Source: a virus. Taken from it: a stretch of 64,000 nucleotides of DNA. The notes beneath the pieces were generated by a model, which saw only the letters and a list, made by a program, of their open reading frames with translations, was not told the origin of the DNA and made no database searches. Positions 1 to 64,000 of this stretch are shown in pieces. The stretch's first letter is position 1; each line of letters starts with the position of its first letter. The stretch is from positions 62,001 through 126,000 of IMG/VR virus record IMGVR_UViG_3300045972_000138, one strand, 5' to 3'. A program made the translations under genes and the position numbers.

Positions 1-1
1 C

Positions 2-364
2 AAAGGCCTATGTAATGTAAGTGAAGTATGGGGTACAGAAGTTATGTTGTACTCTAAAGAACTATATGCAGGAACAACTGACTTAGTCGGACTACATAAC
101 GGTGTACCTGCGATTATGGACTTTAAAAATAGCCTAAAAGAGAAGAAAAAAGAGTGGATCGAGGACTATTTTATGCAGCTGGCAGCATACGCATTATCAC
201 ACAACGAAATGTATGGCACACATATACAGAAGGGTGTAATTATGATGGCCTGCCGTACTGGTAAATATCTTGAATTTGTTATCGAAGGTGATGAGTTTAC
301 TCATTACGAAACTATGTGGGCAAATAAGGTCTGCGAATATTATAATAAATTTGGCCTAGAATAA
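2..364 (+). CDS. PD-(D/E)XK exonuclease, C-terminal part (5' end outside window)
   Basis: The reading frame is open from the first bases of the window, so this is the C-terminal ~120 residues of a longer protein. The visible part has the layout of a Cas4/RecB/MGME1-type nuclease: a GTTDLVG segment supplying the first acidic metal ligand, then MDFKNS (the D-x-K pair), then a QLAAYA helix that stacks behind the active site. Proteins of this kind in T4-like and cyanophage genomes are annotated as genome-maintenance exonucleases and act on DNA ends in recombination or host DNA turnover. The next gene follows after 14 nt with an SD (agagaggtaatt). The family call is firm; substrate and polarity cannot be read. 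Confidence 0.72.
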   Translation, partial: KGLCNVSEVWGTEVMLYSKELYAGTTDLVGLHNGVPAIMDFKNSLKEKKKEWIEDYFMQLAAYALSHNEMYGTHIQKGVIMMACRTGKYLEFVIEGDEFTHYETMWANKVCEYYNKFGLE

Positions 365-378
365 TTAGAGAGGTAATT

Positions 379-816
379 ATGAGTTGGAACAACACACCCG
401 ACCACGAGCGTCTTGCTATGTGGAAAAAATTAAGAAAAGACATATCTGACTTGCCGCTAAATGAGAAATTAGAAACAGTGGCAAAGTTTTTCTCAGTCAT
501 GCCATTTGGTTCTCGTACACTCGATTACTATACACCCGAAAATTGGCCAACACCCTGGGAAATTATATTCCACGGCCATCTATGCAAGAGTTCTATTAGC
601 CTATTAATTTTCCAAACATTCAGTCTGTTGCATACCGACGATGTGCTTGAATTAATACTCATTGACGACGGCGAAGATGAATATTTATTACCGGTGGTTT
701 CTAATACGTTTGTACTAAACTATGAACTAGGCAAGGTAAATAACTTGCAAGACATAACAGCTGAATTGCAGATTTTAAACACGTACACACAGAAAGATAT
801 AAAGGCAATCTCGTAA
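379..816 (+). CDS. Hypothetical protein, 145 aa
   Basis: A soluble protein with a basic N-terminal helix region, several Trp residues (WNNTPDHERLAMWKK, PENWPTPWE) and an acidic DDGEDEY patch near residue 95. It follows the exonuclease with a good SD (AGAGAGGT) and probably shares its transcript. I do not recognise a domain. No signal peptide or membrane segment. Confidence 0.75.
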   Translation: MSWNNTPDHERLAMWKKLRKDISDLPLNEKLETVAKFFSVMPFGSRTLDYYTPENWPTPWEIIFHGHLCKSSISLLIFQTFSLLHTDDVLELILIDDGEDEYLLPVVSNTFVLNYELGKVNNLQDITAELQILNTYTQKDIKAIS

Positions 817-857
817 TTTACACCACGTTATGAAAACTACAACCACCTTCAAAATAT

Positions 858-886
858 TTGACATTCGTTAAATATCCCATTCAACT
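858..886 (+). promoter_or_regulatory. Sigma70-like promoter before the RNR gene
   Basis: TTGACA (858-863), 17 nt, then TCAACT (881-886). The -10 is weak against TATAAT but differs by one base from TAAACT, a -10 variant that recurs in this window after TTGAC(A/T) with the same spacing. It lies in the 94-nt gap before the RNR start. Confidence 0.5.
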
Positions 887-909
887 ACTATTAGGTAAAC
901 TATACACAT

Positions 910-2808
910 ATGAATAATAACATCTATGAAACATTTATAGCCAAATCGCGCTATGCTCGATACATTGATTCCGAGAAAAGGCGCGAAAATTGGGGCGAAA
1001 CTGTTTCGCGCTATTTTGATTTTATGGCAAAACACCTGCAGACAAAGCAAAATTACACACTATCTGCTGATTTACGTAAAGAATTGCAAGATGCAATAAC
1101 AAATTTTGAAGTAATGCCATCGATGCGTGCGTTAATGACTGCAGGCAAGGCATTAGATCGCGATAATACAGCAGGTTACAACTGTTCATATCTTCCAGTT
1201 GATGATCCTAAGTGTTTCGATGAAGCAATGTTCATTTTACTTAATGGTACAGGTGTTGGATTTTCTGTTGAGCGTCAATATATTGTTAAATTACCAGATG
1301 TGCCTGAAAAGATTTTTGACAGTGAGTCAACAATTGTAGTATCTGATAGCAAGGAAGGATGGTCCAAGGCTGTTAGACAGGTTATCGCAATGTTATATTC
1401 TGGTGAAGCACCTAAGTGGGATGTAAGCAAGGTTCGTCCAGCTGGCGCACGCCTTAAAGTATTTGGCGGCCGAGCATCTGGACCAGCACCGCTTGTTGAT
1501 TTGTTTAAGTTTCTTGTTAAGTTATTCAAGAATGCTCAAGGTCGCAAATTAAACAGTATCGAATGTCACGATATTATGTGTAAAATTGGTGAAGTTGTAG
1601 TTGTTGGTGGTGTTCGCCGTTCTGCTATGATCTCCTTGTCAAACCTGTCTGATGATCGTATGCGTCACGCTAAATCCGGTGCTTGGTGGGAAACACAAGG
1701 ACAACGTGCATTAGCAAATAATAGCGCCTGCTATACAGAGCGTCCAGACGTTGGTATCTTTATGCAAGAATGGCAATCGCTATACGAATCTAAATCTGGC
1801 GAACGCGGCATCTTTAATCGTGAAGCAGCGAAGAACATTGTTAAGCTAAACGGTCGTCGTAATCCAGAATTCGAATTTGGTACTAATCCTTGCTCCGAAA
1901 TTATTCTAAGACCGTTCCAGTTCTGTAATTTGACAGAAATTATTGTCCGTGCAGAAGATACAATTGAAGATATTCAGCGTAAGGCTCGTATTGCATCTAT
2001 TTTAGGTACTATGCAGTCAACGTTGACACATTTTCCATACTTGCGTAAGATTTGGAAGGACAATACAGAAGCAGAACGCCTATTAGGTGTGTCAATGACT
2101 GGTGTATTGGACCACGCATTATTGAATAATGCAGATGATCCTGAATTAGCAGGTAGATTAGAATCTATTAAGAAGGTAGCAGTCGATGTAAATGCAGAGT
2201 TTGCAGAAGCTTTTGGAATCCCAGCGTCTACTGCCATTACATGTAATAAACCATCTGGTACAGTATCTCAACTAACAGATACAGCATCGGGTATTCATCC
2301 TCGTCACGCTGCATATTACTATCGCCGTGTCCGTAGCGATTTGAAAGATCCTCTAACACACGCAATGATTGCAGCAGGTGTTCCTAACGAACCCGATGTT
2401 ACAAAACCAGGTAGTACAGTTGTGTTTACATTCCCGAAGAAGGCCCCTGAAGGTGCGCTTTTACGTGCTAATTTAGACGCAATTTCGCACTTAAAATTAT
2501 GGTTAGCTTATCAGCGCCATTACTGCGAGCACAAGCCATCTGTTACTATCTCTGTAGAAGAAAAAGAGTGGCCAGCAGTAGGTGCATTTGTTTGGGACCA
2601 CTTTGACGAGATGTCTGGTGTGTCATTCCTACCATACGATGGTGGTTCATACAAGCAAGCACCATATGAAGATTGTACAAAGGCACAATACGACGAATTA
2701 TTGGCAAGTATGCCTTTAGAAATTAATTGGGATGCCATTGTAGAGATGGAAGATAATGTAGAAGGTGCTCAAATGTTGGCCTGCACCGCCGGTAACTGTG
2801 AAATTTAA
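910..2808 (+). CDS. nrdJ: Adenosylcobalamin-dependent (class II) ribonucleotide reductase
   Basis: Reduces ribonucleotides to deoxyribonucleotides for phage DNA synthesis using coenzyme B12, without oxygen or a second subunit. At 632 aa it is shorter than Lactobacillus leichmannii RTPR (about 740). All five cysteines are visible: C92 (NCSYLP), C328-x-E330 (NPCSEI) and C339 (FCNLTE), with the same 11-residue 408/419 spacing as RTPR, plus the C-terminal shuttle pair C625-x4-C630. NKPSGTVSQL and a GGVRRSAMIS segment are also typical. A glutaredoxin gene follows after 8 nt and is the likely reductant of the C-terminal pair. The host must supply or import B12. Whether the substrate is NDP or NTP is not certain; the CxxxxC tail favours the monomeric triphosphate type. 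Confidence 0.93.
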   Translation: MNNNIYETFIAKSRYARYIDSEKRRENWGETVSRYFDFMAKHLQTKQNYTLSADLRKELQDAITNFEVMPSMRALMTAGKALDRDNTAGYNCSYLPVDDPKCFDEAMFILLNGTGVGFSVERQYIVKLPDVPEKIFDSESTIVVSDSKEGWSKAVRQVIAMLYSGEAPKWDVSKVRPAGARLKVFGGRASGPAPLVDLFKFLVKLFKNAQGRKLNSIECHDIMCKIGEVVVVGGVRRSAMISLSNLSDDRMRHAKSGAWWETQGQRALANNSACYTERPDVGIFMQEWQSLYESKSGERGIFNREAAKNIVKLNGRRNPEFEFGTNPCSEIILRPFQFCNLTEIIVRAEDTIEDIQRKARIASILGTMQSTLTHFPYLRKIWKDNTEAERLLGVSMTGVLDHALLNNADDPELAGRLESIKKVAVDVNAEFAEAFGIPASTAITCNKPSGTVSQLTDTASGIHPRHAAYYYRRVRSDLKDPLTHAMIAAGVPNEPDVTKPGSTVVFTFPKKAPEGALLRANLDAISHLKLWLAYQRHYCEHKPSVTISVEEKEWPAVGAFVWDHFDEMSGVSFLPYDGGSYKQAPYEDCTKAQYDELLASMPLEINWDAIVEMEDNVEGAQMLACTAGNCEI

Positions 2809-2816
2809 GGAAATAT

Positions 2817-3080
2817 ATGATAACAATTTATTCGAAACCGAGTTGCACATTTTGCGACCAAGCGAAGGCGCTATTAGATTCAAGAGGTGTTGAATTTAAA
2901 GAATTAATACTCGATGTTGGTCAAGAGCAAGATCCTGCTAAGACATATGTGTCTGTTGCATCGCTAAAAGAAAAAGTACCGACAGCAAGAACAGTGCCGC
3001 AAATATTCAAAGGCGATTATCACATTGGCGGATATACCGAATTAAGACAATTTTTAGAATCACAACTACTAAACGCATAG
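2817..3080 (+). CDS. grx: Glutaredoxin
   Basis: An 87-aa dithiol glutaredoxin with CTFC at residues 10-13, the cis-Pro TVPQIF segment and a GGYTEL glutathione-binding turn. It lies 8 nt after the class II RNR, so it most likely re-reduces the RNR C-terminal cysteine pair. The length is typical for the family. Start ATG follows AAGGAAATAT. Confidence 0.92.
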   Translation: MITIYSKPSCTFCDQAKALLDSRGVEFKELILDVGQEQDPAKTYVSVASLKEKVPTARTVPQIFKGDYHIGGYTELRQFLESQLLNA

Positions 3081-3087
3081 GAAAATA

Positions 3088-3393
3088 ATGCTATTACAAA
3101 AACAAGACACAGTACCGTACATTGGTATATTTAAATTAAATAGCGGCGAGGAATTTATTGGTAAAGTTGTGTTAGAATCTGACACAATGTATACTATCTC
3201 TAAGCCGTTATGTATGGTGGGCACAGATAAGGGCTTCCAGTTCGCACCATTTATTATGATGGGAGATATGGATGCCGATGTTAAATTGCCTAAACCTGTA
3301 ATACAGACAAAACCAAATGGTAAGATTTTAGAACAATATGAAGCAGCAACATCGCCTATCGCGATGCCTAAGAAAAGTTCAATCATCGTATAG
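3088..3393 (+). CDS. Hypothetical protein with LSm-like N-terminal half
   Basis: 101 aa. Residues 8-45 (YIGIFKLNSGEEFIGKVV, then DTMYTISKPLCM) have the alternating beta-strand look of an Sm/LSm fold, a pattern I have seen in small conserved proteins of T4-like marine phages. The C-terminal half is Pro/Lys-rich and probably flexible. It directly follows glutaredoxin (7 nt) and shares its transcript. RNA binding is only a guess from the fold. Confidence 0.65.
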   Translation: MLLQKQDTVPYIGIFKLNSGEEFIGKVVLESDTMYTISKPLCMVGTDKGFQFAPFIMMGDMDADVKLPKPVIQTKPNGKILEQYEAATSPIAMPKKSSIIV

Positions 3394-3417
3394 CACAAAT
3401 TACACAAAGGAAATTTA

Positions 3418-3609
3418 ATGAAACCTACAAATAAGACCCCATACGAAATTAGACTAGAATTGCTTCAGCTCTCTCAGACAATTTTGCAGAATAAGCATTT
3501 AGCAGAGTCTGGCGGAAACCGATTAATGTCGGCACCTACATCGGAAGAAATCATTGCAGAGGCTGAAAAGCTTAATGCATTTGTATCTAAGGCTAATCCT
3601 AGCCACTAA
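3418..3609 (+). CDS. Hypothetical protein, 63 aa
   Basis: Small, helical, charged protein. The SD AAAGGAAATTTA precedes the ATG. The N-terminal EIRLELLQLSQTILQNK looks like an amphipathic helix, and the second half has an EEIIAEAEKLNAFV helix. Proteins of this look are common in T4-like phages without assigned function. It is the last gene before an intergenic inverted repeat and promoter. Confidence 0.65.
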   Translation: MKPTNKTPYEIRLELLQLSQTILQNKHLAESGGNRLMSAPTSEEIIAEAEKLNAFVSKANPSH

Positions 3610-3619
3610 TTGTTCGAAT

Positions 3620-3660
3620 ACTTGACTCTACATGATACGTAATGTAAACTAGAGTCAAGT
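3620..3660 (+). promoter_or_regulatory. Promoter embedded in an 11-bp perfect inverted repeat
   Basis: The arms at 3620-3630 and 3650-3660 are exact inverted repeats separated by 19 nt. The -35 TTGACT (3622-3627) lies inside the left arm and the -10 TAAACT (3645-3650), 17 nt away, touches the right arm. It can be read as a promoter for the KTSC gene covered by a dyad operator. It is less like a terminator because no T-tract follows. Confidence 0.55.
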
Positions 3661-3699
3661 TGCAAGAATAAACCTGTAACTTTTCAAATAGGATCTATT

Positions 3700-3939
3700 A
3701 TGGCACAAGCAGCAGTTAAAATCAGTAGTTCGGTAAAGTTTACTCCAGTAAAGAGTACAATGGTTGAATCTTATGCTCGCGCAGCAGGCGATTTGGCCGT
3801 TAAGTATAACAGTGGTAGCACTTATATCTATAAGAATGTTGACGAAGCAACATTCCAGGACTTTTTGAAGGCCCCATCCGTTGGTAAGTTTATTTCCAGC
3901 AAAATCAAGCCTAAGTTCGACGCAGAATTAGCTGAGTAA
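3700..3939 (+). CDS. KTSC-domain-like small protein
   Basis: 79 aa. The pattern of a short strand (STMVESYARAAG), an LAVKYNSGSTYIYKNVD hairpin and a FLKAPSVGKFISSKIKPKF helix resembles the KTSC domain, a small domain of unknown role often found alone in phages and bacteria. It has its own upstream promoter (TTGACT-N17-TAAACT). The domain call is by eye. No catalytic residues are known for this family. Confidence 0.6.
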   Translation: MAQAAVKISSSVKFTPVKSTMVESYARAAGDLAVKYNSGSTYIYKNVDEATFQDFLKAPSVGKFISSKIKPKFDAELAE

Positions 3940-3961
3940 TCCGCGAATCCGCTTCATCTAG

Positions 3962-3989
3962 TTGACCTTTAGGTATTTGGTGTTATAAT
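3962..3989 (+). promoter_or_regulatory. Strong sigma70-like promoter for the lipoprotein operon
   Basis: TTGACC (3962-3967), 16 nt, TATAAT (3984-3989), the consensus -10. The predicted start of transcription is about 20-25 nt before the lipoprotein ATG. This makes the envelope-protein pair an early-type, host-polymerase-transcribed unit. Confidence 0.75.
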
Positions 3990-4017
3990 AGCATCATATA
4001 ACTTAAAGGTGAACAAA

Positions 4018-4656
4018 ATGAAGCGGATTCTTTTTACATTAGTTGTTGCAGCTTTTGCAGGATGTTCTTCAACACCGTCTGCTCCAGAAAAAACCAGCAA
4101 CGCAACCCAGGACCAGGTCCTTATTTCTACATTTGCTCGTAACAGCATTAAGCTAGAATGGAGTTGCAAATTTTTAACAGGATTTAGTGATGCAACATGC
4201 ATCAAGGGCAATATTGTTGCTATCGAAGCAACAGGCTATGCACCATCCTACGGAAATACAGAAGCATTGCGTGAGACAGCATTTAGTGTCGCACACGATG
4301 TAGCAGTTGATAAAATTGTACGCTTCATTAAGCAAGACCTTACATCCTCTCGTGTAACACATACTCTCACAAAGAATGTCGAAAAGGCAAACGACCTTAT
4401 CGCACATAATAGTAAGTCGACTGCTACCGAATCCGAAGAAGCAGCAAACGAAGATAGCTCAGACACCAATCGATCAAATGTTAACGAAACTGTAAGAACA
4501 GTTGTCGAAAATATTAGAACACAGGCATCCGGTATTGTGCGTGGTGCTCAAATCACCGACGAAAAGGTTGTCGACGCAAAAACAGTTGCAGTTACAGTAC
4601 GCTGGTCTGTAAAAAATACAGAGCAATCAACCAATCTCCAAAACTACTTTAAGTAA
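4018..4656 (+). CDS. Outer-membrane lipoprotein, LPP20/FlgP-like
   Basis: The ATG at 4018 is preferred over the upstream in-frame GTG at 4009 because the SD AAAGGTG (4005-4011) is correctly spaced for it. The product begins MKRILFTLVVAAFAGC: a short signal peptide and a lipobox with Cys16, followed by Ser, which predicts outer-membrane sorting. The body alternates helices and strands in a way that recalls LPP20/FlgP lipoproteins. Residues ~125-155 are a Ser/Glu/Asn-rich linker. The next gene starts 3 nt later and also encodes an exported protein. Possible roles are surface exclusion or envelope modification, but the sequence does not settle this. Confidence 0.7.
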   Translation: MKRILFTLVVAAFAGCSSTPSAPEKTSNATQDQVLISTFARNSIKLEWSCKFLTGFSDATCIKGNIVAIEATGYAPSYGNTEALRETAFSVAHDVAVDKIVRFIKQDLTSSRVTHTLTKNVEKANDLIAHNSKSTATESEEAANEDSSDTNRSNVNETVRTVVENIRTQASGIVRGAQITDEKVVDAKTVAVTVRWSVKNTEQSTNLQNYFK

Positions 4657-4659
4657 TAT

Positions 4660-5604
4660 ATGTTCTCGAAACTATGGTTAGTGGTATTATTACTAATATC
4701 ACCGATAGTTTATGCTGAAGATTTTATCCGCACAGACGCCTGGGGTAAGACTGAAGCAGAAGCACGTCACGCAGCATTCATTAAGGCAATTGAACTTAAG
4801 GTTGGTGTGCTTATGCTTAGTGATAGAGACACAAAAAATTATGAACAGGTAAAGAATGATATCTATGCTTACAGCAGTGGATATGTTACTGATTATAAGA
4901 CTATTTCCGTAGACACCGAAGGCGACGGTGTGCGTGTTATTGTGGATTCTAAGGTTTCTACAAGCAAAATTAAAAATAGAATATTAATTGGAAATAGTTC
5001 ATCATCTATAAATGGTGAATTAGCATCAGCAAGCTACAATACATATAAGCATACGAAAGATACGGCAGATGACCTCCTGCGTAAGGCATTATCTAGCTAT
5101 CCGACAAATGCGTATACTGTCTTGCTACGAACTTCGAATGTAAAATCTAGTAATAACAGAGAACTTGAACTTGATATCGACTTCTCTATTGAACTAAAGA
5201 CTGAGTTTATACAGAACTTAGTGGAAACATTGAATGTTATCGAAAATCCCAATATAAAAGAGTACGCAAGTAAAATTATTATTGACAACACTGAATTAAT
5301 ACAGTTGTTCAACCACCAAAATAAGTTTTATCTAGATGATAATATAACACAGCAGGTCCTTTATAAATATTTGGTACCAAGTAATGCACGGCTAAAAATA
5401 AGTTTAGAAGGCGATAATGGTGTGTTATATGCAACCTGTAGACCAGTAGCGACATTAGTGAAACTGAGTGGGGTGAATGTAACATTCTATGTTGGGCAGA
5501 AAAAGTATTACGGTACGCAAATACGGGATATACGTGAAATAATGCAAGATGTTACTGATATCAAATTATCAGTAGTTAATGTAAAGGATTGCCAAAATGA
5601 ATGA
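4660..5604 (+). CDS. Exported FlgT-like protein
   Basis: 314 aa with a clear signal peptide (MFSKLWLVVLLLISPIVYA, cleavage near residue 19-20). The mature N-terminus, with W-G-K-T-E-A-E-A-R-x-x-A, an Ala-rich helix, then GYVTDYKTIS and GDGVRVIVDSKVS, matches the layout of the FlgT N-terminal domain of flagellar-collar/outer-membrane proteins. The rest is unrecognised. It lies 3 nt after a lipoprotein gene, which suggests that the two work together in the periplasm or outer membrane. The family resemblance is by pattern only. The role in a phage is unknown. Confidence 0.6.
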   Translation: MFSKLWLVVLLLISPIVYAEDFIRTDAWGKTEAEARHAAFIKAIELKVGVLMLSDRDTKNYEQVKNDIYAYSSGYVTDYKTISVDTEGDGVRVIVDSKVSTSKIKNRILIGNSSSSINGELASASYNTYKHTKDTADDLLRKALSSYPTNAYTVLLRTSNVKSSNNRELELDIDFSIELKTEFIQNLVETLNVIENPNIKEYASKIIIDNTELIQLFNHQNKFYLDDNITQQVLYKYLVPSNARLKISLEGDNGVLYATCRPVATLVKLSGVNVTFYVGQKKYYGTQIRDIREIMQDVTDIKLSVVNVKDCQNE

Positions 5605-5686
5605 TACACCCACTCAAGTACCGGCAGATTGGACTGAAGAGGAAGAAGAAGCCTGGCACGATTTGGAGGATAAGAAAAAAGGTTGA
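5597..5686 (+). CDS. Small acidic protein, 29 aa
   Basis: ATG at 5597 overlaps the stop of the FlgT-like gene by 8 nt, so translation is probably coupled. The peptide is Glu/Asp-rich (WTEEEEEAWHDLEDKKKG) and has two Trp. Its TGA stop is part of the TTGACC -35 of the next promoter. Small and without known family; the overlap and lack of gaps favour a real gene. Confidence 0.45.
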   Translation: MNDTPTQVPADWTEEEEEAWHDLEDKKKG

Positions 5687-5723
5687 CCGATTTTAGCCTT
5701 TACATTAAAATAAAGGCTAAATA
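5683..5723 (+). promoter_or_regulatory. Tandem early and late promoters with an 11-bp hairpin
   Basis: TTGACC (5683-5688)-N17-TAAAAT (5706-5711) is a sigma70-like promoter. A perfect 11-bp inverted repeat (5692-5702 and 5711-5721) overlaps it, and GCTAAATA (5716-5723), a T4-late-like octamer, follows directly. The stem could also end transcription from the envelope operon. The unit drives the 5779 gene. Confidence 0.55.
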
Positions 5724-5778
5724 CTTTTACGCAATAGAGATAGACTCAGTTGCACTTAACTTTACATAGGATTTATGT

Positions 5779-6150
5779 ATGACAACAAAAACTAAGCAAT
5801 CTGCTCTCGAGCAGTACCGTAACACTTACTCTGGTAAGGCTCTGTTACAAAAACATTCCCTTACAGAAACTGGCCTTTGGCGCATTCGCGGAGAAGATCC
5901 GAATTGCGATTTTGGTGGCCATCACTACCAGCCAGATCTTGGCGTAGTTGAAGGCACATTAAAAGACATTATCGATTACGCTGTGGGCCTCAAGAACTTT
6001 TGGACTTGGGGAGGCGGTGGCGATATTTCGTTGGTTGAAGTCAAGAAGATTGATCCACAAGCCAACAAGCGTATTGCAGAACTTCGCAAGGAATCGGAAG
6101 ATCTGCAAGCTCGTCTCAAAGAAATCAACACTGAATTGAAGGGAGCATAA
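5779..6150 (+). CDS. Hypothetical protein, 123 aa, C-terminal coiled coil
   Basis: The N-terminal 90 residues are a compact domain with many aromatic and Gly residues (GLWRIRGEDPNCDFGGHHY, FWTWGGGGD). Residues ~95-122 form a heptad-like helix (KRIAELRKESEDLQARLKEI). It is the first gene of a five-gene block that runs to the NAD genes, with 1-nt gaps or overlaps. Its last codons (KGA-stop) contain the SD for the next gene. No family recognised. Confidence 0.7.
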   Translation: MTTKTKQSALEQYRNTYSGKALLQKHSLTETGLWRIRGEDPNCDFGGHHYQPDLGVVEGTLKDIIDYAVGLKNFWTWGGGGDISLVEVKKIDPQANKRIAELRKESEDLQARLKEINTELKGA

Positions 6151-6151
6151 T

Positions 6152-6490
6152 ATGCCTTGCAGAGACTACTACGACGATCATCCCGAAGCATACTTCAAAG
6201 ATATCAAAGAACCCGCGTTGAAGAAGCAAATTGCATTTGCAGAATCCGCACTGTGCCAAACACTTGCTGCATTGGAAATTGCACATACAGATATGGCAAG
6301 TCCCGCAGAATTTTACGACCTAATTAACTTTAAAGAAGCAGGTATTACAAAGGTGGAACTAAAGAAATGGCATAAGGAACATAAGGTACTTGATGCTAAA
6401 CACCGCAAAGAAGAATCTGAAAAGAATCTACGTGCAACTGCACTTGCAAAATTAACAGCCGAAGAACGTAAAGCATTGGGAGTAAAATAA
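6152..6490 (+). CDS. Hypothetical helical protein, 112 aa
   Basis: All-helical, charged protein. It starts MPCRDYYDDHPEAYFKDI and ends with Lys/Glu-rich helices (KWHKEHKVLDAKHRKEESEKN). The stop overlaps the ATG of the NadM-Nudix gene by one base, so the two are translationally coupled. No recognised domain. Confidence 0.7.
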   Translation: MPCRDYYDDHPEAYFKDIKEPALKKQIAFAESALCQTLAALEIAHTDMASPAEFYDLINFKEAGITKVELKKWHKEHKVLDAKHRKEESEKNLRATALAKLTAEERKALGVK

Positions 6491-7518
6491 TGTCTGATAA
6501 GAAATATGATACACTGGTTTTGATTGGGCGTTTTCAACCATTCCATACTGCTCACTTGTTGTTAGTCCAACGTGCAACCGCACTTGCTAACAAGGTTGTA
6601 TTTATTGTGGGCTCGGCCAATCAGCCGCGCACCTACAAAAATCCATTTACGTTCGAAGAACGCAGAATTATGATTTACGAAGCTACTCGCGGTATGGCTG
6701 GCCCACTTAGCTTTTATATCGAGCCAAATCCGGATAGTTTATACAACGATCAGGCGTGGGCTGTGCGTGTGCAGGCACTTGTAGGAAAACACACTAAACC
6801 CGGCGATAAGGTTGGCATTATTGGGCATAAGAAAGATCCTTCCAGTTTTTACTTGGATATGTTCCCTCAGTGGGGATTCGAGTCTGTGGAACTTCTTGAA
6901 CCATTGGATGCATCTGAGATCCGTGATTTGTACTTCAAGCGCGACATTAATATGAAATTTATTAAGCATGTTGTACCACCAACTACATATGACTTTCTTG
7001 ATGCATTTGCAGACGGTCCAGCACACGAACAAATTATCAAAGAACGCGAATTTGTGGCAAACTACAAGAAGCAATATGCGTCATTGCCGTATCCGCCAAT
7101 CTTTAGCACCGCTGACGCTGTGGTTATTTGCAGTGGTCACGTGTTGATGGTGAAGCGCCGTGCAGAACCCGGCAAGGGGTTGTGGGCATTGCCCGGTGGA
7201 TATGTAAATGCAAACACTGATCGCACCGTAGAGGATGCAATGCTACGCGAACTGCGCGAAGAGACACTAATTAAGGTGCCTGCACCAGTATTACGTGGTA
7301 GCATTGTACGTAGCAAGGTGTTTGATGCAATTGATCGTAGCCCACGTGGTCGTATTATCACTCACGCATTCTTTATTAAGTTACCCGATGGTGAACTGCC
7401 AAAAGTAAAAGGTGCAGACGATGCCGAAAAAGCAAAGTGGGTACCTATTGCAAGCGTAAAGAGTGATGAATGCTTTGAAGATCACTTCGAAATTTTGCAA
7501 CACTTTTTAGGAGCATAA
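6490..7518 (+). CDS. nadM: Bifunctional NMN adenylyltransferase / Nudix hydrolase
   Basis: N-terminal nucleotidyltransferase domain with GRFQPFHTAH (residues 13-22), which binds ATP and joins it to NMN to give NAD. The C-terminal Nudix domain has a GGYVNANTDRTVEDAM stretch followed by RELREET, the Nudix box with the extended loop seen in NadM-Nudix proteins; this domain usually acts on ADP-ribose or related compounds. The 342-aa length fits the family. Together with the nicotinamide phosphoribosyltransferase at 8130 it gives a complete nicotinamide-to-NAD route, a pair known from phages such as KVP40 and linked to recovery from NAD-depleting defences. It overlaps the preceding gene by 1 nt, and its LGA tail encodes the next SD. 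Confidence 0.93.
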   Translation: MSDKKYDTLVLIGRFQPFHTAHLLLVQRATALANKVVFIVGSANQPRTYKNPFTFEERRIMIYEATRGMAGPLSFYIEPNPDSLYNDQAWAVRVQALVGKHTKPGDKVGIIGHKKDPSSFYLDMFPQWGFESVELLEPLDASEIRDLYFKRDINMKFIKHVVPPTTYDFLDAFADGPAHEQIIKEREFVANYKKQYASLPYPPIFSTADAVVICSGHVLMVKRRAEPGKGLWALPGGYVNANTDRTVEDAMLRELREETLIKVPAPVLRGSIVRSKVFDAIDRSPRGRIITHAFFIKLPDGELPKVKGADDAEKAKWVPIASVKSDECFEDHFEILQHFLGA

Positions 7519-7519
7519 T

Positions 7520-7819
7520 ATGTTTATTGGACATGGTATTAGCAGGCTTAGCGACTTTGATAAGCATCCGCCAAAGTTTATTGTGGTGCAGGAATACACT
7601 GAAAGCCATATGGGTGCAAATTACGGTCCACCAGATCCACCGCCATCCATGGAAACATCCACTTACATGGGTATTCGTGGATTTAAGACTACGGACGAAG
7701 TTGCTGCGTGGATTAAGCAGGAACGAGAAAGTCCCTACAGCAAAAACAAATCATTCAAAGTATTTGCAATTGATGCAATGACTGTTAAGACTGATATTAC
7801 TGTGTCTTTAGGAGCATAA
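7520..7819 (+). CDS. Hypothetical protein, 99 aa
   Basis: It lies between the two NAD-pathway genes, 1 nt after NadM-Nudix. It has a PPDPPPS proline run around residue 40, then a WIKQERESPYSKNK helix and an FKVFAIDAM strand. No family recognised. It ends SLGA-stop, carrying the SD (AGGAG) for the next gene. Confidence 0.68.
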   Translation: MFIGHGISRLSDFDKHPPKFIVVQEYTESHMGANYGPPDPPPSMETSTYMGIRGFKTTDEVAAWIKQERESPYSKNKSFKVFAIDAMTVKTDITVSLGA

Positions 7820-7820
7820 G

Positions 7821-8057
7821 GTGCATTACTATGTACATATCCAACGGTTAAATGGTAAGCACGACTATTGGGAATTGGCATATGATTTACATAACAAAGG
7901 ATTTGGAACTAGTGTGGATTATTTTCCGGGAGACGATATGCTAACGCCTATAGTCTATCCACACTTAAGATTTAACGACGAAGGAGATGCTGTTGCATTT
8001 TGTTTAGCACACGGATGCACCTACAGTACAAAAATACCGGAGAACGTTGACAAGTAA
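7821..8057 (+). CDS. Hypothetical protein, 78 aa, GTG start
   Basis: GTG at 7821, preceded by AGGAGCATAA in the tail of the upstream gene, begins MHYYVHIQRLNGKHDYWELAYDL. Aromatic-rich, with FNDEGDAVAFCLAHGC near the C-terminus; 'DAVAFxLAHGC' patterns recur in small phage proteins of the same window (compare 37241, 7520). The -35 of the next promoter overlaps its last codons. Confidence 0.65.
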   Translation: MHYYVHIQRLNGKHDYWELAYDLHNKGFGTSVDYFPGDDMLTPIVYPHLRFNDEGDAVAFCLAHGCTYSTKIPENVDK

Positions 8058-8075
8058 ATGGTTATTTGTTAAACT
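8047..8075 (+). promoter_or_regulatory. Sigma70-like promoter for the NAMPT gene
   Basis: TTGACA (8047-8052), 17 nt, TAAACT (8070-8075). It uses the same TAAACT -10 variant as the promoters at 3622 and 35418. The -35 lies inside the 3' end of the preceding gene. Confidence 0.6.
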
Positions 8076-8129
8076 TAAAACAAGTCCTAGAGATAGACTT
8101 TAGGCAATTAAATTTAAAGGAACTTTAAA

Positions 8130-9560
8130 ATGAAAAACTCAATTATACTCGATACTGACAGCTACAAGGTCAGTATGTGGAAACAATACCCAGCAGGAAC
8201 TGAATATGTCTATTCTTACATCGAATCTCGTGGTGGAAAATACACTACAACAGAATTTCTCGGGGTACAGGCTCTTGCACGGTATCTTGCGACGCCGATC
8301 ACACAAGAACAAATTGATTATGCAGAAAAAATCTGGACTGCTCACGGAGAGCCTTTCAACCGCGAAGGTTGGCAATACATCCTTGATCAACATGAAGGCA
8401 AGCTTCCTCTCCGGATTTGCGCCGCCAAGGAAGGCCTTATTATTCCGACTAAAAACGTCCTCTGCACAATCGAAAATACAGATCCAAAATGCTTCTGGCT
8501 TACAACTTGGGTGGAAACAGCGGCGCTACGTGCAATCTGGTATCCTACCACTGTCGGAACTACTTCGTGGCACATTAAGCAAGAAATTCTGAACTACTTG
8601 GAGAAGAGCGGTGACCCCACTACTATTGGTTTTAAGCTTCACGATTTTGGTGCCCGCGGCGTTTCTAGCCTGGAGAGCGCTGGTATCGGGGGAGCAGCTC
8701 ACCTCGTCAATTTTATGGGTACTGACACTATGTCTGGTGTGCTCCATGTTATTGATGTATATGGCGGCGATGTTTGCGGATTCAGTATCCCAGCCGCAGA
8801 ACACAGCACCATCACAAGTTGGGGCCGAGACAACGAAGTAGACGCTTACCGCAATATGGTTAAGCAGTTTGGCGGCGATGGCAAGATTGTTGCTGTGGTC
8901 TCTGACTCGTACGACATTTACAAAGCCTGCGAAATGTGGGGAACGGAACTAAAAGATGATGTTATCAATTCTGGGGCTACTGTCGTCATCCGCCCTGACT
9001 CTGGCGACCCTGTGGTGGTTGTACCAAAAATGCTTCGCATACTGGCTGAACGTTTTGGGTTCACAGTCAATGCCAAGGGTTACAAGGTCCTTAATAATGT
9101 TCGCGTTATCTGGGGTGATGGTATTAATAGCGTTAGCCTGGGTAGCATTCTTCGGTGTGTTGTTGATGTTGCCGGCTTTTCTGCCGATAACATAGCATTT
9201 GGTATGGGTGGTGGACTGCTTCAACAATGCGATCGTGACACATTGAAGTTTGCTATGAAGTGTTCTTCGGTCGGTGTGCGCGAGATGGTATCAATTCCAG
9301 AATTGTCTACAGACAAGATGGAACTTGTATGGCGCGATGTGTTTAAAGATCCGGCAACTGATCCAGGCAAGGCTTCTAAGAAGGGCCGTGTTACATTGTG
9401 GGAAAGCGGTGGCGAGTATGAGACTGCGGTTTATCCTCTTACCCGTTGGACCGACAAAGGTACTGATGGTTGGAAGGAAGTATTGGAAACATACTTCTTG
9501 GATGGTGAAGTACAATTTACACAGACTTTTGACCAAGTACGAGCAAATAGTATGCTATAA
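8130..9560 (+). CDS. nadV: Nicotinamide phosphoribosyltransferase
   Basis: Converts nicotinamide and PRPP into NMN. The 476-aa length matches NAMPT/NadV. Visible motifs are SYKVSMWKQYP at the N-terminus, LHDFGARGVSS (~170-180), GTDTMSGV, PAAEHST with the phospho-accepting His225, and RPDSGDP for phosphoribosyl binding. With the NadM-Nudix enzyme encoded 600 nt upstream it forms the two-step salvage route that lets a phage rebuild NAD from the nicotinamide released by NAD-cleaving defence enzymes. The SD AAAGGAAC precedes the ATG. It has its own promoter, so it can be expressed apart from the upstream block. Confidence 0.94.
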   Translation: MKNSIILDTDSYKVSMWKQYPAGTEYVYSYIESRGGKYTTTEFLGVQALARYLATPITQEQIDYAEKIWTAHGEPFNREGWQYILDQHEGKLPLRICAAKEGLIIPTKNVLCTIENTDPKCFWLTTWVETAALRAIWYPTTVGTTSWHIKQEILNYLEKSGDPTTIGFKLHDFGARGVSSLESAGIGGAAHLVNFMGTDTMSGVLHVIDVYGGDVCGFSIPAAEHSTITSWGRDNEVDAYRNMVKQFGGDGKIVAVVSDSYDIYKACEMWGTELKDDVINSGATVVIRPDSGDPVVVVPKMLRILAERFGFTVNAKGYKVLNNVRVIWGDGINSVSLGSILRCVVDVAGFSADNIAFGMGGGLLQQCDRDTLKFAMKCSSVGVREMVSIPELSTDKMELVWRDVFKDPATDPGKASKKGRVTLWESGGEYETAVYPLTRWTDKGTDGWKEVLETYFLDGEVQFTQTFDQVRANSML

Positions 9561-9598
9561 AACTGGTATTTAAAAAGGTCGGTTATGTACTCCGTTTT

Positions 9599-9606
9599 GA
9601 TAAATA
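9599..9606 (+). promoter_or_regulatory. T4-late-like promoter octamer before PrkA
   Basis: GATAAATA. In T4 the late octamer TATAAATA occupies -13 to -6, so transcription would start near 9612 and give a ~30-nt leader with the SD TTAGGAGC before the PrkA ATG. No sigma70-like -35/-10 pair is seen here, which suggests that the kinase operon is late. Confidence 0.6.
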
Positions 9607-9641
9607 ACTGGGTATAGAATAAACAATTAGGAGCGAATTAC

Positions 9642-11582
9642 ATGGCTGACCTTTTTAAAATGCTTGCAGACGAGAAGAAGAATTTACGTCAAGAGACATA
9701 CTCGATTCAAGAGTATCTCGAGGCGTGTAAATCTGATCAACTACTATATGCCAGTTCGGCAGAGAGGATGTTAAAAGCAATTGGTGAGCCTGAGCTTGTC
9801 AATACGCACAAAGACGCACGTCTAAGCAGAATTTTCCACAACAGAACAATTAAGCGTTATCCGGCATTCCACGATTTTTACGGAATGGAAGATGCAGTTG
9901 AACGTATTGTAGGATACTTTACCCACGCTGCACAAGGCCTAGAAGAAAAGAAACAAATTCTTTATCTTTTGGGACCAGTTGGCGGCGGCAAGAGTTCTAT
10001 TGCAGAACGCCTTAAAGAATTAATCCAAAAGTTTCCAATTTATGTGCTTGCAGATAAAGACGGAAATCTTAGTCCTGTTTTTGAATCTCCATTAAACTTA
10101 TTCGGCAAAGACCAGTACGGCGCTGTACTTGAAAAAGAATATGGCATTCACAAACGTTATCTTTCCGATGTATTAAGCCCGTGGGCAATTAAGCGCCTAA
10201 AAGAATACGGTAACGATAAGACTAAATTTAAAGTTGTAAGAGTGTATCCAAGCAAGTTGGAACAAATTGGTGTTATCAAAACCGAACCAGGCGATGATAA
10301 TAATCAAGACATTAGCAACTTAGTTGGTAAAACCAATATTCGTATGTTGGAACACTTTGACCAAAACGATCCAGATAGCTACTCATTCTCCGGTGCTTTG
10401 TGCCGCGGCAATCAGGGTATTATGGAATTCGTGGAAATGTTCAAGGCTCCTATCAAAATGTTACACCCGTTGCTTACAGCAACACAGGAAGGTAACTACG
10501 TTGGTACAGAAGGTATTAGTGCTATTCCTTTCAACGGTACAGTACTTGCTCACAGCAATGAAAGCGAATGGCAGACATTTAAGAATAACAAGAATAATGA
10601 AGCTTTCATTGATCGCGTTTATGTTGTTAAGGTTCCATATTGCTTACGTATTACTGACGAGAAGAATATTTACTCTAAAATGCTAGAATCGTCTAGCTTA
10701 GGCAATGCACCGTGTGCAGCAGAGACATTGGATATTTTGTCCAAATTCTGCGTATTAACACGCCTACAAGAGCATGAGAACTCAAACGCCTTCAGCAAGA
10801 TGCGTGTGTACGATGGTGAAGCGATTAAAGATACAGATCCTAAAGCAAAGAGTCTGCAGGAATATCGTGATGCAGCAGGTGTAGATGAAGGTATGTCAGG
10901 TATTAGTACACGTTTTGCATTTAAGATTCTTTCTAAGACATTTAACTTTGATTCAGCAGAAATTGCAGCCGATCCAGTGCACCTAATGTTTGTATTGGAA
11001 GAAGCAATTAAGCAAGAACAGTTTGGCGAAGAAAAGCAAACAAAGTATATGAACTTTATCAAAGAATACTTAGCACCCAAGTATGCAGAACAGTTAAGTA
11101 ACGAAATTCAGAAAGCGTACTTAGAAAGCTACAGCGATTATGGTCAAAACTTGTTTGATCGTTATGTCGAATACGCCGATGCGTGGATACAGGAAATTGA
11201 TTACAAAGATCCAGATACTGGTAATTTATTTGATCGCGCAGTTCTTAATAAGGAACTTGAAAAGATCGAAAAGCCGGCAGGCATTGCCAATCCTAAGGAC
11301 TTCCGCAACGAAGTTGTTAACTTTGTATTGCGTGCCCGTGCTAAACATCCAGAGGGTGGTGTAAAATGGACATCTTACGAAAAACTACGCGAAGTAATTG
11401 AACGCAAGATGTTTGCAAGCACAGAAGAATTACTTCCTATTATTAGCTTTGGCGCTAAGAGCAAAGAAGATGATCAAAAGAAACACGACGAATTTGTTAA
11501 GAGGATGATGTCCAAAGGATATACTGCTATGCAAGTCAAGCGACTTGTTGAATGGCATATGAGAACTGCAAAGAGTTCCTAA
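9642..11582 (+). CDS. prkA: PrkA-family serine protein kinase (YeaG-like)
   Basis: 646 aa, the usual PrkA length. The N-terminal AAA+ module has Walker A GPVGGGKS at residues ~111-118; the C-terminal half carries the PrkA kinase-like region. In bacteria PrkA/YeaG works with YeaH and SpoVR/YcgB in stationary-phase, nitrogen-starvation or sporulation-linked stress responses, and has been described as kinase and/or protease. Here the same three genes follow in the same order with 1-11 nt overlaps, so the phage carries the whole trio. It is preceded by a late octamer. Whether it modifies host or virion proteins is unknown. Confidence 0.92.
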   Translation: MADLFKMLADEKKNLRQETYSIQEYLEACKSDQLLYASSAERMLKAIGEPELVNTHKDARLSRIFHNRTIKRYPAFHDFYGMEDAVERIVGYFTHAAQGLEEKKQILYLLGPVGGGKSSIAERLKELIQKFPIYVLADKDGNLSPVFESPLNLFGKDQYGAVLEKEYGIHKRYLSDVLSPWAIKRLKEYGNDKTKFKVVRVYPSKLEQIGVIKTEPGDDNNQDISNLVGKTNIRMLEHFDQNDPDSYSFSGALCRGNQGIMEFVEMFKAPIKMLHPLLTATQEGNYVGTEGISAIPFNGTVLAHSNESEWQTFKNNKNNEAFIDRVYVVKVPYCLRITDEKNIYSKMLESSSLGNAPCAAETLDILSKFCVLTRLQEHENSNAFSKMRVYDGEAIKDTDPKAKSLQEYRDAAGVDEGMSGISTRFAFKILSKTFNFDSAEIAADPVHLMFVLEEAIKQEQFGEEKQTKYMNFIKEYLAPKYAEQLSNEIQKAYLESYSDYGQNLFDRYVEYADAWIQEIDYKDPDTGNLFDRAVLNKELEKIEKPAGIANPKDFRNEVVNFVLRARAKHPEGGVKWTSYEKLREVIERKMFASTEELLPIISFGAKSKEDDQKKHDEFVKRMMSKGYTAMQVKRLVEWHMRTAKSS

Positions 11583-12856
11583 TGTCCGATTATACAATCA
11601 TCGACAGGAGAGTAAATCCTAAGGGTAAAAATCTCTCCAATAGACAACGATTCCTTGAACGTACAAAGCAGTGGGTAAAGCAAAAGGTACGTGAGAAAAG
11701 TGTGAATAGAGATATTACATCTACAGATGGTGAAAATATCTCTATTTCAAAAGATGATATTGCCGAACCACAATTTGACTACGATAGACAAAAGGGTGTA
11801 TGGGATCGTGTTTTACCTGGTAACAAGGAATTTGTCCCTGGCGACAAAATCAAGAGAGAACAGGGCGGCCAGGGTAAGGGTAAGGATGCAAGCGATCAGG
11901 GAGAAGGTACTGACGATTTTGTATTCACTATTTCAAAAGAAGAATATTTAGATATTCTATTTGAGAATTTAGAGTTACCCGATCTTATAAAGCAAAGTGA
12001 AGATGCAGCAGTCGCATTTGCTAGAAAGCGTACAGGTTTTTCAACATCCGGCAGTCCAAACAACCTAGATTTAGTAAGGAGTCTTAAGAACTCTTTAGGG
12101 CGCAGAATTGCATTAGGTCTTCCGTTAGATAAAAGAATAAAAGAAAACGAAGAATTGCTACTCACAGCAACAGAAGATGAAAAAGTTGTATTACTTGAAG
12201 AAATACAACGATTGCGTACACGCCGTGCAGCGGTAGCATATATTGATCAGGTTGATGTAAGATATAAGCGTCATTCGCAAACGCCACTTCCAAATAGTCA
12301 GGCGGTTGTATTCTGTCTCATGGATGTTTCCGGTAGTATGGGCAAAGACGAAAAAGATACAGCGAAACGATTCTTTTTATTATTGTACCTATTCCTACAA
12401 AGAAAATATTTAAAAGTAGATATTGTATTTGTACGACATACAACCGTTGCATCCGAATGTTCTGAACACGAGTTCTTTTATGGACAGGAAAGTGGTGGTA
12501 CAATTGTCAGTACCGGTGTAAAGGAAGTTAACAACATTGTTAGGGAAAGATATCCACTAGATTCCTGGAATGTTTATGTAGTGCAGGCATCTGATGGTGA
12601 TAATGTTGATAGCGATAGCAAGGCACTTACAGAAGAAGTAGAAAACTTATTACCAAAGTGCCAGTATTATGTCTATGATGAAGTATTACAGAAGAATACA
12701 TACCGCAGTGCAGGACATACAACAACTGTTTTAAGTGTTATGAAAGAGTTATCGGACCATAATGAAAATCTTGCAATAACATCAACCGACTCAGTAGAAA
12801 GCGTGCTTACAGCATTTAGAGAGATTTTTACAAAAAAGGCAAATAATGGCAAATAA
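11582..12856 (+). CDS. yeaH: YeaH/YhbH family (DUF444) protein with von Willebrand A-like domain
   Basis: Start ATG at 11582 overlaps the PrkA stop by one base; an in-frame start 30 nt further up would lie inside PrkA and has no SD. 424 aa. The N-terminal 100 residues are charged and Gly/Gln-rich, typical of DUF444. FCLMDVSGSMG gives a MIDAS-type metal site (D248, S250, S252) followed by a vWA-like fold (VVQASDGDN further on). In bacteria this protein is the constant partner of PrkA. Its last codons overlap the SpoVR start by 11 nt. Confidence 0.9.
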   Translation: MSDYTIIDRRVNPKGKNLSNRQRFLERTKQWVKQKVREKSVNRDITSTDGENISISKDDIAEPQFDYDRQKGVWDRVLPGNKEFVPGDKIKREQGGQGKGKDASDQGEGTDDFVFTISKEEYLDILFENLELPDLIKQSEDAAVAFARKRTGFSTSGSPNNLDLVRSLKNSLGRRIALGLPLDKRIKENEELLLTATEDEKVVLLEEIQRLRTRRAAVAYIDQVDVRYKRHSQTPLPNSQAVVFCLMDVSGSMGKDEKDTAKRFFLLLYLFLQRKYLKVDIVFVRHTTVASECSEHEFFYGQESGGTIVSTGVKEVNNIVRERYPLDSWNVYVVQASDGDNVDSDSKALTEEVENLLPKCQYYVYDEVLQKNTYRSAGHTTTVLSVMKELSDHNENLAITSTDSVESVLTAFREIFTKKANNGK

Positions 12857-14315
12857 GCACCTATTCGAAGGTTCGGAGTGGGATTTTAGTTTAGTAGATG
12901 CAGCAATGAAAGAATTTGATCTAATTGCACCAGAATTAAAACTAGACATATACCCTAATCAACTTGAAGTTATAACAAGCGAACAAATGCTTGATGCATA
13001 TGCAAGCGTTGGCCTACCTGTAATGTATAAGCATTGGAGTTTTGGTAAGCAATTCTCTAGAGAAAGCGATAATTACAAAAAGGGTAAATCGGGATTGGCA
13101 TACGAGATGGTGCTTAACACTAATCCTTGTATCAATTTCTTAATGGAAGAAAATACAGCAACTACGCAGGTACTTGTACTTGCACATGCTGCCTACGGAC
13201 ATAATCACGTATTCAAAAATAACTATATGTTCAAGCAATGGACAGATGCAGGTAGCATTGTAGATTATCTTATTTTTGCAAGAAACTTTATAACAGAGTG
13301 CGAAGAGAAGTATGGATTTAAGGAAGTTGAAAAGACTTTAGATGCTGCTCATGCTCTTATGAATTTTGGTGTGGATAGATATAATAGACCAGCCAAGCTT
13401 AGTTTTGCTAAGGAACACGAGAAGTCTGAAGAGCGTAAGAAATATTTGCAAGAGCAAGTAAATGAACTTTGGAGAACAGTTCCTGCAGGAAAGGCTAAAC
13501 CAGAAGAACCTAAGAAGTTTCTTAAAGAACCAGAAGAGAATATACTTTATTTCCTGGAAAAGAAATCTCCAAAGCTAGAAGTATGGCAGCGCGAAATATT
13601 ACGCATTGTCCGTAAGGTAGCACAATACTTCGAACCACAGCGTTGCACTAAAGTTCTTAACGAAGGTTGGGCAAGTTTTACACATTATTATATGATGAAT
13701 AGATTGCACGACAAAGGTTTGTTATCTGATGGCTCTATGTTAGAATTCTTTGCATTGCATAGCAATGTGCTATATCAACCGGAATTTGATAGTAAATACT
13801 ACAGCGGATTTAACCCTTATTACCTAGGATTTAACATCTTCTCTGAGATTAGACGTGTGTGCGAGAAGCCTACAGCAGAAGATGAAGAATATTTCCCGGA
13901 ATTGTGCGGAACTCCCTGGGTAGATGCGTGTATTGATGCTGTAGCTAATTACAGAGATGAAAGTTTTATTAGACAATTCTTGACACCTGCATTATGCAGA
14001 AAGATGGGATTATTCTTATTGAATGATGACAGCAAGAGTGATTACAATGTTGCTGCTATTCACGATGCATCAGGTTTCAAACGAATTAGAAAAGCATTAG
14101 CTGATCAATACCTAACTGAAAACTATATGCCTAAGATTGAAATTGTGGATGTTGATCAACACAATACTCGTAAGCTAACTTTAATGTATTACAAAAATGC
14201 TAACAAGGAACTAATGGGCAAATCTGCAAGTCGTGTATTAAGACACATCGAATATCTTTGGGGATTCACAACCGAAATGGTTGACCAAGACGGCAAACAC
14301 TACAACGTTCTGTAA
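12846..14315 (+). CDS. spoVR: SpoVR family protein (YcgB-like)
   Basis: 489 aa, the normal length for SpoVR/YcgB. Family signatures include WDFSLVDAAMKEFDLIAPELKLD, IYPNQLEVIT, MYKHWSFGKQF, MVLNTNPCINFLMEENT and HAAYGHNHVFKNN. Function is unproven even in bacteria; it is linked to cortex formation in Bacillus and to the PrkA/YeaH stress module in enterobacteria. The 11-nt overlap with YeaH shows a tightly coupled operon. It ends 1 nt before the convergent minus-strand gene. Finding all three members intact argues that the module works as a unit in the phage. Confidence 0.92.
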   Translation: MANKHLFEGSEWDFSLVDAAMKEFDLIAPELKLDIYPNQLEVITSEQMLDAYASVGLPVMYKHWSFGKQFSRESDNYKKGKSGLAYEMVLNTNPCINFLMEENTATTQVLVLAHAAYGHNHVFKNNYMFKQWTDAGSIVDYLIFARNFITECEEKYGFKEVEKTLDAAHALMNFGVDRYNRPAKLSFAKEHEKSEERKKYLQEQVNELWRTVPAGKAKPEEPKKFLKEPEENILYFLEKKSPKLEVWQREILRIVRKVAQYFEPQRCTKVLNEGWASFTHYYMMNRLHDKGLLSDGSMLEFFALHSNVLYQPEFDSKYYSGFNPYYLGFNIFSEIRRVCEKPTAEDEEYFPELCGTPWVDACIDAVANYRDESFIRQFLTPALCRKMGLFLLNDDSKSDYNVAAIHDASGFKRIRKALADQYLTENYMPKIEIVDVDQHNTRKLTLMYYKNANKELMGKSASRVLRHIEYLWGFTTEMVDQDGKHYNVL

Positions 14316-14316
14316 C

Positions 14317-15219
14317 TTATTTCTGTTTAAGTTTATCTAACATTTCTTGTGCCTTTTCAACACTAATTAGATATCTGCCTGTCCTGTTAGGATCGGCAGC
14401 TTTCTGCAAAAATTCTACACTAAGTCCCGACGTCTTTGGTCTTGACTCTGGTGCATCATTAGTTCCTGCAGGTATACCACCCGTTTCACCAGGCAAATAA
14501 TTATTTACGCCACCGCTTTGTTGCTTACGAGATTGTAATGCTGCCATTGCATCGTTTGCACTAATCATAGGCCTAGATACAGAACCATCAACTACACCTT
14601 GCAAATATTGGGTATTCATATTATCACCGGGTGCAGCTTGAGCCCCACCTGCACCTAAAGCACCTAGCCCAACCATTGCTGCACCTGCTAGGTTACTTTT
14701 CCAACCCTCTGCTACCATAGCTGCTAATCTTTCTTCATAACTTTCTGTTGTAGAATGCTTATGTGTTATCTTCATAGCCTTTTCTGCTCTACGATCGACT
14801 TTCTTTTGTGTATGTGGATTAGAATAATACTCGTCGGGCTTAACACCAGATCTATACTTATGCATTGCAGCCGCAACACTCTTTTCTGTACCAGGGCTTA
14901 ATTCGTTTAATTTCTGCTCTGAATGCTTATGTGTTATCTTCATAGCTTTTTCTGCTCTACGATCAACTTTCTTTTGCGTATGCGGATTTGAATAATACTC
15001 ATCTGGTTTAACACCGGATCTGTACTTGTGCATTGCGGCGGCAACATTCTTTTCTGTGCCTGCACTTAATTCGTTAACTTGAACTGTCTGTCCTTTCCAC
15101 TTATCGTGTACATCATTTAAAATATTTTCATAACTAACGTCTTGAGCAGGAGCGCAACGATTAAGTCCACCCATCATACCTTCGACAATTTGTTCTGCTA
15201 AGAGTTTAATGTGGTCCAT
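14317..15219 (-). CDS. Repeat-containing, probably capsid-targeted protein
   Basis: The start is ATG at 15219 with SD AAAGGA and a late octamer on the same strand (15243-15250); an upstream in-frame start would lie in the promoter. 300 aa. The N-terminus MDHIKLLAEQIVEGMMGG is an amphipathic helix with LAE and IVE, the (I/L)-x-E type of site that the T4 prohead protease cuts after a capsid-targeting sequence. It is followed by two near-identical 56-residue units (NELS-GTEK-VAAAMHKYRSG to AMKITHKHS). Next comes a small hydrophobic Ala/Gly segment (NLAGAAMVGLGALGAGGAQAAPG), then a Pro/Gly linker. No enzyme domain recognised. I infer an internal virion protein. Confidence 0.65.
   Translation of the reverse strand: MDHIKLLAEQIVEGMMGGLNRCAPAQDVSYENILNDVHDKWKGQTVQVNELSAGTEKNVAAAMHKYRSGVKPDEYYSNPHTQKKVDRRAEKAMKITHKHSEQKLNELSPGTEKSVAAAMHKYRSGVKPDEYYSNPHTQKKVDRRAEKAMKITHKHSTTESYEERLAAMVAEGWKSNLAGAAMVGLGALGAGGAQAAPGDNMNTQYLQGVVDGSVSRPMISANDAMAALQSRKQQSGGVNNYLPGETGGIPAGTNDAPESRPKTSGLSVEFLQKAADPNRTGRYLISVEKAQEMLDKLKQK
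14753..15075 (-). repeat. Tandem duplication, 168-bp period, inside the 14317-15219 gene
   Basis: Two direct copies, about 14753-14907 and 14921-15075, encode the 56-aa units. The bases differ mostly at third codon positions while the protein is nearly unchanged, so the duplication is old enough for silent drift and is kept under selection. Each unit is rich in Lys/His/Arg. Confidence 0.85.
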
Positions 15220-15242
15220 AATAAATCCTTTAATATTTCTAT

Positions 15243-15250
15243 TATTTATC
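15243..15250 (-). promoter_or_regulatory. Late octamer for the minus-strand repeat protein
   Basis: Reads GATAAATA on the minus strand (TATTTATC on plus). The predicted transcription start is near 15237, giving an ~18-nt leader with SD AAAGGA before the ATG at 15219. Confidence 0.6.
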
Positions 15251-15263
15251 AAAATATTATAGG

Positions 15264-15335
15264 TTGACTTCACAATGTAGTTTATGGTATAATAAAACGG
15301 ATAAATATATGTCCCGCTGTGAGTTTTAGGCGGGC
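15264..15335 (+). promoter_or_regulatory. Early promoter, late octamer and leader hairpin of the endolysin gene
   Basis: TTGACT (15264-15269)-N18-TATAAT (15288-15293), followed at 15300-15307 by GATAAATA, a late octamer. The leader then contains CCCGC (15313-15317) and GCGGG (15330-15334) followed by CTTTTA, a weak terminator-like stem that could attenuate early transcripts. The SD GGAGAG precedes the ATG at 15351. The dual promoters would allow low early and high late expression of the lysis enzyme. Confidence 0.6.
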
Positions 15336-15350
15336 TTTTAGGAGAGAAAG

Positions 15351-15875
15351 ATGATAACAGCAAAATTATTGCTTGTTTATCTTCTTACTTCAACCGACGT
15401 AAGTGGTTTATCCACAATTGACACATCACAAGTAGATCCGCAAGAAGCCTATTGCTTGGCGGAAAATATTTATTACGAAGCGAGAAGTGAAGATATTCAG
15501 GGACAATTTGCAGTTGCTTCTGTTACCCTTAATCGTGCGAGCAATCCACGATTTCCTAGTACTGTGTGCGGCGTAGTTAAACAGACAGCCAGGTCACGCA
15601 TTACCGACAAACTCGTATGTGCCTTTTCATGGTATTGTGACAACGAGAAGAAGGGGAGAGAAATACCTGTCAATAATAGAGACGGATCTATAAACCAACG
15701 TGTTTATGATCAGTTCCAAAGAGCCAGTATTGTAGCGATTACTATGCTTGCAGGAAACGTCAAAGATATAACCAAGGGTGCCACGCACTTTCATAATCCG
15801 TTTATAAGCGATCCTGCTTGGAAACACGAGATGGTTAAAACGATAAGTGTGGGACACCACGACTTCTATAGATAA
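15351..15875 (+). CDS. SleB-like cell-wall hydrolase (endolysin candidate)
   Basis: 174 aa with the Hydrolase_2/SleB fold: CLAENIYYEARSE (E43 is the likely catalytic Glu), GQFAVASVTLNRA, FPSTVCGVV, CAFSWYCD, GATHFHNP, and a GHHDFYR C-terminus. This family cleaves peptidoglycan glycan strands (lytic transglycosylase or amidase activity). An N-terminal hydrophobic stretch (residues 1-20, MITAKLLLVYLL) suggests export by a signal peptide or a signal-anchor-release endolysin, which would not need a holin for crossing. It has both an early and a late promoter and ends at a strong terminator. Confidence 0.85.
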   Translation: MITAKLLLVYLLTSTDVSGLSTIDTSQVDPQEAYCLAENIYYEARSEDIQGQFAVASVTLNRASNPRFPSTVCGVVKQTARSRITDKLVCAFSWYCDNEKKGREIPVNNRDGSINQRVYDQFQRASIVAITMLAGNVKDITKGATHFHNPFISDPAWKHEMVKTISVGHHDFYR

Positions 15876-15883
15876 TCTATAGT

Positions 15884-15905
15884 ACGGGGCTTCGGCCCCG
15901 TTTTT
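15884..15905 (+). terminator. Rho-independent terminator after the endolysin gene
   Basis: Stem ACGGGGC/GCCCCGT with a TTCG tetraloop followed by TTTTT. A textbook intrinsic terminator, placed just before the promoter of thyX. Confidence 0.9.
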
Positions 15906-15918
15906 GTTTCGAAGAGTT

Positions 15919-15947
15919 TTGACATTTCTAGAGTTTCGTAGTATACT
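15919..15947 (+). promoter_or_regulatory. Sigma70-like promoter of thyX
   Basis: TTGACA (15919-15924), 17 nt, TATACT (15942-15947). A near-consensus early promoter directly after a terminator. It starts the nucleotide-metabolism operon. Confidence 0.8.
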
Positions 15948-15970
15948 TAACAATTAAGTTAAGGAGAGCT

Positions 15971-16657
15971 ATGGAAAATAATTTTAGAAAAGTTTTAGAT
16001 CACGGTCACGTTCGTTTAGTTGAGAGTATGGGCAGTGACCTGTCAATTTCTCGTAATGCACGAGTATCTTATGATGCAGAATGGCGTGCAGGTGAAGATG
16101 AAGGTAAGGATGCAAAGTTACTTAACTATCTTCTTAAGAATAAGCACACAAGCCCATTTGAATCGTGTGTCTTTACATTCGATGTAAAAGCACCAATCTT
16201 TATTTTTAGACAGTGGCATCGTCACCGTACCTGGAGTTTCAACGAAATCTCTGCACGCTACGCCGAATTGCCGGAAGAATTCTATGTCCCCGAACTAGAT
16301 CAAATTACAACGCAATCAGCAACAAATAAGCAGATGCGCACTGATACAATTCACCCCGACGCTGCAAAGCACGCTGAGGCCATCTTTAGGGCAAATTCGG
16401 CATCTTTTGCAGTATATAAACAGATGATTTTAGACGGTGTACCACGCGAGCTTGCACGCTCTGTATTGCCAGTAGGAACATACAGTCATATGTTTGCTAC
16501 AGTAGATTTACACAATCTATTTCACTTCCTTAAGCTTCGTTTGCATTCGCACGCACAATATGAAATCCGTGTTTATGCAGAAGCCATGCTAGAATTAATC
16601 GAGCCTATTGTTCCTGTTTCTACGGCAGCATTTAGAGAACACATCTTAGGAGCGTAA
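15971..16657 (+). CDS. thyX: FAD-dependent thymidylate synthase
   Basis: Makes dTMP from dUMP with methylene-tetrahydrofolate and FADH2. 228 aa; the ThyX signature RHRTWSFNEISARY is at residues 84-97, with further family features (HTSPFESCVFTFDVKAPIFIFRQW, ARSVLPVGTYSHMFATVDLHNLFHFLKLR). The SD AAGGAGAG precedes the ATG. First gene of a run with FolE, a MazG-like protein and a QueD-like protein, all pterin or nucleotide enzymes. Confidence 0.95.
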   Translation: MENNFRKVLDHGHVRLVESMGSDLSISRNARVSYDAEWRAGEDEGKDAKLLNYLLKNKHTSPFESCVFTFDVKAPIFIFRQWHRHRTWSFNEISARYAELPEEFYVPELDQITTQSATNKQMRTDTIHPDAAKHAEAIFRANSASFAVYKQMILDGVPRELARSVLPVGTYSHMFATVDLHNLFHFLKLRLHSHAQYEIRVYAEAMLELIEPIVPVSTAAFREHILGA

Positions 16658-16658
16658 T

Positions 16659-16982
16659 ATGCTTAATCTTGTTGACGATATAGAAAAAATTAAAATAATC
16701 GATAAGGCACTAAATGCGCTGACTGTTGATGATGTCAAAGATATGTTTGGCTCGGACATTATCGTCGACAAGCTCAAAGGAGTACAGGATAGAAAAGGTC
16801 CTGTACTCCAGATAGTGGAAGAAATGCAACGAATGGCAAACGAAGAAATGATGCTTCGTACAGAATGTCAAATGTTAAAAGCTGATATTCAGATACTTGT
16901 ACGTTGCCTTAACAAGGGGTTGGGAGACCCATCTATATCTGGCGACTTTAGTAGCCTAAAACAGCGGCATGGCATTTACTAA
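16659..16982 (+). CDS. Hypothetical protein, 107 aa
   Basis: Helical protein of Asp/Lys/Glu-rich composition with a long central helix (VLQIVEEMQRMANEEMMLRTECQMLKADIQILVRCL split by few turns) that could form a coiled coil. It starts 1 nt after thyX, and the SD lies in the thyX 3' codons (LGA-stop pattern). No recognised family. Confidence 0.65.
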   Translation: MLNLVDDIEKIKIIDKALNALTVDDVKDMFGSDIIVDKLKGVQDRKGPVLQIVEEMQRMANEEMMLRTECQMLKADIQILVRCLNKGLGDPSISGDFSSLKQRHGIY

Positions 16983-16984
16983 AT

Positions 16985-17016
16985 GCTAAATACTACTGTT
17001 ACACAATGGTAACAAA
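16985..17016 (+). promoter_or_regulatory. Late octamer plus 5' hairpin before folE
   Basis: GCTAAATA (16985-16992) would start transcription near 16998. The first bases then fold into a GTTAC/GTAAC hairpin (TGTTAC ACAATG GTAACA). The ACACAATGG loop recalls leaders at 59125 and 62975. Confidence 0.45.
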
Positions 17017-17051
17017 AATCAAAAACAAACCATCACAAAGGAAGGTTATCT

Positions 17052-17729
17052 ATGTCATATAATAAGACAAAATGCGACCCAGAATTGGGCAAACAAGTAC
17101 ACAAACATTTATTAGAAATGGGTGTTGAGACTCCAGTATACGAAAGCGGACAAGACCGTAAAGATAAAATCGATGTTATCGAAAAACACTTTGCAGTCAT
17201 TATGGAAACACTTGGATTAGATTTAACAGACGATAGCTTAATGGATACACCAAGACGTGTAGCTAAGATGTATGTCAATGAAATCTTCTGGGGGTTGGAC
17301 TACGAAGCATTTCCAAAATGCACAACAGTAGACAATAAAATGAAATACGACGAAATGGTCGTCGAGAGAGGTGTAAATGTACAATCTAACTGCGAACATC
17401 ACTTTGTTGTCATTGATGGTGTTGCAACGGTCGGTTATATTCCTAAGCAAAAGGTATTGGGCCTTAGTAAGATTAATCGCATCGTAGAATACTTTAGTAA
17501 GCGACCACAAATCCAAGAACGCCTTACAGAACAAATTTATCACGCATTACAATTTATTCTGGAAACAGATAATATTGGTGTTGTTATTCACGCACAGCAT
17601 TACTGTGTTAAGTCGCGTGGTGTTGAAGATACAGGTTCTAATACGGTAACAAGTAAGTTAGGTGGAGTATTTAAAATTGATCCTAATGTTAGAACGGAGT
17701 TTATGCGACTAGTATCTGTGAGTGCATAA
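17052..17729 (+). CDS. folE: GTP cyclohydrolase I
   Basis: Opens GTP to 7,8-dihydroneopterin triphosphate, the first step of both folate and 7-deazaguanine synthesis. 225 aa. The zinc ligands are in place: C114 and H117 (NCEHHF) and C185 (HYCVKSRG); the pattern TVGYIPKQKVLGLSKINRIVEYFSKRPQIQERLT, split over residues ~127-159, is diagnostic. With the QueD-like gene downstream it may feed preQ0-type base modification; with ThyX it may feed folate. The gap to the next gene is zero (stop/start overlap TAATG). Confidence 0.94.
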   Translation: MSYNKTKCDPELGKQVHKHLLEMGVETPVYESGQDRKDKIDVIEKHFAVIMETLGLDLTDDSLMDTPRRVAKMYVNEIFWGLDYEAFPKCTTVDNKMKYDEMVVERGVNVQSNCEHHFVVIDGVATVGYIPKQKVLGLSKINRIVEYFSKRPQIQERLTEQIYHALQFILETDNIGVVIHAQHYCVKSRGVEDTGSNTVTSKLGGVFKIDPNVRTEFMRLVSVSA

Positions 17730-18025
17730 TGAGTCAATCAGGATTAACACCATACCAAGACGAATTGCTAGAAATATTAGCAGAAGAATGTGCAGAAGTT
17801 GTGCAAGAAAAATCTAAGATATTTAGATTTGGTTGCGACCAAGAAAGTTGGCACATTAGAGGAAAATCACACGCCGAATGCCTAGAACAGGAACTCGGTG
17901 ATGTCCTCGCAATGATAGACTTATTGTTGTATAGTGGCATAGGTATATCACATGCTGGCTTAGAAGCAGCAAAGGCAAAAAAGACAGAAAAAGTCCTTAA
18001 TTGGATGACACATAAAAAGGATTAA
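17729..18025 (+). CDS. MazG-like nucleotide pyrophosphohydrolase
   Basis: 98 aa. The all-helical MazG/dUTPase-type metal-binding pattern is visible: EECAEVVQEKSKI (E-x-x-E) and ELGDVLAMIDLL (E-x-x-D). These enzymes hydrolyse NTPs or alarmone-like nucleotides to monophosphates. A second, distinct MazG-like gene is at 36870. It overlaps folE by 1 nt. Confidence 0.8.
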   Translation: MSQSGLTPYQDELLEILAEECAEVVQEKSKIFRFGCDQESWHIRGKSHAECLEQELGDVLAMIDLLLYSGIGISHAGLEAAKAKKTEKVLNWMTHKKD

Positions 18026-18026
18026 T

Positions 18027-18524
18027 ATGACACCAGTATCTTATAAATTTACAAGCACAAAAGAGTACATTGACGCATTTCCATGTGCTTACAGACAATG
18101 GCGCAGCGATTCGCATTGTAACCTAATTCACGGTTATTCATTTAGTATGAAGTTTTATTTTGGTACAAATGATTTGGATGTACGTAATTGGGCGGCAGAT
18201 TACGGCGGACTTAAAGAATTGAAGAAGATTTTAGAATCGCAGTTTGATCATTCGTTAATTGTGGCGCAAGATGATCCTGAAATGGAAACGTTCAACTTGC
18301 TAAGTGAAAAGGGCATGGCAAAGATTGTTGTCCTGCCGCGCTTAGGTTGCGAATCACTTGCTGATATGCTATACAAGTATGTTAACGGTGTTTATATTCC
18401 AGAAATGTGGGGCAAAGGCGAAGCAGAGCGTCTGTGGTGCTACAAGGTTGAAGTTCGCGAAACACAAGCAAATATGGCGTATCGTGAAGGTCACCGTGAA
18501 TGGAATGAAGATTTGCTTGCATAA
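18027..18524 (+). CDS. queD: QueD/PTPS-like protein with altered zinc site
   Basis: 165 aa of the 6-pyruvoyl/6-carboxy-tetrahydropterin synthase family: catalytic-type C31, H35 in HCNLIHGYS, DYGGLKELKK (57-67) and FDHSLI (D73, H74). In E. coli QueD three His (AAH, HGH) bind zinc; here the first position is Tyr (CAYRQW, Y22) and the third is Tyr (HGY, Y37), so the metal site is remodelled; H30 may substitute. It sits in an operon with folE, whose product yields its substrate. No QueE/QueC is seen in the window. It could be a real synthase of a divergent phage class or a repurposed fold. Confidence 0.78.
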   Translation: MTPVSYKFTSTKEYIDAFPCAYRQWRSDSHCNLIHGYSFSMKFYFGTNDLDVRNWAADYGGLKELKKILESQFDHSLIVAQDDPEMETFNLLSEKGMAKIVVLPRLGCESLADMLYKYVNGVYIPEMWGKGEAERLWCYKVEVRETQANMAYREGHREWNEDLLA

Positions 18525-18697
18525 TGGAACTTGATAATGTCTTAATGGAAAAAGTTCTTACTCCTAGCAAAGAAGAGCAAACTTTCCTTACTTTACAAGG
18601 CAAGTGCCCACACAATGGCGGTTGGCGCCATTTGGGGCACGGTCATAATGATGACTGTTACGAATGTATATTATGCAGAGAAACAAAGTGGTGGTAA
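18524..18697 (+). CDS. Small zinc-ribbon-like protein, 57 aa
   Basis: ATG at 18524 overlaps the QueD-like stop by one base, as in the other genes of the operon. The peptide contains CPHNGGWRHLGHGHNDDCYECILC, with spaced Cys/His (C28, H30, C45, C48, C51) that look like a zinc ribbon or treble clef, and ends KWW. No known family. The overlap of gene ends and the good continuity with the next gene (1 nt gap) support it. Confidence 0.6.
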   Translation: MELDNVLMEKVLTPSKEEQTFLTLQGKCPHNGGWRHLGHGHNDDCYECILCRETKWW

Positions 18698-18698
18698 T

Positions 18699-18992
18699 AT
18701 GGCAAAACATATGACGGAAAAAGACTGGGCTGCAATTCGACTTAAACATTCAAAAATGACTAAAGAAGAGGCAAAGGCATTTTTGCGCGAAGTAATGGGG
18801 CCTCCTACTAAGGAATTAGAAGGCCAAGATAAGAAAGAGGCAATGCTTATATTATCTTTCTTAGAACCATTCGAGGAGTCGAATAATCAGCATTCTTGGA
18901 CAAGCTCTTATATGGTGGGTGAAACTCGGTATGATGTTACTTCCTGGCCAGGGAGCAATGATCCTACTATAGCTGAATATTTGCCGGAATAA
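18699..18992 (+). CDS. Hypothetical protein, 97 aa
   Basis: ATG at 18699 is preferred, one base after the preceding zinc-ribbon gene; a longer reading frame upstream would overlap that gene entirely. Starts MAKHMTEKDWAAIRLKHSKMTKEEAKAF. A helical N-terminal half and an aromatic C-terminal tail (YDVTSWPGSNDPTIAEYLPE). No recognised domain. Confidence 0.65.
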   Translation: MAKHMTEKDWAAIRLKHSKMTKEEAKAFLREVMGPPTKELEGQDKKEAMLILSFLEPFEESNNQHSWTSSYMVGETRYDVTSWPGSNDPTIAEYLPE

Positions 18993-18997
18993 AACAC

Positions 18998-19005
18998 GAT
19001 AAATA
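18998..19005 (+). promoter_or_regulatory. Late octamer abutting the start codon (leaderless geometry)
   Basis: GATAAATA ends 4 nt before the ATG at 19010. With T4 geometry (-13 to -6) transcription would begin at the ATG itself. There is no SD before this ATG. Confidence 0.55.
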
Positions 19006-19009
19006 CTAT

Positions 19010-20665
19010 ATGACATTTGCACTATTAACCCTATTGGCATCTCTGGGTGTTGCCGCTGTAACAGAATGGTTTTCTGTTGTTGGTATTATGACTATTTATG
19101 CAGGAGCAGCATATAACTCTGCCCTTATTATGGGTCTTGTATTGGGAGGAGCCAAACTAGTTGTAATTAGTTGGCTATATCGTAACTGGAAATACGCCGG
19201 GTGGACATTAAGATTGCCGCTTATATATTTTACGGTAGCATTAATGACGGCATCGAGTATAGGCGTATACGGATTCTTAACAAAGGCTCACTTAGAACAA
19301 GGTGCAGCAACAGTCGATAACAGTGCTAAGGTAGAAAGACTAGACCAGCAAATTGCTAGAGAAAAGTCTGTTATTGCAGATAATGAAAAGGTAATGGGTC
19401 AACTTGATACAGCTATTAATTCGTATTTAGGTAATGACAAAACAGATAGAGCACTTTCTGTACGTAAAGCACAGGCACCACAACGTAAACAACTTAAAGA
19501 CGAAATAGCGATAGCACAGAAAGCAATCGACGGATTTAGTGATGATAGATTAAAGTTAACATCCGAAGTTAGGGCTATGCAACTCGAAGTTGGACCAATA
19601 AAGTATATAGCCGATCTATTCTACGGGGATGATGTTAACGCAACAACGAAAGTCGAATCAGCGGTTAGGATATTCACGTTACTTATTGTGTCGACATTAG
19701 ATCCACTTGCTGTTATACTGTTAATAGCGGCTAATCATACCTTATTGAGAATTCAGAATGAGAAAAAGCAGAAAGCCGAAGAGAAGGTCGCCGATGGATA
19801 TATTGGAGTATCATCACCCGAAGTTAACGAGGAAGTTGTTGAGGCGGTGGCACAGCCCGGCGAGGTTATCGTTGATACGATCAATATCAAAGAAGATGCT
19901 CCCGACGAAAGCAGGGATGCAAGCAAGGGTAATGTCGTTGTTCAATTCACTAGCGACAGCACCAAGATGGATGAAGAGATACCTGAAGAGGAAATTATTT
20001 CATACGATATCATAGCAAATATAAAACCATCTGACTGGGATTTTAAGGACGAAATACCAGAAGTTCCTAAAGAAGTATTTGAGCCATCAAAATTAGAAGA
20101 ATTACTAACAGCGAAACTTAATTTAGATGAAATAGTAGCAGATTCGACATTACCGGAAATTACAATAAATGAGGAAGAAAGTATCTTTGTGGAAGAAGTC
20201 GTTGACGAGGAGTTCCCCGTCGTCGATACTGAGATTGTACAGGGAGTGGTTGACAACGTGCCACCCGAAGTCGAAGAGAATAGCACCTCCACCGAAGCCG
20301 TTACCGTACAAGAGGTACAAGAGGTTTTTCTAAAGAAACAACCTTGGGCTAATCAACCGGGTGTCTTAAATGAATTTATCGGAAATAGCGCACACTTTAT
20401 ACCACAGGCATTAGATGAAAAAGCGAAAAAAGCAGGATTGGCAAGCGGGCCCGAGAGAACCGAAAACGTTACACAAGGTTCCGAGATTGGGATCGCTGAT
20501 ACGCAAGAGACTACGGAAGAAATTGAAGCGGTGGAAGAAAGCGGACAGGACAGCATTCAAGAAGAAAATGGAACGGAACACGATTCTAAAGAAGAGACTA
20601 CGGCAGCAAGTAATGATAAATACCCAAAAGCCCTAAGCTGGTTAACCGAATTTAAAGGAATCTAA
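19010..20665 (+). CDS. Membrane protein with coiled coil and long acidic tail
   Basis: 551 aa. Hydrophobic segments at about 1-17, 24-54 and 67-87, then a charged helical stretch (90-200, [18 protein letters not shown] and similar) likely to be an extramembrane coiled coil, then another membrane segment around 222-246 ([20 protein letters not shown]). The remaining ~300 residues are very acidic (many Glu/Asp, few aromatics) and probably disordered. Proteins of this build are frequent in T4-like marine phages and are annotated only as coil-containing. The ATG has no SD and sits directly behind a late octamer. Its function is unknown. Confidence 0.7.
20615..20622 (+). promoter_or_regulatory. 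Possible late octamer upstream of clpX
   Basis: GATAAATA within the 3' end of the membrane-protein gene, 44 nt before the clpX ATG. The position would suit a late promoter for clpX, but the octamer also occurs by chance in coding DNA here. Confidence 0.3.
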
Positions 20666-20666
20666 T

Positions 20667-21890
20667 ATGGATAATAACATTAAGTGTTCGTTTTGTGCTA
20701 AAGATCGTAATCAGGTAGAAAATATGATCGAAGGTCCTGAACAGGACAATAGGTTGTTATACATATGCAATGAATGCGTAGATTTTAGTTTTAATGTATT
20801 ACACGAAGATGATAACAAGGTAATCCCGCTTAAGAAAAAGAAAGAAAAGATTCTTTTCCCAGAGCAAATTAAGGCTCACTTAGACGAATACGTTATTGAA
20901 CAGAATGATGCTAAGATTGCGCTGTCTGTTGCAATCTACAATCACTATAAGCGCATTCATCACAAATCAAAAGATGTTGAAATCGAAAAGTCTAATGTCT
21001 TAATGATAGGCCCTAGTGGATCCGGTAAAACATTAACTGTAAAAACAATAGCAAAGCTATTTGAATTACCATATATTATTGCAGATGCTACATCGTTGAC
21101 AGAAGCAGGATATGTAGGTGAAGATGCATCAAACCTTATAACTCGTCTTATTGATGCAGCAGAAGGTGATATTGATCGTGCTCAGCAAGGAATTGTGTTC
21201 ATCGACGAAATAGATAAGAAGAGTAAGAAGGGTGAATCATCGACCGTCTCACGCGATGTGTCTGGCGAAGGTGTACAGCAAGCATTGTTAAAATTAATCG
21301 AAGGTACAATTGTTAAGATACCAGATGAATATGGCGACGACGATGTTAGCTTTGACACAAAGGATGTATTGTTTATTGTAAGCGGTGCATTTGTTGGATT
21401 AGATGATTTAATTAGAAAGAACCGTGCAAAAACAAGCATAGGCATTGGTGCATCATTATCTACAACAAAGACTACATTCTCTGATACAATTAAATTGGTT
21501 GAGCCAGAAGATTTTGTAAGGTACGGATTAATTCCCGAATTTGTAGGCCGTTGCCCTATAACTGTTGTGTTCAACGATTTAGATGTTAACACAATGGTTC
21601 GTGTATTAAAAGAACCAAAAAACAGTATCGTTAGCCAGTTTAAAGCGTTATTTAAGTATGAAGGTGTTGTTTTAGAGTTTGATGATAAATACCTACAGAA
21701 TGTTGCAGAAACGTGTATTAAACAAAAAGTAGGTGCAAGAGGATTGCGTGCTACAATGGAGAAGAATCTTCAAGCTGTACAATATACATTACCGCGATTG
21801 GCTAAAGAAGGAGTAACCAAGATCATAATCGATGCCCTTGGTGCAGCTAAGTATATTTACAAACCTAAAAGAAAGAAGGCAAATGAATGA
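20667..21890 (+). CDS. clpX: ATP-dependent protease ATPase subunit ClpX
   Basis: 407 aa, close to the length of bacterial ClpX. N-terminal zinc-binding domain with C7-x2-C10 and C34-x2-C37; Walker A GPSGSGKT (115-122), pore loop GYVGED (149-153 region), Walker B IVFIDEID (176-183), sensor and [12 protein letters not shown]-terminus. The ClpP-docking IGF loop of E. coli reads IGI here (I258-G-I260), so docking to ClpP is probably kept but altered, perhaps to fit the phage-encoded ClpP at 33389. It unfolds tagged proteins for ClpP. Its last four bases overlap bS21 (ATGA). Confidence 0.95.
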
Positions 21891-22147
21891 GTAATCGTTT
21901 TAGAGATTCTAGAAAAACTAGAGGATTAACAGTAGAAGTACGTAATGACGACTTTGGTCGCGCACTACGTACATTTAGCAAGAAGATCCAAGACTTGGGT
22001 ACAATGCAAGAAGTTAAAGAACGAATGGGTTACGAAAAGCCTGCTGTAGCAAAACAACGCCTAAAGAAACAAGCCCGCAAACGCTGGGAAAGAAAAGTCG
22101 AAGAGATGATCTCTTTAGGCATGTGGCACAAAGACCACAAATACTAA
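21887..22147 (+). CDS. rpsU: Ribosomal protein bS21 homologue
   Basis: 86 aa, a little longer than E. coli bS21 (71). Core motifs include [40 protein letters not shown] and an Arg/Lys-rich end ([13 protein letters not shown]). bS21 sits near the anti-Shine-Dalgarno end of 16S rRNA and acts in initiation. Phage copies are known from pelagiphages and huge phages and are thought to replace the host protein and favour phage mRNAs. It overlaps clpX by 4 nt and converges with the minus-strand EAL gene after 3 nt. This phage also carries IF-1 (47149). Confidence 0.9.
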
Positions 22148-22150
22148 TCT

Positions 22151-23731
22151 TTATTTCTTGTTCTGGGCAATAAATGTAATTAATGTGCTCATTGGTAATG
22201 ATTTAGAATATAACCATCCCTGAGCATATCTTACCTTGTGTGCCTTCAAGTATTCTGCCTGCAACCCTATTTCAACACCTTCAGCAATAAGAGCTAAATC
22301 TAAGGATTTAGCAATACCAATGATGTGGGTGATAACCTTGCTTGTAGCCGAGTCTGTACCAATTGAGTTAACGAATGATTTATCGATTTTTAAATAGTCG
22401 AGGTCAAAGTTTCCAAGATAGGACAAACTAGAATATCCTGTACCGAAGTCATCAATAGCAATTGTGCTACCACTTAGTCTTATATCCTTAAGATATTCAT
22501 TGACAACAATAGAATTAAGTAACTCGCGTTCAGTTGCTTCAATTATAAAATTATTTACATGTACGCCAAGTTTATCTGCAAGATTTCTTATCTTATCTGA
22601 TAATCTTGCAGATAAAATATCTGCAGAAGAAACATTGATAGCTATGTGAAAATCTGGATGATATTTAAATAACATTGGTGCGTCTGCTTCCACTAATTCA
22701 AAAACACGATCTGTTACCTTAGTGATTAATCCGGTTCTCTCTGCTTCCTCGATGAAAATATCAGGAGGTATAAATGTCCCATCTGATGTTCTCCAGCGTA
22801 TTAACGCCTCAGCACCTATGTATTCATGTGTAGTTAGATCTAGCACCGGTTGGTATTCTAAATAAAATTCATTGTTAATAAGTGCTCTTTTAATTCTACT
22901 TTCTAAAGATTTCTGTCTACGTGTATAATAAAATAGCACAGCAGCAAGAGCAACTCCGGTAATCCATCCTAGCGGAAAGAAGTAAGGTAATATTGCTTTT
23001 CTAGATGCAACAAGATATGTCTTAGGAATAGCAGCAACCATTATTGTTTCGAGTTGTTTAGTTTTACGTGTAGAAATTAAATATTCATCATCCTCAAAGT
23101 TATATGTGTCGCCTTGGTGCCTAAATGCCCATAATAACTTAGGATGATTCTTTTCTGATCTATATATGTTTATATCTGATGAAAACGAACCAAGAGCAGT
23201 ATCGCTAGGTATTGTAGAAATATCTACAACCTGATCTGCACTAACAGATATAGCGTATCCGTGTCTCTCTGTTATAATAGATGGTGTTTCTGAAATCTCA
23301 CTTATTACTGCACCTATACGCATTGAATAAGAATCGGTTCTTTTTATAATTGTCGTTTGTATAAGATATCCGTTACCGTGATTTCCTAGTGACGAACAAA
23401 TTAACCTATCATTTATTACATATCCTATTATAATAATCTTTGGATATTTTACTAACACAGATCCCATCTTAGCAATTTTTTCCGGGGAACATGGTGGGCC
23501 ACCTATTTCCTCGACCTCGTTACGAGCACCAGTACTTTGTAGTATATTGTCGTCCAGCCGTTCTTCGAGTATCTTGGTATATTCGGTTGTTTTTTCGTAG
23601 ATTGCTGATCGGGCAGTTTGGTCTGCAAGTTGATATGATGCAAACATGGGCACCACAGATACCAGTGCCATTGCAAGAAATAACTTAGGAGACCCCTTGA
23701 TAAATGCAAGTATTTGAGTAATGTGTTCCAT
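22151..23731 (-). CDS. CSS-motif/EAL cyclic-di-GMP phosphodiesterase, membrane-bound
   Basis: 526 aa. TM1 at ~15-33, then a periplasmic CSS domain with C81 (GGPPCSP) and C112-S-S (RLICSSLG), TM2 at ~249-268, then an EAL domain: E307-A-L, N365 (INVSS), E397 (IEATE), D426-D427 (DDFGTGYSSL), K448 region (YLKIDKSF), E483 (AEGVE), Q503 (AQGWLYS). All metal and c-di-GMP ligands are present, so it should be an active PDE. In E. coli CSS-EAL enzymes (PdeB/C/D) the periplasmic disulfide restrains activity and activates by proteolysis. A minus-strand singleton with a late-like octamer at its ATG and no SD; probably acquired from a bacterium. Expected effect: lowers host c-di-GMP (motility up, biofilm down). 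Confidence 0.93.
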   Translation of the reverse strand: MEHITQILAFIKGSPKLFLAMALVSVVPMFASYQLADQTARSAIYEKTTEYTKILEERLDDNILQSTGARNEVEEIGGPPCSPEKIAKMGSVLVKYPKIIIIGYVINDRLICSSLGNHGNGYLIQTTIIKRTDSYSMRIGAVISEISETPSIITERHGYAISVSADQVVDISTIPSDTALGSFSSDINIYRSEKNHPKLLWAFRHQGDTYNFEDDEYLISTRKTKQLETIMVAAIPKTYLVASRKAILPYFFPLGWITGVALAAVLFYYTRRQKSLESRIKRALINNEFYLEYQPVLDLTTHEYIGAEALIRWRTSDGTFIPPDIFIEEAERTGLITKVTDRVFELVEADAPMLFKYHPDFHIAINVSSADILSARLSDKIRNLADKLGVHVNNFIIEATERELLNSIVVNEYLKDIRLSGSTIAIDDFGTGYSSLSYLGNFDLDYLKIDKSFVNSIGTDSATSKVITHIIGIAKSLDLALIAEGVEIGLQAEYLKAHKVRYAQGWLYSKSLPMSTLITFIAQNKK

Positions 23732-23735
23732 TCTG

Positions 23736-23743
23736 TATTTACC
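23736..23743 (-). promoter_or_regulatory. Late-like octamer abutting the EAL gene start
   Basis: Minus-strand GGTAAATA ending 4 nt before the ATG at 23731, the same geometry as at 19010. It differs from GATAAATA at one base. TATAAT-like sequences also occur ~60-80 nt upstream on this strand, so an ordinary promoter is possible too. Confidence 0.4.
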
Positions 23744-23773
23744 AATAAAGTACTAGTTTTTAAATGGTAGTAT

Positions 23774-23802
23774 TTGCATTGCAATAAATTCTATTATAAA
23801 AT
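23774..23802 (+). promoter_or_regulatory. Weak sigma70-like promoter for hsp20
   Basis: TTGCAT (23774-23779), 17 nt, TAAAAT (23797-23802). A second, stronger candidate is the late octamer further down at 23825. No sigma32-type sequence was seen. Confidence 0.35.
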
Positions 23803-23824
23803 ATTATAATCACTATTTTACAGT

Positions 23825-23882
23825 GATAAATAAAATTGTAAGATGCTCATAGGGAGGTTTTACAACAGTATCCACTGGATAC
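23825..23882 (+). promoter_or_regulatory. Late octamer and leader hairpin of hsp20
   Basis: GATAAATA (23825-23832) gives a predicted start near 23838 and a ~77-nt leader. The leader contains a hairpin GTATCC-ACT-GGATAC (23868-23882) about 20 nt before the SD AAAGGAG. The hairpin does not cover the SD directly. Confidence 0.5.
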
Positions 23883-23914
23883 AAAATTTAGACTTGCTAT
23901 TAAAGGAGTTAATT

Positions 23915-24328
23915 ATGTCTATAAATCAAGAGTTTGATCGTTTATTCAACCACCTCAACCAGGTAGCTGTAGGATTTGGTCCCATTTTCCGTGACTTCCA
24001 ACACACAAGCAGCAACTATCCTCCACACAACATTGTTACTATTTCCGATAACGAGTTCAATCTAGAACTTGCTGTTGCCGGATTTAAGAAAAGTGAAGTT
24101 GTGATCCAGGAAGAAAATGGTATGTTGACCATCAAGGCAGATAAGGACACACAGAATGAATTACAACAATACCAGTACAAAGGTATTGCTAACCGTTCTT
24201 TCTCTAAATCTTTCCGCATTGCCGAATCCTTCGAGATTCAAGGTGCTAATTTAGAAGATGGAATCTTAACAATTAAGTTTGTTAAAAATGTTCCTGTGAC
24301 TAAACCTAAGTTGATTGCAATCAGCTAA
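23915..24328 (+). CDS. hsp20: Hsp20/IbpA-like small heat-shock protein
   Basis: The start is ATG at 23915 (SD AAAGGAG at 23902); an in-frame ATG 72 nt upstream has no SD. 137 aa. The opening FDRLFNHL and SSNYPPHNIV resemble IbpA ('YPPYNI'); the alpha-crystallin domain follows (NEFNLELAVAGFKKSEVVI, GMLTIKADK, YKGIANRSFSKSFRIAESFE, LEDGILTIKF). It holds unfolding proteins. Hsp20 genes are common in T4-like cyanophages. Together with ClpA/S/X/P and DnaJ it makes up a phage protein-quality set. Confidence 0.93.
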   Translation: MSINQEFDRLFNHLNQVAVGFGPIFRDFQHTSSNYPPHNIVTISDNEFNLELAVAGFKKSEVVIQEENGMLTIKADKDTQNELQQYQYKGIANRSFSKSFRIAESFEIQGANLEDGILTIKFVKNVPVTKPKLIAIS

Positions 24329-24337
24329 CAACATAGG

Positions 24338-24366
24338 TTGACCTGCGCCCCGGGAATACGTATAAT
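24338..24366 (+). promoter_or_regulatory. Consensus sigma70-like promoter of clpS
   Basis: TTGACC (24338-24343), 17 nt, TATAAT (24361-24366). clpS therefore has its own early-type promoter. The ATG follows at 24393. Confidence 0.8.
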
Positions 24367-24392
24367 AAGGTATTACCTGGGGTCTAACTATT

Positions 24393-24701
24393 ATGTCACA
24401 AGATATTGAAGTCATTGAAAAAATAGATGAGCAAATCAAGGTGCATATTCCAAATATGTACAAAGTGATTTTGCACAACGATGACACCACGACTGTGGAT
24501 TTTGTAATCCACGTGCTAACACGCATCTTTCACAAGCAAATGGAAGACGCACTGGTGTTGACACAAACAATTCACGAAGAAGGCCAAGGCATTGCAGGCG
24601 GCCCGTATACACGCGAAATAGCAGAAGAAAAAACACTCGAAACAATTGGATCAGCTAGGGCTAACAATTTCCCACTTGTCGCAACGTTCGAAGAAGTATA
24701 A
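24393..24701 (+). CDS. clpS: ClpS-like adaptor of the ClpAP protease
   Basis: 102 aa. The ClpS core can be followed: YKVILHNDDTTTVDFVIHVL (the usual N-D-D turn that forms the N-degron pocket), a helical FHKQMEDALVLTQTIHEEGQGIAGG, and YTREIAEEKT. ClpS delivers N-end-rule substrates to ClpA and blocks other ClpA substrates. A phage ClpA is encoded at 48219 and a phage ClpP at 33389, so a complete phage ClpAPS pathway is possible. Confidence 0.92.
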   Translation: MSQDIEVIEKIDEQIKVHIPNMYKVILHNDDTTTVDFVIHVLTRIFHKQMEDALVLTQTIHEEGQGIAGGPYTREIAEEKTLETIGSARANNFPLVATFEEV

Positions 24702-24704
24702 ATA
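24697..24704 (+). promoter_or_regulatory. Exact T4 late promoter octamer TATAAATA
   Basis: Overlaps the clpS stop codon. The predicted start is near 24710, giving an ~18-nt leader with AAGGATACGAG before the ATG at 24728. Identical to the T4 late consensus. Confidence 0.65.
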
Positions 24705-24727
24705 TCTCGTAAGGATACGAGAAAATA

Positions 24728-25762
24728 ATGACACAAAATTTAATTCAAATTAAAGCATTCCTGGGAAAATATTATCAAGAGTTAGCATATTCTGTTCAGC
24801 AGGAAAAATATGCCAAAGCTAACCTGCTCAAGTTCTTTGAGCAACGGTTTGTTATTCAAAGTAATAAAGTGCAAATGATTGTAGACCCGTCCCTTAAGGG
24901 ATTGGTTGCAGTTGTAAACGGAAATGAGCTACTTGTAAGCCAAGAATTGCACGACCACGAATATATTAACATAACAAATTCTGCAGATTCTGGTAATTTA
25001 GGTAATAATCCTAAGAGTCTATATACACCTGAAATATTTTCGTCTATGGCATATTTGATTTGCCAAAATCATACAATGCTAACAATAGTAGGCGAAATCG
25101 AAGAACCAATCTACATACGTTATAAGTGTGAATTTGAAACATTTCAGAATTCTGTAGTTATAGTAAATGTGTCAGAAGGCATAGATGTAGAGATTGTTGA
25201 AGAATATGAAAGCTTTTGTGCTATAAATTCTGTAATAAACTACATTATCCAAGAAGGTGCTAGAGTAAACGTATCTACGTTCTACCAGAATCATTTATCT
25301 GCATTGTCATTCTGTCTACGGAATGTAATTGTGCAAGACAACGCAAAGTACAGTCATATATTGTTTGGTAAAGGTTCATCTAACGTATTAGATGAAACCA
25401 GAGTACAGCCAAACAATAGATCATCGGTTGAACTGCTAGGATGTATGAATCCGGGGCAGCAGGAATTCCACACAATTGTAGGTGTGCTTCCCGGTGCACA
25501 AGATTATAACTTTTTCTTAGATCATAGGCATATGGTGTCCGGTAAAGGAAGAACTACCTTCACTCCTCTTATCATAGGTCACTTACCGCCTACTGCACAT
25601 ACGAACGTAAGCTCGTTAGTGTTAGATCATTACGCAAGAGGCTTTTGGCCTGAAAAATCGGAGGAATTTTTATCACCTATATTAGACCGTGCTACATTAG
25701 AGAGGACTGTAGGTGTTACCCGTTTTTACAGTAACAAATCTAAGTTCTTGCAATTTCAATAA
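24728..25762 (+). CDS. SufB/SufD-like beta-helix protein (tentative)
   Basis: 344 aa. The C-terminal two-thirds shows the strand-turn rhythm of SufB/SufD Fe-S assembly proteins: an EGARVNVSTF strand, LRNVIVQDNAKYSHILFGKG, a DETRVQ turn, EFHTIVGVLPGAQDYNFFLDHRHMVSGKGRTTF where SufD has its H-x(n)-S-x-K/G-R-x-F block, and a final helix pair. No SufC ATPase is nearby. It is transcribed from an exact TATAAATA late octamer, unlike typical metabolic genes, so a structural beta-helix protein is the main alternative. The resemblance is by eye only. Confidence 0.45.
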   Translation: MTQNLIQIKAFLGKYYQELAYSVQQEKYAKANLLKFFEQRFVIQSNKVQMIVDPSLKGLVAVVNGNELLVSQELHDHEYINITNSADSGNLGNNPKSLYTPEIFSSMAYLICQNHTMLTIVGEIEEPIYIRYKCEFETFQNSVVIVNVSEGIDVEIVEEYESFCAINSVINYIIQEGARVNVSTFYQNHLSALSFCLRNVIVQDNAKYSHILFGKGSSNVLDETRVQPNNRSSVELLGCMNPGQQEFHTIVGVLPGAQDYNFFLDHRHMVSGKGRTTFTPLIIGHLPPTAHTNVSSLVLDHYARGFWPEKSEEFLSPILDRATLERTVGVTRFYSNKSKFLQFQ

Positions 25763-25799
25763 ATAGCTTGTGTGTAAATTAATTTTTGAGGGTAAAAAT

Positions 25800-26129
25800 A
25801 TGTATAAAATAACAAATATAGAGACATTGGGTACAGACTATACAGTTGCAAACCAAGATGGTAAAATCATCAAGCACGTACAAATTATACCTCACACAGA
25901 GATTTTAAATGCTGCACTGGGTCCATATACAGACGCATTTGACAGCATTGAAGCTTATTTAGAAAAATCAGTATCAGTATTAGAGGGCAATGAAGATATT
26001 GATCCTAATAGGGTATATTGGTATGCAACAGAAGATAACGATGTGCCAATTGGCGATGTTATCGAGTATGCTGTTAAACACGGATACGACATTATCATTA
26101 TGGAACATATAGATCCAATGGCAATTTAA
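25800..26129 (+). CDS. Hypothetical protein, 109 aa
   Basis: ATG at 25800 with SD GAGGG is preferred to an upstream in-frame GTG. AATAAATA (25758-25765), a late-like octamer, lies ahead. Acidic, with KYIN-like strands, a helix DAFDSIEAYLEKSVSVL and DVIEYAVKHGYDIIIMEH near the end. No known family. Confidence 0.65.
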   Translation: MYKITNIETLGTDYTVANQDGKIIKHVQIIPHTEILNAALGPYTDAFDSIEAYLEKSVSVLEGNEDIDPNRVYWYATEDNDVPIGDVIEYAVKHGYDIIIMEHIDPMAI

Positions 26130-26130
26130 T

Positions 26131-26328
26131 ATGACAGTGTTTAGAACAGTTGTATGCGAATGGATTGGGGACGATGAAGGTTGTCGACATCCTAAAATGT
26201 ATGGAAAATCATATTGCGAAACACATTATGATCGAATATACGAATCGTATTTGCCAGAAATGGCAGATTATATTATAAACAAAGAACTAAATGAAAACAG
26301 GTCAATGGCTCAACATAAATCGAAATAA
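26131..26328 (+). CDS. Small Cys/His protein, treble-clef-like
   Basis: 65 aa. CEWIGDDEGCRHPKMYGKSYCETHYDR places three Cys and a His at spacings like short phage zinc-binding (HNH-associated treble-clef) domains. The rest is a charged helix. It follows the preceding gene by 1 nt without an SD of its own, so translational coupling is likely. Confidence 0.6.
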   Translation: MTVFRTVVCEWIGDDEGCRHPKMYGKSYCETHYDRIYESYLPEMADYIINKELNENRSMAQHKSK

Positions 26329-26437
26329 CACATTAACCACAGAAATACTAGGATTAACCATAGTATGTGCGGTCGCTATTCCTATGCTGACACTAACGCT
26401 TACGGGCGCAATTATACATCAACTATTTAAAAATTAA
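26291..26437 (+). CDS. Small single-span membrane protein, 48 aa
   Basis: ATG at 26291 overlaps the preceding gene by 38 nt in another frame. After a polar N-terminus, residues 18-42 form one hydrophobic span (EILGLTIVCAVAIPMLTLTL). The stop is 20 nt before a strong terminator. No SD is obvious, so this is a moderate call. Confidence 0.4.
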   Translation: MKTGQWLNINRNNTLTTEILGLTIVCAVAIPMLTLTLTGAIIHQLFKN

Positions 26438-26456
26438 TAAAAACAATAACAAATTC

Positions 26457-26482
26457 AATAGCACGCCCAGCGTGCTATTTTT
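26457..26482 (+). terminator. Rho-independent terminator
   Basis: Perfect 10-bp stem AATAGCACGC (26457-26466) / GCGTGCTATT (26470-26479), 3-nt loop, followed by TTT. It closes the 24.7-26.4 kb unit before the large late genes. Confidence 0.9.
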
Positions 26483-26506
26483 ATGGCCGAATTATCAGCA
26501 TACATT

Positions 26507-26514
26507 GATAAATA
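26507..26514 (+). promoter_or_regulatory. Late octamer for the large acidic genes
   Basis: GATAAATA after a terminator; the predicted start at ~26520 gives a 27-nt leader with SD TAGGAGCC before the ATG at 26547. Confidence 0.6.
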
Positions 26515-26546
26515 CAATATTATTAAAAACAGTGTAGGAGCCAGCA

Positions 26547-29381
26547 ATGGATCAAAAAAGCGAGTTTAGCAAATGGATGAAGACTATAGAATCTGCCTTA
26601 TCGGGAGAAACTAAAGTCGATGAAGAGATTCTTGAACAAGGGTCGTGCGGATGCGGAGCGTGGAATTGTCCAGATTGTTTCCCAGATGATAACAACGAAT
26701 TAGGTGGCCTAGAAGGTAAGCAGATCAAGGCTACTATTGTTATTCAGCCAGAAGAAGGTGAGTTCGGTGAAGAAATGTTGCAACAGCAAGGCGACGAAAT
26801 GCAGCAGCAGCAACAACAAGCACCGCAACAACAAGGTGTTGGTATGGCAGGAACACATCCTGTCGGTCAAGGCACATTCGATCATGACGAAGAAGATGAC
26901 TTAGATGTTTCTATGCCATTGTATGGCGAAGAAGGTATCGAGGAAGAAGGCGACGATACTGATGTAGAATTAACACAACAAAAATTACCACGTGCAGAAG
27001 GTGGCGGTGTTAAGTTAGGTGACATTGTTCAGAAGTATGTTCCGTTAGATAATGAAGACGGTGAAGAATCTACATTAAGCGATGGCAGCGAGCTAGACGA
27101 AGAAGGTGAAGAAGGCAACGAATTTGCACAAGATTCTAGCGATGATGCATCCGATGTAGCTACTATGCAAAATAATAACAGCACAGGCCCTGATTTTTCG
27201 CAGGAAGATAAAGATACTCAAATCCAGCAAATTATGAATATGCAGAGTATGGGTTTCAGTAATGCCAATGCAAGATACACACCAGAACAACTCGAGATGA
27301 TGGATGATACACAATTTAAATCTGTTCATCAACAAGTTTGCGGTGGTGTTCAAGAAGCTACAATGACAGCAGCCGATGACGAAGATAGACCAAAGCCTAC
27401 AAAAACAAGAACAAAGCGCCGTGATGACTTGGATGCATTCGATGATATATTAGGTGGGGGAAATGATCAGCCACTTGATCAATATAAAGAACCAGGTCAG
27501 CAACCAGGTGCCGATGCTCCAGCAGCAGGCCGTTTACCTAATATGCGTACAGCATCCGCACATGCAACACGTAGAGCAACAGGTAATATTGGTGTAGACC
27601 AAGAAATGATGGGATGGATGAATCGCATTAATCCAAATGCAGGCGCAGGCGAACAAGATATTCCGCAAGAACCAGTAGAACCAACACAAGATGTTACTGT
27701 TCGTAATGCACAAGATGTTCCTAGTATTATTAGCAATGCTATGCAGGCAGCAGGCACAGCATCGCCAGAATGGCACACAATAAACAACTTACCAGGTTAC
27801 AATCACCGCAATGTTCGTGGTATGGGTCGTAATGTGTTTGGTATGTTTACATCTACTCCGCTAGAACAAATTAAAACTATTGCCAATGTAAATGGACAAG
27901 GCCCGAATACGGATGCAGAAATTCGCGCTGTAGCTTCTTTCCTCATTAACAATGCAGACGACTTAGGTGAAGTACATTTAAGCCACGGTGAAGCTATTCC
28001 AGGCTATGAGCCAGATGTTAAAGAATATAGTATCGACGGTGTACGTTTCCACGTTGTTAGAGACCCAATGGGGCAGTACATCTACGCATATCCAGATGCA
28101 GATGCACGCATAAATACAAACAGAGCAAGATTAGGCGGGCAAGGTGGGGAACCACAGGCCCAAGGAAGATTACCGGGCGGTCGCCCACAAATACAACGCG
28201 AAGGATCGGAAATGAAATTTAAATTATCTATAACAGAAGCAATTAAACTTGACGACATTATAAGAGAAGGTTTAAGCGATATAGCGAGAAATGTTCTTAC
28301 TGAATCAGAAATTGACGAAGCAAAAACAGGTGCTGAATATCGTGCTCACCAAGGAGATAAAAAGAAAGCAGCAATGGCAGCACGCGGCGCCGGTATGCCA
28401 CAAGGTAATTATCCTCTATCACGCAGACTAGGCACTAAGCCAGGCGGCAAAGCATTGATTACTTGGATGCACAAAGGTCACAAGTTGTCAAATGAAGCAG
28501 AGTTAGAACCTGTACCATTTGATAAAGAAATTATGAATAAGCAATTTAAGTCACACCCTGATGACTTTGTAATTGTTTCTGCATCTAACGGTGTTGCAGG
28601 TATTAAGCCTTCTAAAGAACACTATGATCAGAAGAGAAAGACACAGCCAAGTTATAGCGGTGCAAACGACTCTACTTTGCCTTACCAAATTGTTGCGTTT
28701 AAAGACAACGGTGAGCAAGTTGATCCAACATTGTTACAGCCAAGACAGCGTGGCGAAGTTGAAAAGATTAAGCAACGTATGGGTAAACTACGTGGCGCAG
28801 ATATGCAAAACGAAGATAACATTTTCAAATTGCTACAAGATCAGATCGGTACATTGCAAACTGTATGGATTTCTGGTTTTGGCGGTTTCCGCGGTGATCC
28901 AGATTCGGTAAGAGAACCAACCGGTTCTGTTGAACGTGATAAAATGGCTAAACGTGCAGACATGAAGAAAGGTCCTGCAGACTTAGATCAGAACCAAGCA
29001 TTGAAAACTGTATTTAAACGTGTACGCCCTGTTATGAAGAAATTGGCTGCTGAAGCTATGTCTATGTTAACTCGTAGCGCACAACGCAGCATGAATGGCG
29101 GCGATATGGAAACAGCACAAAAGTTAATGACTCGTGCTACAAAACTAAAACAATTTGGTGCCATATTAGATACAACAGCTGATATTAATTTAGATGGTAA
29201 CTACGGTAGCAATACACGCGACTTTACAAATCAACTTCAAAATGCATTAGCAAAATCTGCAAATACTCGAGTAGGTACACCAGAGTACAAGGAATTCTTA
29301 AATGCAGCAGCCCAAGGTAACGCAATGGCCCTTAAGCCAGTACTTGATGCACTTAGAGATAATCTTGTAGAGTTGCAATAA
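26547..29381 (+). CDS. Very large acidic, Gln-rich protein; probable virion cargo
   Basis: 944 aa. N-terminal helix SEFSKWMKTIESALSG, then EEILEQG (an I/L-x-E site) and a Cys cluster (CGCGAWNCPDC). Residues ~70-330 are low-complexity and strongly acidic with Gln runs. Around 350-530 lies a folded region with NLPGYNHRNVRGMGRNVFGMF and an HVVRDPMGQYIYAY strand pair. From residue 556 (nt 28212) a new module begins MKFKLSITEAIKLDDIIREG, with LTES, preceded in the DNA by AAGGA at SD distance; it could be an internal start or the seam of an old gene fusion. The C-terminal ~300 residues are helical and basic. No enzyme motif recognised. I infer an injected or internal head protein. Confidence 0.6.
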   Translation: MDQKSEFSKWMKTIESALSGETKVDEEILEQGSCGCGAWNCPDCFPDDNNELGGLEGKQIKATIVIQPEEGEFGEEMLQQQGDEMQQQQQQAPQQQGVGMAGTHPVGQGTFDHDEEDDLDVSMPLYGEEGIEEEGDDTDVELTQQKLPRAEGGGVKLGDIVQKYVPLDNEDGEESTLSDGSELDEEGEEGNEFAQDSSDDASDVATMQNNNSTGPDFSQEDKDTQIQQIMNMQSMGFSNANARYTPEQLEMMDDTQFKSVHQQVCGGVQEATMTAADDEDRPKPTKTRTKRRDDLDAFDDILGGGNDQPLDQYKEPGQQPGADAPAAGRLPNMRTASAHATRRATGNIGVDQEMMGWMNRINPNAGAGEQDIPQEPVEPTQDVTVRNAQDVPSIISNAMQAAGTASPEWHTINNLPGYNHRNVRGMGRNVFGMFTSTPLEQIKTIANVNGQGPNTDAEIRAVASFLINNADDLGEVHLSHGEAIPGYEPDVKEYSIDGVRFHVVRDPMGQYIYAYPDADARINTNRARLGGQGGEPQAQGRLPGGRPQIQREGSEMKFKLSITEAIKLDDIIREGLSDIARNVLTESEIDEAKTGAEYRAHQGDKKKAAMAARGAGMPQGNYPLSRRLGTKPGGKALITWMHKGHKLSNEAELEPVPFDKEIMNKQFKSHPDDFVIVSASNGVAGIKPSKEHYDQKRKTQPSYSGANDSTLPYQIVAFKDNGEQVDPTLLQPRQRGEVEKIKQRMGKLRGADMQNEDNIFKLLQDQIGTLQTVWISGFGGFRGDPDSVREPTGSVERDKMAKRADMKKGPADLDQNQALKTVFKRVRPVMKKLAAEAMSMLTRSAQRSMNGGDMETAQKLMTRATKLKQFGAILDTTADINLDGNYGSNTRDFTNQLQNALAKSANTRVGTPEYKEFLNAAAQGNAMALKPVLDALRDNLVELQ

Positions 29382-31439
29382 ATGAATTTAGCAAGAAAAT
29401 TAATTGAAGCATTCTTAACGGAAGCTGCCTTAACAAAAGGTAGTCAACGTGTAATGGCTGATAAGAAATTAGTTGCAGAACTTGCTGCAACAATACGCGA
29501 CGATGTAATGACAAATCCATCGGCCTTCCCGCCCGGATCAAAGATGACATTTAAAAAGTCAACCGATCAGCAGTTAGCCGAGTGGTTCTTAGAAAGTATT
29601 GATAAAATCGAGGCCGAAGGTTACGAAGGCGTAAGATACTCACGCGATGGTGTAAACAACGACTGGATCGTTAGAAAATACATTGCCGGCGGCCATAGCT
29701 GGGAAGACATTACAGGTGTTATGAATATGAATCTTCGTGATTGGTATATTCTTAAAAATCGTAATATGCTGAATGCTAATCATACTAATGTTCCGGCATT
29801 TAAGGGTGTTAGAGATATTGGTTATTATATGACAGGCCACTACGGTGACAAATTAGAAGATTTGCGTAAGGCCGCTAAATTTGCTGCACAAGATAAAATG
29901 GCAAAGACAGTTAAACTTGTCGATAACGACGATTATAGAATTTTTACCGTATTAAATCGCTGGGGCGGTGTAGTTGTTGGTCGCGGAACACAATGGTGTA
30001 CAGCTAATTCAAACTACGATGGTAACTTCTTTCAATATGCTAATCGCGGAATGTTGTTTCAGATTTTTCCTTACAAGGAAGAGAAGAATGACGAATCGGG
30101 AGAAATGGAATTAGTTCGTAATAAGGCTGAAGCATATCAATTCGATGCCGGTGGTCCAAACATTAAGAACATAACAGACATTGATCCGAACAAAGAACAG
30201 TTCAAGAAAACATATCCGTATGTATACAGCGATGTGAAAGCAGCGTTAGAAGCTAACGCAGGCAAGATTGAAGAAGAAATAGCAAAAATGGCAGAAAATC
30301 CAATGTATGCCAATGATAAAGCTTTCGCACCAGTACCGTATGTAGTTTCGGATGAAGTTACAAAATTGCACAAATTAGTAGATCGTGGTTGGTTTACTGA
30401 AGATACACGTAAACGCCAACGTGCTCAGGCCGAAGAGCCAGCACAAGGCAACCCAACTATCGAACCAGCGCAAGGCGAGCAACCTGCACTACCGCCACCA
30501 CAGGAGCCACAAATGGAAAGTATTAAAGAACTAGCACAAAAGATGTTAGAAGATGTAACAATCGGACACATTACAAGACAATTCAAACCCGCTGGTACAG
30601 AGTTGTCTGATGCCGGTATGGATGCAGAGCAACCATATGATGAAGGCAAAATAAATCAATTAATGCAAACAAATGGCCTATCATGGGAAGAAGCATTCAG
30701 TACATTGTATGGCGAAGAATCTCAAGATTTAGAATTTGCTGAAGAAGTAGTAGACGAATGCCCACAGCTAGATGCAGCAAAAAGCAGATTAGCGCAGGCG
30801 TTAGGCGGAAATTCAGCAATGGAAGAAGATACACCACTACCTGCACCAGAAGCAGGATCAGTAGACGCTGGCGCAGTTCAGGCAGCAACAGGTGGCGGAC
30901 AAATGGCAGGTGGCGGAGGTGGCGGAGGTGGACAATATCCGCCCGGAACAGCACCATCAATGCCAGAATCAATACAACAAAAGGAAGTAGCAATGGAAAA
31001 AGTAGACAAAGACGTGGCAGCAATGCTTAACTCACTTAAAAAATATGACAAGCTAAACGAAAGCGTCTTAGGAATGGTAACATTGTCTATGGCTAAACCA
31101 AAGCTAGTCAGCGAAGAAAAAGATTTCTTCCACAACCCTAATGTGCCTGCAAATAAGCAGCTTAAGGCGCCACCAAAGGAAGTTAATCTTGATGAAGATA
31201 ACTTACCCGACGAGGAAGAGCTAGAAGAATCCGGTCCAGATAAGAGCAAGGTCCCTGCATTCTTACGCAAGGAAAAGGGCGGAGATTGGAAAACATCTAA
31301 GGATGATCTAGATAAAGAAGAAAATAAGAGCCCAACTACAAAGAAAGGCTTAGAAGATCTTAAGGCTAAGAAAGACATTAAGGAAGAAGCTGATCCAGAA
31401 GTAATGGAATGGATGAAGCGTTTTGCTAAGTTAGGTTAA
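29382..31439 (+). CDS. Large multidomain protein with WCTA motif; probable virion cargo
   Basis: 685 aa, starting directly after the previous stop. The N-terminus MNLARKLIEAFLTEAA fits a capsid-targeting helix with LTE. Residues ~60-300 form a folded domain with VVVGRGTQWCTAN, then a YANRGMLFQIFPY strand; G-x-x-T-x-W-C-(T/V)-A followed by an F-x-x-Y-x-x-x-G-x-L/I-Y stretch recurs in uncharacterised phage and bacterial proteins that I cannot name. Then come Pro/Gln/Glu-rich linkers, a Gly run (GGGGGGGQYPPG near 510) and charged helices, ending DPEVMEWMKRFAKLG. Two in-frame Met codons (nt 30513 and 30993) lie behind SD-like AGGAG/AAGGA, so shorter products may be made. No function assigned. Confidence 0.6.
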   Translation: MNLARKLIEAFLTEAALTKGSQRVMADKKLVAELAATIRDDVMTNPSAFPPGSKMTFKKSTDQQLAEWFLESIDKIEAEGYEGVRYSRDGVNNDWIVRKYIAGGHSWEDITGVMNMNLRDWYILKNRNMLNANHTNVPAFKGVRDIGYYMTGHYGDKLEDLRKAAKFAAQDKMAKTVKLVDNDDYRIFTVLNRWGGVVVGRGTQWCTANSNYDGNFFQYANRGMLFQIFPYKEEKNDESGEMELVRNKAEAYQFDAGGPNIKNITDIDPNKEQFKKTYPYVYSDVKAALEANAGKIEEEIAKMAENPMYANDKAFAPVPYVVSDEVTKLHKLVDRGWFTEDTRKRQRAQAEEPAQGNPTIEPAQGEQPALPPPQEPQMESIKELAQKMLEDVTIGHITRQFKPAGTELSDAGMDAEQPYDEGKINQLMQTNGLSWEEAFSTLYGEESQDLEFAEEVVDECPQLDAAKSRLAQALGGNSAMEEDTPLPAPEAGSVDAGAVQAATGGGQMAGGGGGGGGQYPPGTAPSMPESIQQKEVAMEKVDKDVAAMLNSLKKYDKLNESVLGMVTLSMAKPKLVSEEKDFFHNPNVPANKQLKAPPKEVNLDEDNLPDEEELEESGPDKSKVPAFLRKEKGGDWKTSKDDLDKEENKSPTTKKGLEDLKAKKDIKEEADPEVMEWMKRFAKLG

Positions 31440-31443
31440 TACT

Positions 31444-31866
31444 ATGAAACTTGATGATATCAAAGAATCTGGTGATCCAAAAAAATCAAGCACAGGTGGT
31501 TCAGTAAAAAAGACTGATACCGGTACTGTTCATAAGGCCGGTGATAACTATTCTGGTAAATCTGCACCACGTAGCATATATAACGACGGAAAGCAAAGTT
31601 CTAAAATTTCCTTACCCGATGGCGGCAAAGGTAAGCACTTTAATGAAGCTACAGGTGATGCTAAGTTTGATGGAATGATGGGCAAAATTGCAGGTAATAC
31701 TGAGCCAGTCACACCACCAAGTGCAGCAGGCGATAGAGTACAAGATGCCGATCAAAATGGTCCAGATATGGAGACTATTAACGCACTAAATAAGATGATG
31801 TACGATATGCATACAACAATGCAGACTGCTAATCAATTAATGCAAAAGTTAATGAGAGGCAGATAA
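31444..31866 (+). CDS. Small Ser/Lys/Gly-rich protein, probable virion cargo
   Basis: 140 aa. The N-terminus MKLDDIKESGD has an IKE site like other short N-termini in this window. Residues 10-80 are low-complexity (Ser, Lys, Gly, Thr), and the C-terminus is a Met-rich amphipathic helix (NKMMYDMHTTMQTANQLMQKLM). It lies 4 nt after the 29382 gene and just before a terminator, so it belongs to the same late unit. Confidence 0.65.
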   Translation: MKLDDIKESGDPKKSSTGGSVKKTDTGTVHKAGDNYSGKSAPRSIYNDGKQSSKISLPDGGKGKHFNEATGDAKFDGMMGKIAGNTEPVTPPSAAGDRVQDADQNGPDMETINALNKMMYDMHTTMQTANQLMQKLMRGR

Positions 31867-31887
31867 TACATAATTTGTATTAAAAAG

Positions 31888-31910
31888 AAAAGGCACTCCG
31901 GTGCTTTTTT
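31888..31910 (+). terminator. Rho-independent terminator
   Basis: Stem AAAGGCAC/GTGCTTTT (one G-T pair), TCCG loop, run of T. It directly precedes the early promoter of the exonuclease gene. Confidence 0.85.
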
Positions 31911-31911
31911 C

Positions 31912-31940
31912 TTGACTTTCGTTAAATTTAACTTTATAAT
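31912..31940 (+). promoter_or_regulatory. Consensus sigma70-like promoter of the DEDDh exonuclease
   Basis: TTGACT (31912-31917), 17 nt, TATAAT (31935-31940). The terminator and promoter are back to back. Confidence 0.8.
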
Positions 31941-31958
31941 ATATCAACGGAGGACTAT

Positions 31959-32735
31959 ATGTCACATAAAGAAGATTTCCTACAAAGTTGCCTTATCCTA
32001 GATACAGAAACAACTGGTAAAGATTATAAGACAGCAGAAATTATTGAAGCAGGGTTTGTTATTCGTGAAAGCGGTAGCTGGACTATTTTTCAAGAGTTGC
32101 ACAAACCTACAACAGGTAGTGTGCCACCAATGGTGCAATCTATTTGTTACATTACAAATGCAATGGTAGATGACAAGCCTACATTCATTAGTGCTAAAGA
32201 TACATTCCAGGCGGTAGTAGATGGCTATAGCAACGGTTATTTACTTGCACATAATCATTTCTATGATATGCGTGTATTGCAAAATCACGGTGTTGATACA
32301 TCACATCACAATTGGATTTGCACATGGCGTATGGCTAAGAAGCTATTTAACGGTGTCGAATCAATTGAAAGTACAAGTCTGCCATATCTTAGATTTGCGC
32401 TAGAGTTAGATGTTCCTATTGAAATGTACTGCCACCGTGCAGGTAACGATTCGTATATGACTGCAAAATTGCTGGAAGTTATGGTTGATTTGATGGAAGA
32501 GTCTAATCTACTAGATTTAGACAAACCGTACGGTCCACAAATTGCGTCATGGTCCAATGAACCTATTATCTACGAACGTATGCCATTTGGTAAGCACAAA
32601 GGCGAGTTAATGACAGATGTTCCTAAGAGCTACTGGATGTGGTGTGTCAAGAATATGGACTCTCTAAATGAAGAAGCCGATAACTTTGATCCAGATTTGG
32701 CAGCAAGCATTGAGAAAGCACTAGGCATCGAATAA
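31959..32735 (+). CDS. DEDDh 3'-5' exonuclease (DnaQ/ExoX-like)
   Basis: 258 aa. ExoI motif LDTETTG (D15, E17), ExoII HNHFYDMRVL, ExoIII HRAGNDSYMT (the DEDDh His/Asp). The C-terminal ~60 residues (MPFGKHKGELMTDVPKSYWMW) match the small DUF3820-type module found behind ExoX-like nucleases. Probable role: DNA or RNA trimming in replication, recombination or nucleotide recycling. The early-type promoter suggests early expression. Confidence 0.88.
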   Translation: MSHKEDFLQSCLILDTETTGKDYKTAEIIEAGFVIRESGSWTIFQELHKPTTGSVPPMVQSICYITNAMVDDKPTFISAKDTFQAVVDGYSNGYLLAHNHFYDMRVLQNHGVDTSHHNWICTWRMAKKLFNGVESIESTSLPYLRFALELDVPIEMYCHRAGNDSYMTAKLLEVMVDLMEESNLLDLDKPYGPQIASWSNEPIIYERMPFGKHKGELMTDVPKSYWMWCVKNMDSLNEEADNFDPDLAASIEKALGIE

Positions 32736-32986
32736 TGTTTGCAATACAACGCGAAGATGGCAAATATCTTTGCTATCACGATCCAAGAAAAGGACCTAGC
32801 GGATTTAGGAAGCAGGAAGAATGTGTTAACCTTTGGATAAACATATATCCTGCTTATCTAAATCGTAAGCGTGACCAAATGCGTAAGATTTATAAAACAC
32901 GCAAGATAAAGGTAGTTGAGTTAACACCTACTCAACTAGAGTACTTTACTTTTGTAAAATTACGTGGAATTACTGGCCGTTGTTAG
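32735..32986 (+). CDS. Hypothetical basic protein, 83 aa
   Basis: It overlaps the exonuclease stop by 1 nt. Basic (many Lys/Arg), with an N-terminal strand pair (FAIQREDGKYLCYHDP) and a helix KRDQMRKIYKTRKIKVVEL. It overlaps the end of the convergent minus-strand gene by 17 nt. No recognised family; nucleic-acid binding is possible from composition only. Confidence 0.6.
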   Translation: MFAIQREDGKYLCYHDPRKGPSGFRKQEECVNLWINIYPAYLNRKRDQMRKIYKTRKIKVVELTPTQLEYFTFVKLRGITGRC

Positions 32987-33359
32987 CGCGGCAAGAATCC
33001 ATTGCAGCAGCAGCCACAATAGCTTGTGCGTTAGGTTTATACTTTTGCACGTTAGAATTATATGGTAATCCAGCAGCAGCTAATGCATATTGTAAACCAC
33101 GATAGCCAGGGCTTTGTATTTCTTCACCAGTTGGTTTAGATGTATATGGTTTTTGAGGCTTACCGATGGGTGTTGTAAATACAGGAACTATATCTTCGTT
33201 GAACCATTGCTTAAAATGCTCATCGTAATATTCTTTATTTTTATCTTTGTACTTGACATCTTCAAGATTATAAAATTTATCCGAATCCGCACTTGCTTCT
33301 TTGTAAAAACGTGCTACAATATCTGTTGCGCTCTCATTGAGTATATCTTTAATCTTCAT
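32970..33359 (-). CDS. Capsid-targeted-type small protein, leaderless candidate
   Basis: 129 aa from ATG at 33359. The late octamer on the minus strand (33365-33372) ends 5 nt before this ATG and there is no SD, so the mRNA should start at the ATG; a longer reading frame upstream runs through the promoter and clpP and is rejected. The N-terminus MKIKDILNES is a short amphipathic helix with LNE, the T4-type prohead protease site. The remainder is polar (YKEASADSDKFYNLEDVKYKDKNKE) with a C-terminal Ala-rich helix (AQAIVAAAAMDSC). Function unknown. Confidence 0.65.
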   Translation of the reverse strand: MKIKDILNESATDIVARFYKEASADSDKFYNLEDVKYKDKNKEYYDEHFKQWFNEDIVPVFTTPIGKPQKPYTSKPTGEEIQSPGYRGLQYALAAAGLPYNSNVQKYKPNAQAIVAAAAMDSCRANNGQ

Positions 33360-33364
33360 AATAC

Positions 33365-33372
33365 TATTTATC
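33365..33372 (-). promoter_or_regulatory. Late octamer abutting a start codon (minus strand)
   Basis: GATAAATA on the minus strand; -13 to -6 geometry puts transcription start at 33359, exactly the A of the ATG. Confidence 0.6.
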
Positions 33373-33388
33373 TTATAGGAAACACAAA

Positions 33389-33985
33389 ATGCAAAATAGT
33401 CTAATCCCAATGGTTGTAGAACAAACTTCGCGTGGCGAACGTTCATACGATCTTTATTCACGCTTAATGAAGGAGCGTATTGTTTTCTTCCACGGCGAAG
33501 TAGAAAGCAATATGTGTAACGTGATCGTAGCACAGTTGCTATTCCTTGAAGCTGAAAATTCAGAACTTCCTATCAGTATGTATGTAAACAGCCCTGGCGG
33601 ATCTGTTTATGACGGATTGGCCGTATATGACGTTATGCAATACATCAAATGTCCAGTGCACACCTATGTAACTGGTATGGCAGCAAGTATGGGGTCGTTT
33701 ATTGCACAAGCAGGCGAACCAGGTCACCGCTATCTTATGCCACGTGCCATTACAATGATTCACCAGCCATCAAGTGGTACACGTGGTAAAGTGTCAGATA
33801 TGGAAATTGATTTGTACGAAAGTCTACGTATCAAGAAAGAGATGACAGAGCTATATGTTCAACACAATTCTAAAGGTGTAACATACGAGCAATTCCAGCA
33901 ATATATGGACCGTGATAAGTGGTTGACAGCACCAATGGCCTTAGATTTAGGTCTTGCTGATCAGATTGTTTCCAAGCGCGTCTAA
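33389..33985 (+). CDS. clpP: ATP-dependent Clp protease proteolytic subunit ClpP
   Basis: 198 aa, normal length. Catalytic triad S100 (GMAASMGSF), H125 (MIHQPSSG) and D176 (DRDKWLTAP); [17 protein letters not shown] is also typical. It should form the 14-mer barrel. The phage encodes both possible unfoldases, ClpX (20667) and ClpA (48219), and the adaptor ClpS (24393), but on separate transcripts. It ends at a strong terminator. A short SD-like AGGAAACAC precedes the ATG. Confidence 0.96.
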
Positions 33986-34005
33986 ACTTTAACAACCGCT
34001 AAAAT

Positions 34006-34036
34006 AAAAAGCTAGTGAGGAATCACTAGCTTTTTT
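34006..34036 (+). terminator. Rho-independent terminator after clpP
   Basis: Stem GCTAGTGA (34011-34018) / TCACTAGC (34023-34030), GGAA loop, flanked by A-run and TTTTTT. Confidence 0.92.
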
Positions 34037-34037
34037 G

Positions 34038-34098
34038 TTGACTTTTTTGCTGCGTTGCAATATAATTTGCTAAATACATACTCAGTAGAAACACTGAG
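34038..34098 (+). promoter_or_regulatory. Tandem early/late promoter with 5' hairpin
   Basis: TTGACT (34038-34043)-N17-TATAAT (34061-34066), then GCTAAATA (34069-34076). A late start near 34082 would begin the RNA in a CTCAGT (34081-34086) / ACTGAG (34093-34098) hairpin. Confidence 0.65.
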
Positions 34099-34118
34099 AG
34101 AAACCAAGGAAACACACA

Positions 34119-34289
34119 ATGTTACAAAAATTTATTGATCATCTTTTACAAAAAGATACAAAAGTACCAGAAGATTACGCACGTATGGTACGCGCAGAAT
34201 ATCGTAATGTCCCATTCGATTATGTTGAATACTTTTTAGAAACCAACAAACGCTTGCCAACACCATCGGAGTTACAAAATGCTTTATAA
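34119..34289 (+). CDS. Hypothetical protein, 56 aa
   Basis: ATG at 34119 with CAAGGAAAC as SD. Reads MLQKFIDHLLQKDTKVPEDY and ends LPTPSELQNAL. Helical and charged. It overlaps the next gene by 11 nt, as usual here. No known family. Confidence 0.6.
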   Translation: MLQKFIDHLLQKDTKVPEDYARMVRAEYRNVPFDYVEYFLETNKRLPTPSELQNAL

Positions 34290-34464
34290 TATTATCGAAA
34301 AATTAAAACAGATATTTTCAGAGCCATCTGAGCAAAGTAAGTTAGATGCATTCATTGCACAGCAGCAGCCAACATCTGTAGGCGATGTAGAATATTGGAT
34401 TAATGTCTACGACCGTAGACAATATCTTGATCGCTCTTCTAGTTTTAGCTATCACATACGCTAA
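34279..34464 (+). CDS. DUF3563-like small protein, 61 aa
   Basis: MLYNIIEKLKQIF, then FIAQQQPTSVGDVEYWINVYDRR: a hydrophobic/basic helix followed by the 'x-A-x-x-x-x-S-x-x-D-(V/L)-E-x-x' segment that recalls DUF3563 and its phage relatives. Function unknown. Confidence 0.55.
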   Translation: MLYNIIEKLKQIFSEPSEQSKLDAFIAQQQPTSVGDVEYWINVYDRRQYLDRSSSFSYHIR

Positions 34465-34585
34465 TATGAAGAATACATTATCTAAGGTAGTTCATACCAT
34501 AAAAGATATTAGCGGATTCCTACGCTATCTAAGCGTACAGAGATTACAAAACGCCAGGAAGAACAGCTTTCCTCGCTGGTTCTAA
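34403..34585 (+). CDS. Small membrane protein, 60 aa (overlapping frame)
   Basis: ATG at 34403 lies 62 nt inside the preceding gene in another frame. It has a hydrophobic span at residues 8-22 (ILIALLVLAITYANM) followed by a basic tail (RLQNARKNSFPRWF). Plausible small phage membrane protein, but the SD is weak and it may be partly a shadow. Confidence 0.4.
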   Translation: MSTTVDNILIALLVLAITYANMKNTLSKVVHTIKDISGFLRYLSVQRLQNARKNSFPRWF

Positions 34586-34601
34586 TAAAACTACTGTTTA
34601 A

Positions 34602-34609
34602 TATAAATA
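34602..34609 (+). promoter_or_regulatory. Exact T4 late octamer TATAAATA before the hydrolase
   Basis: Predicted start near 34615; an 18-nt leader with SD CAAGGG before the ATG at 34633. Confidence 0.65.
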
Positions 34610-34632
34610 GCATATAAAGCAAGGGAATAACT

Positions 34633-35361
34633 ATGACGCCACCATCTAAATTACTGTTAATAGCTGAAGCCATTAGATCACTAGTTGAATATGCTCAGAG
34701 TATTTTACTGAGTATTCCGCTTCAGTATATTTCAGCAAAAGGTGATGGCCATCCGGTTGTTATTTTTCCAGGGCTCGGAACATCCGATGGTTCAACACAT
34801 TATATTAGAAGCTTTCTAACAGGGTTAGGATATAACGTATATCCGTGGGGATTAGGTAGAAACTTAGGACCACGTGGGGGCATCAACAAACTAACATCTG
34901 TAGTTGTTGAGCGCATACGTGAAATATCTCTAGAAAACGGTGGGGCCAAAGTTAGTTTAATTGGTTGGTCGTTAGGTGGAATTTATGTTCGCGAAATTGC
35001 TAAGGCTGAGCCCGATTTGGTCAGACAGGTAATCACGCTAGGTACGCCATTTAAGGGTGCGCCAAATGCAACAAATGTTACAATGTTGTACGAACTATTA
35101 AGTAAAGATAAGAGTCATTTAGATCCAGATATTATTGAAGCTATTGCTAAAAAGCCCAATGTACCATTTACATCTATATACAGCAAAACAGACGGAGTGG
35201 TATCGTGGGAATGTTGCATAGAAGAACCATCTGATATCTCCGAAAATGTAGAAATACCGGGTGCAAGTCACTTAGGATTAGGACATAATACTATGTCTAT
35301 GCATATTATAGCCAACAGGCTAGCTCAACCACTCGGGAAGTGGCAGCACTATAACAAATAA
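34633..35361 (+). CDS. Alpha/beta hydrolase, lipase/esterase-like
   Basis: 242 aa. PVVIFPGLGTSDGS forms the oxyanion-loop strand, GWSLGG carries the nucleophile S113, D187 (YSKTDGVVSWE) and H213 or H218 (GASHLGLGHN) complete the triad. It resembles triacylglycerol lipase-like alpha/beta hydrolases. There is no signal peptide. The N-terminal ~30 residues are a hydrophobic amphipathic helix that could touch membranes. Transcribed from an exact late octamer and ended by its own terminator, so it is a late, possibly lysis- or virion-linked function. The substrate cannot be told. Confidence 0.82.
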   Translation: MTPPSKLLLIAEAIRSLVEYAQSILLSIPLQYISAKGDGHPVVIFPGLGTSDGSTHYIRSFLTGLGYNVYPWGLGRNLGPRGGINKLTSVVVERIREISLENGGAKVSLIGWSLGGIYVREIAKAEPDLVRQVITLGTPFKGAPNATNVTMLYELLSKDKSHLDPDIIEAIAKKPNVPFTSIYSKTDGVVSWECCIEEPSDISENVEIPGASHLGLGHNTMSMHIIANRLAQPLGKWQHYNK

Positions 35362-35375
35362 TTGGTAATGCATAT

Positions 35376-35400
35376 AAAGGCGCAGTAATGCGCCTTTCGT
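35376..35400 (+). terminator. Rho-independent terminator after the hydrolase gene
   Basis: Perfect stem AAAGGCGCA (35376-35384) / TGCGCCTTT (35389-35397) with loop GTAA. The T-tract is short (TTTCGTTGTTT). Confidence 0.8.
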
Positions 35401-35417
35401 TGTTTGTCAACCGAATT

Positions 35418-35446
35418 TTGACATATAAACAACATTATGTTAAACT
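35418..35446 (+). promoter_or_regulatory. Sigma70-like promoter
   Basis: TTGACA (35418-35423), 17 nt, TAAACT (35441-35446), the third example of this -10 variant. Leads into the 35472 gene. Confidence 0.65.
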
Positions 35447-35471
35447 GTAATATATAATATTTGGGAGAACT

Positions 35472-35708
35472 ATGGATAATAAAGACTTGTATGTACCTAT
35501 GAATGAATTAATAATGGATAAGGAGACACACTGGACTTTCACCACACTTCCTGCAACTTTTCCCAGGATAGCCCAACAGGGTATCATTATGTGGTGCGTA
35601 GATAATCTAGAAGGTCGTTGGACAATGCTTGGTGGTAACAAATTCGGATTCGAAGATGGCCAAGATGCGACAATTTTTAAAATGCAATTTGGTTACAATA
35701 ATGCTTAA
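35472..35708 (+). CDS. Hypothetical protein, 78 aa
   Basis: Aromatic-rich, beta-looking (THWTFTTLPATFPRIA, QGIIMWCVDN, EGRWTMLGGNKFGFED). SD GGGAGAAC. Overlaps the next gene by 8 nt. No known family. Confidence 0.65.
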   Translation: MDNKDLYVPMNELIMDKETHWTFTTLPATFPRIAQQGIIMWCVDNLEGRWTMLGGNKFGFEDGQDATIFKMQFGYNNA

Positions 35709-36861
35709 TATTTCAAAACAAATTCATGCAGGGTGGGATAATACAAAGGTAATACCAGAAGCTCAAGTTTTATACGAAGCGGAGATTATCCCGGAAGGTG
35801 CAACAGCATCAGAGTTAAAGAAATTTGTAAAGTTTTCAAGTAAACACAATACAATTCATACAATAGATAACGTACCGATGCCGGGATTTACATTGTATGA
35901 TGTCGATAAGAAAAATTATTCAGCAACCGATTCAACTTGGTTAGTTATTGATCCACGCGGATTTATAACAAGAATTACAAATAAGAATTTAATTAAGATT
36001 CTAAGGGTATCAGGAATTACAGAAGGATTGATACAGCAAAAATGTGTATGGGCCCGGGAAGATTCCGACACTACATTAACACTGGTACCACTATCGTCTA
36101 CTGAATATAATCTAGCTGTAGGAAACACAGAATTAATGGAAGCAAAAGTTTCTATGGATTCAGTAGATATTGGCGATACTGTGTTATTGCAGAATGGTCT
36201 CACTGGCAAGTATATGGGCGTATTATCGTTATACGGTAGAATGGATAGATCGTACAATAACGTATTAAAGGCTCCATCTTTCTTACGCAAACAAATCATA
36301 GAAGTATTCCCGGGTAAGTTTCATTACAATACAGATATTAAAATACTGAAGGTGCTAGGTAAGTCTCCATTACCGATGTCACGAGAAGATTCAATGACAT
36401 ATATAAATGGTGAAATTAATCATAATGTTAATTGTTATTTTTCGCAGGATACTAAATTTACTAACTCTTTTCAGCCAAGTTTTAGATATATCGGGTGTGT
36501 ATCTGTACACGCCGAACCTAAAGTAAAATATGTTCTAGAGGAAATAGAAAAAGAAGAAGCAGAAGAACTGTTTTACAAGTTTCGTGATACAACATATTAC
36601 GGCGGTCTTGTTTTAGAAAATTTACAAGATAAAAAAAGCATAATCGACTTTCCTTGGTGGGGAAGTCAGCAAACCGTAAATACCACATCATTTCCTATAC
36701 AGGATGTTGCTGCTATAGACGACTCAAAGATAACATTACATAAGCCGGTAGCTGGCGCAATGGCATATGTTACAGGAGCAAAACCGAAACTATACTCGCT
36801 TGACAATTTTAAGAAATTCTATAAAATAGTCAAACAAGTTAGAGCTATTAAATATATTTAA
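35701..36861 (+). CDS. Hypothetical protein, 386 aa
   Basis: The ATG at 35701 overlaps the previous stop by 8 nt; an earlier in-frame start lies inside the previous gene. A large beta-rich soluble protein, e.g. FTLYDVDKKNYSATDSTWLVIDPRGFITRIT, CVWAREDSDTTLTLVPLSSTEY, GDTVLLQNGLTGKYMGVLSLYG. It ends in a Lys-rich stretch. Similar-looking proteins occur in large T4-like phages without function. No motif recognised. Confidence 0.65.
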   Translation: MLNISKQIHAGWDNTKVIPEAQVLYEAEIIPEGATASELKKFVKFSSKHNTIHTIDNVPMPGFTLYDVDKKNYSATDSTWLVIDPRGFITRITNKNLIKILRVSGITEGLIQQKCVWAREDSDTTLTLVPLSSTEYNLAVGNTELMEAKVSMDSVDIGDTVLLQNGLTGKYMGVLSLYGRMDRSYNNVLKAPSFLRKQIIEVFPGKFHYNTDIKILKVLGKSPLPMSREDSMTYINGEINHNVNCYFSQDTKFTNSFQPSFRYIGCVSVHAEPKVKYVLEEIEKEEAEELFYKFRDTTYYGGLVLENLQDKKSIIDFPWWGSQQTVNTTSFPIQDVAAIDDSKITLHKPVAGAMAYVTGAKPKLYSLDNFKKFYKIVKQVRAIKYI

Positions 36862-36869
36862 GGAACAAA

Positions 36870-37241
36870 ATGGATAATACACAATATTTAGAATTAAGCG
36901 ACCGCACCTGCAAGCACATTGACGGACCTGATACAATCACGCCCGAGCGTTATGATTTACTGCACGCTACCCTCGGAATTGCCGGCGAATCAGGCGAAAT
37001 TGTAGATGCTGTTAAGAAGCACATAATCTACAACAAGCCGCTAGACATTGCAAATATGCGCGAAGAAATCGGCGATATTATGTGGTACATTGCGTTAGCT
37101 TGCCGCACACTTGATTTTGATCTTGGCGAAATCTTGGAAGAAAATATTGCCAAGTTGCAAAAGCGTTATCCGGACAAGTACAGCGATTTTCACGCAACAG
37201 CACGTCTAGATAAAGCAGAAGAAAACTATATTGAGCCGTAA
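36870..37241 (+). CDS. mazG: MazG-like nucleotide pyrophosphohydrolase (second copy)
   Basis: 123 aa. LGIAGESGEIVDAVKKH gives the E-x-x-E metal site and MREEIGDIMWYIALACR the E-x-x-D site of the MazG-like fold. It is clearly different in sequence from the 17729 gene, so the two probably act on different nucleotides. Overlaps the next gene by 1 nt. SD AAGGAAC. Confidence 0.85.
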   Translation: MDNTQYLELSDRTCKHIDGPDTITPERYDLLHATLGIAGESGEIVDAVKKHIIYNKPLDIANMREEIGDIMWYIALACRTLDFDLGEILEENIAKLQKRYPDKYSDFHATARLDKAEENYIEP

Positions 37242-37501
37242 TGAATGTAGTAGTGCATCATTGGAGATACGAGGACGGCCTTACATCTCCAAACCTTGGA
37301 TCAAAATTTCCACTTGATCCACCACCACGCGGATGGTATTGCTGGGCATATCCATCCGACGATAGGGATTTTGAAAAATGGATGAAAACAAATTGCCCTA
37401 AATCTGATTGCACGCATAGATTTAATAGTGGTGACCCTATGTATACTGTGCATATAAAAGACGACCAGGAAGCGGTATCATTTAAACTACAATGGATGTA
37501 A
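37241..37501 (+). CDS. Hypothetical protein, 86 aa
   Basis: MNVVVHHWRYEDGL, then PLDPPPRGWYCWAYPSDDRDFEKWMK and a C-terminal strand pair ending QEAVSFKLQWM. The 'EAVxFKLQ' ending recurs in neighbouring genes (38681, 38920: DDLTTFHRI, DATQFRL), suggesting a related small fold. Function unknown. Confidence 0.62.
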   Translation: MNVVVHHWRYEDGLTSPNLGSKFPLDPPPRGWYCWAYPSDDRDFEKWMKTNCPKSDCTHRFNSGDPMYTVHIKDDQEAVSFKLQWM

Positions 37502-37502
37502 T

Positions 37503-37826
37503 ATGAAATTTATACGAAGATCAATTTTAAAATTAATAAAATGGGCGGCCGCTGTTGATCAGGTTACTGAACCAAATAAGTACGACGATAGAAAAGCGCA
37601 AGGTACTGCTATCGGACTTGCAAAATCTTCCATGTCTGAGATAAACGATATGGGTAATGGAATGAATTTTACAATGTACAATGCAACTGGTGGTAAAGTA
37701 GTTCAAATTCGATCATATAATCCTAGCACAGATCGTTCGAAATCAGCATTGTATGTTATTACAGATACAGAAGATTTGGGTACAGAGTTAGCTCAGATTA
37801 TTACAATGGAACGACTATCCTCCTAA
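37503..37826 (+). CDS. Hypothetical protein, 107 aa
   Basis: The first 15 residues are a basic amphipathic helix (FIRRSILKLIKWAAAV), then a polar region and beta strands (MNFTMYNATGGKVVQIRSYN, KSALYVITDTEDLG). No known family. Confidence 0.6.
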   Translation: MKFIRRSILKLIKWAAAVDQVTEPNKYDDRKAQGTAIGLAKSSMSEINDMGNGMNFTMYNATGGKVVQIRSYNPSTDRSKSALYVITDTEDLGTELAQIITMERLSS

Positions 37827-37855
37827 TTGACGTATGCAGTAATATGCATTATAAT
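37827..37855 (+). promoter_or_regulatory. Sigma70-like promoter
   Basis: TTGACG (37827-37832), 17 nt, TATAAT (37850-37855). It starts just at the stop of the previous gene and drives the run of small genes from 37876. Confidence 0.78.
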
Positions 37856-37875
37856 TTAATTTTAGAAAGCGTAAT

Positions 37876-38142
37876 ATGACTAAACAAACCGAAAAGGCAC
37901 AACCAGTTAACCTTAAGGAACAAAATGCAGTCCATACCTTCCGCGTTACGATCCGCGATCGTGAACATTTCTATAGGCTTGTAAAGTGGCTAAACGAAAA
38001 CGTAGGTAAGGGCGAAGATAAGTGGACCATGGAAGGCCGCGTTCTTAAGCGTTTGAAGCAAGGTACCACTATCAACCCAAACATCTATATTTTCCGTCAG
38101 GATTTTGATCCATCATCGGCACTGTATCTTAGCTTGATTTGA
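37876..38142 (+). CDS. Hypothetical protein, 88 aa
   Basis: A ferredoxin-like look: VHTFRVTIRDREHFYRLVKWLNENVG followed by a strand pair ending FRQDFDPSSALYLSLI. First gene of a closely packed unknown block. No recognised family. Confidence 0.65.
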   Translation: MTKQTEKAQPVNLKEQNAVHTFRVTIRDREHFYRLVKWLNENVGKGEDKWTMEGRVLKRLKQGTTINPNIYIFRQDFDPSSALYLSLI

Positions 38143-38143
38143 T

Positions 38144-38428
38144 ATGGCTAATGCCTTCCGACCCAATGCCTTAATTGCCAACGATGGTACAATTGTTGCA
38201 TTGGTTCACATTGAAAGCATAAGCCAGGTTAGTAAAGAAGAGGATGCTACAGTAGATAAACTAAGAGATGATTTAACGTTCATAGTTACTACTGTATCAG
38301 GTTTTAAACATACTATTTCTATTAAGCGACTCATAAAAGCACACAGGGCAGATTGTGTGTTTGATAATGATATGCACGAAACATATTTGTCGATATTAGA
38401 CAGATGGATACATTTACTAGGGGCATGA
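38144..38428 (+). CDS. Hypothetical protein, 94 aa
   Basis: N-terminal beta strands (IVALVHIESISQVSKEE, LTFIVTTVSGFKHTISIK) and a C-terminal helix ending DRWIHLLGA. The gene end (GGGGCATGATATG) provides the SD for its neighbour. Function unknown. Confidence 0.6.
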   Translation: MANAFRPNALIANDGTIVALVHIESISQVSKEEDATVDKLRDDLTFIVTTVSGFKHTISIKRLIKAHRADCVFDNDMHETYLSILDRWIHLLGA

Positions 38429-38429
38429 T

Positions 38430-38684
38430 ATGGTAACTTTACCTAAAGATTTTGTTGCTACAAAGCACGACGGCTATTTCTGGAATTTAAAAGAACAAAA
38501 ACTTTATTCAATTAAAGTTAGCGGATTCTTGCGACCACTTGCTGGCCCACGCAAGCCAAATCCGTTTAACCACTACATAGAAGGTTATCAGGTGTCAGTA
38601 AATGGCAGGAGAAGAATTCTTGCACTAGAAACACTTCAGAAACTTAAAGCAGCCAATTCTATTATTAAAGTGGAGAAATCATGA
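38430..38684 (+). CDS. Hypothetical protein, 84 aa
   Basis: Basic, with GYFWNLKEQKLYSIKVSGFLRPLAG, then IEGYQVSVNGRRRILALETLQKLK: strand-rich with a final helix, somewhat like small HNH-associated NUMOD/AP2-type DNA-binding pieces in layout. The assignment is not secure. Overlaps the next gene by 4 nt. Confidence 0.58.
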   Translation: MVTLPKDFVATKHDGYFWNLKEQKLYSIKVSGFLRPLAGPRKPNPFNHYIEGYQVSVNGRRRILALETLQKLKAANSIIKVEKS

Positions 38685-38923
38685 TACAAAAAGGTAATGA
38701 ACTTACAGGCAATGATATTAGTGTTGATAGCTACACTACTCATTGGCCACAGATACGAGTACATCCTCTTGTATTCTATCGTCGTTATGATAAATTCGTT
38801 GAAGGATTTAAGCAGGTAAAAGGCTTGTTTGCCGAATTAGATCAGGGACAGTTTGTATCTATTAGATTTTCCAATAAAGATGATTTAACTACATTTCATC
38901 GTATCCACAACGAGTACATATGA
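38681..38923 (+). CDS. Hypothetical protein, 80 aa
   Basis: HWPQIRVHPLVFYRRYDKFVEGFKQVKGLF, then a strand SIRFSNKDDLTTFHRIHNEYI. ATGA overlaps on both sides. Function unknown. Confidence 0.58.
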   Translation: MIQKGNELTGNDISVDSYTTHWPQIRVHPLVFYRRYDKFVEGFKQVKGLFAELDQGQFVSIRFSNKDDLTTFHRIHNEYI

Positions 38924-39309
38924 AACAGAAGTTGCACGTACTAACAAGGATGTTTTTAAAAGATCCCTATATCGTACGGATAACTCATACTGGCTGTCAA
39001 ATGCCTAATCTGGATTTAGCAGAATTTAGAAAATTGTTAAAGACTGCTAAATCCATGATTACCGAAACGTGGGGTTATTCAAATCCTGATTACTTTATAG
39101 TGCGAACAACTGAAGTAAATTTAATATCAATAAACGGTGTAGGTAGCTTTCCAACTACAGTTCCAGAATACGAATGTTACTCTTATTGGGCATTCACAAA
39201 TGATATGGATGCCACACAATTTAGATTGACTGTTGGAGATAGTGCAAGAAGAATGCAAATTTGGCCAACCAGAGTTAAATTCACTATAACAGAATATATC
39301 GAAGATTAA
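38920..39309 (+). CDS. Hypothetical protein, 129 aa
   Basis: Overlaps the previous gene by 4 nt. Beta-rich with CYSYWAFTNDMDATQFRLTVGD near the C-terminus, a pattern like that of the smaller genes just upstream. Function unknown. Confidence 0.6.
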   Translation: MKQKLHVLTRMFLKDPYIVRITHTGCQMPNLDLAEFRKLLKTAKSMITETWGYSNPDYFIVRTTEVNLISINGVGSFPTTVPEYECYSYWAFTNDMDATQFRLTVGDSARRMQIWPTRVKFTITEYIED

Positions 39310-39329
39310 TGATGCGCGTAAAATTGTTG

Positions 39330-39337
39330 CATAAATA
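39330..39337 (+). promoter_or_regulatory. Late-like octamer
   Basis: CATAAATA, predicted start near 39343, an 11-nt leader with SD GTGAGGG before the ATG at 39354. Confidence 0.5.
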
Positions 39338-39353
39338 TAACAAGTGAGGGCCT

Positions 39354-39635
39354 ATGCATCCATTTTTAAACACATCAAAACTAACGCTAGAAGAAATTGT
39401 AGAAAAAATTAACAAAGCGAATCTTTATTTAAACCAGCAAGCTTCTTTGGGACACAATCCTACAGTATTAAGCATACAAGAAGTAATAAAATATTTGGAA
39501 GAAGAAAAAAACACACGTATGCAAAAATTGATAGATGATGAAATGAAGAAGAAGGCCCCCGATGCTCATGCACCGTTAGAGGTAGGCAGTGTTGATAAAG
39601 TCGACATTGAAAAGTTTATAAGGAACGCTCTATGA
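39354..39635 (+). CDS. Hypothetical helical protein, 93 aa
   Basis: Helical throughout (LTLEEIVEKINKANLYLNQQ, SIQEVIKYLEEEKNTRMQKLI), probably coiled-coil forming. It overlaps the next gene by 4 nt. No family recognised. Confidence 0.62.
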   Translation: MHPFLNTSKLTLEEIVEKINKANLYLNQQASLGHNPTVLSIQEVIKYLEEEKNTRMQKLIDDEMKKKAPDAHAPLEVGSVDKVDIEKFIRNAL

Positions 39636-40351
39636 TGCAAATTGGTAGACACAAAATAAAAAATCATATGTCGTTAGAATATGATTTTGCCGGCATTAGA
39701 ATTTTAAACGGATGCTTGGTACCAGTTGATTGGCACATTTCGGCCGACTTGGTTGCTATGGATAAAAAAGGCAAACTATCGGTGGAAGAATTGGAATACA
39801 ATGCAACTGTTGCGTATCAAAAATTATTCTTTTGGCTAGATACAAATTTGCCAAACATAATAATAGTAGATGTCAACAATCCCGAAGATTTATATATTGC
39901 TAATTTATCTGCCAACATAATGATGTATTGCCCGGCTGCACCATATGATGATGTAATTGTGCAGTTGTTACATTCAAAATTAACTGTACTAGCAGATAAT
40001 TCGTTATATGTTGGCGATGTAAGAATAAAAGCAAGCGATATGACTGTCAAGTACACATACTCGTTGGCAGACACTGGTTATTCGATGCCAAAGTCAACAG
40101 AAGAATATTACCCCGAAGGTAAGACAAGAGATACAGTGCCGTGGTGGAGTCGCAATGATGGGTTTAGCTTCGAGTTTGTAAAACCTGATGAGACTGAGTT
40201 ATCGGATGAAGAATTGTACGGCGGCATTATTGATCCACTTACTGAATTCTATAAAATAATCGACGATGCTACTGCTGATAATACATTAGGTACTAAAGAA
40301 CCTGCAAGAATTGTTCAAGTAGAAAAATGGAAACCAAAAAAGGTTGAGTAA
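39632..40351 (+). CDS. Hypothetical protein, 239 aa
   Basis: Mixed alpha/beta with conserved-looking aromatic segments (VPVDWHISADLVAMDKKG, LFFWLDTNLPNIIIVD, VPWWSRNDGFSFEFV) and an acidic stretch ETELSDEELYGG. It precedes the DnaE-like fragment with a 1-nt overlap. Function unknown. Confidence 0.62.
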   Translation: MMQIGRHKIKNHMSLEYDFAGIRILNGCLVPVDWHISADLVAMDKKGKLSVEELEYNATVAYQKLFFWLDTNLPNIIIVDVNNPEDLYIANLSANIMMYCPAAPYDDVIVQLLHSKLTVLADNSLYVGDVRIKASDMTVKYTYSLADTGYSMPKSTEEYYPEGKTRDTVPWWSRNDGFSFEFVKPDETELSDEELYGGIIDPLTEFYKIIDDATADNTLGTKEPARIVQVEKWKPKKVE

Positions 40352-40866
40352 TGAAAATAAATATGTATGGTCAAGCCATACTATCTAGTAGTAATGTAAG
40401 GGAATTAATACTTCAAGGTAAGAACATTGGTCACTTGACAGTAATAAAAGACGATGAGGTTGAGTTATTTGAAAAGTATCAAAATTCGTTATTAAACAAT
40501 AAAGTAGCGTTCGATGATATTCCGGAAGAAGTTTTATCTTTTGATGATTTTCATTTAAAGGCTGCTGATGAGTGGTTGTTCCCTAAAGAGTATCAACAAA
40601 TTGATGTGCATACATGGCTCATTAATAAATGTAACACACAAGTAGAAGTCGATAGAATAAACGAAGAATATGCATTATACGAAGAGCGTGATTTAATTAT
40701 GCTTCTTAGATTGTTTATATTCTTAGTCGATTATATGCGTAAGAATAAATTTATATGGGGTGTCGGGCGTGGATCATCTGTTTCATCGTATATCTTGTAT
40801 AAGATAGGCATACATCGCGTAGATAGTTTAAAGTTTGGATTTAGTATAAAGGATTATTTAAAATGA
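40351..40866 (+). CDS. DnaE/PolC-like fragment protein
   Basis: 171 aa. Residues 137-163 (GVGRGSSVSSYILYKIGI, then VDSL) match the GRGS block of bacterial C-family DNA polymerase alpha subunits (G-R-G-S-A-A-G-S-L-V-A-Y, then I-D-P-L). The family's catalytic DxD aspartates and the rest of the polymerase are absent, and the protein ends where FERFL would begin. The N-terminal 130 residues are not recognised. It lies ~0.8 kb upstream of the clamp-loader gene. It is probably not a polymerase on its own; it may bind DNA or the clamp. Confidence 0.62.
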   Translation: MKINMYGQAILSSSNVRELILQGKNIGHLTVIKDDEVELFEKYQNSLLNNKVAFDDIPEEVLSFDDFHLKAADEWLFPKEYQQIDVHTWLINKCNTQVEVDRINEEYALYEERDLIMLLRLFIFLVDYMRKNKFIWGVGRGSSVSSYILYKIGIHRVDSLKFGFSIKDYLK

Positions 40867-41189
40867 GCAGACATACAAGTTATAGAGGCGTAACCATTGA
40901 TATGGATACAATGCGTCGTGAAAATGAAAAGGTAACAGCGTTAGGCAACATGAAGGTTAACGCCAAAGGCGACGAACTTGGCCGAGGTGGTACAATTGTT
41001 AAGCAAGCGGATAAAATTGCAAGAGACAATCATCAATCGCAATCATCTGTAATTAAAACGGGTCTGAAAGGTGCAATGCCTGATTCCCCTGCAATTGTAG
41101 AACAAAAGAAAACAACACCTGTGAAGGCTACAGTAAAGAAAGTAGAAAAAGAATTGCCAAATGGTGATATCGAGGTACAAGATGAATAA
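40863..41189 (+). CDS. Hypothetical basic protein, 108 aa
   Basis: Polar, Lys-rich and probably disordered (SRHTSYRGVTIDMDTMRREN, IVKQADKIARDNHQSQSS, TTPVKATVKKVEKE). It overlaps both neighbours. The first 40 residues look like a conserved short motif found in many phage proteins ('RGxxIDMxxMRxxNE'). Function unknown. Confidence 0.62.
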   Translation: MSRHTSYRGVTIDMDTMRRENEKVTALGNMKVNAKGDELGRGGTIVKQADKIARDNHQSQSSVIKTGLKGAMPDSPAIVEQKKTTPVKATVKKVEKELPNGDIEVQDE

Positions 41190-41340
41190 GGCCGAGGGCG
41201 AAGTTGATGGCATCAAGTATTCGGTTGACGAAAGCATTGTAAAACGATTAAAAGAATCGCATAATATAGATGCTATTCAAGAGATACAGGATGCTCTTAA
41301 AAAATTTAAAGAAAGCGAAAGGCTTAAAAATGCAAGTTAA
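41182..41340 (+). CDS. Hypothetical protein, 52 aa
   Basis: ATG at 41182 overlaps the previous gene by 8 nt and the next by 11 nt. Reads MNKAEGEVDGIKYSVDESIV and ends with a charged helix IQEIQDALKKFKESERLKNAS. Small, but well fitted into the gene chain. Confidence 0.55.
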   Translation: MNKAEGEVDGIKYSVDESIVKRLKESHNIDAIQEIQDALKKFKESERLKNAS

Positions 41341-41674
41341 GGCAATGCCAAAGAAAGTGTTAGTTACAGACTTAGAGCGTGGGTCGCGTATTGTTAAGGG
41401 AATTATTATTCCGGATGACAATGGTAAGAGTGAAGGTATTCGCCCACGCTGGGGTCGCGTATTCTCCATTGGCGAAGGCGTAATGGATATTCAAGAAGGT
41501 CAATGGATTCTTATTGAGAATGGCCGTTGGACTCGTATGCTTAAAGTACGACAAGAAGACGGATCTTACATTCAGTTGTGGGGCGTGGAATATCCTCAAT
41601 CTGTTATGTTAGTATCCGATACAGATCCGGAAACAGAAATTTTCTCAGAACATACAACAACACACGCATTCTAA
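41330..41674 (+). CDS. GroES/gp31-like co-chaperonin
   Basis: The start is ATG at 41330, overlapping the previous stop; an earlier in-frame start at 41270 lies deep inside that gene. 114 aa. KKVLVTDLERGSRIVKGIIIPDDN resembles the GroES opening (V-L-V, G-G-I-I-L-P-D), followed by a mobile-loop-like insert, then WGRVFSIGEGVMDIQEGQWILIENGRW, matching G-x-V-x-x-V-G-x-G and the G-D-x-V-L-F strand. T4 gp31 plays this role in capsid folding with host GroEL. It is directly upstream of the clamp loader. Confidence 0.62.
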   Translation: MQVKAMPKKVLVTDLERGSRIVKGIIIPDDNGKSEGIRPRWGRVFSIGEGVMDIQEGQWILIENGRWTRMLKVRQEDGSYIQLWGVEYPQSVMLVSDTDPETEIFSEHTTTHAF

Positions 41675-41686
41675 GAAAGAATTATA

Positions 41687-42628
41687 ATGAAGCAACTCTG
41701 GACTGAAAAGTACAGGCCTAAGGGCATTGACGGTTATGTATTTAAAGATACAAAACAACGTAAGCAAATTGATCAGTGGATTACCCAAAAGGCATTACCG
41801 CATATGTTGTTATCGGGTGCGCCTGGAACAGGAAAGTCAACACTAATTAAAGTCCTACTACACGAACTTGGTATTGATCCATTTGACGTGTTAGAAGTAA
41901 ATGCATCAAGGGATAACGGTGTCGACTTTATTCGCGACACTGTTACTAAGTTTTCGGAAACTATGGGTGTAGGCGATATGCGCTATATCTTCTTAGACGA
42001 AGCAGACGGGTTGTCCCCTGCAGCACAAGGAGTATTGCGCGGGACGATGGAAAAATACGCGAATTCCGTGCGATTTTTGCTCACTTGCAACTACCCGCAC
42101 AAAGTTATACCTGCTATTAAGTCACGCTGCGAAACCGGCAGAATGCACATCGAAAAGCTAGATACTAGCGAATTCTATATGCGTTTAATTGATATCTTAA
42201 CCAAAGAAAGTGTAGAGATTGATGCGGATGCATTAGAATCTATTGTTGGTTCAACATATCCGGATTTACGCAGAGGGATTAGCATGATCCAAGCTAATTC
42301 GTTTGGTGGCAAGTTATCATTGCCTGACGAAGGAAGTGAAGTAGTAGCAGACTATAAGATTGATATGGTCGCACTTTTTAGATCTAAAAAGTATACTGAG
42401 GCTAGAAAGCTAATTTGCACACAAGTACAACAAGACGAGTATGAAGACATATTCCGCTTTATGTATCAGAATTTAGAAATCTGGGCAGATGGTGATCAGA
42501 ATAAAGAAGACCAGGCAATTATTGTTATCAGGGACGGCCTTGTTAATGATAACCAATGCTCTGATAGAGAAATAAATCTCAGTGCGACATTTGTAGAATT
42601 AGAACAAGTAGCGAAAGGTATTAATTAA
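41687..42628 (+). CDS. Clamp-loader ATPase, gp44/RFC-small-like
   Basis: 313 aa AAA+ protein. WTEKYRPKGIDGYV at the N-terminus, Walker A GAPGTGKST (44-52), Walker B YIFLDEAD, sensor-1 LTCNYPHKVIPAIKSRC containing the SRC arginine finger. T4 gp44 loads the sliding clamp for replication, and the clamp also activates late transcription at TATAAATA-type promoters, which fits the many late octamers here. No gp62 or clamp gene is seen beside it. Confidence 0.92.
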   Translation: MKQLWTEKYRPKGIDGYVFKDTKQRKQIDQWITQKALPHMLLSGAPGTGKSTLIKVLLHELGIDPFDVLEVNASRDNGVDFIRDTVTKFSETMGVGDMRYIFLDEADGLSPAAQGVLRGTMEKYANSVRFLLTCNYPHKVIPAIKSRCETGRMHIEKLDTSEFYMRLIDILTKESVEIDADALESIVGSTYPDLRRGISMIQANSFGGKLSLPDEGSEVVADYKIDMVALFRSKKYTEARKLICTQVQQDEYEDIFRFMYQNLEIWADGDQNKEDQAIIVIRDGLVNDNQCSDREINLSATFVELEQVAKGIN

Positions 42629-43015
42629 ATGAAAAAAGAAACTGTATACATTGTCTTGACGCATAAACACGTTTTGAAGACTCCTGGCAAAAAAAATATT
42701 AAGCCAGTGTGGGATATTTCGGAAAAGGTTGAGTTTGTAAATCAACTACGTAATCGACATCTTACCGAATCTACAGCTATTGCGGATTATACCAATAGAA
42801 AGCTAATTAGTGGATCACGTATTAAAATGGAATCGTATGAGCAATTTGATTCGTATGTTCGTAAGAAATATGAAAAAGAAATGCGCGAATTGGATAGTGC
42901 ATACGTTGGATTACAAGTCACAGAACCTGTTGTCGTAAATGACACCGAAGTGTTTGCTGACCAATTTGGTAATGTGCGTGCAAGAACAGTATTTGATAAA
43001 CCAGAAACGGTATGA
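42629..43015 (+). CDS. Hypothetical protein, 128 aa
   Basis: It starts directly after the clamp-loader stop, where T4 has gp62, but it is shorter and I see no gp62 features. Basic N-terminal half (VYIVLTHKHVLKTPGKKNIKPVW), then charged helices (YEQFDSYVRKKYEKEMRELD) and an acidic C-terminus. It overlaps the HAD gene by 4 nt. A divergent clamp-loader partner is possible but not shown. Confidence 0.55.
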   Translation: MKKETVYIVLTHKHVLKTPGKKNIKPVWDISEKVEFVNQLRNRHLTESTAIADYTNRKLISGSRIKMESYEQFDSYVRKKYEKEMRELDSAYVGLQVTEPVVVNDTEVFADQFGNVRARTVFDKPETV

Positions 43016-43599
43016 AAAAATTAAAGAACATTATCCTATCAGACGCCGATGGCGTCTTGTTAGATTGGGAATGGGCATTTAGTGTATGGATGCAACAGCG
43101 CGGATTTACACACGCCGAAGGCCATAAGAAGACCTATATGTTGCATCATCACTACAACGACCTAACGCCAGGCGAAGCAAAACGCTCCATTAAACTATTC
43201 AACGAATCTGCTGCAATTGGTTTCTTACCTGCATTGCGCGATAGTATGTTTTATGTTAAGCGCCTGTACGAAGAACATGGATACAGAATTCGTGTTATCA
43301 CTAGTTTGTCGCTAGATGAAAATGCCGGTAAGTTACGCGAAATGAACTTACATAAGTTATTCGGCGATGCTATCGAAAAAGTTATCTGTCTTGAAACAGG
43401 TGCAGACAAAGATGAAGCACTAGCACCGTATAAAAACACAGGAATGTGGTGGATAGAAGACAAGCCAGAAAACGCCGATGCAGGACATAATATAGGGTTA
43501 AATAGTATATTAGTTGAGCACGGTCATAACATGGATCACGAAGCATCGTATCCAATTGTTAAGAACTGGAAAGAAATCTACGATATTATAACAAAATGA
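43012..43599 (+). CDS. HAD-family phosphatase, 5'-nucleotidase-like
   Basis: 195 aa. The HAD nucleophile motif is SDADGVLLDW (D11, D13), followed by the ITSLS threonine/serine motif and WWIEDKPENADAG as the acidic motif. The cap helix arrangement resembles 5'(3')-deoxyribonucleotidases. It would remove phosphate from (deoxy)nucleoside monophosphates. It overlaps both neighbours by 4 nt in an operon with the clamp loader. Confidence 0.8.
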   Translation: MKKLKNIILSDADGVLLDWEWAFSVWMQQRGFTHAEGHKKTYMLHHHYNDLTPGEAKRSIKLFNESAAIGFLPALRDSMFYVKRLYEEHGYRIRVITSLSLDENAGKLREMNLHKLFGDAIEKVICLETGADKDEALAPYKNTGMWWIEDKPENADAGHNIGLNSILVEHGHNMDHEASYPIVKNWKEIYDIITK

Positions 43600-44222
43600 C
43601 AAAACGGATACTTGTATTAGGATTACCCGGGTCGGGCAAAACAACGTTCAGTCAAGAATTAGTCAAACGGCTAATGCTTAAACACACGATTGCGTGGTAT
43701 AATGCTGATGCTGTACGCAAAGAACACGATGATTGGGATTTCAGTCCCGAAGGTCGGATGCGTCAAGTTAAACGTATGCGCGATATGGCTGATTCTGCAG
43801 GTACCGATTTTGCTATATGCGACTTTGTATGCCCTACCGATGAATACAGAGCAGTGTTTGATGCAGATATAACAATCTGGATGAATACAATCGAAGAGGG
43901 TCGGTTTGCAGATACAAATAAAGCATTTGTACCACCTACTAAATTTGATTATGCTGTAACAAAGTGGGCGTATAACGATATTGTACTTACCGCGGTAATA
44001 AAAGATCACAGTTTCAGTAAAAAAGAATCGCATTTACGAAGCATCGTAAAAGCATTAAGCTGGCGTGTGTGTGGTACACTAGATACAATTGTTATAAGTT
44101 TCTTTATAACAGGTCAAATTCATACTGCTATCGCAATTGGTGGTTTAGAAGTTATTACCAAGATTGCGTGGTATTGGTTGCACGAGCGACTTTGGCAAAA
44201 AATTAAATGGGGCACTAAGTAG
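43596..44222 (+). CDS. APS-kinase-like P-loop domain fused to a DUF2061 membrane domain
   Basis: 208 aa. N-terminal P-loop GLPGSGKT (9-16) and WYNADAVRKEHDDWDFSPEGRMRQ, matching adenylylsulfate kinase (CysC) substrate segments, followed by a short linker. The C-terminal ~60 residues (KESHLRSIVKALSWRVCGTLDT, then a span and YWLHERLW) are a DUF2061 two-helix membrane domain. So a kinase domain is tethered to the membrane. The same kind of fusion occurs in some marine and large phages; the phosphorylated substrate is not known. Last gene before the non-coding stretch. Confidence 0.82.
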   Translation: MTKRILVLGLPGSGKTTFSQELVKRLMLKHTIAWYNADAVRKEHDDWDFSPEGRMRQVKRMRDMADSAGTDFAICDFVCPTDEYRAVFDADITIWMNTIEEGRFADTNKAFVPPTKFDYAVTKWAYNDIVLTAVIKDHSFSKKESHLRSIVKALSWRVCGTLDTIVISFFITGQIHTAIAIGGLEVITKIAWYWLHERLWQKIKWGTK

Positions 44223-44760
44223 TCCTACAATAAGAAGATAAAGGTTGGTGCGCCAAGTTAATATTGCACTGAGACAAACTGCCTGATAGCAGTCAATACT
44301 CAAGCCGGCTAAAAAGTCGGTAATCCTGTGAGCTTCCATGGGGCCTGATGTTCCCGGTAGACATATTACCGATAAATCGTGCATTCTAGAATCTAGAAAA
44401 GACGTAGCATCATAAAAAATTATTAAGTTGCTGTCGGTAAGTGAATGTAAGGTATGCCCGACAGGCTGCGCTATAAGTGGTTGAAGACGAGTAGCATTAT
44501 GCAGTGACCGTAAAGAAGGCCCTACTATGACATCCGCAAGGATACAGTTGACATAATCAATCCGACACTGTTTAAAGTTATATTTCATCCTATATTGACG
44601 CTGTCAGTAAAAGTATGTGTTTAAATTCTGAGTCCCGAAACTCAGGTGTTAAACACATACCCTTTCTATATCTCTACCGTCAGTCTATGATTCTAGTCAA
44701 AAATATTATCTCAACTTATATCGCATATTCTGACACAATTTTACTATATTCTCTTAGATC
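44223..44760. ncRNA. Structured non-coding stretch, possible ncRNA (~540 nt)
   Basis: No convincing ORF on either strand between two convergent genes. Many local stems can be read: ACTGC/GCAGT near 44279-44294, CCGGCT-AAAA-AGTCGG near 44315, CGGTA/TACCG near 44355, TTCTAGA/TCTAGAA near 44383-44400, CTGTCGG/CCGACAG near 44432-44465, and the long hairpin listed separately at 44613-44660. A TTGACA with a poor -10 is at 44548 on plus. In a genome where genes overlap by 1-11 nt, 540 nt of stem-rich DNA is exceptional. I could not match tmRNA, RNase P, 6S or tRNA features. Strand is undecided. Confidence 0.45.
44613..44660. repeat. Long near-perfect inverted repeat (hairpin)
   Basis: Outer arms of 12 bp (44613-44624 and 44649-44660, GTATGTGTTTAA and its complement) and inner arms of 6 bp (CTGAGT 44628-44633, ACTCAG 44640-44645) closed by a CCCGAA loop. 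A 3-nt asymmetry lies between the inner and outer stem on each side. A strong RNA structure with no following T-run; part of the non-coding stretch. Confidence 0.85.
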
Positions 44761-44762
44761 AT

Positions 44763-44822
44763 AAAAAAAGCTTACTTACATCTCTGCAAGTAAGCTCTAC
44801 AATATCTCTAAGAGATATTACA
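44763..44822 (-). terminator. Terminator pair for phoH (minus strand)
   Basis: On the minus strand, AATATCTC/GAGATATT (44801-44819) directly follows the phoH end, then GCTTACTT/AAGTAAGC (44770-44777 and 44788-44795) is followed by TTTTTTT. The second hairpin is a typical intrinsic terminator. Confidence 0.82.
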
Positions 44823-44830
44823 TACTCTCT

Positions 44831-45679
44831 TTAATCTTCTTCTCCATAGATCTCTAAGACATCTGCAACTAATGGATCACGTTCGATATGTTCTCTGCCA
44901 AATTTGCATACTTGCATAGAATCTTTGCGATATCCCACTAATCTCTCTAAGAAGTCTTTAAGACCATTCTGCGAGAATCCACGATCATGTTGCTTTAAGT
45001 CTCCGGTTAAAACCATAGAGCTATTCTCGCCGATACGTGTCAATAACATCTTCATCTGATCAGGTGTAGCATTCTGCATTTCATCAGCAATGATGTAAGC
45101 ATTCTTGAATGTACGACCGCGCATGAAGCCTAACGGTGCAATTTCAATTGTACCATCTTCTAGCATTCGTGCGGTTTCTTGTAATCCATAATATTCTTCG
45201 AATACGTCAAATATAGGGCGAGTCCACGGCTCCATTTTTTCATTCAAAGTGCCTGGCAAAAATCCGTGTTTTTCGTCAACACTTACTGCCGGGCGGGTTA
45301 AAATAATCTTCGTAACCTCTTGCGAGCGAAGGGCTTGTATAGCTCTTAATACAGCTAAAAGTGTCTTACCGGTACCTGCAGGTCCGACTGCGAATACCAT
45401 GCGTTTTTCCAATAGTGCTTCTACATACGTCTCCTGGGCCGTATTACGTGGAAGTAATTCTACTTTTTTGTGATGTCTATTACCTAATCTAACTACAATG
45501 TCAGCTTTTGGTGCAGTTTGATTATGTGGTGTGGAACGGACTGGCGATACTTTGGCCATTTTACGATTTTTGCTCAAGGTTGTGCTCCTTAGTGTGATTA
45601 AATTTTCTGACGAGGGGGTACTTAGTGGAGCGAGTCCACTAACAGGAACTTCGATTGTTTTATCGAATGTATTTTGCAT
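44831..45679 (-). CDS. phoH: PhoH-like ATPase
   Basis: 282 aa from ATG 45679. Walker A GPAGTGKT, then TRPAVSVDEKHGFLPGTL, YIIADEMQNATPDQMK (Walker B) and TGDLKQHDRG, all PhoH hallmarks. PhoH is widespread in marine and large phages; its role is unsettled (RNA-linked ATPase/helicase). The first ~34 residues are not part of the usual domain. An in-frame TTG at 45577 has a perfect SD AAGGAG (45585-45590), giving 248 aa starting LSKNRKMAKV, so both starts are possible. The upstream ATG sits just behind a minus-strand late octamer without an SD. Confidence 0.92.
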   Translation of the reverse strand: MQNTFDKTIEVPVSGLAPLSTPSSENLITLRSTTLSKNRKMAKVSPVRSTPHNQTAPKADIVVRLGNRHHKKVELLPRNTAQETYVEALLEKRMVFAVGPAGTGKTLLAVLRAIQALRSQEVTKIILTRPAVSVDEKHGFLPGTLNEKMEPWTRPIFDVFEEYYGLQETARMLEDGTIEIAPLGFMRGRTFKNAYIIADEMQNATPDQMKMLLTRIGENSSMVLTGDLKQHDRGFSQNGLKDFLERLVGYRKDSMQVCKFGREHIERDPLVADVLEIYGEED

Positions 45680-45686
45680 ACAAGGA

Positions 45687-45694
45687 TATTTATC
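45687..45694 (-). promoter_or_regulatory. Late octamer at the phoH start (minus strand)
   Basis: GATAAATA on minus; predicted start near 45681, two bases before the ATG at 45679, thus nearly leaderless for the long form. Confidence 0.5.
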
Positions 45695-45761
45695 GTATTA
45701 TCGGCCAATGTTCATATTTTAACACCTAAAATCCGAAACAAAGTAAATCTTCATTTACATT

Positions 45762-45769
45762 GATAAATA
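45762..45769 (+). promoter_or_regulatory. Late octamer for the 45788 operon
   Basis: GATAAATA; predicted start near 45775, a 13-nt leader with SD GAGG. Divergent from the phoH octamer 70 nt away. Confidence 0.6.
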
Positions 45770-45787
45770 CTAAAAACGAGGATAACA

Positions 45788-46396
45788 ATGTCGACAGATC
45801 TTGATAGTATTAAAAAGACTTTAGTGAGTATTTCTAAGGGTAACAATATCCTTGATACTTTGCTTGAGTTTGAGCGCACATTAGACAATGCAGAGATTTT
45901 TGCATACAAGAACTGGATTCTTGGCGAATTAGTGGAAGGTCCTATTATCAGTAGGTACTGGTATAAGACTGTATGGATGTATCCATATGCTATGATGCCC
46001 GATCCTGATGCAGGATTACGCCTAACTAAACTTGGTGCTAAAGTTAACTTTAGAAAAGGCACATTCAAGAAGCCTGTTAAAGTACACGGCCCCGAAGATT
46101 GGCAAAATCCAGAGTCTAAAAAAGCCAAAATGGCAGAACACGAAATATGGTTGGTTACTATTGACATGCCGTTAAAGTATATCAATCACGGTTTAGACGA
46201 ACTTGATGATATCATTGCACAAGACATTGAAGAAACTAATGCTGCACTTGCCGATGCGTATGAAGAAATGCCAGAGCAAGATATGGGCATGGACCAAACT
46301 GGTATGGATCAAGGCGGAATGGGCGGTGACATGGGTAGTATGGATATGTCTGGTGGAGCAGGTGGTCAAGATATGCAACAAGGTGGACCACAATGA
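45788..46396 (+). CDS. Hypothetical protein with Met/Gly/Gln-rich tail, 202 aa
   Basis: The first ~140 residues are a folded domain (NWILGELVEGPIISRYWYKTVWMYPYAMMPDPDAGLRL, then MAEHEIWLVTIDMPLKY); the last ~45 residues are a low-complexity Met-Asp-Gly-Gln tail. Late octamer upstream. It overlaps the next gene by 4 nt; the two are likely to be partners, possibly structural. No known family. Confidence 0.65.
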   Translation: MSTDLDSIKKTLVSISKGNNILDTLLEFERTLDNAEIFAYKNWILGELVEGPIISRYWYKTVWMYPYAMMPDPDAGLRLTKLGAKVNFRKGTFKKPVKVHGPEDWQNPESKKAKMAEHEIWLVTIDMPLKYINHGLDELDDIIAQDIEETNAALADAYEEMPEQDMGMDQTGMDQGGMGGDMGSMDMSGGAGGQDMQQGGPQ

Positions 46397-47145
46397 GCCT
46401 AAAGAACGAAGATCTTAAAGGTACTATATTACCTGCTGTATCTATAGACGAATTCGAGCCAAAATCCGGCGACAATGACAGCATTATTGTTGTTGCATTT
46501 TACCTTACAGACAAAGACCCCGCAGATGATCTTAATACGTTTATTCAACGTGGCGTAGTAGATGTACTTGATACCGAAGTAAGTCCAAATACAGACGACG
46601 ATGGCAGATATCTTGTATTCGTTGAAATGTCAAGGGATGAGTCATTCCCGGAAAAATTCAAGGCCTTGTTACGTGATGTAAAAAATGTGGCAGGCAAGAC
46701 AGATTGGAAGGTAAGAACATATCTATCCGACGGTAATGAATTTTCTCCAGAAGATCCAGAATTATATAGTCACGTTATTGTTGACCCAGAAGAAAATATT
46801 ACCAAGGATGAGTTTATGAAAGAATCGTTAGAAGAAAATGTAAAATCATTCTTAAAAGATGCACATATTATGTACTGGAATTTTGAAGGCAATAATATGA
46901 CATTGGGTACAGGTTCGAGGAAGATTATTGCAGAAGTTATCGACGTCGGCGATTACGATACAGTTATTGGTCGTAACCTATTAGGCGAATCCGCATTCAA
47001 ATTGACAAACCGCCCAATAGAAGCTACAGTACTTACAGGCATGTTAGGTGTTTATGATGTTATGCCAATTGACAATTATCTATGCGTTGGTAAAGACGAT
47101 AAAGTTATGTTGTTAAAGAACACCGAAATTAAATACAGAGGATAA
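46393..47145 (+). CDS. Hypothetical protein, 250 aa
   Basis: Acidic protein with an N-terminal domain (TILPAVSIDEFEPKSGDNDSIIVVAFYL), a central helix region (FMKESLEENVKSFLKDAHI) and a C-terminal beta domain (VIGRNLLGESAFKLTNRPIEA). Transcribed with the preceding gene from a late octamer, so a virion or assembly role is likely. Its last codons (TACAGAGG) carry the SD for the IF-1 gene. Confidence 0.62.
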   Translation: MSLKNEDLKGTILPAVSIDEFEPKSGDNDSIIVVAFYLTDKDPADDLNTFIQRGVVDVLDTEVSPNTDDDGRYLVFVEMSRDESFPEKFKALLRDVKNVAGKTDWKVRTYLSDGNEFSPEDPELYSHVIVDPEENITKDEFMKESLEENVKSFLKDAHIMYWNFEGNNMTLGTGSRKIIAEVIDVGDYDTVIGRNLLGESAFKLTNRPIEATVLTGMLGVYDVMPIDNYLCVGKDDKVMLLKNTEIKYRG

Positions 47146-47148
47146 AAC

Positions 47149-47364
47149 TTGGCTAAAGATGATGTGATAGTTACAAGAGGACGCATTACTGATGCAAGTC
47201 CTGGTGCCCGATTCAAAGTTACACTAGATAATGGGCATATTATGAATGCAGTAGTAAGCGGCAAAATCCGCAAAAACAATATTCAAATCATTTTGGATGA
47301 CGTAGTAGAAATTGAAATGAGCCCATATGATATGAATCTGGGCCGAATTATTTACAGATTGTAA
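47149..47364 (+). CDS. infA: Translation initiation factor IF-1
   Basis: 71 aa, the exact bacterial IF-1 size, from a TTG start with SD GAGGAT. The family pattern is clear: MAKDD, VIVTRGRITDASPGARFKVTLDNGH, then ISGK-like VSGKIRKNNIQIILDDVVEIEMSPYDMNLGRIIYR, matching E. coli IF-1 'LENGHVV', 'SGKMRKNYIRI' and 'LTPYDLSKGRI'. IF-1 fills the ribosomal A site during initiation. With bS21 at 21887 the phage carries two small factors acting on 30S initiation. Transcription appears late (operon from 45762). Confidence 0.94.
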   Translation: MAKDDVIVTRGRITDASPGARFKVTLDNGHIMNAVVSGKIRKNNIQIILDDVVEIEMSPYDMNLGRIIYRL

Positions 47365-47376
47365 AGAAAGCTTAAC

Positions 47377-48210
47377 ATGAGCAAACGGGATTACTACGAG
47401 ATTCTCGGCGTTGCTAAAGGTGCATCCGAAGATGACATCAAAAAAGCCTATCGTAAACTTGCGATGAAATTTCACCCAGACCGAGTTGCTGAAGGTGATA
47501 AGGCTGCTGCCGAGCTGCAATTCAAGGAAGCAAAAGAAGCATATGAGTGTTTAAGTGAACCTCAGAAACGTGCTGCATACGACCAACATGGTCACGCATC
47601 TACTGATCCAAACTTTGGTAGAGGTGGGTTTAATCCGGGCGGCGCAGGTGGTCAGTTCCATCATACAGTCGACATCAATGAAATATTTGGTAGTATGTTT
47701 GGCGGAAATCACCCGTTTGGTAATATGTTCAATCAAACACGGGCACAACAACAGCGCCACGCAATTAATATATCTTTAGAAGATGCATATATTGGCAAAC
47801 AATTAAAATTGCCAGGCGGTGCAACTATTAATATTCCAGCAGGTGTGCGCCATGGAACAAGATTTATTCACGATAATGCAATATACGATATAAATATTTT
47901 ACAGCACCCTAAATTTAAAAGATCAAATGACGATTTATTAGTTGATATCGAGATAACTGCAATTGAGGCAATGCTGAGTATTGATGTACAACTTGACCAT
48001 TTAGATAATGCTGTGTTACAATTTACTGTACCTGCCGGTATACAGACTGGTCAGGTTGTTAGATTGGGCAGCAAAGGTATGAAAAATCCCGAAACCGATA
48101 GGTCAGGTGATTTGATGATTAGAATTACCGTTACTACACCAAAAAATCTAACACCTGAACAAATTGCATTCTTAAAAACAATGCAGCCTCGTAGTATGTT
48201 GACAATTTAA
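47377..48210 (+). CDS. dnaJ: DnaJ/CbpA-type J-domain co-chaperone
   Basis: 277 aa. J domain at 1-70 with [32 protein letters not shown] (HPD present), then a Gly/Phe-rich linker ([32 protein letters not shown]) and a C-terminal substrate-binding domain ([30 protein letters not shown]). There is no zinc-finger domain, so it is the CbpA/type-B kind. It should stimulate host DnaK. It lies 8 nt before clpA. Confidence 0.93.
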
Positions 48211-48218
48211 GGAATAAA

Positions 48219-50435
48219 ATGAGTACCAAAAGAGTTGAGAAGATGATTGAACGTGCAGTTAGTATTGCAAATGATAACAATCACGAATATATAACACTAG
48301 AGCATATTCTGCTTTCGTTAATGCACGAAAAAGAAGTTAACGAACTTATTATCGGTATTGGTAGCACACCTGCTAAAGTAAAGACCGAAGTTATTACATT
48401 TCTAGGTGACCCTGCACTTAAGAAGCCCGACGCACTAAAAGATGTTCCCGCTAAACGCACTACAGTTCTTCAACGAACAATGCAGCGGGCGCTAACTCAG
48501 CTTGTGTTTAGTGGGCGCAATGAATTAACTTCCGAAGCCGTATTGCTTAGTATCCTTAGTGAAGAAACAAGTCACGCATATTACTTCCTTGCTAAGAATG
48601 GTATTAGCCGTGAAAAGATTATTGCATTCTTGCGTAAGAATGATGAAAAAGCAGCGTCTGCTGAAGAAAGTCCGCTTGATTTGTATGCAAGAAACCTAAA
48701 CAAAGAGGCAGCAGATGGTACTATTGATCCTGTTATTGGCCGTGTTAAAGAAGTAAGAGACACAATTGAAATCTTAGCACGTCGTAAGAAAAACAATGTA
48801 GTTTATGTAGGTGAACCGGGGGTTGGTAAAACAGCTCTTGCGGAAGGCCTAGCTCTAAAGATTGTTGAAAAAGATGTGCCAAAAGCATTGCAAGACAAAG
48901 TTGTTTACAGCTTGGACATTGGTGCACTAATTGCTGGTACTAAATTCCGCGGTGACTTTGAAGAGCGCCTTAAAGGTGTGCTTGACGAAGTTAAGAAGTT
49001 GGGTAACGTCATTATGTTTATTGACGAAATTCATATGGTACTTGGTGCTGGTTCATCGACCGGTAGTACAATGGATGCAGGTAACTTACTCAAGCCTATG
49101 TTGGCCAAAGGCCAGCTTATGTGCGTTGGCGCTACCACATACGATGAATTTCACGAACACTTCGAAAAAGACAAGGCATTGCTGCGTCGTTTCCAGAAGT
49201 ACGATATTGTGCAACCGACAGTTGCAGAAACAAAGCAAATACTTGCTGGCGTACAAAAATACTACGAAAAATTCCACGGTGTTACATACGAACCCGGAAC
49301 AACAGATCAATGTGTTGATTTGGCCGATCGTTATATGAAGAACAAATTCTTCCCAGACAAAGCACTGGACATTATGGATGCTGCTGGTGCAGTAGCTAAA
49401 CTAGAAGAAAAACTCACTGTTACAGTGCAACAGGTGCTTGAACAAGCATCTAAGATTGCTAAGATCCCAATGGATATGATGGACATTAAGGCAAATGATG
49501 CACTTGCTAACTTAGAACCACGTTTGAAGAACAAGGTATATGGTCAAGACGAAGCTATTGTATCGCTAGTAGAAGCAATCTATATGGCTAAGTCTGGATT
49601 GCGTAATCCTGTTAAACCAATTGGTAATTTCTTGTTTACAGGTACTACTGGTTCTGGTAAGACTTACACAGCCAAGAAGCTTGCAGAATTGCTTGGCGTA
49701 AAACTTGTACGTTTTGATATGTCCGAGTATATGGAAAAGCATTCTATCTCCAAACTTATTGGTGCTCCTCCGGGATATGTTGGACACGGCGAAGGTAAGA
49801 TGGGTGAAGGTCAACTTATTGCCGAAGTAGATGCTAATCCAAACTGTGTATTGTTGCTTGACGAAATTGAAAAAGCTGCACCAGAAGTGTTTACAGTTCT
49901 ATTGCAAGTTATGGATGATGGCCGCTTAACTTCCAGCAAGGGTAAGACTGTTGACTTCTCCAATATTATTCTTATTATGTCTGCCAATGCAGGTGCAGCA
50001 GATGCAGAACGTAAGCGCATTGGTTTTGGAAATCAAGATAATAGCAGCGCAGTTGATGCGGAATTAAAGCGTCTGTTTACTCCTGAATTCCGCAATCGTT
50101 TAGATGCTACTATTAAGTTCAACAAACTTGGCTTAGAAGAAATGCGTATGATTGTTAATGCAGAAATCGAAAAGACAGAACTAATGTTGGAACCAAAGAA
50201 CATTACATTGACTGTTACATCAGCTGCACGCGACTGGTTATCTACAAACGGATTAGATCCGCTTATGGGTGCAAGACCATTCGAACGCTTGTTTGAAACA
50301 AAGGTTAAGAAGCCATTGTCTAAGGAAATCCTATTTGGTACACTTAAAGATGGTGGCCGTATTGTAGTAGATCAAGGTGGTGACGAACTTCGCATCGAAA
50401 CGCACCCACATATGCCTACAGTAACAATAGTTTAA
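48219..50435 (+). CDS. clpA: ClpA-type double-AAA+ unfoldase
   Basis: 738 aa. The N-terminal helical double repeat (ITLEHILLSLMHEKEV, LTSEAVLLSILSEETSHA) is the ClpS-binding domain. D1: GEPGVGKTALAEG and IMFIDEIHMVLGAG. D2: TGTTGSGKTYTAKK, GYVGHGEGK pore loop, VLLLDEIEKA, FTPEFRNRLDA, and GARPFER. The ClpP loop is I601-G-F603 (IGL in E. coli ClpA, IGF in ClpX). No ClpB middle domain. It pairs with phage ClpS and ClpP. It ends at a strong terminator. Confidence 0.95.
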   Translation: MSTKRVEKMIERAVSIANDNNHEYITLEHILLSLMHEKEVNELIIGIGSTPAKVKTEVITFLGDPALKKPDALKDVPAKRTTVLQRTMQRALTQLVFSGRNELTSEAVLLSILSEETSHAYYFLAKNGISREKIIAFLRKNDEKAASAEESPLDLYARNLNKEAADGTIDPVIGRVKEVRDTIEILARRKKNNVVYVGEPGVGKTALAEGLALKIVEKDVPKALQDKVVYSLDIGALIAGTKFRGDFEERLKGVLDEVKKLGNVIMFIDEIHMVLGAGSSTGSTMDAGNLLKPMLAKGQLMCVGATTYDEFHEHFEKDKALLRRFQKYDIVQPTVAETKQILAGVQKYYEKFHGVTYEPGTTDQCVDLADRYMKNKFFPDKALDIMDAAGAVAKLEEKLTVTVQQVLEQASKIAKIPMDMMDIKANDALANLEPRLKNKVYGQDEAIVSLVEAIYMAKSGLRNPVKPIGNFLFTGTTGSGKTYTAKKLAELLGVKLVRFDMSEYMEKHSISKLIGAPPGYVGHGEGKMGEGQLIAEVDANPNCVLLLDEIEKAAPEVFTVLLQVMDDGRLTSSKGKTVDFSNIILIMSANAGAADAERKRIGFGNQDNSSAVDAELKRLFTPEFRNRLDATIKFNKLGLEEMRMIVNAEIEKTELMLEPKNITLTVTSAARDWLSTNGLDPLMGARPFERLFETKVKKPLSKEILFGTLKDGGRIVVDQGGDELRIETHPHMPTVTIV

Positions 50436-50452
50436 ATTAAAACCAGGTAGAT

Positions 50453-50480
50453 AAAAAAGCCCCGCAAGGGGCTTTTTTAC
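50453..50480 (+). terminator. Rho-independent terminator after clpA
   Basis: Perfect stem AAAAAAGCCCC/GGGGCTTTTTT with GCAA tetraloop and T-run. It separates chaperone/protease genes from the fibre module. Confidence 0.95.
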
Positions 50481-50504
50481 GGGCGTTAATTATTATCCTT
50501 TTCT

Positions 50505-50512
50505 GATAAATA
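50505..50512 (+). promoter_or_regulatory. Late octamer for the fibre module
   Basis: GATAAATA; predicted start near 50518, a 13-nt leader with SD AGAGGAA before the ATG at 50531. Confidence 0.65.
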
Positions 50513-50530
50513 ACAGTAAAGAGGAATACT

Positions 50531-50968
50531 ATGGCAATTAGAAAATCAGTTTATATGCTCACAAACACAGGAACCAAATGGAATGCGTTCGGTGAGCCTA
50601 TCAGAGCCGATGCTTACTATGGCTATACTGACGGTATTCACACCGTACAAGTAATATATCAGAATTTTGTAGGCGGATTTGGTTTACAAGGCACACTAGC
50701 ATTAGACCCTCAACCAGAAGATTGGTTTTATATTAAAATGAATCTTTGGGGCGATGTGAATACACCATTTATGACTTTCCCAGTTGATCCAATGGCACCT
50801 ACCGGTTCAAATGGCGGCGATACTGGCTCTATGGCAACAACGTTTATGGGTAACTTCGTTTACCTAAGAGCAGTATTGACACGAGATTATATAGCGCCTA
50901 TCACAGTAGATCAGGCGTGGCAAGATTGGCAATGGGGCCAAATTGATTCAGTATTATTGAGCTTATAA
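50531..50968 (+). CDS. Virion structural protein, 145 aa (tail/fibre-associated)
   Basis: Beta-rich, aromatic protein (AYYGYTDGIHTVQVIYQNFVGGFGLQGTLAL, then QPEDWFYIKMNLWGD and QAWQDWQWGQIDSVLLSL). First gene of the fibre operon behind a late octamer. Related small proteins in large phages are fibre- or baseplate-linked. Assignment rests mainly on context. Confidence 0.6.
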   Translation: MAIRKSVYMLTNTGTKWNAFGEPIRADAYYGYTDGIHTVQVIYQNFVGGFGLQGTLALDPQPEDWFYIKMNLWGDVNTPFMTFPVDPMAPTGSNGGDTGSMATTFMGNFVYLRAVLTRDYIAPITVDQAWQDWQWGQIDSVLLSL

Positions 50969-50978
50969 GGAATAGAAT

Positions 50979-53957
50979 ATGATAGTTGGTCAAAATGCTC
51001 TGTTAAATCAATATGTCCCAACATTTTATATTAAGAATATTGTTGACGGCCAAGGGCTTCGTTACGATGCTGTAAGAAAAGCATACGTTAACGCAGACGT
51101 TGGTGGGTCAGGCACGGCACAAAAATTAGGTGACTTATTAAATGTTACACCTACAGTAGATAGTCCTAATCCTACCCTTGCAGATGGGCAGGCATTAGTA
51201 TATAACGCATTAACTAGTCTATGGCAAAACCAGTTCGTAGACTATAATACTCTGCTAAACAAACCGGTCATTCCAACAAATAGCAGTTTTAGTTTCATTG
51301 GGTTAAGTGATACTGCCAAACCTTCGCTTCCGAGCGGTTATGTAAAATGGAATTCAGCTGGAACACAGCTGGTCTACTCTACCACTATACCAGCTTCGAA
51401 TATTTCAGGTCTTGCTACTGTGGCTACTACCGGTGATTATAATGACCTTATAAACAAGCCGACTACATTAGGTACGGTTACAACAGTTTCTGTTGTATCG
51501 GCTAATGGCGTTAGTGGCTCTGTTGCTAACCCAACATCCACACCGGCCATAACATTAACTTTAGGTAATATTACGCCAACCAGCGTAACAGCAACTGGCA
51601 CAATTTCGGGTAGCAATTTTAGTGGATCTAGCACTGGTACAAATACAGGTGATCAAACTATTACGTTAACCGGTGATGTAACTGGTTCAGGTAAAACAAG
51701 TTTCCCAACTACATTAGCGACGGTAAATAGCTCGCCAGTAACTAATTCCTTTCAAAAGGTAACAGTTAACGGTAAAGGTTTAGTAACTGCTACTTCTTTA
51801 GTATTAGCAGCAGATATTACAACTACTCTTGGTTATACTCCGTATAACTCTACAAATCCAGCAGGTTACACAAGTAACTTAGGTACAGTAACGAGCGTAG
51901 GTGCAACAGGTTCTGCAGCAATATTAGTTAGCGGTAGTCCAATTACTACATCAGGTTCATTTGCAATTGATTTAGCAAATACTACAGTAATTGCTGGTTC
52001 ATATACTAATGCAAACATAACAATCGATTCTAAAGGTCGTATTACTTCTGCAGTTAACGGAGTATCTGGTGGTGTAACATCGTTCAACACACGAACAGGT
52101 GCTATTACATTAACTAATAATGACGTTACAACAGCATTAGGTTATACTCCATATAATTCAACTAACCCTGCAGGTTATATTTCTAGCGCAGTTACTTCTG
52201 TAACTGGCCAAGGTAATGTAAGCGGATTAACATTATCGGGTACCGTTACTTCTACAGGTGCATTAACTCTTGGTGGTTCTTTAGTATTAACTAGCGCACA
52301 AATTACAACAGGATTAGGTTATGTCCCTTACAATTCTACTAATCCTGCTGGTTATACGAGTAATACTGGTACTGTCACGTCGGTAGGATTAACTGGCTCT
52401 GTTGATGTTACAGTCACAGGTACTTCACCTATAACTACTACGGGTTCCTTTGGTCTTGCACTTTCTAATACAACAGTTGCACCAGGTACATACGGATCTA
52501 GCGCAAGTGTTCCACAATTTACTGTTGACGTAAAAGGTCGTGTAACAAATGTTACAAACATCCCAATTAGCGGCGCAGCAGGTGGCACAGTTACAAGTGT
52601 TAGTGGTACTGGTACAGTAAGTGGCTTAACCTTATCAGGGACTGTAACAAGTTCGGGTAATTTAGTTCTTGGCGGTTCTTTAGTATTAACTAGCACACAG
52701 ATTACAACAGGTCTCGGATTTACGCCATATAACGCAACAAATCCAGCAGGATATACAAGCAACACAGGTACTGTTACATCCGTAACAGGATCAGGCGGAA
52801 CTACAGGCTTAACATTAGCCGGTGGCCCAATTACTACAGCAGGAACGCTAACACTTGGTGGAACGCTTTCTATTGCAAACGGTGGTACAGGTGCAACAAC
52901 AGCGGTAAATGCTATAAATGCGTTGTTACCTGCTCAAACAGGTAATGCAGGCAAATATTTAACAACAGACGGAACTACTGTTTCTTGGACAGCAGAAGCA
53001 GCAGAAGTGTTAAGCTTTAATGGTCGCACAGGAAATGTTACATTGGTAAGTTCGGATGTTACAACAGCGTTAGGATATACTCCTGGCACAGGTAGCGTAA
53101 CATCTGTAGGCGGTACAGGAACAGTAAGCGGTTTAACACTAACTGGATCAGTTACAACATCTGGTAATTTAACACTTGGCGGCACACTAGTATTAACAAG
53201 TGGCCAAGTAACAACAGCTTTAGGTTATACTCCTGGTACTGGTAATGGTTCGGTTACTTCTGTAACAGTAAATGGTACCGCAGGTAGAATAACAAGCACA
53301 GGTTCGCCAATCACAAATAGTGGATCTATTACGGTAGACTTAGCAACATCAGGCGCAACAGCAGGTACATATGGTAGTTCAACTACTGTACCACAAATTG
53401 TTGTCGATACATATGGTCGTATTACTTCTGTAAATAACATAGGTATTCCACTAACAACAGGTACTGTCACTTCTGTAGCGGCCGCAGGCGCACAAGGTGT
53501 AACAGTTTCCGGATCGCCTATTACAGGCGCAGGCACATTAAATATTGGATTAGGTGCAATTACTCCTACAAGCGTAGCAGCAACAGGCACAGTTACTGGT
53601 TCAAATTTAAGTGGAACAAACACAGGTGACCAAACAATTACAGCATCGGGTGATGCTACTGGTGTGTCTACAGGCACAGGAAATTCAACTGCATTACCGC
53701 TAACATTAGCAACAGTAAACGCCACACCAGGTACTTACGGAGATTCATCTAATATCTCCGTAGTAACGGTAAATAACAAAGGATTGGTAACTTCGGTAGT
53801 AACAACACCAGTTGATATAACAGTAAGTGATTTACTGCCAGCTGATGGTTCAACTACAGAAACATTTACCATAGCCACAAGGCATCAATATATTGTAACG
53901 GGAAGACTTGAAATAGTTGGTCACGTTATTAACAACGGGAGAATTGCAATTCTATGA
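50979..53957 (+). CDS. Tail-fibre protein with GTVTSV repeats (copy 1)
   Basis: 992 aa, about 80% low-complexity repeats built on GTVTSV, GLGYTPYNSTNPAGY, TSGNLTLGG and VDVKGRVT-type units with Gly/Thr/Ser/Asn in excess, typical of beta-helical or triple-stranded phage fibres. The N-terminus (MIVGQNALLNQYVPTFYIKNIVDGQGL) is the likely attachment part. The C-terminus ends in a non-repetitive TATRHQYIVTGRLEIVGHVINNGR stretch. It overlaps the next, paralogous gene by 4 nt. Host-surface binding is the likely role. Confidence 0.85.
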   Translation: MIVGQNALLNQYVPTFYIKNIVDGQGLRYDAVRKAYVNADVGGSGTAQKLGDLLNVTPTVDSPNPTLADGQALVYNALTSLWQNQFVDYNTLLNKPVIPTNSSFSFIGLSDTAKPSLPSGYVKWNSAGTQLVYSTTIPASNISGLATVATTGDYNDLINKPTTLGTVTTVSVVSANGVSGSVANPTSTPAITLTLGNITPTSVTATGTISGSNFSGSSTGTNTGDQTITLTGDVTGSGKTSFPTTLATVNSSPVTNSFQKVTVNGKGLVTATSLVLAADITTTLGYTPYNSTNPAGYTSNLGTVTSVGATGSAAILVSGSPITTSGSFAIDLANTTVIAGSYTNANITIDSKGRITSAVNGVSGGVTSFNTRTGAITLTNNDVTTALGYTPYNSTNPAGYISSAVTSVTGQGNVSGLTLSGTVTSTGALTLGGSLVLTSAQITTGLGYVPYNSTNPAGYTSNTGTVTSVGLTGSVDVTVTGTSPITTTGSFGLALSNTTVAPGTYGSSASVPQFTVDVKGRVTNVTNIPISGAAGGTVTSVSGTGTVSGLTLSGTVTSSGNLVLGGSLVLTSTQITTGLGFTPYNATNPAGYTSNTGTVTSVTGSGGTTGLTLAGGPITTAGTLTLGGTLSIANGGTGATTAVNAINALLPAQTGNAGKYLTTDGTTVSWTAEAAEVLSFNGRTGNVTLVSSDVTTALGYTPGTGSVTSVGGTGTVSGLTLTGSVTTSGNLTLGGTLVLTSGQVTTALGYTPGTGNGSVTSVTVNGTAGRITSTGSPITNSGSITVDLATSGATAGTYGSSTTVPQIVVDTYGRITSVNNIGIPLTTGTVTSVAAAGAQGVTVSGSPITGAGTLNIGLGAITPTSVAATGTVTGSNLSGTNTGDQTITASGDATGVSTGTGNSTALPLTLATVNATPGTYGDSSNISVVTVNNKGLVTSVVTTPVDITVSDLLPADGSTTETFTIATRHQYIVTGRLEIVGHVINNGRIAIL

Positions 53958-56650
53958 CATTTCCATCAGATCTTATGCTTGTTCAAGGTGATACAACACC
54001 TTATTCATTGCCAACAGCAGGCAAGATTTTACTATACGCAAAAACAGACGGTACTTTTTACTCACTAAACTCCGTAGGTGTTGAAACACCTATCGGTGGT
54101 GGAGGTGGTGGATCTGGTACAGTTACATCTGTTAGCGTCATTGCAAACCCTTCACGTATTACAGCAACAGGCAATCCAATTACATCGAGTGGTTCAATTA
54201 CACTTGATCTAGCAACAACAGCAGTAACAGCAGGTAGTTATACAAACGCAAATATCACTGTTGATGCATACGGGCGTATCACCGCCGCAGCAAATGGCAC
54301 AGCAGGCACTGGTACCGTTACTTCGGTGGCAGGTACAGGTACTGTTAGCGGCTTAACGCTTTCTGGCACAGTTACTACGAGTGGCAGTTTAACACTCGGT
54401 GGTGCATTGACACTTACAAGTGATCAAATTACTACTGGCTTAGGTTTTACTCCTTATAATGCAACTAACCCAAATAACTATCAATCAGGTACGGTTACAT
54501 CAGTTGGTTTAACTGGTACTACTGATGTCACAGTTACAGGTACTTCGCCAATTACAACATCCGGAACATATGCATTAGCATTATCTAACACAGCGGTAAC
54601 GGCAGGCACATACGGTAGTGCTACTCAAGTTCCTGTGTTTACTGTAGATGGCAAGGGACGTATTACTGGTGTAACAAACACAGCAATTACTGGTGGCGGC
54701 ACAGTTACTAGCGTTTCTGTTGCAGGTGGTACAACAGGCTTAACATTTACAGGTTCCCCTATTACAACATCCGGCACTATTACGATGGCCGGTACTCTTG
54801 CTGTAGCAAATGGTGGTACAGGTGCAACTACTCAGGCTGGTGCAGCAAACGCAATATTACCTGCACAAACTGGAAATACTGGTAAGTTCTTAACAACAGA
54901 CGGAACTAATGTTTCTTGGACTGCCAATGGTAATGGTTCTGTTACTTCTGTTGGATTAACTTCTACAACATTAACAGCAACAGGTGGCCCTGTTACTACA
55001 TCAGGTACATTAAATATTGAATTACCAACAACAGCGGTAACGGCTGGCACATATACAGCAGCAAATATCACTGTTGATGCATATGGTCGTATCACGGCAG
55101 CAGCAAACGGTTCAGGTGGCGGTGGCGGCACAGTTACTTCGGTAGCAGGTACAGGCACAGTTAGTGGTTTGACATTAACAGGTACGGTTACTACAGCTGG
55201 AAGCTTAACACTAGGTGGTGCATTGACACTTACAAGTGGTCAAATTACTACTGGCTTAGGTTTTACTCCATATAACGCAACTAACCCATCCGGTTATACA
55301 AGTAATACAGGTACAGTCACTTCGGTTGCAGCCCTTACATTGGGAACAACCGGTACTGACGTAAGTTCTTCTGTTGCTACAGGCACAACAACACCAGTTA
55401 TCACATTAAACATTCCTACTGCTTCTGCAACAAACCGCGGTGCATTAAGCGCAGCAGATTGGACAACTTTCAACAGCAAAGGTAGCGGTACAGTTACTTC
55501 AGTCGGTGGAACAGGCACAGTAAGTGGGTTGACACTAAGCGGAACTGTTACAAGCACAGGTAATTTGACACTAGGTGGTGCATTGACGCTTACAAGTGGC
55601 CAAATTACTACTGGTCTTGGATACACTCCGTATAACGGAACAACCAACCCAAATAACTACCAATCAGGTACAGTTACAAGCGTAACAGGTTCTGGTGGAA
55701 CAACAGGTTTAACACTTGCTGGTGGTCCAATAACCACTTCCGGTACATTAACTCTTGGTGGTACACTTGCGGTAGCAAACGGCGGCACCGGTGCAACAAC
55801 AGCGGCAGCAGCATTAACCGCGTTAGGCGCATATCCTGCTACTAACCCAAATAGCTATGCTTCCGGTACAGTTACATCAATTGCAGTTTCTACAACACCG
55901 GCGCGTATTACAGTGTCTGGATCTCCGGTTACAACAACAGGTACCATTGCACTTGATTTAGCAACAACAGCGGTAACAGCCGGAACATATACGGCAGCTA
56001 ATATTACAGTTGATGCATATGGTCGTATTACAGCAGCAGCAAATGGTTCAGGCGGCGGAAGTGGTACTGTTACATCTATTGTAGCAGGTACAGGATTAAG
56101 TGGTGGCACAATAACAACTACTGGTACAATTGCATTAGCAAATACAGCAGTAACAGCAGGTAGCTATACGTTGGCAAGCATCACTGTTGATGCACAGGGT
56201 CGTATTACAGCAGCAAGCAATGGCACCGCAGGTGCAGGCACAGTTACATCAGTTGGTTTAACAGGTACCTCCGATATTACGGTAACTGGTGCATCTCCTA
56301 TTACTTCATCTGGTACTTTTGCACTTGCTCTTGCACCTACAGCAGTAACAGCAGGTTCGTATACTAACGCAAATATTACTGTTGATGCAAACGGTAGAAT
56401 TACAAGCGCAGCAAATGGCTCAGGTGGCGGTGGATCAGGTACAGTTACATCAGTTGGTGTAACTACTACATCTTCACGCTTAACAGTTTCTGGTTCTCCA
56501 GTAACAACAAGTGGTAACATTGCACTTGATTTAGCAACCACAGCAGTAACACCTGCTACCTACGGTAGTGCTACACAAGTTCCTGTAATGACAGTTGATG
56601 CGTATGGTCGTGTTACAGGTGTTACTAATACAACAATCACTGGTGGCGGT
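51830..56650 (+). repeat. Interspersed GTVTSV-type repeat array across two fibre genes
   Basis: Units of roughly 70-120 bp encode variations of GTVTSV-x-GTGTVSGLTLSGTVT-x-SGNLTLGG and TTGLG(F/Y)TPYN(A/S)TNPAGY, repeated many times in both fibre genes. Neighbouring units share runs of identical bases, but third positions often differ. Confidence 0.8.
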
Positions 56651-57055
56651 GGATCTAGTTCGCCTGAAATTGTAATATGGCAATATGATACTGGTTCAGG
56701 CGGCGCTATGACTGGTGCTGGCGGTTCTTGTTTTGTTTCACAGACATCGGGTGTTACAGCAACTATTACAAGTGGTGCAGCATGTACAACAACATACGCA
56801 TTTACTGGTAAATCAAATCCACCTAAATCTATTATGACTTATGCACAAAATACTTCTTCTAATAATTTCTTCTCGAAGGATATTACAGCATATAGTACAA
56901 ATGCATTTGTAGGTGGCGGCACAGTAGCATCGCCTGCAATTTTAACAAGCTTTACAGCAACCAACGTGCTTACATTAATACTTACACAAGGTGCAACCGG
57001 CGCTGTCGGCGGCCTTGGCTTAAGAGCATACTTGATGGTAGTATTCGGATTCTAA
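53954..57055 (+). CDS. Tail-fibre protein with GTVTSV repeats (copy 2)
   Basis: 1033 aa. After a short N-terminal domain (MTFPSDLMLVQGDTTPYSLPTAGKILLYAKTDGTFYSL) and a Gly run come repeats shared with copy 1: GTVTSV, TVDAYGRITAAANG, GLGFTPYNATNP, and ANGGTGATT. The C-terminal ~140 residues (from EIVIWQYDTGSGGAMTG to YLMVVFGF) are non-repetitive and form a likely receptor-binding or trimerising tip. High DNA identity among units and between the two genes offers many sites for recombination and copy-number change. Confidence 0.85.
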   Translation: MTFPSDLMLVQGDTTPYSLPTAGKILLYAKTDGTFYSLNSVGVETPIGGGGGGSGTVTSVSVIANPSRITATGNPITSSGSITLDLATTAVTAGSYTNANITVDAYGRITAAANGTAGTGTVTSVAGTGTVSGLTLSGTVTTSGSLTLGGALTLTSDQITTGLGFTPYNATNPNNYQSGTVTSVGLTGTTDVTVTGTSPITTSGTYALALSNTAVTAGTYGSATQVPVFTVDGKGRITGVTNTAITGGGTVTSVSVAGGTTGLTFTGSPITTSGTITMAGTLAVANGGTGATTQAGAANAILPAQTGNTGKFLTTDGTNVSWTANGNGSVTSVGLTSTTLTATGGPVTTSGTLNIELPTTAVTAGTYTAANITVDAYGRITAAANGSGGGGGTVTSVAGTGTVSGLTLTGTVTTAGSLTLGGALTLTSGQITTGLGFTPYNATNPSGYTSNTGTVTSVAALTLGTTGTDVSSSVATGTTTPVITLNIPTASATNRGALSAADWTTFNSKGSGTVTSVGGTGTVSGLTLSGTVTSTGNLTLGGALTLTSGQITTGLGYTPYNGTTNPNNYQSGTVTSVTGSGGTTGLTLAGGPITTSGTLTLGGTLAVANGGTGATTAAAALTALGAYPATNPNSYASGTVTSIAVSTTPARITVSGSPVTTTGTIALDLATTAVTAGTYTAANITVDAYGRITAAANGSGGGSGTVTSIVAGTGLSGGTITTTGTIALANTAVTAGSYTLASITVDAQGRITAASNGTAGAGTVTSVGLTGTSDITVTGASPITSSGTFALALAPTAVTAGSYTNANITVDANGRITSAANGSGGGGSGTVTSVGVTTTSSRLTVSGSPVTTSGNIALDLATTAVTPATYGSATQVPVMTVDAYGRVTGVTNTTITGGGGSSSPEIVIWQYDTGSGGAMTGAGGSCFVSQTSGVTATITSGAACTTTYAFTGKSNPPKSIMTYAQNTSSNNFFSKDITAYSTNAFVGGGTVASPAILTSFTATNVLTLILTQGATGAVGGLGLRAYLMVVFGF

Positions 57056-57056
57056 T

Positions 57057-59090
57057 ATGTCGTTTTTAAATATTCCACTGAAGTCTATAGAACTTAGCAT
57101 CACGCTTATAACACCGGTGGCTAATATGCCGTGGTATAATCCTAGTTTATTCCCAGTACCGCCTGGGAATCCTACACCAGATCCACAACAAAACCCATAT
57201 AGATGGTCTGTTACCTGCGATGTATCGCAGCAATTACAGAGTTCATATCAAACAAGACAACCGGGTGCATATAACGGGCAAGATATTTCTGTTGGTCAAT
57301 GGATTGCTAATACAGCAACAGGCGGCGCATGGCAAATTATAAGTGTGACAGCTAAAACAACAAATAGTATAACATTTATAGTACAAGATATTTACAGATA
57401 TAACACATTTAGAGATGTTACTCAACAAGGTGACGGATCTCCTCCATTGGGATATTATGTTGCATTCAATGTAAGTGATTCCGGTGTACCTGAAATTGAC
57501 CCTGTACCACCATCAGGTGTTTCAGCTAATTTCTTTACTAACTTGTTAAGCAGATTTGAATATATTAATCTTCAGTACGATTTCCCATTATATCAAACTG
57601 GTAATTTATTCCAACTTAACGATGTAGTGGGCACCAGCGCCGCAACCCACAGTTTTGTATTAGCATCTAATTCGTCAACAATACCAATTGGTAGAATAAC
57701 ATCTATATCAGATACTATAGGCGGTTGGTTTACATTTAATCCTGTACAGAAAATTACCGACTTTTTAGATACATTACCCGGCGACATCGGTGATATAATC
57801 TATACTGATCCTGCAAACCCTGGTGGGTTAACAACTACACCGGGTGGATCGCAGATTTATCTAAAAATTAGAAACAATACTCACTCTGTATCGGTTAGCA
57901 CTGTACCAGATGGTACAACTACTCCCGGTAATGTAGTTCAAATTAATGAACAAAATGCAACAATAGGCGGAACTGGCTCGCTAGATGACCTTGTATCTGC
58001 GGCATCGGCGGTTAGTTCTTTATCTGGAGTAACTGCAACTAAAGTATTACAGCCATCATCGGTATCTACTAACATATCATTAATATCACCTACATATGGT
58101 GAACCAGTGCTGAATATTACTATGCCATATGCTACAGCATATATTAACGGTACACTGGTAACATTTAATATTGGCTCAACAGATGCGGGATATGCAGGAT
58201 ATGCTAGAACCGACAATATGGCAACATCTATCAATAATGCGGCTATACCCAATATTATTGCTACAAGTACATCGAGTGTACTAACGTTAACAAATAGTGC
58301 CGGTACAGCAATTACAATAGTTAACGGACAGGCCGATATTAATAGCGTATATTTTGCAGGCACTGCATCGGGCTCAGGCTTAGCAAATAGTACATCGGCA
58401 TCTACGCAGTATATAGCTAGATTCGAAGCAGTTGACTCACGTCCGATTGACTTCTTAGATGTAACAGGATCGCCGTCTGGTGATTATGGATTAATATCCG
58501 TTGAAAACGGAGTAAAAGCCTGCGGTATGTATATTGCCGAAGGTATAAGAACAACAACATCGGTTGTAGTAGCAAATCTTGCAGCGTTGGCAGGACTTAC
58601 ACCGTATGTTGGAGATCAGGCATATGTTATCGATAGCGCAGATGCTAACGGTAATAATGTCGGAGAATGGAGTATGTGGTTATATAATGGTTCTGTCTGG
58701 CAAGAAACAAGCAACCAAGATAGTGCAACTACAGACGCAAAGTCGTTGGAATATACCCTTACAACGGCCAGCTCAGCGTCGATAAATATTGGGCAGATAA
58801 GCACAGGACGTAGAGTAACATTGATAACAGTGGAAGTAACAGTACCATTTAATATGGCATCATTATTAGAAATTGGTTACCAAGTGTACAACCCGTCTAG
58901 TCCGCCACCGGTGTCCTCAGGTTTGATGACAACAGATCTTATTGATCTGACAGTAGCAGGAACTTACACAACAACGACAGACATACTATTTGGTACAGAT
59001 ACATTGCAAGGGGACGTAGAAATCACAGCGTCATTTACGAAGGCATCAGCATCGGTTGGGTCAGCGCAAATCATTGTATCTTATGTGTGA
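57057..59090 (+). CDS. Virion structural protein, 677 aa (fibre/baseplate-linked)
   Basis: Starts 1 nt after fibre copy 2. The N-terminal ~150 residues are non-repetitive (MSFLNIPLKSIELSITLITP, PYRWSVTCDVSQQLQSSYQT), with Pro-rich loops; the centre is Thr/Ser/Ala-rich; then comes the AALAGLTPYVGDQAYVIDSADANGN, EWSMWLYNGSVWQ segment common in phage fibre/tail proteins. The C-terminus resembles the end of the 59159 protein (VEVTVPFNMASLLEIGYQ ... SAQIIVSYV against VKVNVTT...SAVVIVQYQ). I infer a fibre or distal tail part. Confidence 0.72.
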   Translation: MSFLNIPLKSIELSITLITPVANMPWYNPSLFPVPPGNPTPDPQQNPYRWSVTCDVSQQLQSSYQTRQPGAYNGQDISVGQWIANTATGGAWQIISVTAKTTNSITFIVQDIYRYNTFRDVTQQGDGSPPLGYYVAFNVSDSGVPEIDPVPPSGVSANFFTNLLSRFEYINLQYDFPLYQTGNLFQLNDVVGTSAATHSFVLASNSSTIPIGRITSISDTIGGWFTFNPVQKITDFLDTLPGDIGDIIYTDPANPGGLTTTPGGSQIYLKIRNNTHSVSVSTVPDGTTTPGNVVQINEQNATIGGTGSLDDLVSAASAVSSLSGVTATKVLQPSSVSTNISLISPTYGEPVLNITMPYATAYINGTLVTFNIGSTDAGYAGYARTDNMATSINNAAIPNIIATSTSSVLTLTNSAGTAITIVNGQADINSVYFAGTASGSGLANSTSASTQYIARFEAVDSRPIDFLDVTGSPSGDYGLISVENGVKACGMYIAEGIRTTTSVVVANLAALAGLTPYVGDQAYVIDSADANGNNVGEWSMWLYNGSVWQETSNQDSATTDAKSLEYTLTTASSASINIGQISTGRRVTLITVEVTVPFNMASLLEIGYQVYNPSSPPPVSSGLMTTDLIDLTVAGTYTTTTDILFGTDTLQGDVEITASFTKASASVGSAQIIVSYV

Positions 59091-59104
59091 TAAATGATAA
59101 GTTA

Positions 59105-59137
59105 GATAAATAACAGGTAAGAAAGCCACAATGGCTT
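59105..59137 (+). promoter_or_regulatory. Late octamer with 5' hairpin
   Basis: GATAAATA (59105-59112), start near 59118; the RNA would begin with a hairpin AAGCCA-CAA-TGGCTT (59123-59137) followed by SD CTAGGAGA before the ATG at 59159. Similar CACAATGG stem-loops precede 63001 and 17052. Confidence 0.6.
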
Positions 59138-59158
59138 CACAACTAGGAGATTCTTAAA

Positions 59159-62100
59159 ATGGCAGACGTAAAAAATTTCGGTCTTATTGGCGTAGGTAGT
59201 TCGCTACAGTTCAGTAAAGGCGGAGCAAAGCTTGTAAACAATGCAGGCACATTCAATTTCAAGGCAGCTAACGGTACAACAGATTCGGCGGCAACAGCTT
59301 CGGCTCTTACAGCTACAACTGGCGACCTTACAGCTACGCTTGGTAATTTAGCATTATCGGCAACTGGCGCTACAATTAGCGTTGCTGGCGATACAACATT
59401 AAGCCGTCAAGGCGCTGGTGTATTCCAGTTCGACGGTTCCGGTGCATTTATTGCTCCAGTAGGCGGTTCCGGTTCACGCCCAACAGGCGCAACAGGTATG
59501 GTCCGTGTTAATAACGACACACCAGCAACATCTATCGTTGAATACTTCAACGGTACAGTTTGGATGCCTTTAGCAACAGGCGGTTCTGCATCAACATTGC
59601 AAGCCGAAGTTGACGCTATCGAAGCATCGTTAGGTGCAGCGGTTAATGCTGATGGTACATACAACATGGCTGGTTTCACAAACGTTACTGGTGTATTAAT
59701 TGACCCAACAAGCTTTACAAACGCAATTCAACAAATTGCTGACGTTGTAAGCACAGATAACAACCTTAATGAAATTTTCCCTTCCACAGCAGCTGGAAAC
59801 GTAATCTTTTCAAATGGTTCTAACGTATGGGCACAGGCAGCACCTGGTGCAACTTCTGGCGTTCAAGCATATGATGCTGGTTTAACAGCTTTAGCAGCTA
59901 AGACATCAACAGGTTATATGGTTCAGACTGGTGCTGATACATATACTTCTGTAGAACTTGCAGTTTCCGGTGGTTTAACAGTTTCCGACCCGTTCGGTCT
60001 TGCTGGTACAACAACATTCGGTACAACAGGTAACCTTGCACAACTTAATGCATTCGCTGGTACAGGTATTGTTTCTCGCGCAACAGACGGTACATTAGCT
60101 GGTCGTACAATTACTTCCACGGCAACAGGTATTTCGTTTACAAATGGCGATGGCGTAGCTGGTGCTCCAACACTTAATGTTACTGGTAACATGCTACAAC
60201 TTGATGGCTTGTCCACAGTTGGTTTCGTAGTTCGCCACACAGATGGTACATTGTCTACAGAATCTATTACAGGTACAACAGGTAATATCGTTGTAACAAA
60301 TGGTGATGGCGACACAACATCGGCAACAATCGACCTTGCAGCAGTTACACAAGCAGCTACAGGTTCTTTTGTTAAGGTTACACTTGATGGTTTCGGTCGT
60401 GTTACAGGTAACACAGCAGTAACAACATCTGACATCACAACTCTTGTTGATGGTACATATGTAAACACAACTGGCGATACAATGTCCGGTAACTTGACAA
60501 TGTCCAGTGGTGCAACAGTAACTGGTCTTCCAGATCCAGTTAATGCTTCTGATGCGGCAAACAAGGCGTATGTTGACAATGCAGTTTCTGGCTTATCTTG
60601 GAAAGATGCAGTTGAAGTTTTATCTCCAACAAACGTTGTTCTTGCTGGTAACTCTAGCTTAGTCGATGGTGTAACACTTGTTACAGGTAATCGCGTATTG
60701 TTAACAGGTCAAACAAATCCAGCTGAAAACGGTATCTACGTTGCAACAGTATCTGGCGTAACAGCAACATTTGCTCGTTCAGCTGATGCATCAACACCTG
60801 CATCACTTTCTGGTGCAGCAGTATTCGTTACAGAAGGTACAGTAGCTAATACAGGTTGGACACAAACAGTTGATCCACTTACAAGCTTTGCTACACAGAC
60901 TTGGGCTCAGTTCTCTGGTTCTGGTGCTTATAGCGGTGCTGGTGCAGTTAGTGTTTCTGGTACAACAATTTCTGTCGTATCTGGCGATGGTTTATCACAA
61001 GCTGGTGGTACATTAGCCGTTACAACAACATCTGGTAATGCAGTTCAGTTACAAGGTACATCACCAAACAAGACAGTTGGTTTGTTACTTGATACAGGTT
61101 CTGGTTTAGCACAATCTGCTACAGGTCTTACAATTGCTCCAGCTGGTGTTACAAATGCAATGCTTGCAAACAGCACATTAACATTGGATGGCGATACAGG
61201 TACTGGTACAGCTACATTAGGTGGTACACTTGACGTTAAGGGTACATCCGGCCAAGGCATTATCACTTCTGTCACTGGTTCTTCGTACACAATTACTGCT
61301 GCCGACGCTTCTGCTAGCCAGAGGGGTGTTGCAACATTCAACGCTGCAAGTTTCGCAACTACAGCTGGTGATGTTACAATTAAGGCAGCTGGTGTTACAA
61401 ATACACAACTTGTAAACAGTACACTTACATTGGCTGCTAACAGCGGTACAGGTACAGTTGCACTTGGTTCGACATTAACAATCAGCAGCGCAGACAGCGC
61501 AATTACAGCTACAGCTTCCGCTGGTGCAGTTTCGTTACAACTTAACACAGTTGACGTAGCACACGGTGGAACTGGTGCTACAAGCTTTGTTGCTAACGAA
61601 TTGATTTTCGGTAACGGTACTGGTGCTCTTGCACAAGACTCGAACTTATCATATGCATTAGTTGGCGCTGGCCTTGTTCCTACATTAACAGTTGGTTCAA
61701 CAACAATTGGTAACTCCGATCCGTTCGGTAACTCCATGATTTCCGCTACAGCTACAAACGGCGATTTAGTGCTTATGCCTAACGGTACAGGTTCTGTTGT
61801 TGTTGGCCCAGTTGGTGCTGGCTTAATCCAGTCCGACGCAGGTACAGCGTTAACAGTTCGTGGTAACCTTGGTTTAACATTAAGCGGTGGTTCTACAGGC
61901 GGCGTTGGTCAATACGGTATTTCCGTAGTTATCCCAGCTGGTACAAGCTCGGCAACAAAGGTAAGCATCTCTGGCCCAACAGCTACTGATTATGCTACAA
62001 ACCTTGGTGCTAATGACTTAACCAACAAGCAATATGTTGATCAAGCTATTGCTTCTGGTGCTTCTGCTGGTGCTATCAAGGCGTTCCAGGTAGTAGTTCC

Positions 62101-62410
62101 GTTGAATGCTAACGGTACAACAAACATTCCTATGCCAACTGGTTCTATGCCAGCTGGTGCAACAGTTCTTTCTGTTAAGGTTAATGTTACAACAATTGAC
62201 TCGGGTGCTACAATGTCCGTTGGTAAGACAGGCGCAGTTGCAGCTTACATGACAACAACAGAAAACGATCCACAAACACAAGGTTTGTATGTTTCTGAAT
62301 GCTTCGTAACAGAAGCTACAGCTACACAGTTGACAGCCACAGTTGCTGCATCTTCTGGTATTGGTTCTGGTTCTGCAGTTGTTATTGTTCAGTATCAAGT
62401 AGCTCAGTAA
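59159..62410 (+). CDS. Large tail-fibre protein, 1083 aa
   Basis: Starts MADVKNFGLIGVGSSLQFSKGG. Ala/Thr/Gly/Ser-rich, largely beta. The central part contains AANKAYVDNAVSGLSWKDAVEVLS and GNRVLLTGQTNPAENGIYVA, blocks found in many phage fibres, and a second KQYVDQAIASGA spacer near the C-terminus that usually precedes the tip. The C-terminal ~110 residues form a separate beta domain. Own late octamer and leader hairpin suggest high expression. It is separate in sequence from the two GTVTSV fibres, so the virion probably has at least two fibre types. Confidence 0.82.
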   Translation: MADVKNFGLIGVGSSLQFSKGGAKLVNNAGTFNFKAANGTTDSAATASALTATTGDLTATLGNLALSATGATISVAGDTTLSRQGAGVFQFDGSGAFIAPVGGSGSRPTGATGMVRVNNDTPATSIVEYFNGTVWMPLATGGSASTLQAEVDAIEASLGAAVNADGTYNMAGFTNVTGVLIDPTSFTNAIQQIADVVSTDNNLNEIFPSTAAGNVIFSNGSNVWAQAAPGATSGVQAYDAGLTALAAKTSTGYMVQTGADTYTSVELAVSGGLTVSDPFGLAGTTTFGTTGNLAQLNAFAGTGIVSRATDGTLAGRTITSTATGISFTNGDGVAGAPTLNVTGNMLQLDGLSTVGFVVRHTDGTLSTESITGTTGNIVVTNGDGDTTSATIDLAAVTQAATGSFVKVTLDGFGRVTGNTAVTTSDITTLVDGTYVNTTGDTMSGNLTMSSGATVTGLPDPVNASDAANKAYVDNAVSGLSWKDAVEVLSPTNVVLAGNSSLVDGVTLVTGNRVLLTGQTNPAENGIYVATVSGVTATFARSADASTPASLSGAAVFVTEGTVANTGWTQTVDPLTSFATQTWAQFSGSGAYSGAGAVSVSGTTISVVSGDGLSQAGGTLAVTTTSGNAVQLQGTSPNKTVGLLLDTGSGLAQSATGLTIAPAGVTNAMLANSTLTLDGDTGTGTATLGGTLDVKGTSGQGIITSVTGSSYTITAADASASQRGVATFNAASFATTAGDVTIKAAGVTNTQLVNSTLTLAANSGTGTVALGSTLTISSADSAITATASAGAVSLQLNTVDVAHGGTGATSFVANELIFGNGTGALAQDSNLSYALVGAGLVPTLTVGSTTIGNSDPFGNSMISATATNGDLVLMPNGTGSVVVGPVGAGLIQSDAGTALTVRGNLGLTLSGGSTGGVGQYGISVVIPAGTSSATKVSISGPTATDYATNLGANDLTNKQYVDQAIASGASAGAIKAFQVVVPLNANGTTNIPMPTGSMPAGATVLSVKVNVTTIDSGATMSVGKTGAVAAYMTTTENDPQTQGLYVSECFVTEATATQLTATVAASSGIGSGSAVVIVQYQVAQ

Positions 62411-62417
62411 GCTAATT

Positions 62418-62441
62418 AACTAACTTAGAAATAAGTTAGTT
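62418..62441 (+). terminator. Hairpin behind the large fibre gene
   Basis: Perfect 10-bp stem AACTAACTTA / TAAGTTAGTT with GAAA loop. The following sequence is TAAAATA, so termination may depend on the second hairpin 10 nt downstream. Confidence 0.65.
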
Positions 62442-62451
62442 TAAAATATGG

Positions 62452-62479
62452 GCCTCTATAGAAATGTAGGGGCTTTTTT
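62452..62479 (+). terminator. Rho-independent terminator
   Basis: GCCTCTATA / TGTAGGGGC (two G-T pairs) with GAAA loop followed by TTTTTT. It forms a tandem terminator with the hairpin at 62418. Confidence 0.82.
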
Positions 62480-62492
62480 AATGGCTATTTTT

Positions 62493-62500
62493 GATAAATA
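62493..62500 (+). promoter_or_regulatory. Late octamer for the holin-like gene
   Basis: GATAAATA; predicted start near 62506, a 14-nt leader with SD AGGAGAAA. Confidence 0.6.
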
Positions 62501-62519
62501 TTGGAATAGGAGAAATATT

Positions 62520-62870
62520 ATGAATTTTATTAAAAGAGTGATGAATGATTGGTTTACTGGCCCAGATGGTGAAACACACGATCCAGCTAGATTTTTGTGG
62601 TTTCTTGGTGTTCTAGCATTATTGGTATATACTGGTTTTGACATAGCAAGACACGATAAACTTAATTTAGAAGAATTTGCATTTGCATATAGTAGTTTGT
62701 TAGCAGCAGGTGCGGCAGGTGTTAGAATCAAAGAAACATCTGAACCAAAAGGAGTCGTACCACCGATCCCGGTTGTTCCTGCAGTACCTACTAAACCAGC
62801 GTCGGCACCTGCAGTTCCCGTATCGGCAACAGATGACGACGATGATATGCCACGCCCACCAAAAGGTTAA
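62520..62870 (+). CDS. Two-span membrane protein, holin-like
   Basis: ATG at 62520 with SD AGGAGA; a longer in-frame reading would start inside the terminator. 116 aa. WFTGPDGETHDPARFLWFLGVLALLVYTGFDI gives one span (residues ~25-43), and FAFAYSSLLAAGAAGVRIK a second, short Ala-rich one; the rest is Pro/Ala-rich and ends in a DDDDDMPRPPKG tail. Small proteins with the 'D-x-A-R-x-L-W-x-L-G-V-L-A' span occur near lysis genes of many proteobacterial phages. Holin function is a guess; late timing fits. Confidence 0.6.
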   Translation: MNFIKRVMNDWFTGPDGETHDPARFLWFLGVLALLVYTGFDIARHDKLNLEEFAFAYSSLLAAGAAGVRIKETSEPKGVVPPIPVVPAVPTKPASAPAVPVSATDDDDDMPRPPKG

Positions 62871-62907
62871 TTTTTACCGTATTTAACACGGTTATGTTGC
62901 AATGCAG

Positions 62908-62988
62908 CATAAATAATATTACAATGCAATTAACACTGTGTTCATGGTGAAACAGTGTTAGCATTATAACAAGTGGCCACAATGGCAC
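62908..62988 (+). promoter_or_regulatory. Late octamer and structured 5' leader
   Basis: CATAAATA (62908-62915), start near 62921, then an 80-nt leader with a perfect 9-bp stem TAACACTGT (62931-62939) / ACAGTGTTA (62952-62960) and a second stem GTGGCCAC-type around 62973-62988 with CACAATGG. SD AAAGGAAA follows. A stabilising or regulatory leader of a probably abundant protein. Confidence 0.5.
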
Positions 62989-63000
62989 AAAGGAAATATT

Positions 63001-63363
63001 ATGACAACATTTACACAACCTATCGATTTTTACAACTACGCAGCAAGCTTCTACAAGTCCTTGCCAAAGACCGTAGCAGAAGGTAAAGAAGTACTTGAAA
63101 AAGTACAAGCAGTAATCACTACTGAATCCAACAACGTACAAGCCACAGTGAAGGCATACACTGCCGCAGCTAAGAGCTCTACTCCTCTTAAGGATTTTGA
63201 TACAGCAAATAAAAAGGCCGCAGAATTAGTTAAGACAGCAACATTTGCATCTATAGTTGCTATGCCTGGCGCTCTTTTTGTTCTTCCTCTTGTAGTTGAA
63301 AAAGCAAAAGAATTCAAAATTGATCTTGTTCCTGCATCTGTTGCAGCACAGTTCAGCATCTAA
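63001..63363 (+). CDS. Hypothetical protein, 120 aa, phasin-like look
   Basis: Helical protein (PIDFYNYAASFYKSLPKTVAEGKEVLEKVQAVIT, Ala/Lys-rich centre) with a hydrophobic stretch near the C-terminus (FASIVAMPGALFVLPLVVEKAKEF) and few charged residues there. The layout vaguely recalls phasins or membrane-touching pores. The structured leader suggests strong or controlled expression. Function unknown. Confidence 0.6.
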   Translation: MTTFTQPIDFYNYAASFYKSLPKTVAEGKEVLEKVQAVITTESNNVQATVKAYTAAAKSSTPLKDFDTANKKAAELVKTATFASIVAMPGALFVLPLVVEKAKEFKIDLVPASVAAQFSI

Positions 63364-63402
63364 TTAGTGTGTTGATATAACACAATATTAGTGTGATAGT
63401 AT

Positions 63403-63421
63403 AAGGCCCTTCGGGGCCTTT
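63403..63421 (+). terminator. Rho-independent terminator
   Basis: AAGGCCC-TTCG-GGGCCTT followed by TCTTG. Closes the 63001 unit. Confidence 0.82.
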
Positions 63422-63426
63422 CTTGT

Positions 63427-63434
63427 GATAAATA
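63427..63434 (+). promoter_or_regulatory. Late octamer abutting a start codon
   Basis: GATAAATA ends 5 nt before the ATG at 63440; the -13 to -6 rule puts transcription start exactly on the ATG. No SD. Confidence 0.6.
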
Positions 63435-63439
63435 CTTGT

Positions 63440-64000
63440 ATGAAGATACTAGAACTACTATTACCAAAAAATCTTAAAGACAAAGATTTATCCCCGAAGA
63501 CTGTCAAGAAAATTGACAATCTTCAACAAAGAATGAACAAATATGTTGATAAGATTAGTGATCCTACTACATCTAAGCAAGGCAAAGATTTCCTTAAAGC
63601 TAAATTAAAATCTGACTACGAAGAGTTGAAAGGCATTATTGAAGACACCATTAATGAGCACGTAGTCAAGCACGGTAGCGGATATAGACTTGTATCGAAA
63701 AAGGGTAAGAATTTAGGTGATTTTAAATCAAAGAAAGCGGCAGGAAAACACGAAGGCGAAGTAGAATGGTTTAAGGCACATCCTAAGGAAAGTATAAATG
63801 AAGGTGATGTTATTCCGTTTAAGAAACCGACCGCACCAATCTCTGGACAAATTTTCTCCGGCTCTACATATTTTATGGACAAATATGCCATAAAAGCAAT
63901 TCAAAAGGCAGGACTTAAGATATTGAGCGCGGGTGGTCCAAACGACGGAGATACAACGGGTAAAGATATTACGGATTACGGACACGACGAAGATATACGC
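63440..64000 (+). CDS. Probable capsid-targeted protein, cut by the window end
   Basis: An open frame from ATG 63440 to the last base (187 codons visible, no stop). It begins MKILELLLPKNLKDKDLSPK, a short helix with ILE, as in other proteins with a capsid-targeting-like start in this window, followed by a long charged helix (KKIDNLQQRMNKYVDKI). Then GSGYRLVSKKGKNLGDFKSKKAAGKHEGEVEWFKAHP, a small basic module that I have seen in phage structural proteins, and from ~125 a new domain (GDVIPFKKPTAPISG). The start has leaderless geometry. Confidence 0.62.
   Translation, partial: MKILELLLPKNLKDKDLSPKTVKKIDNLQQRMNKYVDKISDPTTSKQGKDFLKAKLKSDYEELKGIIEDTINEHVVKHGSGYRLVSKKGKNLGDFKSKKAAGKHEGEVEWFKAHPKESINEGDVIPFKKPTAPISGQIFSGSTYFMDKYAIKAIQKAGLKILSAGGPNDGDTTGKDITDYGHDEDIR

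Follow-up and report, generated by a model that had tools for sequence, protein, structure and literature searches.

Bacteria of many kinds encode PrkA, YeaH and SpoVR, a set whose biochemistry is poorly understood, and their occurrence side by side in a virus raises the question of whether they belong to that virus and what they could do for it. The DNA analyzed (64,000 nucleotides, hereafter the window) corresponds to positions 62001-126000 of a 237,609-base IMG/VR virus record (G000:62001-126000). The record holds one PrkA and a terminase large subunit (TerL), and because of the latter it was considered phage and not a bacterial contig; it also encodes a clamp loader, virion proteins, an endolysin, a class II RNR and ThyX. 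A fragment of T4-type gp23 capsid protein lies at the end of the record, which is therefore probably incomplete. The source of the window is a T4-like jumbo phage, and the trio is arranged in it as follows:

9642..11582, + strand: prkA (yeaG-type), 646 aa, with AAA+ domain (Pfam AAA_PrkA, 5.7e-168) and PrkA C-terminal domain (4.1e-68)
11582..12856, + strand: yeaH (DUF444), 424 aa, von Willebrand A (VWA) domain protein (Pfam, 3e-141)
12846..14315, + strand: spoVR, 489 aa (Pfam SpoVR, 2.2e-157; SpoVR_C, 3e-13)

All three genes match curated families over their full length. PrkA reached 1156 bits with NCBIfam PRK15455 (cut-off 576), SpoVR reached 735 bits with its curated family (cut-off 679), and the DUF444 match of YeaH spans profile positions 2-418 of 418 (residues 16-429 of the listed ORF). 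The ORF list places the yeaH start at 11552, but the gene naturally begins with the ATG at 11582, which belongs to the TAATG at the end of prkA, so the two genes overlap by 1 nt and YeaH is 424 aa long (427 aa in E. coli). The spoVR ATG at 12846 overlaps the 3′ end of yeaH by 11 nt. Coordinates and family profiles thus confirmed the sequence-only reading of this locus, which had described three full-length genes in the bacterial order, with 1-nt and 11-nt overlaps and an octamer upstream. The G+C content of the trio is the same as the phage's own, and phage genes stand on its flanks. A near-identity search in the phage collection gave no match. Upstream of it there are a gene for a NadM/Nudix-like cytidylyltransferase (6490-7518) and, directly adjacent, one for NadV, a nicotinamide phosphoribosyltransferase (8130-9560); in the window the trio thus has genes for NAD salvage and nucleotides as its neighbors, and no head genes.

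Concerning the residues on which activity may depend, the following motifs were located:

9972..9995, + strand: PrkA Walker A, GPVGGGKS, residues 111-118, with K117 equivalent to E. coli K116 (alignment)
10923..10925, + strand: PrkA K428, equivalent to K426 of E. coli YeaG, needed in vivo (PMC4664914)
12323..12337, + strand: YeaH MIDAS motif DVSGS (D248, S250, S252), completed by T307 at 12500 and D338 at 12593
13185..13205, + strand: SpoVR HAAYGHN motif (H114, G118, H119), putative metal or catalytic site, universal in all rows
13662..13685, + strand: SpoVR EGWASFTH motif (E273 universal, H280 invariant in A1), from the alignment

E. coli YeaG needs K116, R232 and K426 in vivo (PMC4664914), and the window PrkA retains them as K117, R234 and K428, so that the loss of PrkA catalytic residues looked for in the alignment was not what we found. 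Of the positions invariant across 40 bacterial rows, the window changed 22/307 in PrkA, 13/105 in YeaH and 18/164 in SpoVR. When distant Thermus-phage proteins were added, the Walker A of PrkA and residues H114, G118, H119 and E273 of SpoVR still came out as conserved, and the complete MIDAS of YeaH (the five residues listed) is invariant even in Thermus phages at 24–29% identity. The lysine equivalent to E. coli K426 is present in every YeaG-type row, while its position is occupied by Asp in the Thermus-type phage PrkAs, which also sit in trios. The model of YeaH has a VWA fold (Foldseek, best E 6.8e-7), with matches that include the AAA+-linked MIDAS domains of Rea1 and MDN1. No sequence match was found in the PDB for YeaH or SpoVR, nor any significant structural relative of SpoVR (best E 0.57, moderate model), so the metal site of the latter is a guess from conservation. 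Pfam assigned the window PrkA to AAA_PrkA and to no MoxR-type family at E ≤ 0.001; a published analysis assigns PrkA to AAA+ clade III and not to the MoxR clade (PMC13001217).

The co-localization of PrkA, DUF444 and SpoVR was then searched for in viral contigs. The PrkA scan gave 80 viral loci, in 65 of which the trio is complete and ordered prkA-yeaH-spoVR; nearly all the others end at a contig edge, and L069 is the one clear exception, with room available yet without spoVR. Viral spoVR loci with room upstream had prkA and yeaH in 69/69 cases, the PrkA-side and SpoVR-side sets being overlapping and inclusive of near-copies. Many trio contigs are 200–578 kb long, with TerL and gp23. In the annotated phage collection, the window-type trio was found in phages of 634, 636 and 642 kb, with spoVR distant from prkA and yeaH in the 642-kb one. 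A second, divergent type (PrkA 25–28% identical) occurs in the Thermus phages phiYS40, phiLo, MN1 and Lalka8 and in a 595-kb phage, which indicates that phages unrelated to each other benefit from the unit. The Thermus phages resemble the window in carrying the whole trio, with its motifs conserved, but differ in the gene order (VWA-SpoVR-PrkA) and in belonging to a very distant subfamily, which is most simply explained by a separate acquisition. In Lalka8 the trio has the minor head protein on one side and TerL on the other, and in phiYS40 it lies near TerL. The intact trio is thus not a rarity, as jumbo-phage contigs by the dozen, huge phages of 595–636 kb and Thermus phages all have it.

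The genes flanking the trio differ from one phage lineage to another, and no constant partner gene was found beside it outside subclades. Thirteen records with TerL 53–89% like that of the window, three of them of 338–385 kb and none of established completeness, have neither PrkA nor SpoVR, and the trio is therefore dispensable in some settings. On the other hand, L070 has a TerL only 34% identical to that of the window together with a PrkA 72% identical. The differing flanks and the trio-less TerL relatives point to an old, selected, mobile accessory cassette, which seems to pass from one T4-like jumbo phage to another, with gains and losses that come easily but involve the three genes together. 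Within the L026-L060 subclade the genes before prkA are constant (e.g., L030:7055-7900, L042:4525-6327), the first without Pfam match and the second matching DUF7217. Homing-endonuclease-like ORFs occur between prkA and yeaH in L003 (9939-10664), L004 (9936-10900) and L005 (9939-10691), and leave the order of the trio undisturbed.

As to ancestry, the identity of the window PrkA is at most 68% with bacterial PrkA (65–68%) and 63–94% with phage copies. Most phage rows group together, apart from bacteria, in the tree of each gene. The three trees, compared over 25 phage rows, share 14, 17 and 14 of 22 splits (0.2 by chance, with a maximum of 4), so that, where unrelated donors of the three genes were looked for, one shared history appeared instead. 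In the concatenated tree, 15 phage rows form one starred clade, and a single clade of all 17 was not rejected (p-AU 0.716). The rows L076, L080, L081 and LR745206 fall outside the main phage clade, and therefore more than one acquisition is possible; the expectation that phage copies form one clade held for most rows, but not for these. Considering also the Thermus type, phages appear to have acquired the whole trio at least twice. The dN/dS ratio was 0.05–0.09 in those pairs whose dS is not saturated; between the window and L002, synonymous sites are saturated. The relatives of the window trio are under strong purifying selection. Together with the retained residues and the shared history, this ratio supports the earlier claim of an intact module with a selected function, and we consider it practically certain that the phage owns a PrkA-YeaH-SpoVR module on which selection acts.

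Three phage SpoVR genes hold inserts that keep the reading frame and have the ends of inteins (Cys at the first position, Asn at the last, and Cys as the residue that follows):

L072:8124-10373: SpoVR gene with an intein of 250 aa, placed after window residue 52 (L073 seems to have this insert too)
L074:11418-13844: SpoVR gene with an intein of 320 aa, placed after window residue 116 (HAA/CGHN)
L168 (LR756504):18471-20369: SpoVR gene with an intein of 129 aa, placed after window residue 274 (NEG/CATF)

The insert of LR756504 gave 30.5 bits with the profile of the intein N-terminal region (curated cut-off 24.5), for that of L072 the match is to an intein-bearing family (2e-10), and that of L074 displays only the sequence hallmarks of inteins. 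A group I intron was considered for the split SpoVR of L074 and rejected, as there is no Rfam match and the insert is in frame and intein-like. Two of the three sites are inside the two universal motifs of SpoVR. Inteins are usually located at active sites of proteins needed by their carrier, and so these two sites point, independently, to the motifs also flagged by conservation.

The timing of expression was approached through the octamer that precedes the trio:

9599..9606, + strand: octamer GATAAATA, related as a variant to TATAAATA (late-promoter octamer of T4) and located 36 nt ahead of the prkA ATG

There are 16 copies of GATAAATA in the window versus 4.6 expected, a number reached in 0/100 shuffles, while the exact T4 octamer showed no enrichment in the window. 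It is located ≤80 nt upstream of 9/65 ORF starts of the window, and precedes virion-type genes at 45788 and 50531 and a head-decoration-like one at 59159. In the region upstream of the window it stands before the gene after TerL and before two other virion-type genes, and it is also found in front of hsp20 and SSB genes. Given its enrichment and its position before virion genes, GATAAATA looks like the late-type promoter element of this phage. Its presence before prkA, pointed out earlier as late-type, is shared with the nearest relative, L002, but similar octamers were found at only 2/27 of the other trio loci tested. An octamer before the trio was rejected as a general rule (some form of it at 3/28 other trio loci, L002 included), and late expression is therefore plausible for the lineage of the window, not for phage trios in general.

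Phages keep only what pays within an infection. The two or more apparent acquisitions of the trio, the keeping together of the partners at all loci where the surroundings can be read and the conservation of the same residues across 25% identity suggest that PrkA, YeaH and SpoVR are one machine, and those residues name targets for mutation. In nitrogen-starved E. coli, YeaG and YeaH together quiesce metabolism, acting as a ‘metabolic brake’ (PMC10954441, PMC4664914). The trio also recalls the MoxR pairs NorQ-NorD, RavA-ViaA and CbbQ-CbbO, in which an AAA+ ATPase accompanies a VWA protein with a full MIDAS, and of which NorQ-NorD drives metal insertion into its target (PMC13036017); unlike NorQ, RavA and CbbQ, PrkA is not a MoxR protein, so the likeness is in working only. 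With these precedents, we infer that the three proteins form a complex with SpoVR as client or effector, and that its timing and benefit are as proposed here. PrkA would be an ATP-driven AAA+ ring, and YeaH, a VWA protein with complete MIDAS, would be its adaptor, as NorD is for NorQ and ViaA for RavA. The two would remodel or activate SpoVR, a putative metalloprotein with HxxxGH and E motifs, which would be their natural client or effector. The trio would be made during infection, probably late in the lineage of the window, and would impose on the host, or prolong in it, a stress-like state similar to the brake of starved E. coli. A slow jumbo phage may thereby complete its cycle even when the cell is short of nutrients or collapsing. 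By analogy, an AAA+/VWA machine acting through SpoVR to impose such a state is only tentatively proposed. As a whole, a selected phage module working by this mechanism is the best explanation that we can offer, with a confidence that stays somewhat below even.

Other interpretations were weighed against this one. That the trio is recent passenger host DNA, or a bacterial contig misbinned as viral, has real precedents: Enterobacter phage LAU1 (L082, MN688132) has yeaGH annotated as phage genes at the end of the record (1-3308), but its PrkA groups in the tree with bacterial rows (enterobacteria and relatives), close to those of Vibrio, Shewanella and Photobacterium, and is therefore probably host DNA, so LAU1 was rejected as a case of phage trio; L069 and L076 look similar. 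For the window this interpretation is refuted by the trees, which place its copy inside the phage clade, and it is further countered by the phage genes around it, the G+C content and the selection acting on its relatives, so we give it almost no credit. The sequence-only reading had suggested, as one possibility, the phosphorylation of host or virion proteins by PrkA late in infection, which would leave YeaH and SpoVR as accessories. The complete C-terminal domain of PrkA and the lysine kept in every YeaG-type row agree with it, as does the loss of YeaG function in vivo in the K426A mutant (PMC4664914). Nevertheless, the serine kinase activity of bacterial PrkA is disputed: the genetic data support it (PMC4664914), but in a 2026 study purified Bacillus anthracis PrkA behaved as an AAA+ ATPase with neither kinase nor protease activity (PMC13001217). 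The Asp of the Thermus-type trios adds to this, and the constant presence of SpoVR and YeaH would be left unexplained. Kinase activity is thus doubtful, late phosphorylation is unsupported as it was stated, and a kinase-centered role seems unlikely.

A role in virion assembly or packaging, with the AAA+/VWA pair remodeling head or tail proteins as a chaperone and the bacterial stress role being incidental, would fit the occurrence of GATAAATA in front of virion genes and the location of the trio in Lalka8 and phiYS40. We judge it improbable, since close TerL relatives appear to do without the trio, since it is also found with a TerL as different as that of L070, and since in the window it does not adjoin head genes. 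Pairs that rebuild NAD+, such as NadM/Nudix-like plus NadV, are reported to counter NAD-depleting defense, and the trio could help the genes directly upstream to blunt an abortive-infection or NAD-depleting response of the host. The repression of two toxin-antitoxin modules by YeaG in starved E. coli (PMC4664914) is in line with such counter-defense; however, the NAD link is not conserved, because the flanking genes differ between lineages, and PADLOC models gave no match for PrkA, YeaH or SpoVR, so this possibility is quite improbable. A bolder version of the AAA+/VWA machine would make SpoVR its catalytic end, a metalloenzyme acting directly on host or virion components, with the inteins in HAA/xGHN and NEG/xA marking its active site. 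We give it a low but not negligible probability; if true, the phage trio would not be simply a copied stress regulator.

Returning to the proposed stress-state module, bacterial yeaG-yeaH (E. coli) and prkA-yeaH-spoVR operons (Pseudomonadota) have the same families, order and key residues as the window. In contrast, the phage copies form their own clade, among phage genes; their YeaH has only about 43% identity, and their SpoVR about 50%, with the bacterial ones, and, instead of the octamer, E. coli yeaGH is under RpoS/NtrC-type control. Phage spoVR and prkA have so far been annotated separately: in the phiYS40 record, deposited in 2006 with its trio; in Ralstonia jumbo phage RsoM2USA, with SpoVR (ORF28) and PrkA (ORF30) in different functional classes and no module described (PMC8504454); and in oxygen-minimum-zone viromes, where no other viral gene related to sporulation is as abundant as spoVR, which was read as helping spore formation, its partners not being mentioned (PMC8940887). 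In RsoM2USA one unlabelled ORF of fitting size lies between SpoVR and PrkA, and we infer that this ORF29 is YeaH. In the open-access literature we found no description of the trio as a phage module, of its phage clade, of its strict linkage or of the SpoVR inteins. Host stress modules are already known from phages as a kind, and PrkA-YeaH-SpoVR is a new, well-supported case. Giant phages that inherit the trio as a unit provide a new route to the function of these poorly understood proteins, and in a phage, a function that bacteria reveal only after long starvation can be followed in an assay that is short and yields counts.

Some other features of the window deserve mention. The large ORFs (677–992 aa) at 26547-29381, 29382-31439, 50979-53957 and 57057-59090 gave no PHROG match, and the one at 26547-29381 has the octamer GATAAATA in front. 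The ORF at 14317-15363 (- strand), opposite to the trio, contains a near-perfect internal repeat of about 50 residues (NELSPGTEKSVAAAMHKYRSGVKPDEYYSNPHTQKKVDRRAEKAMKITHKHS).
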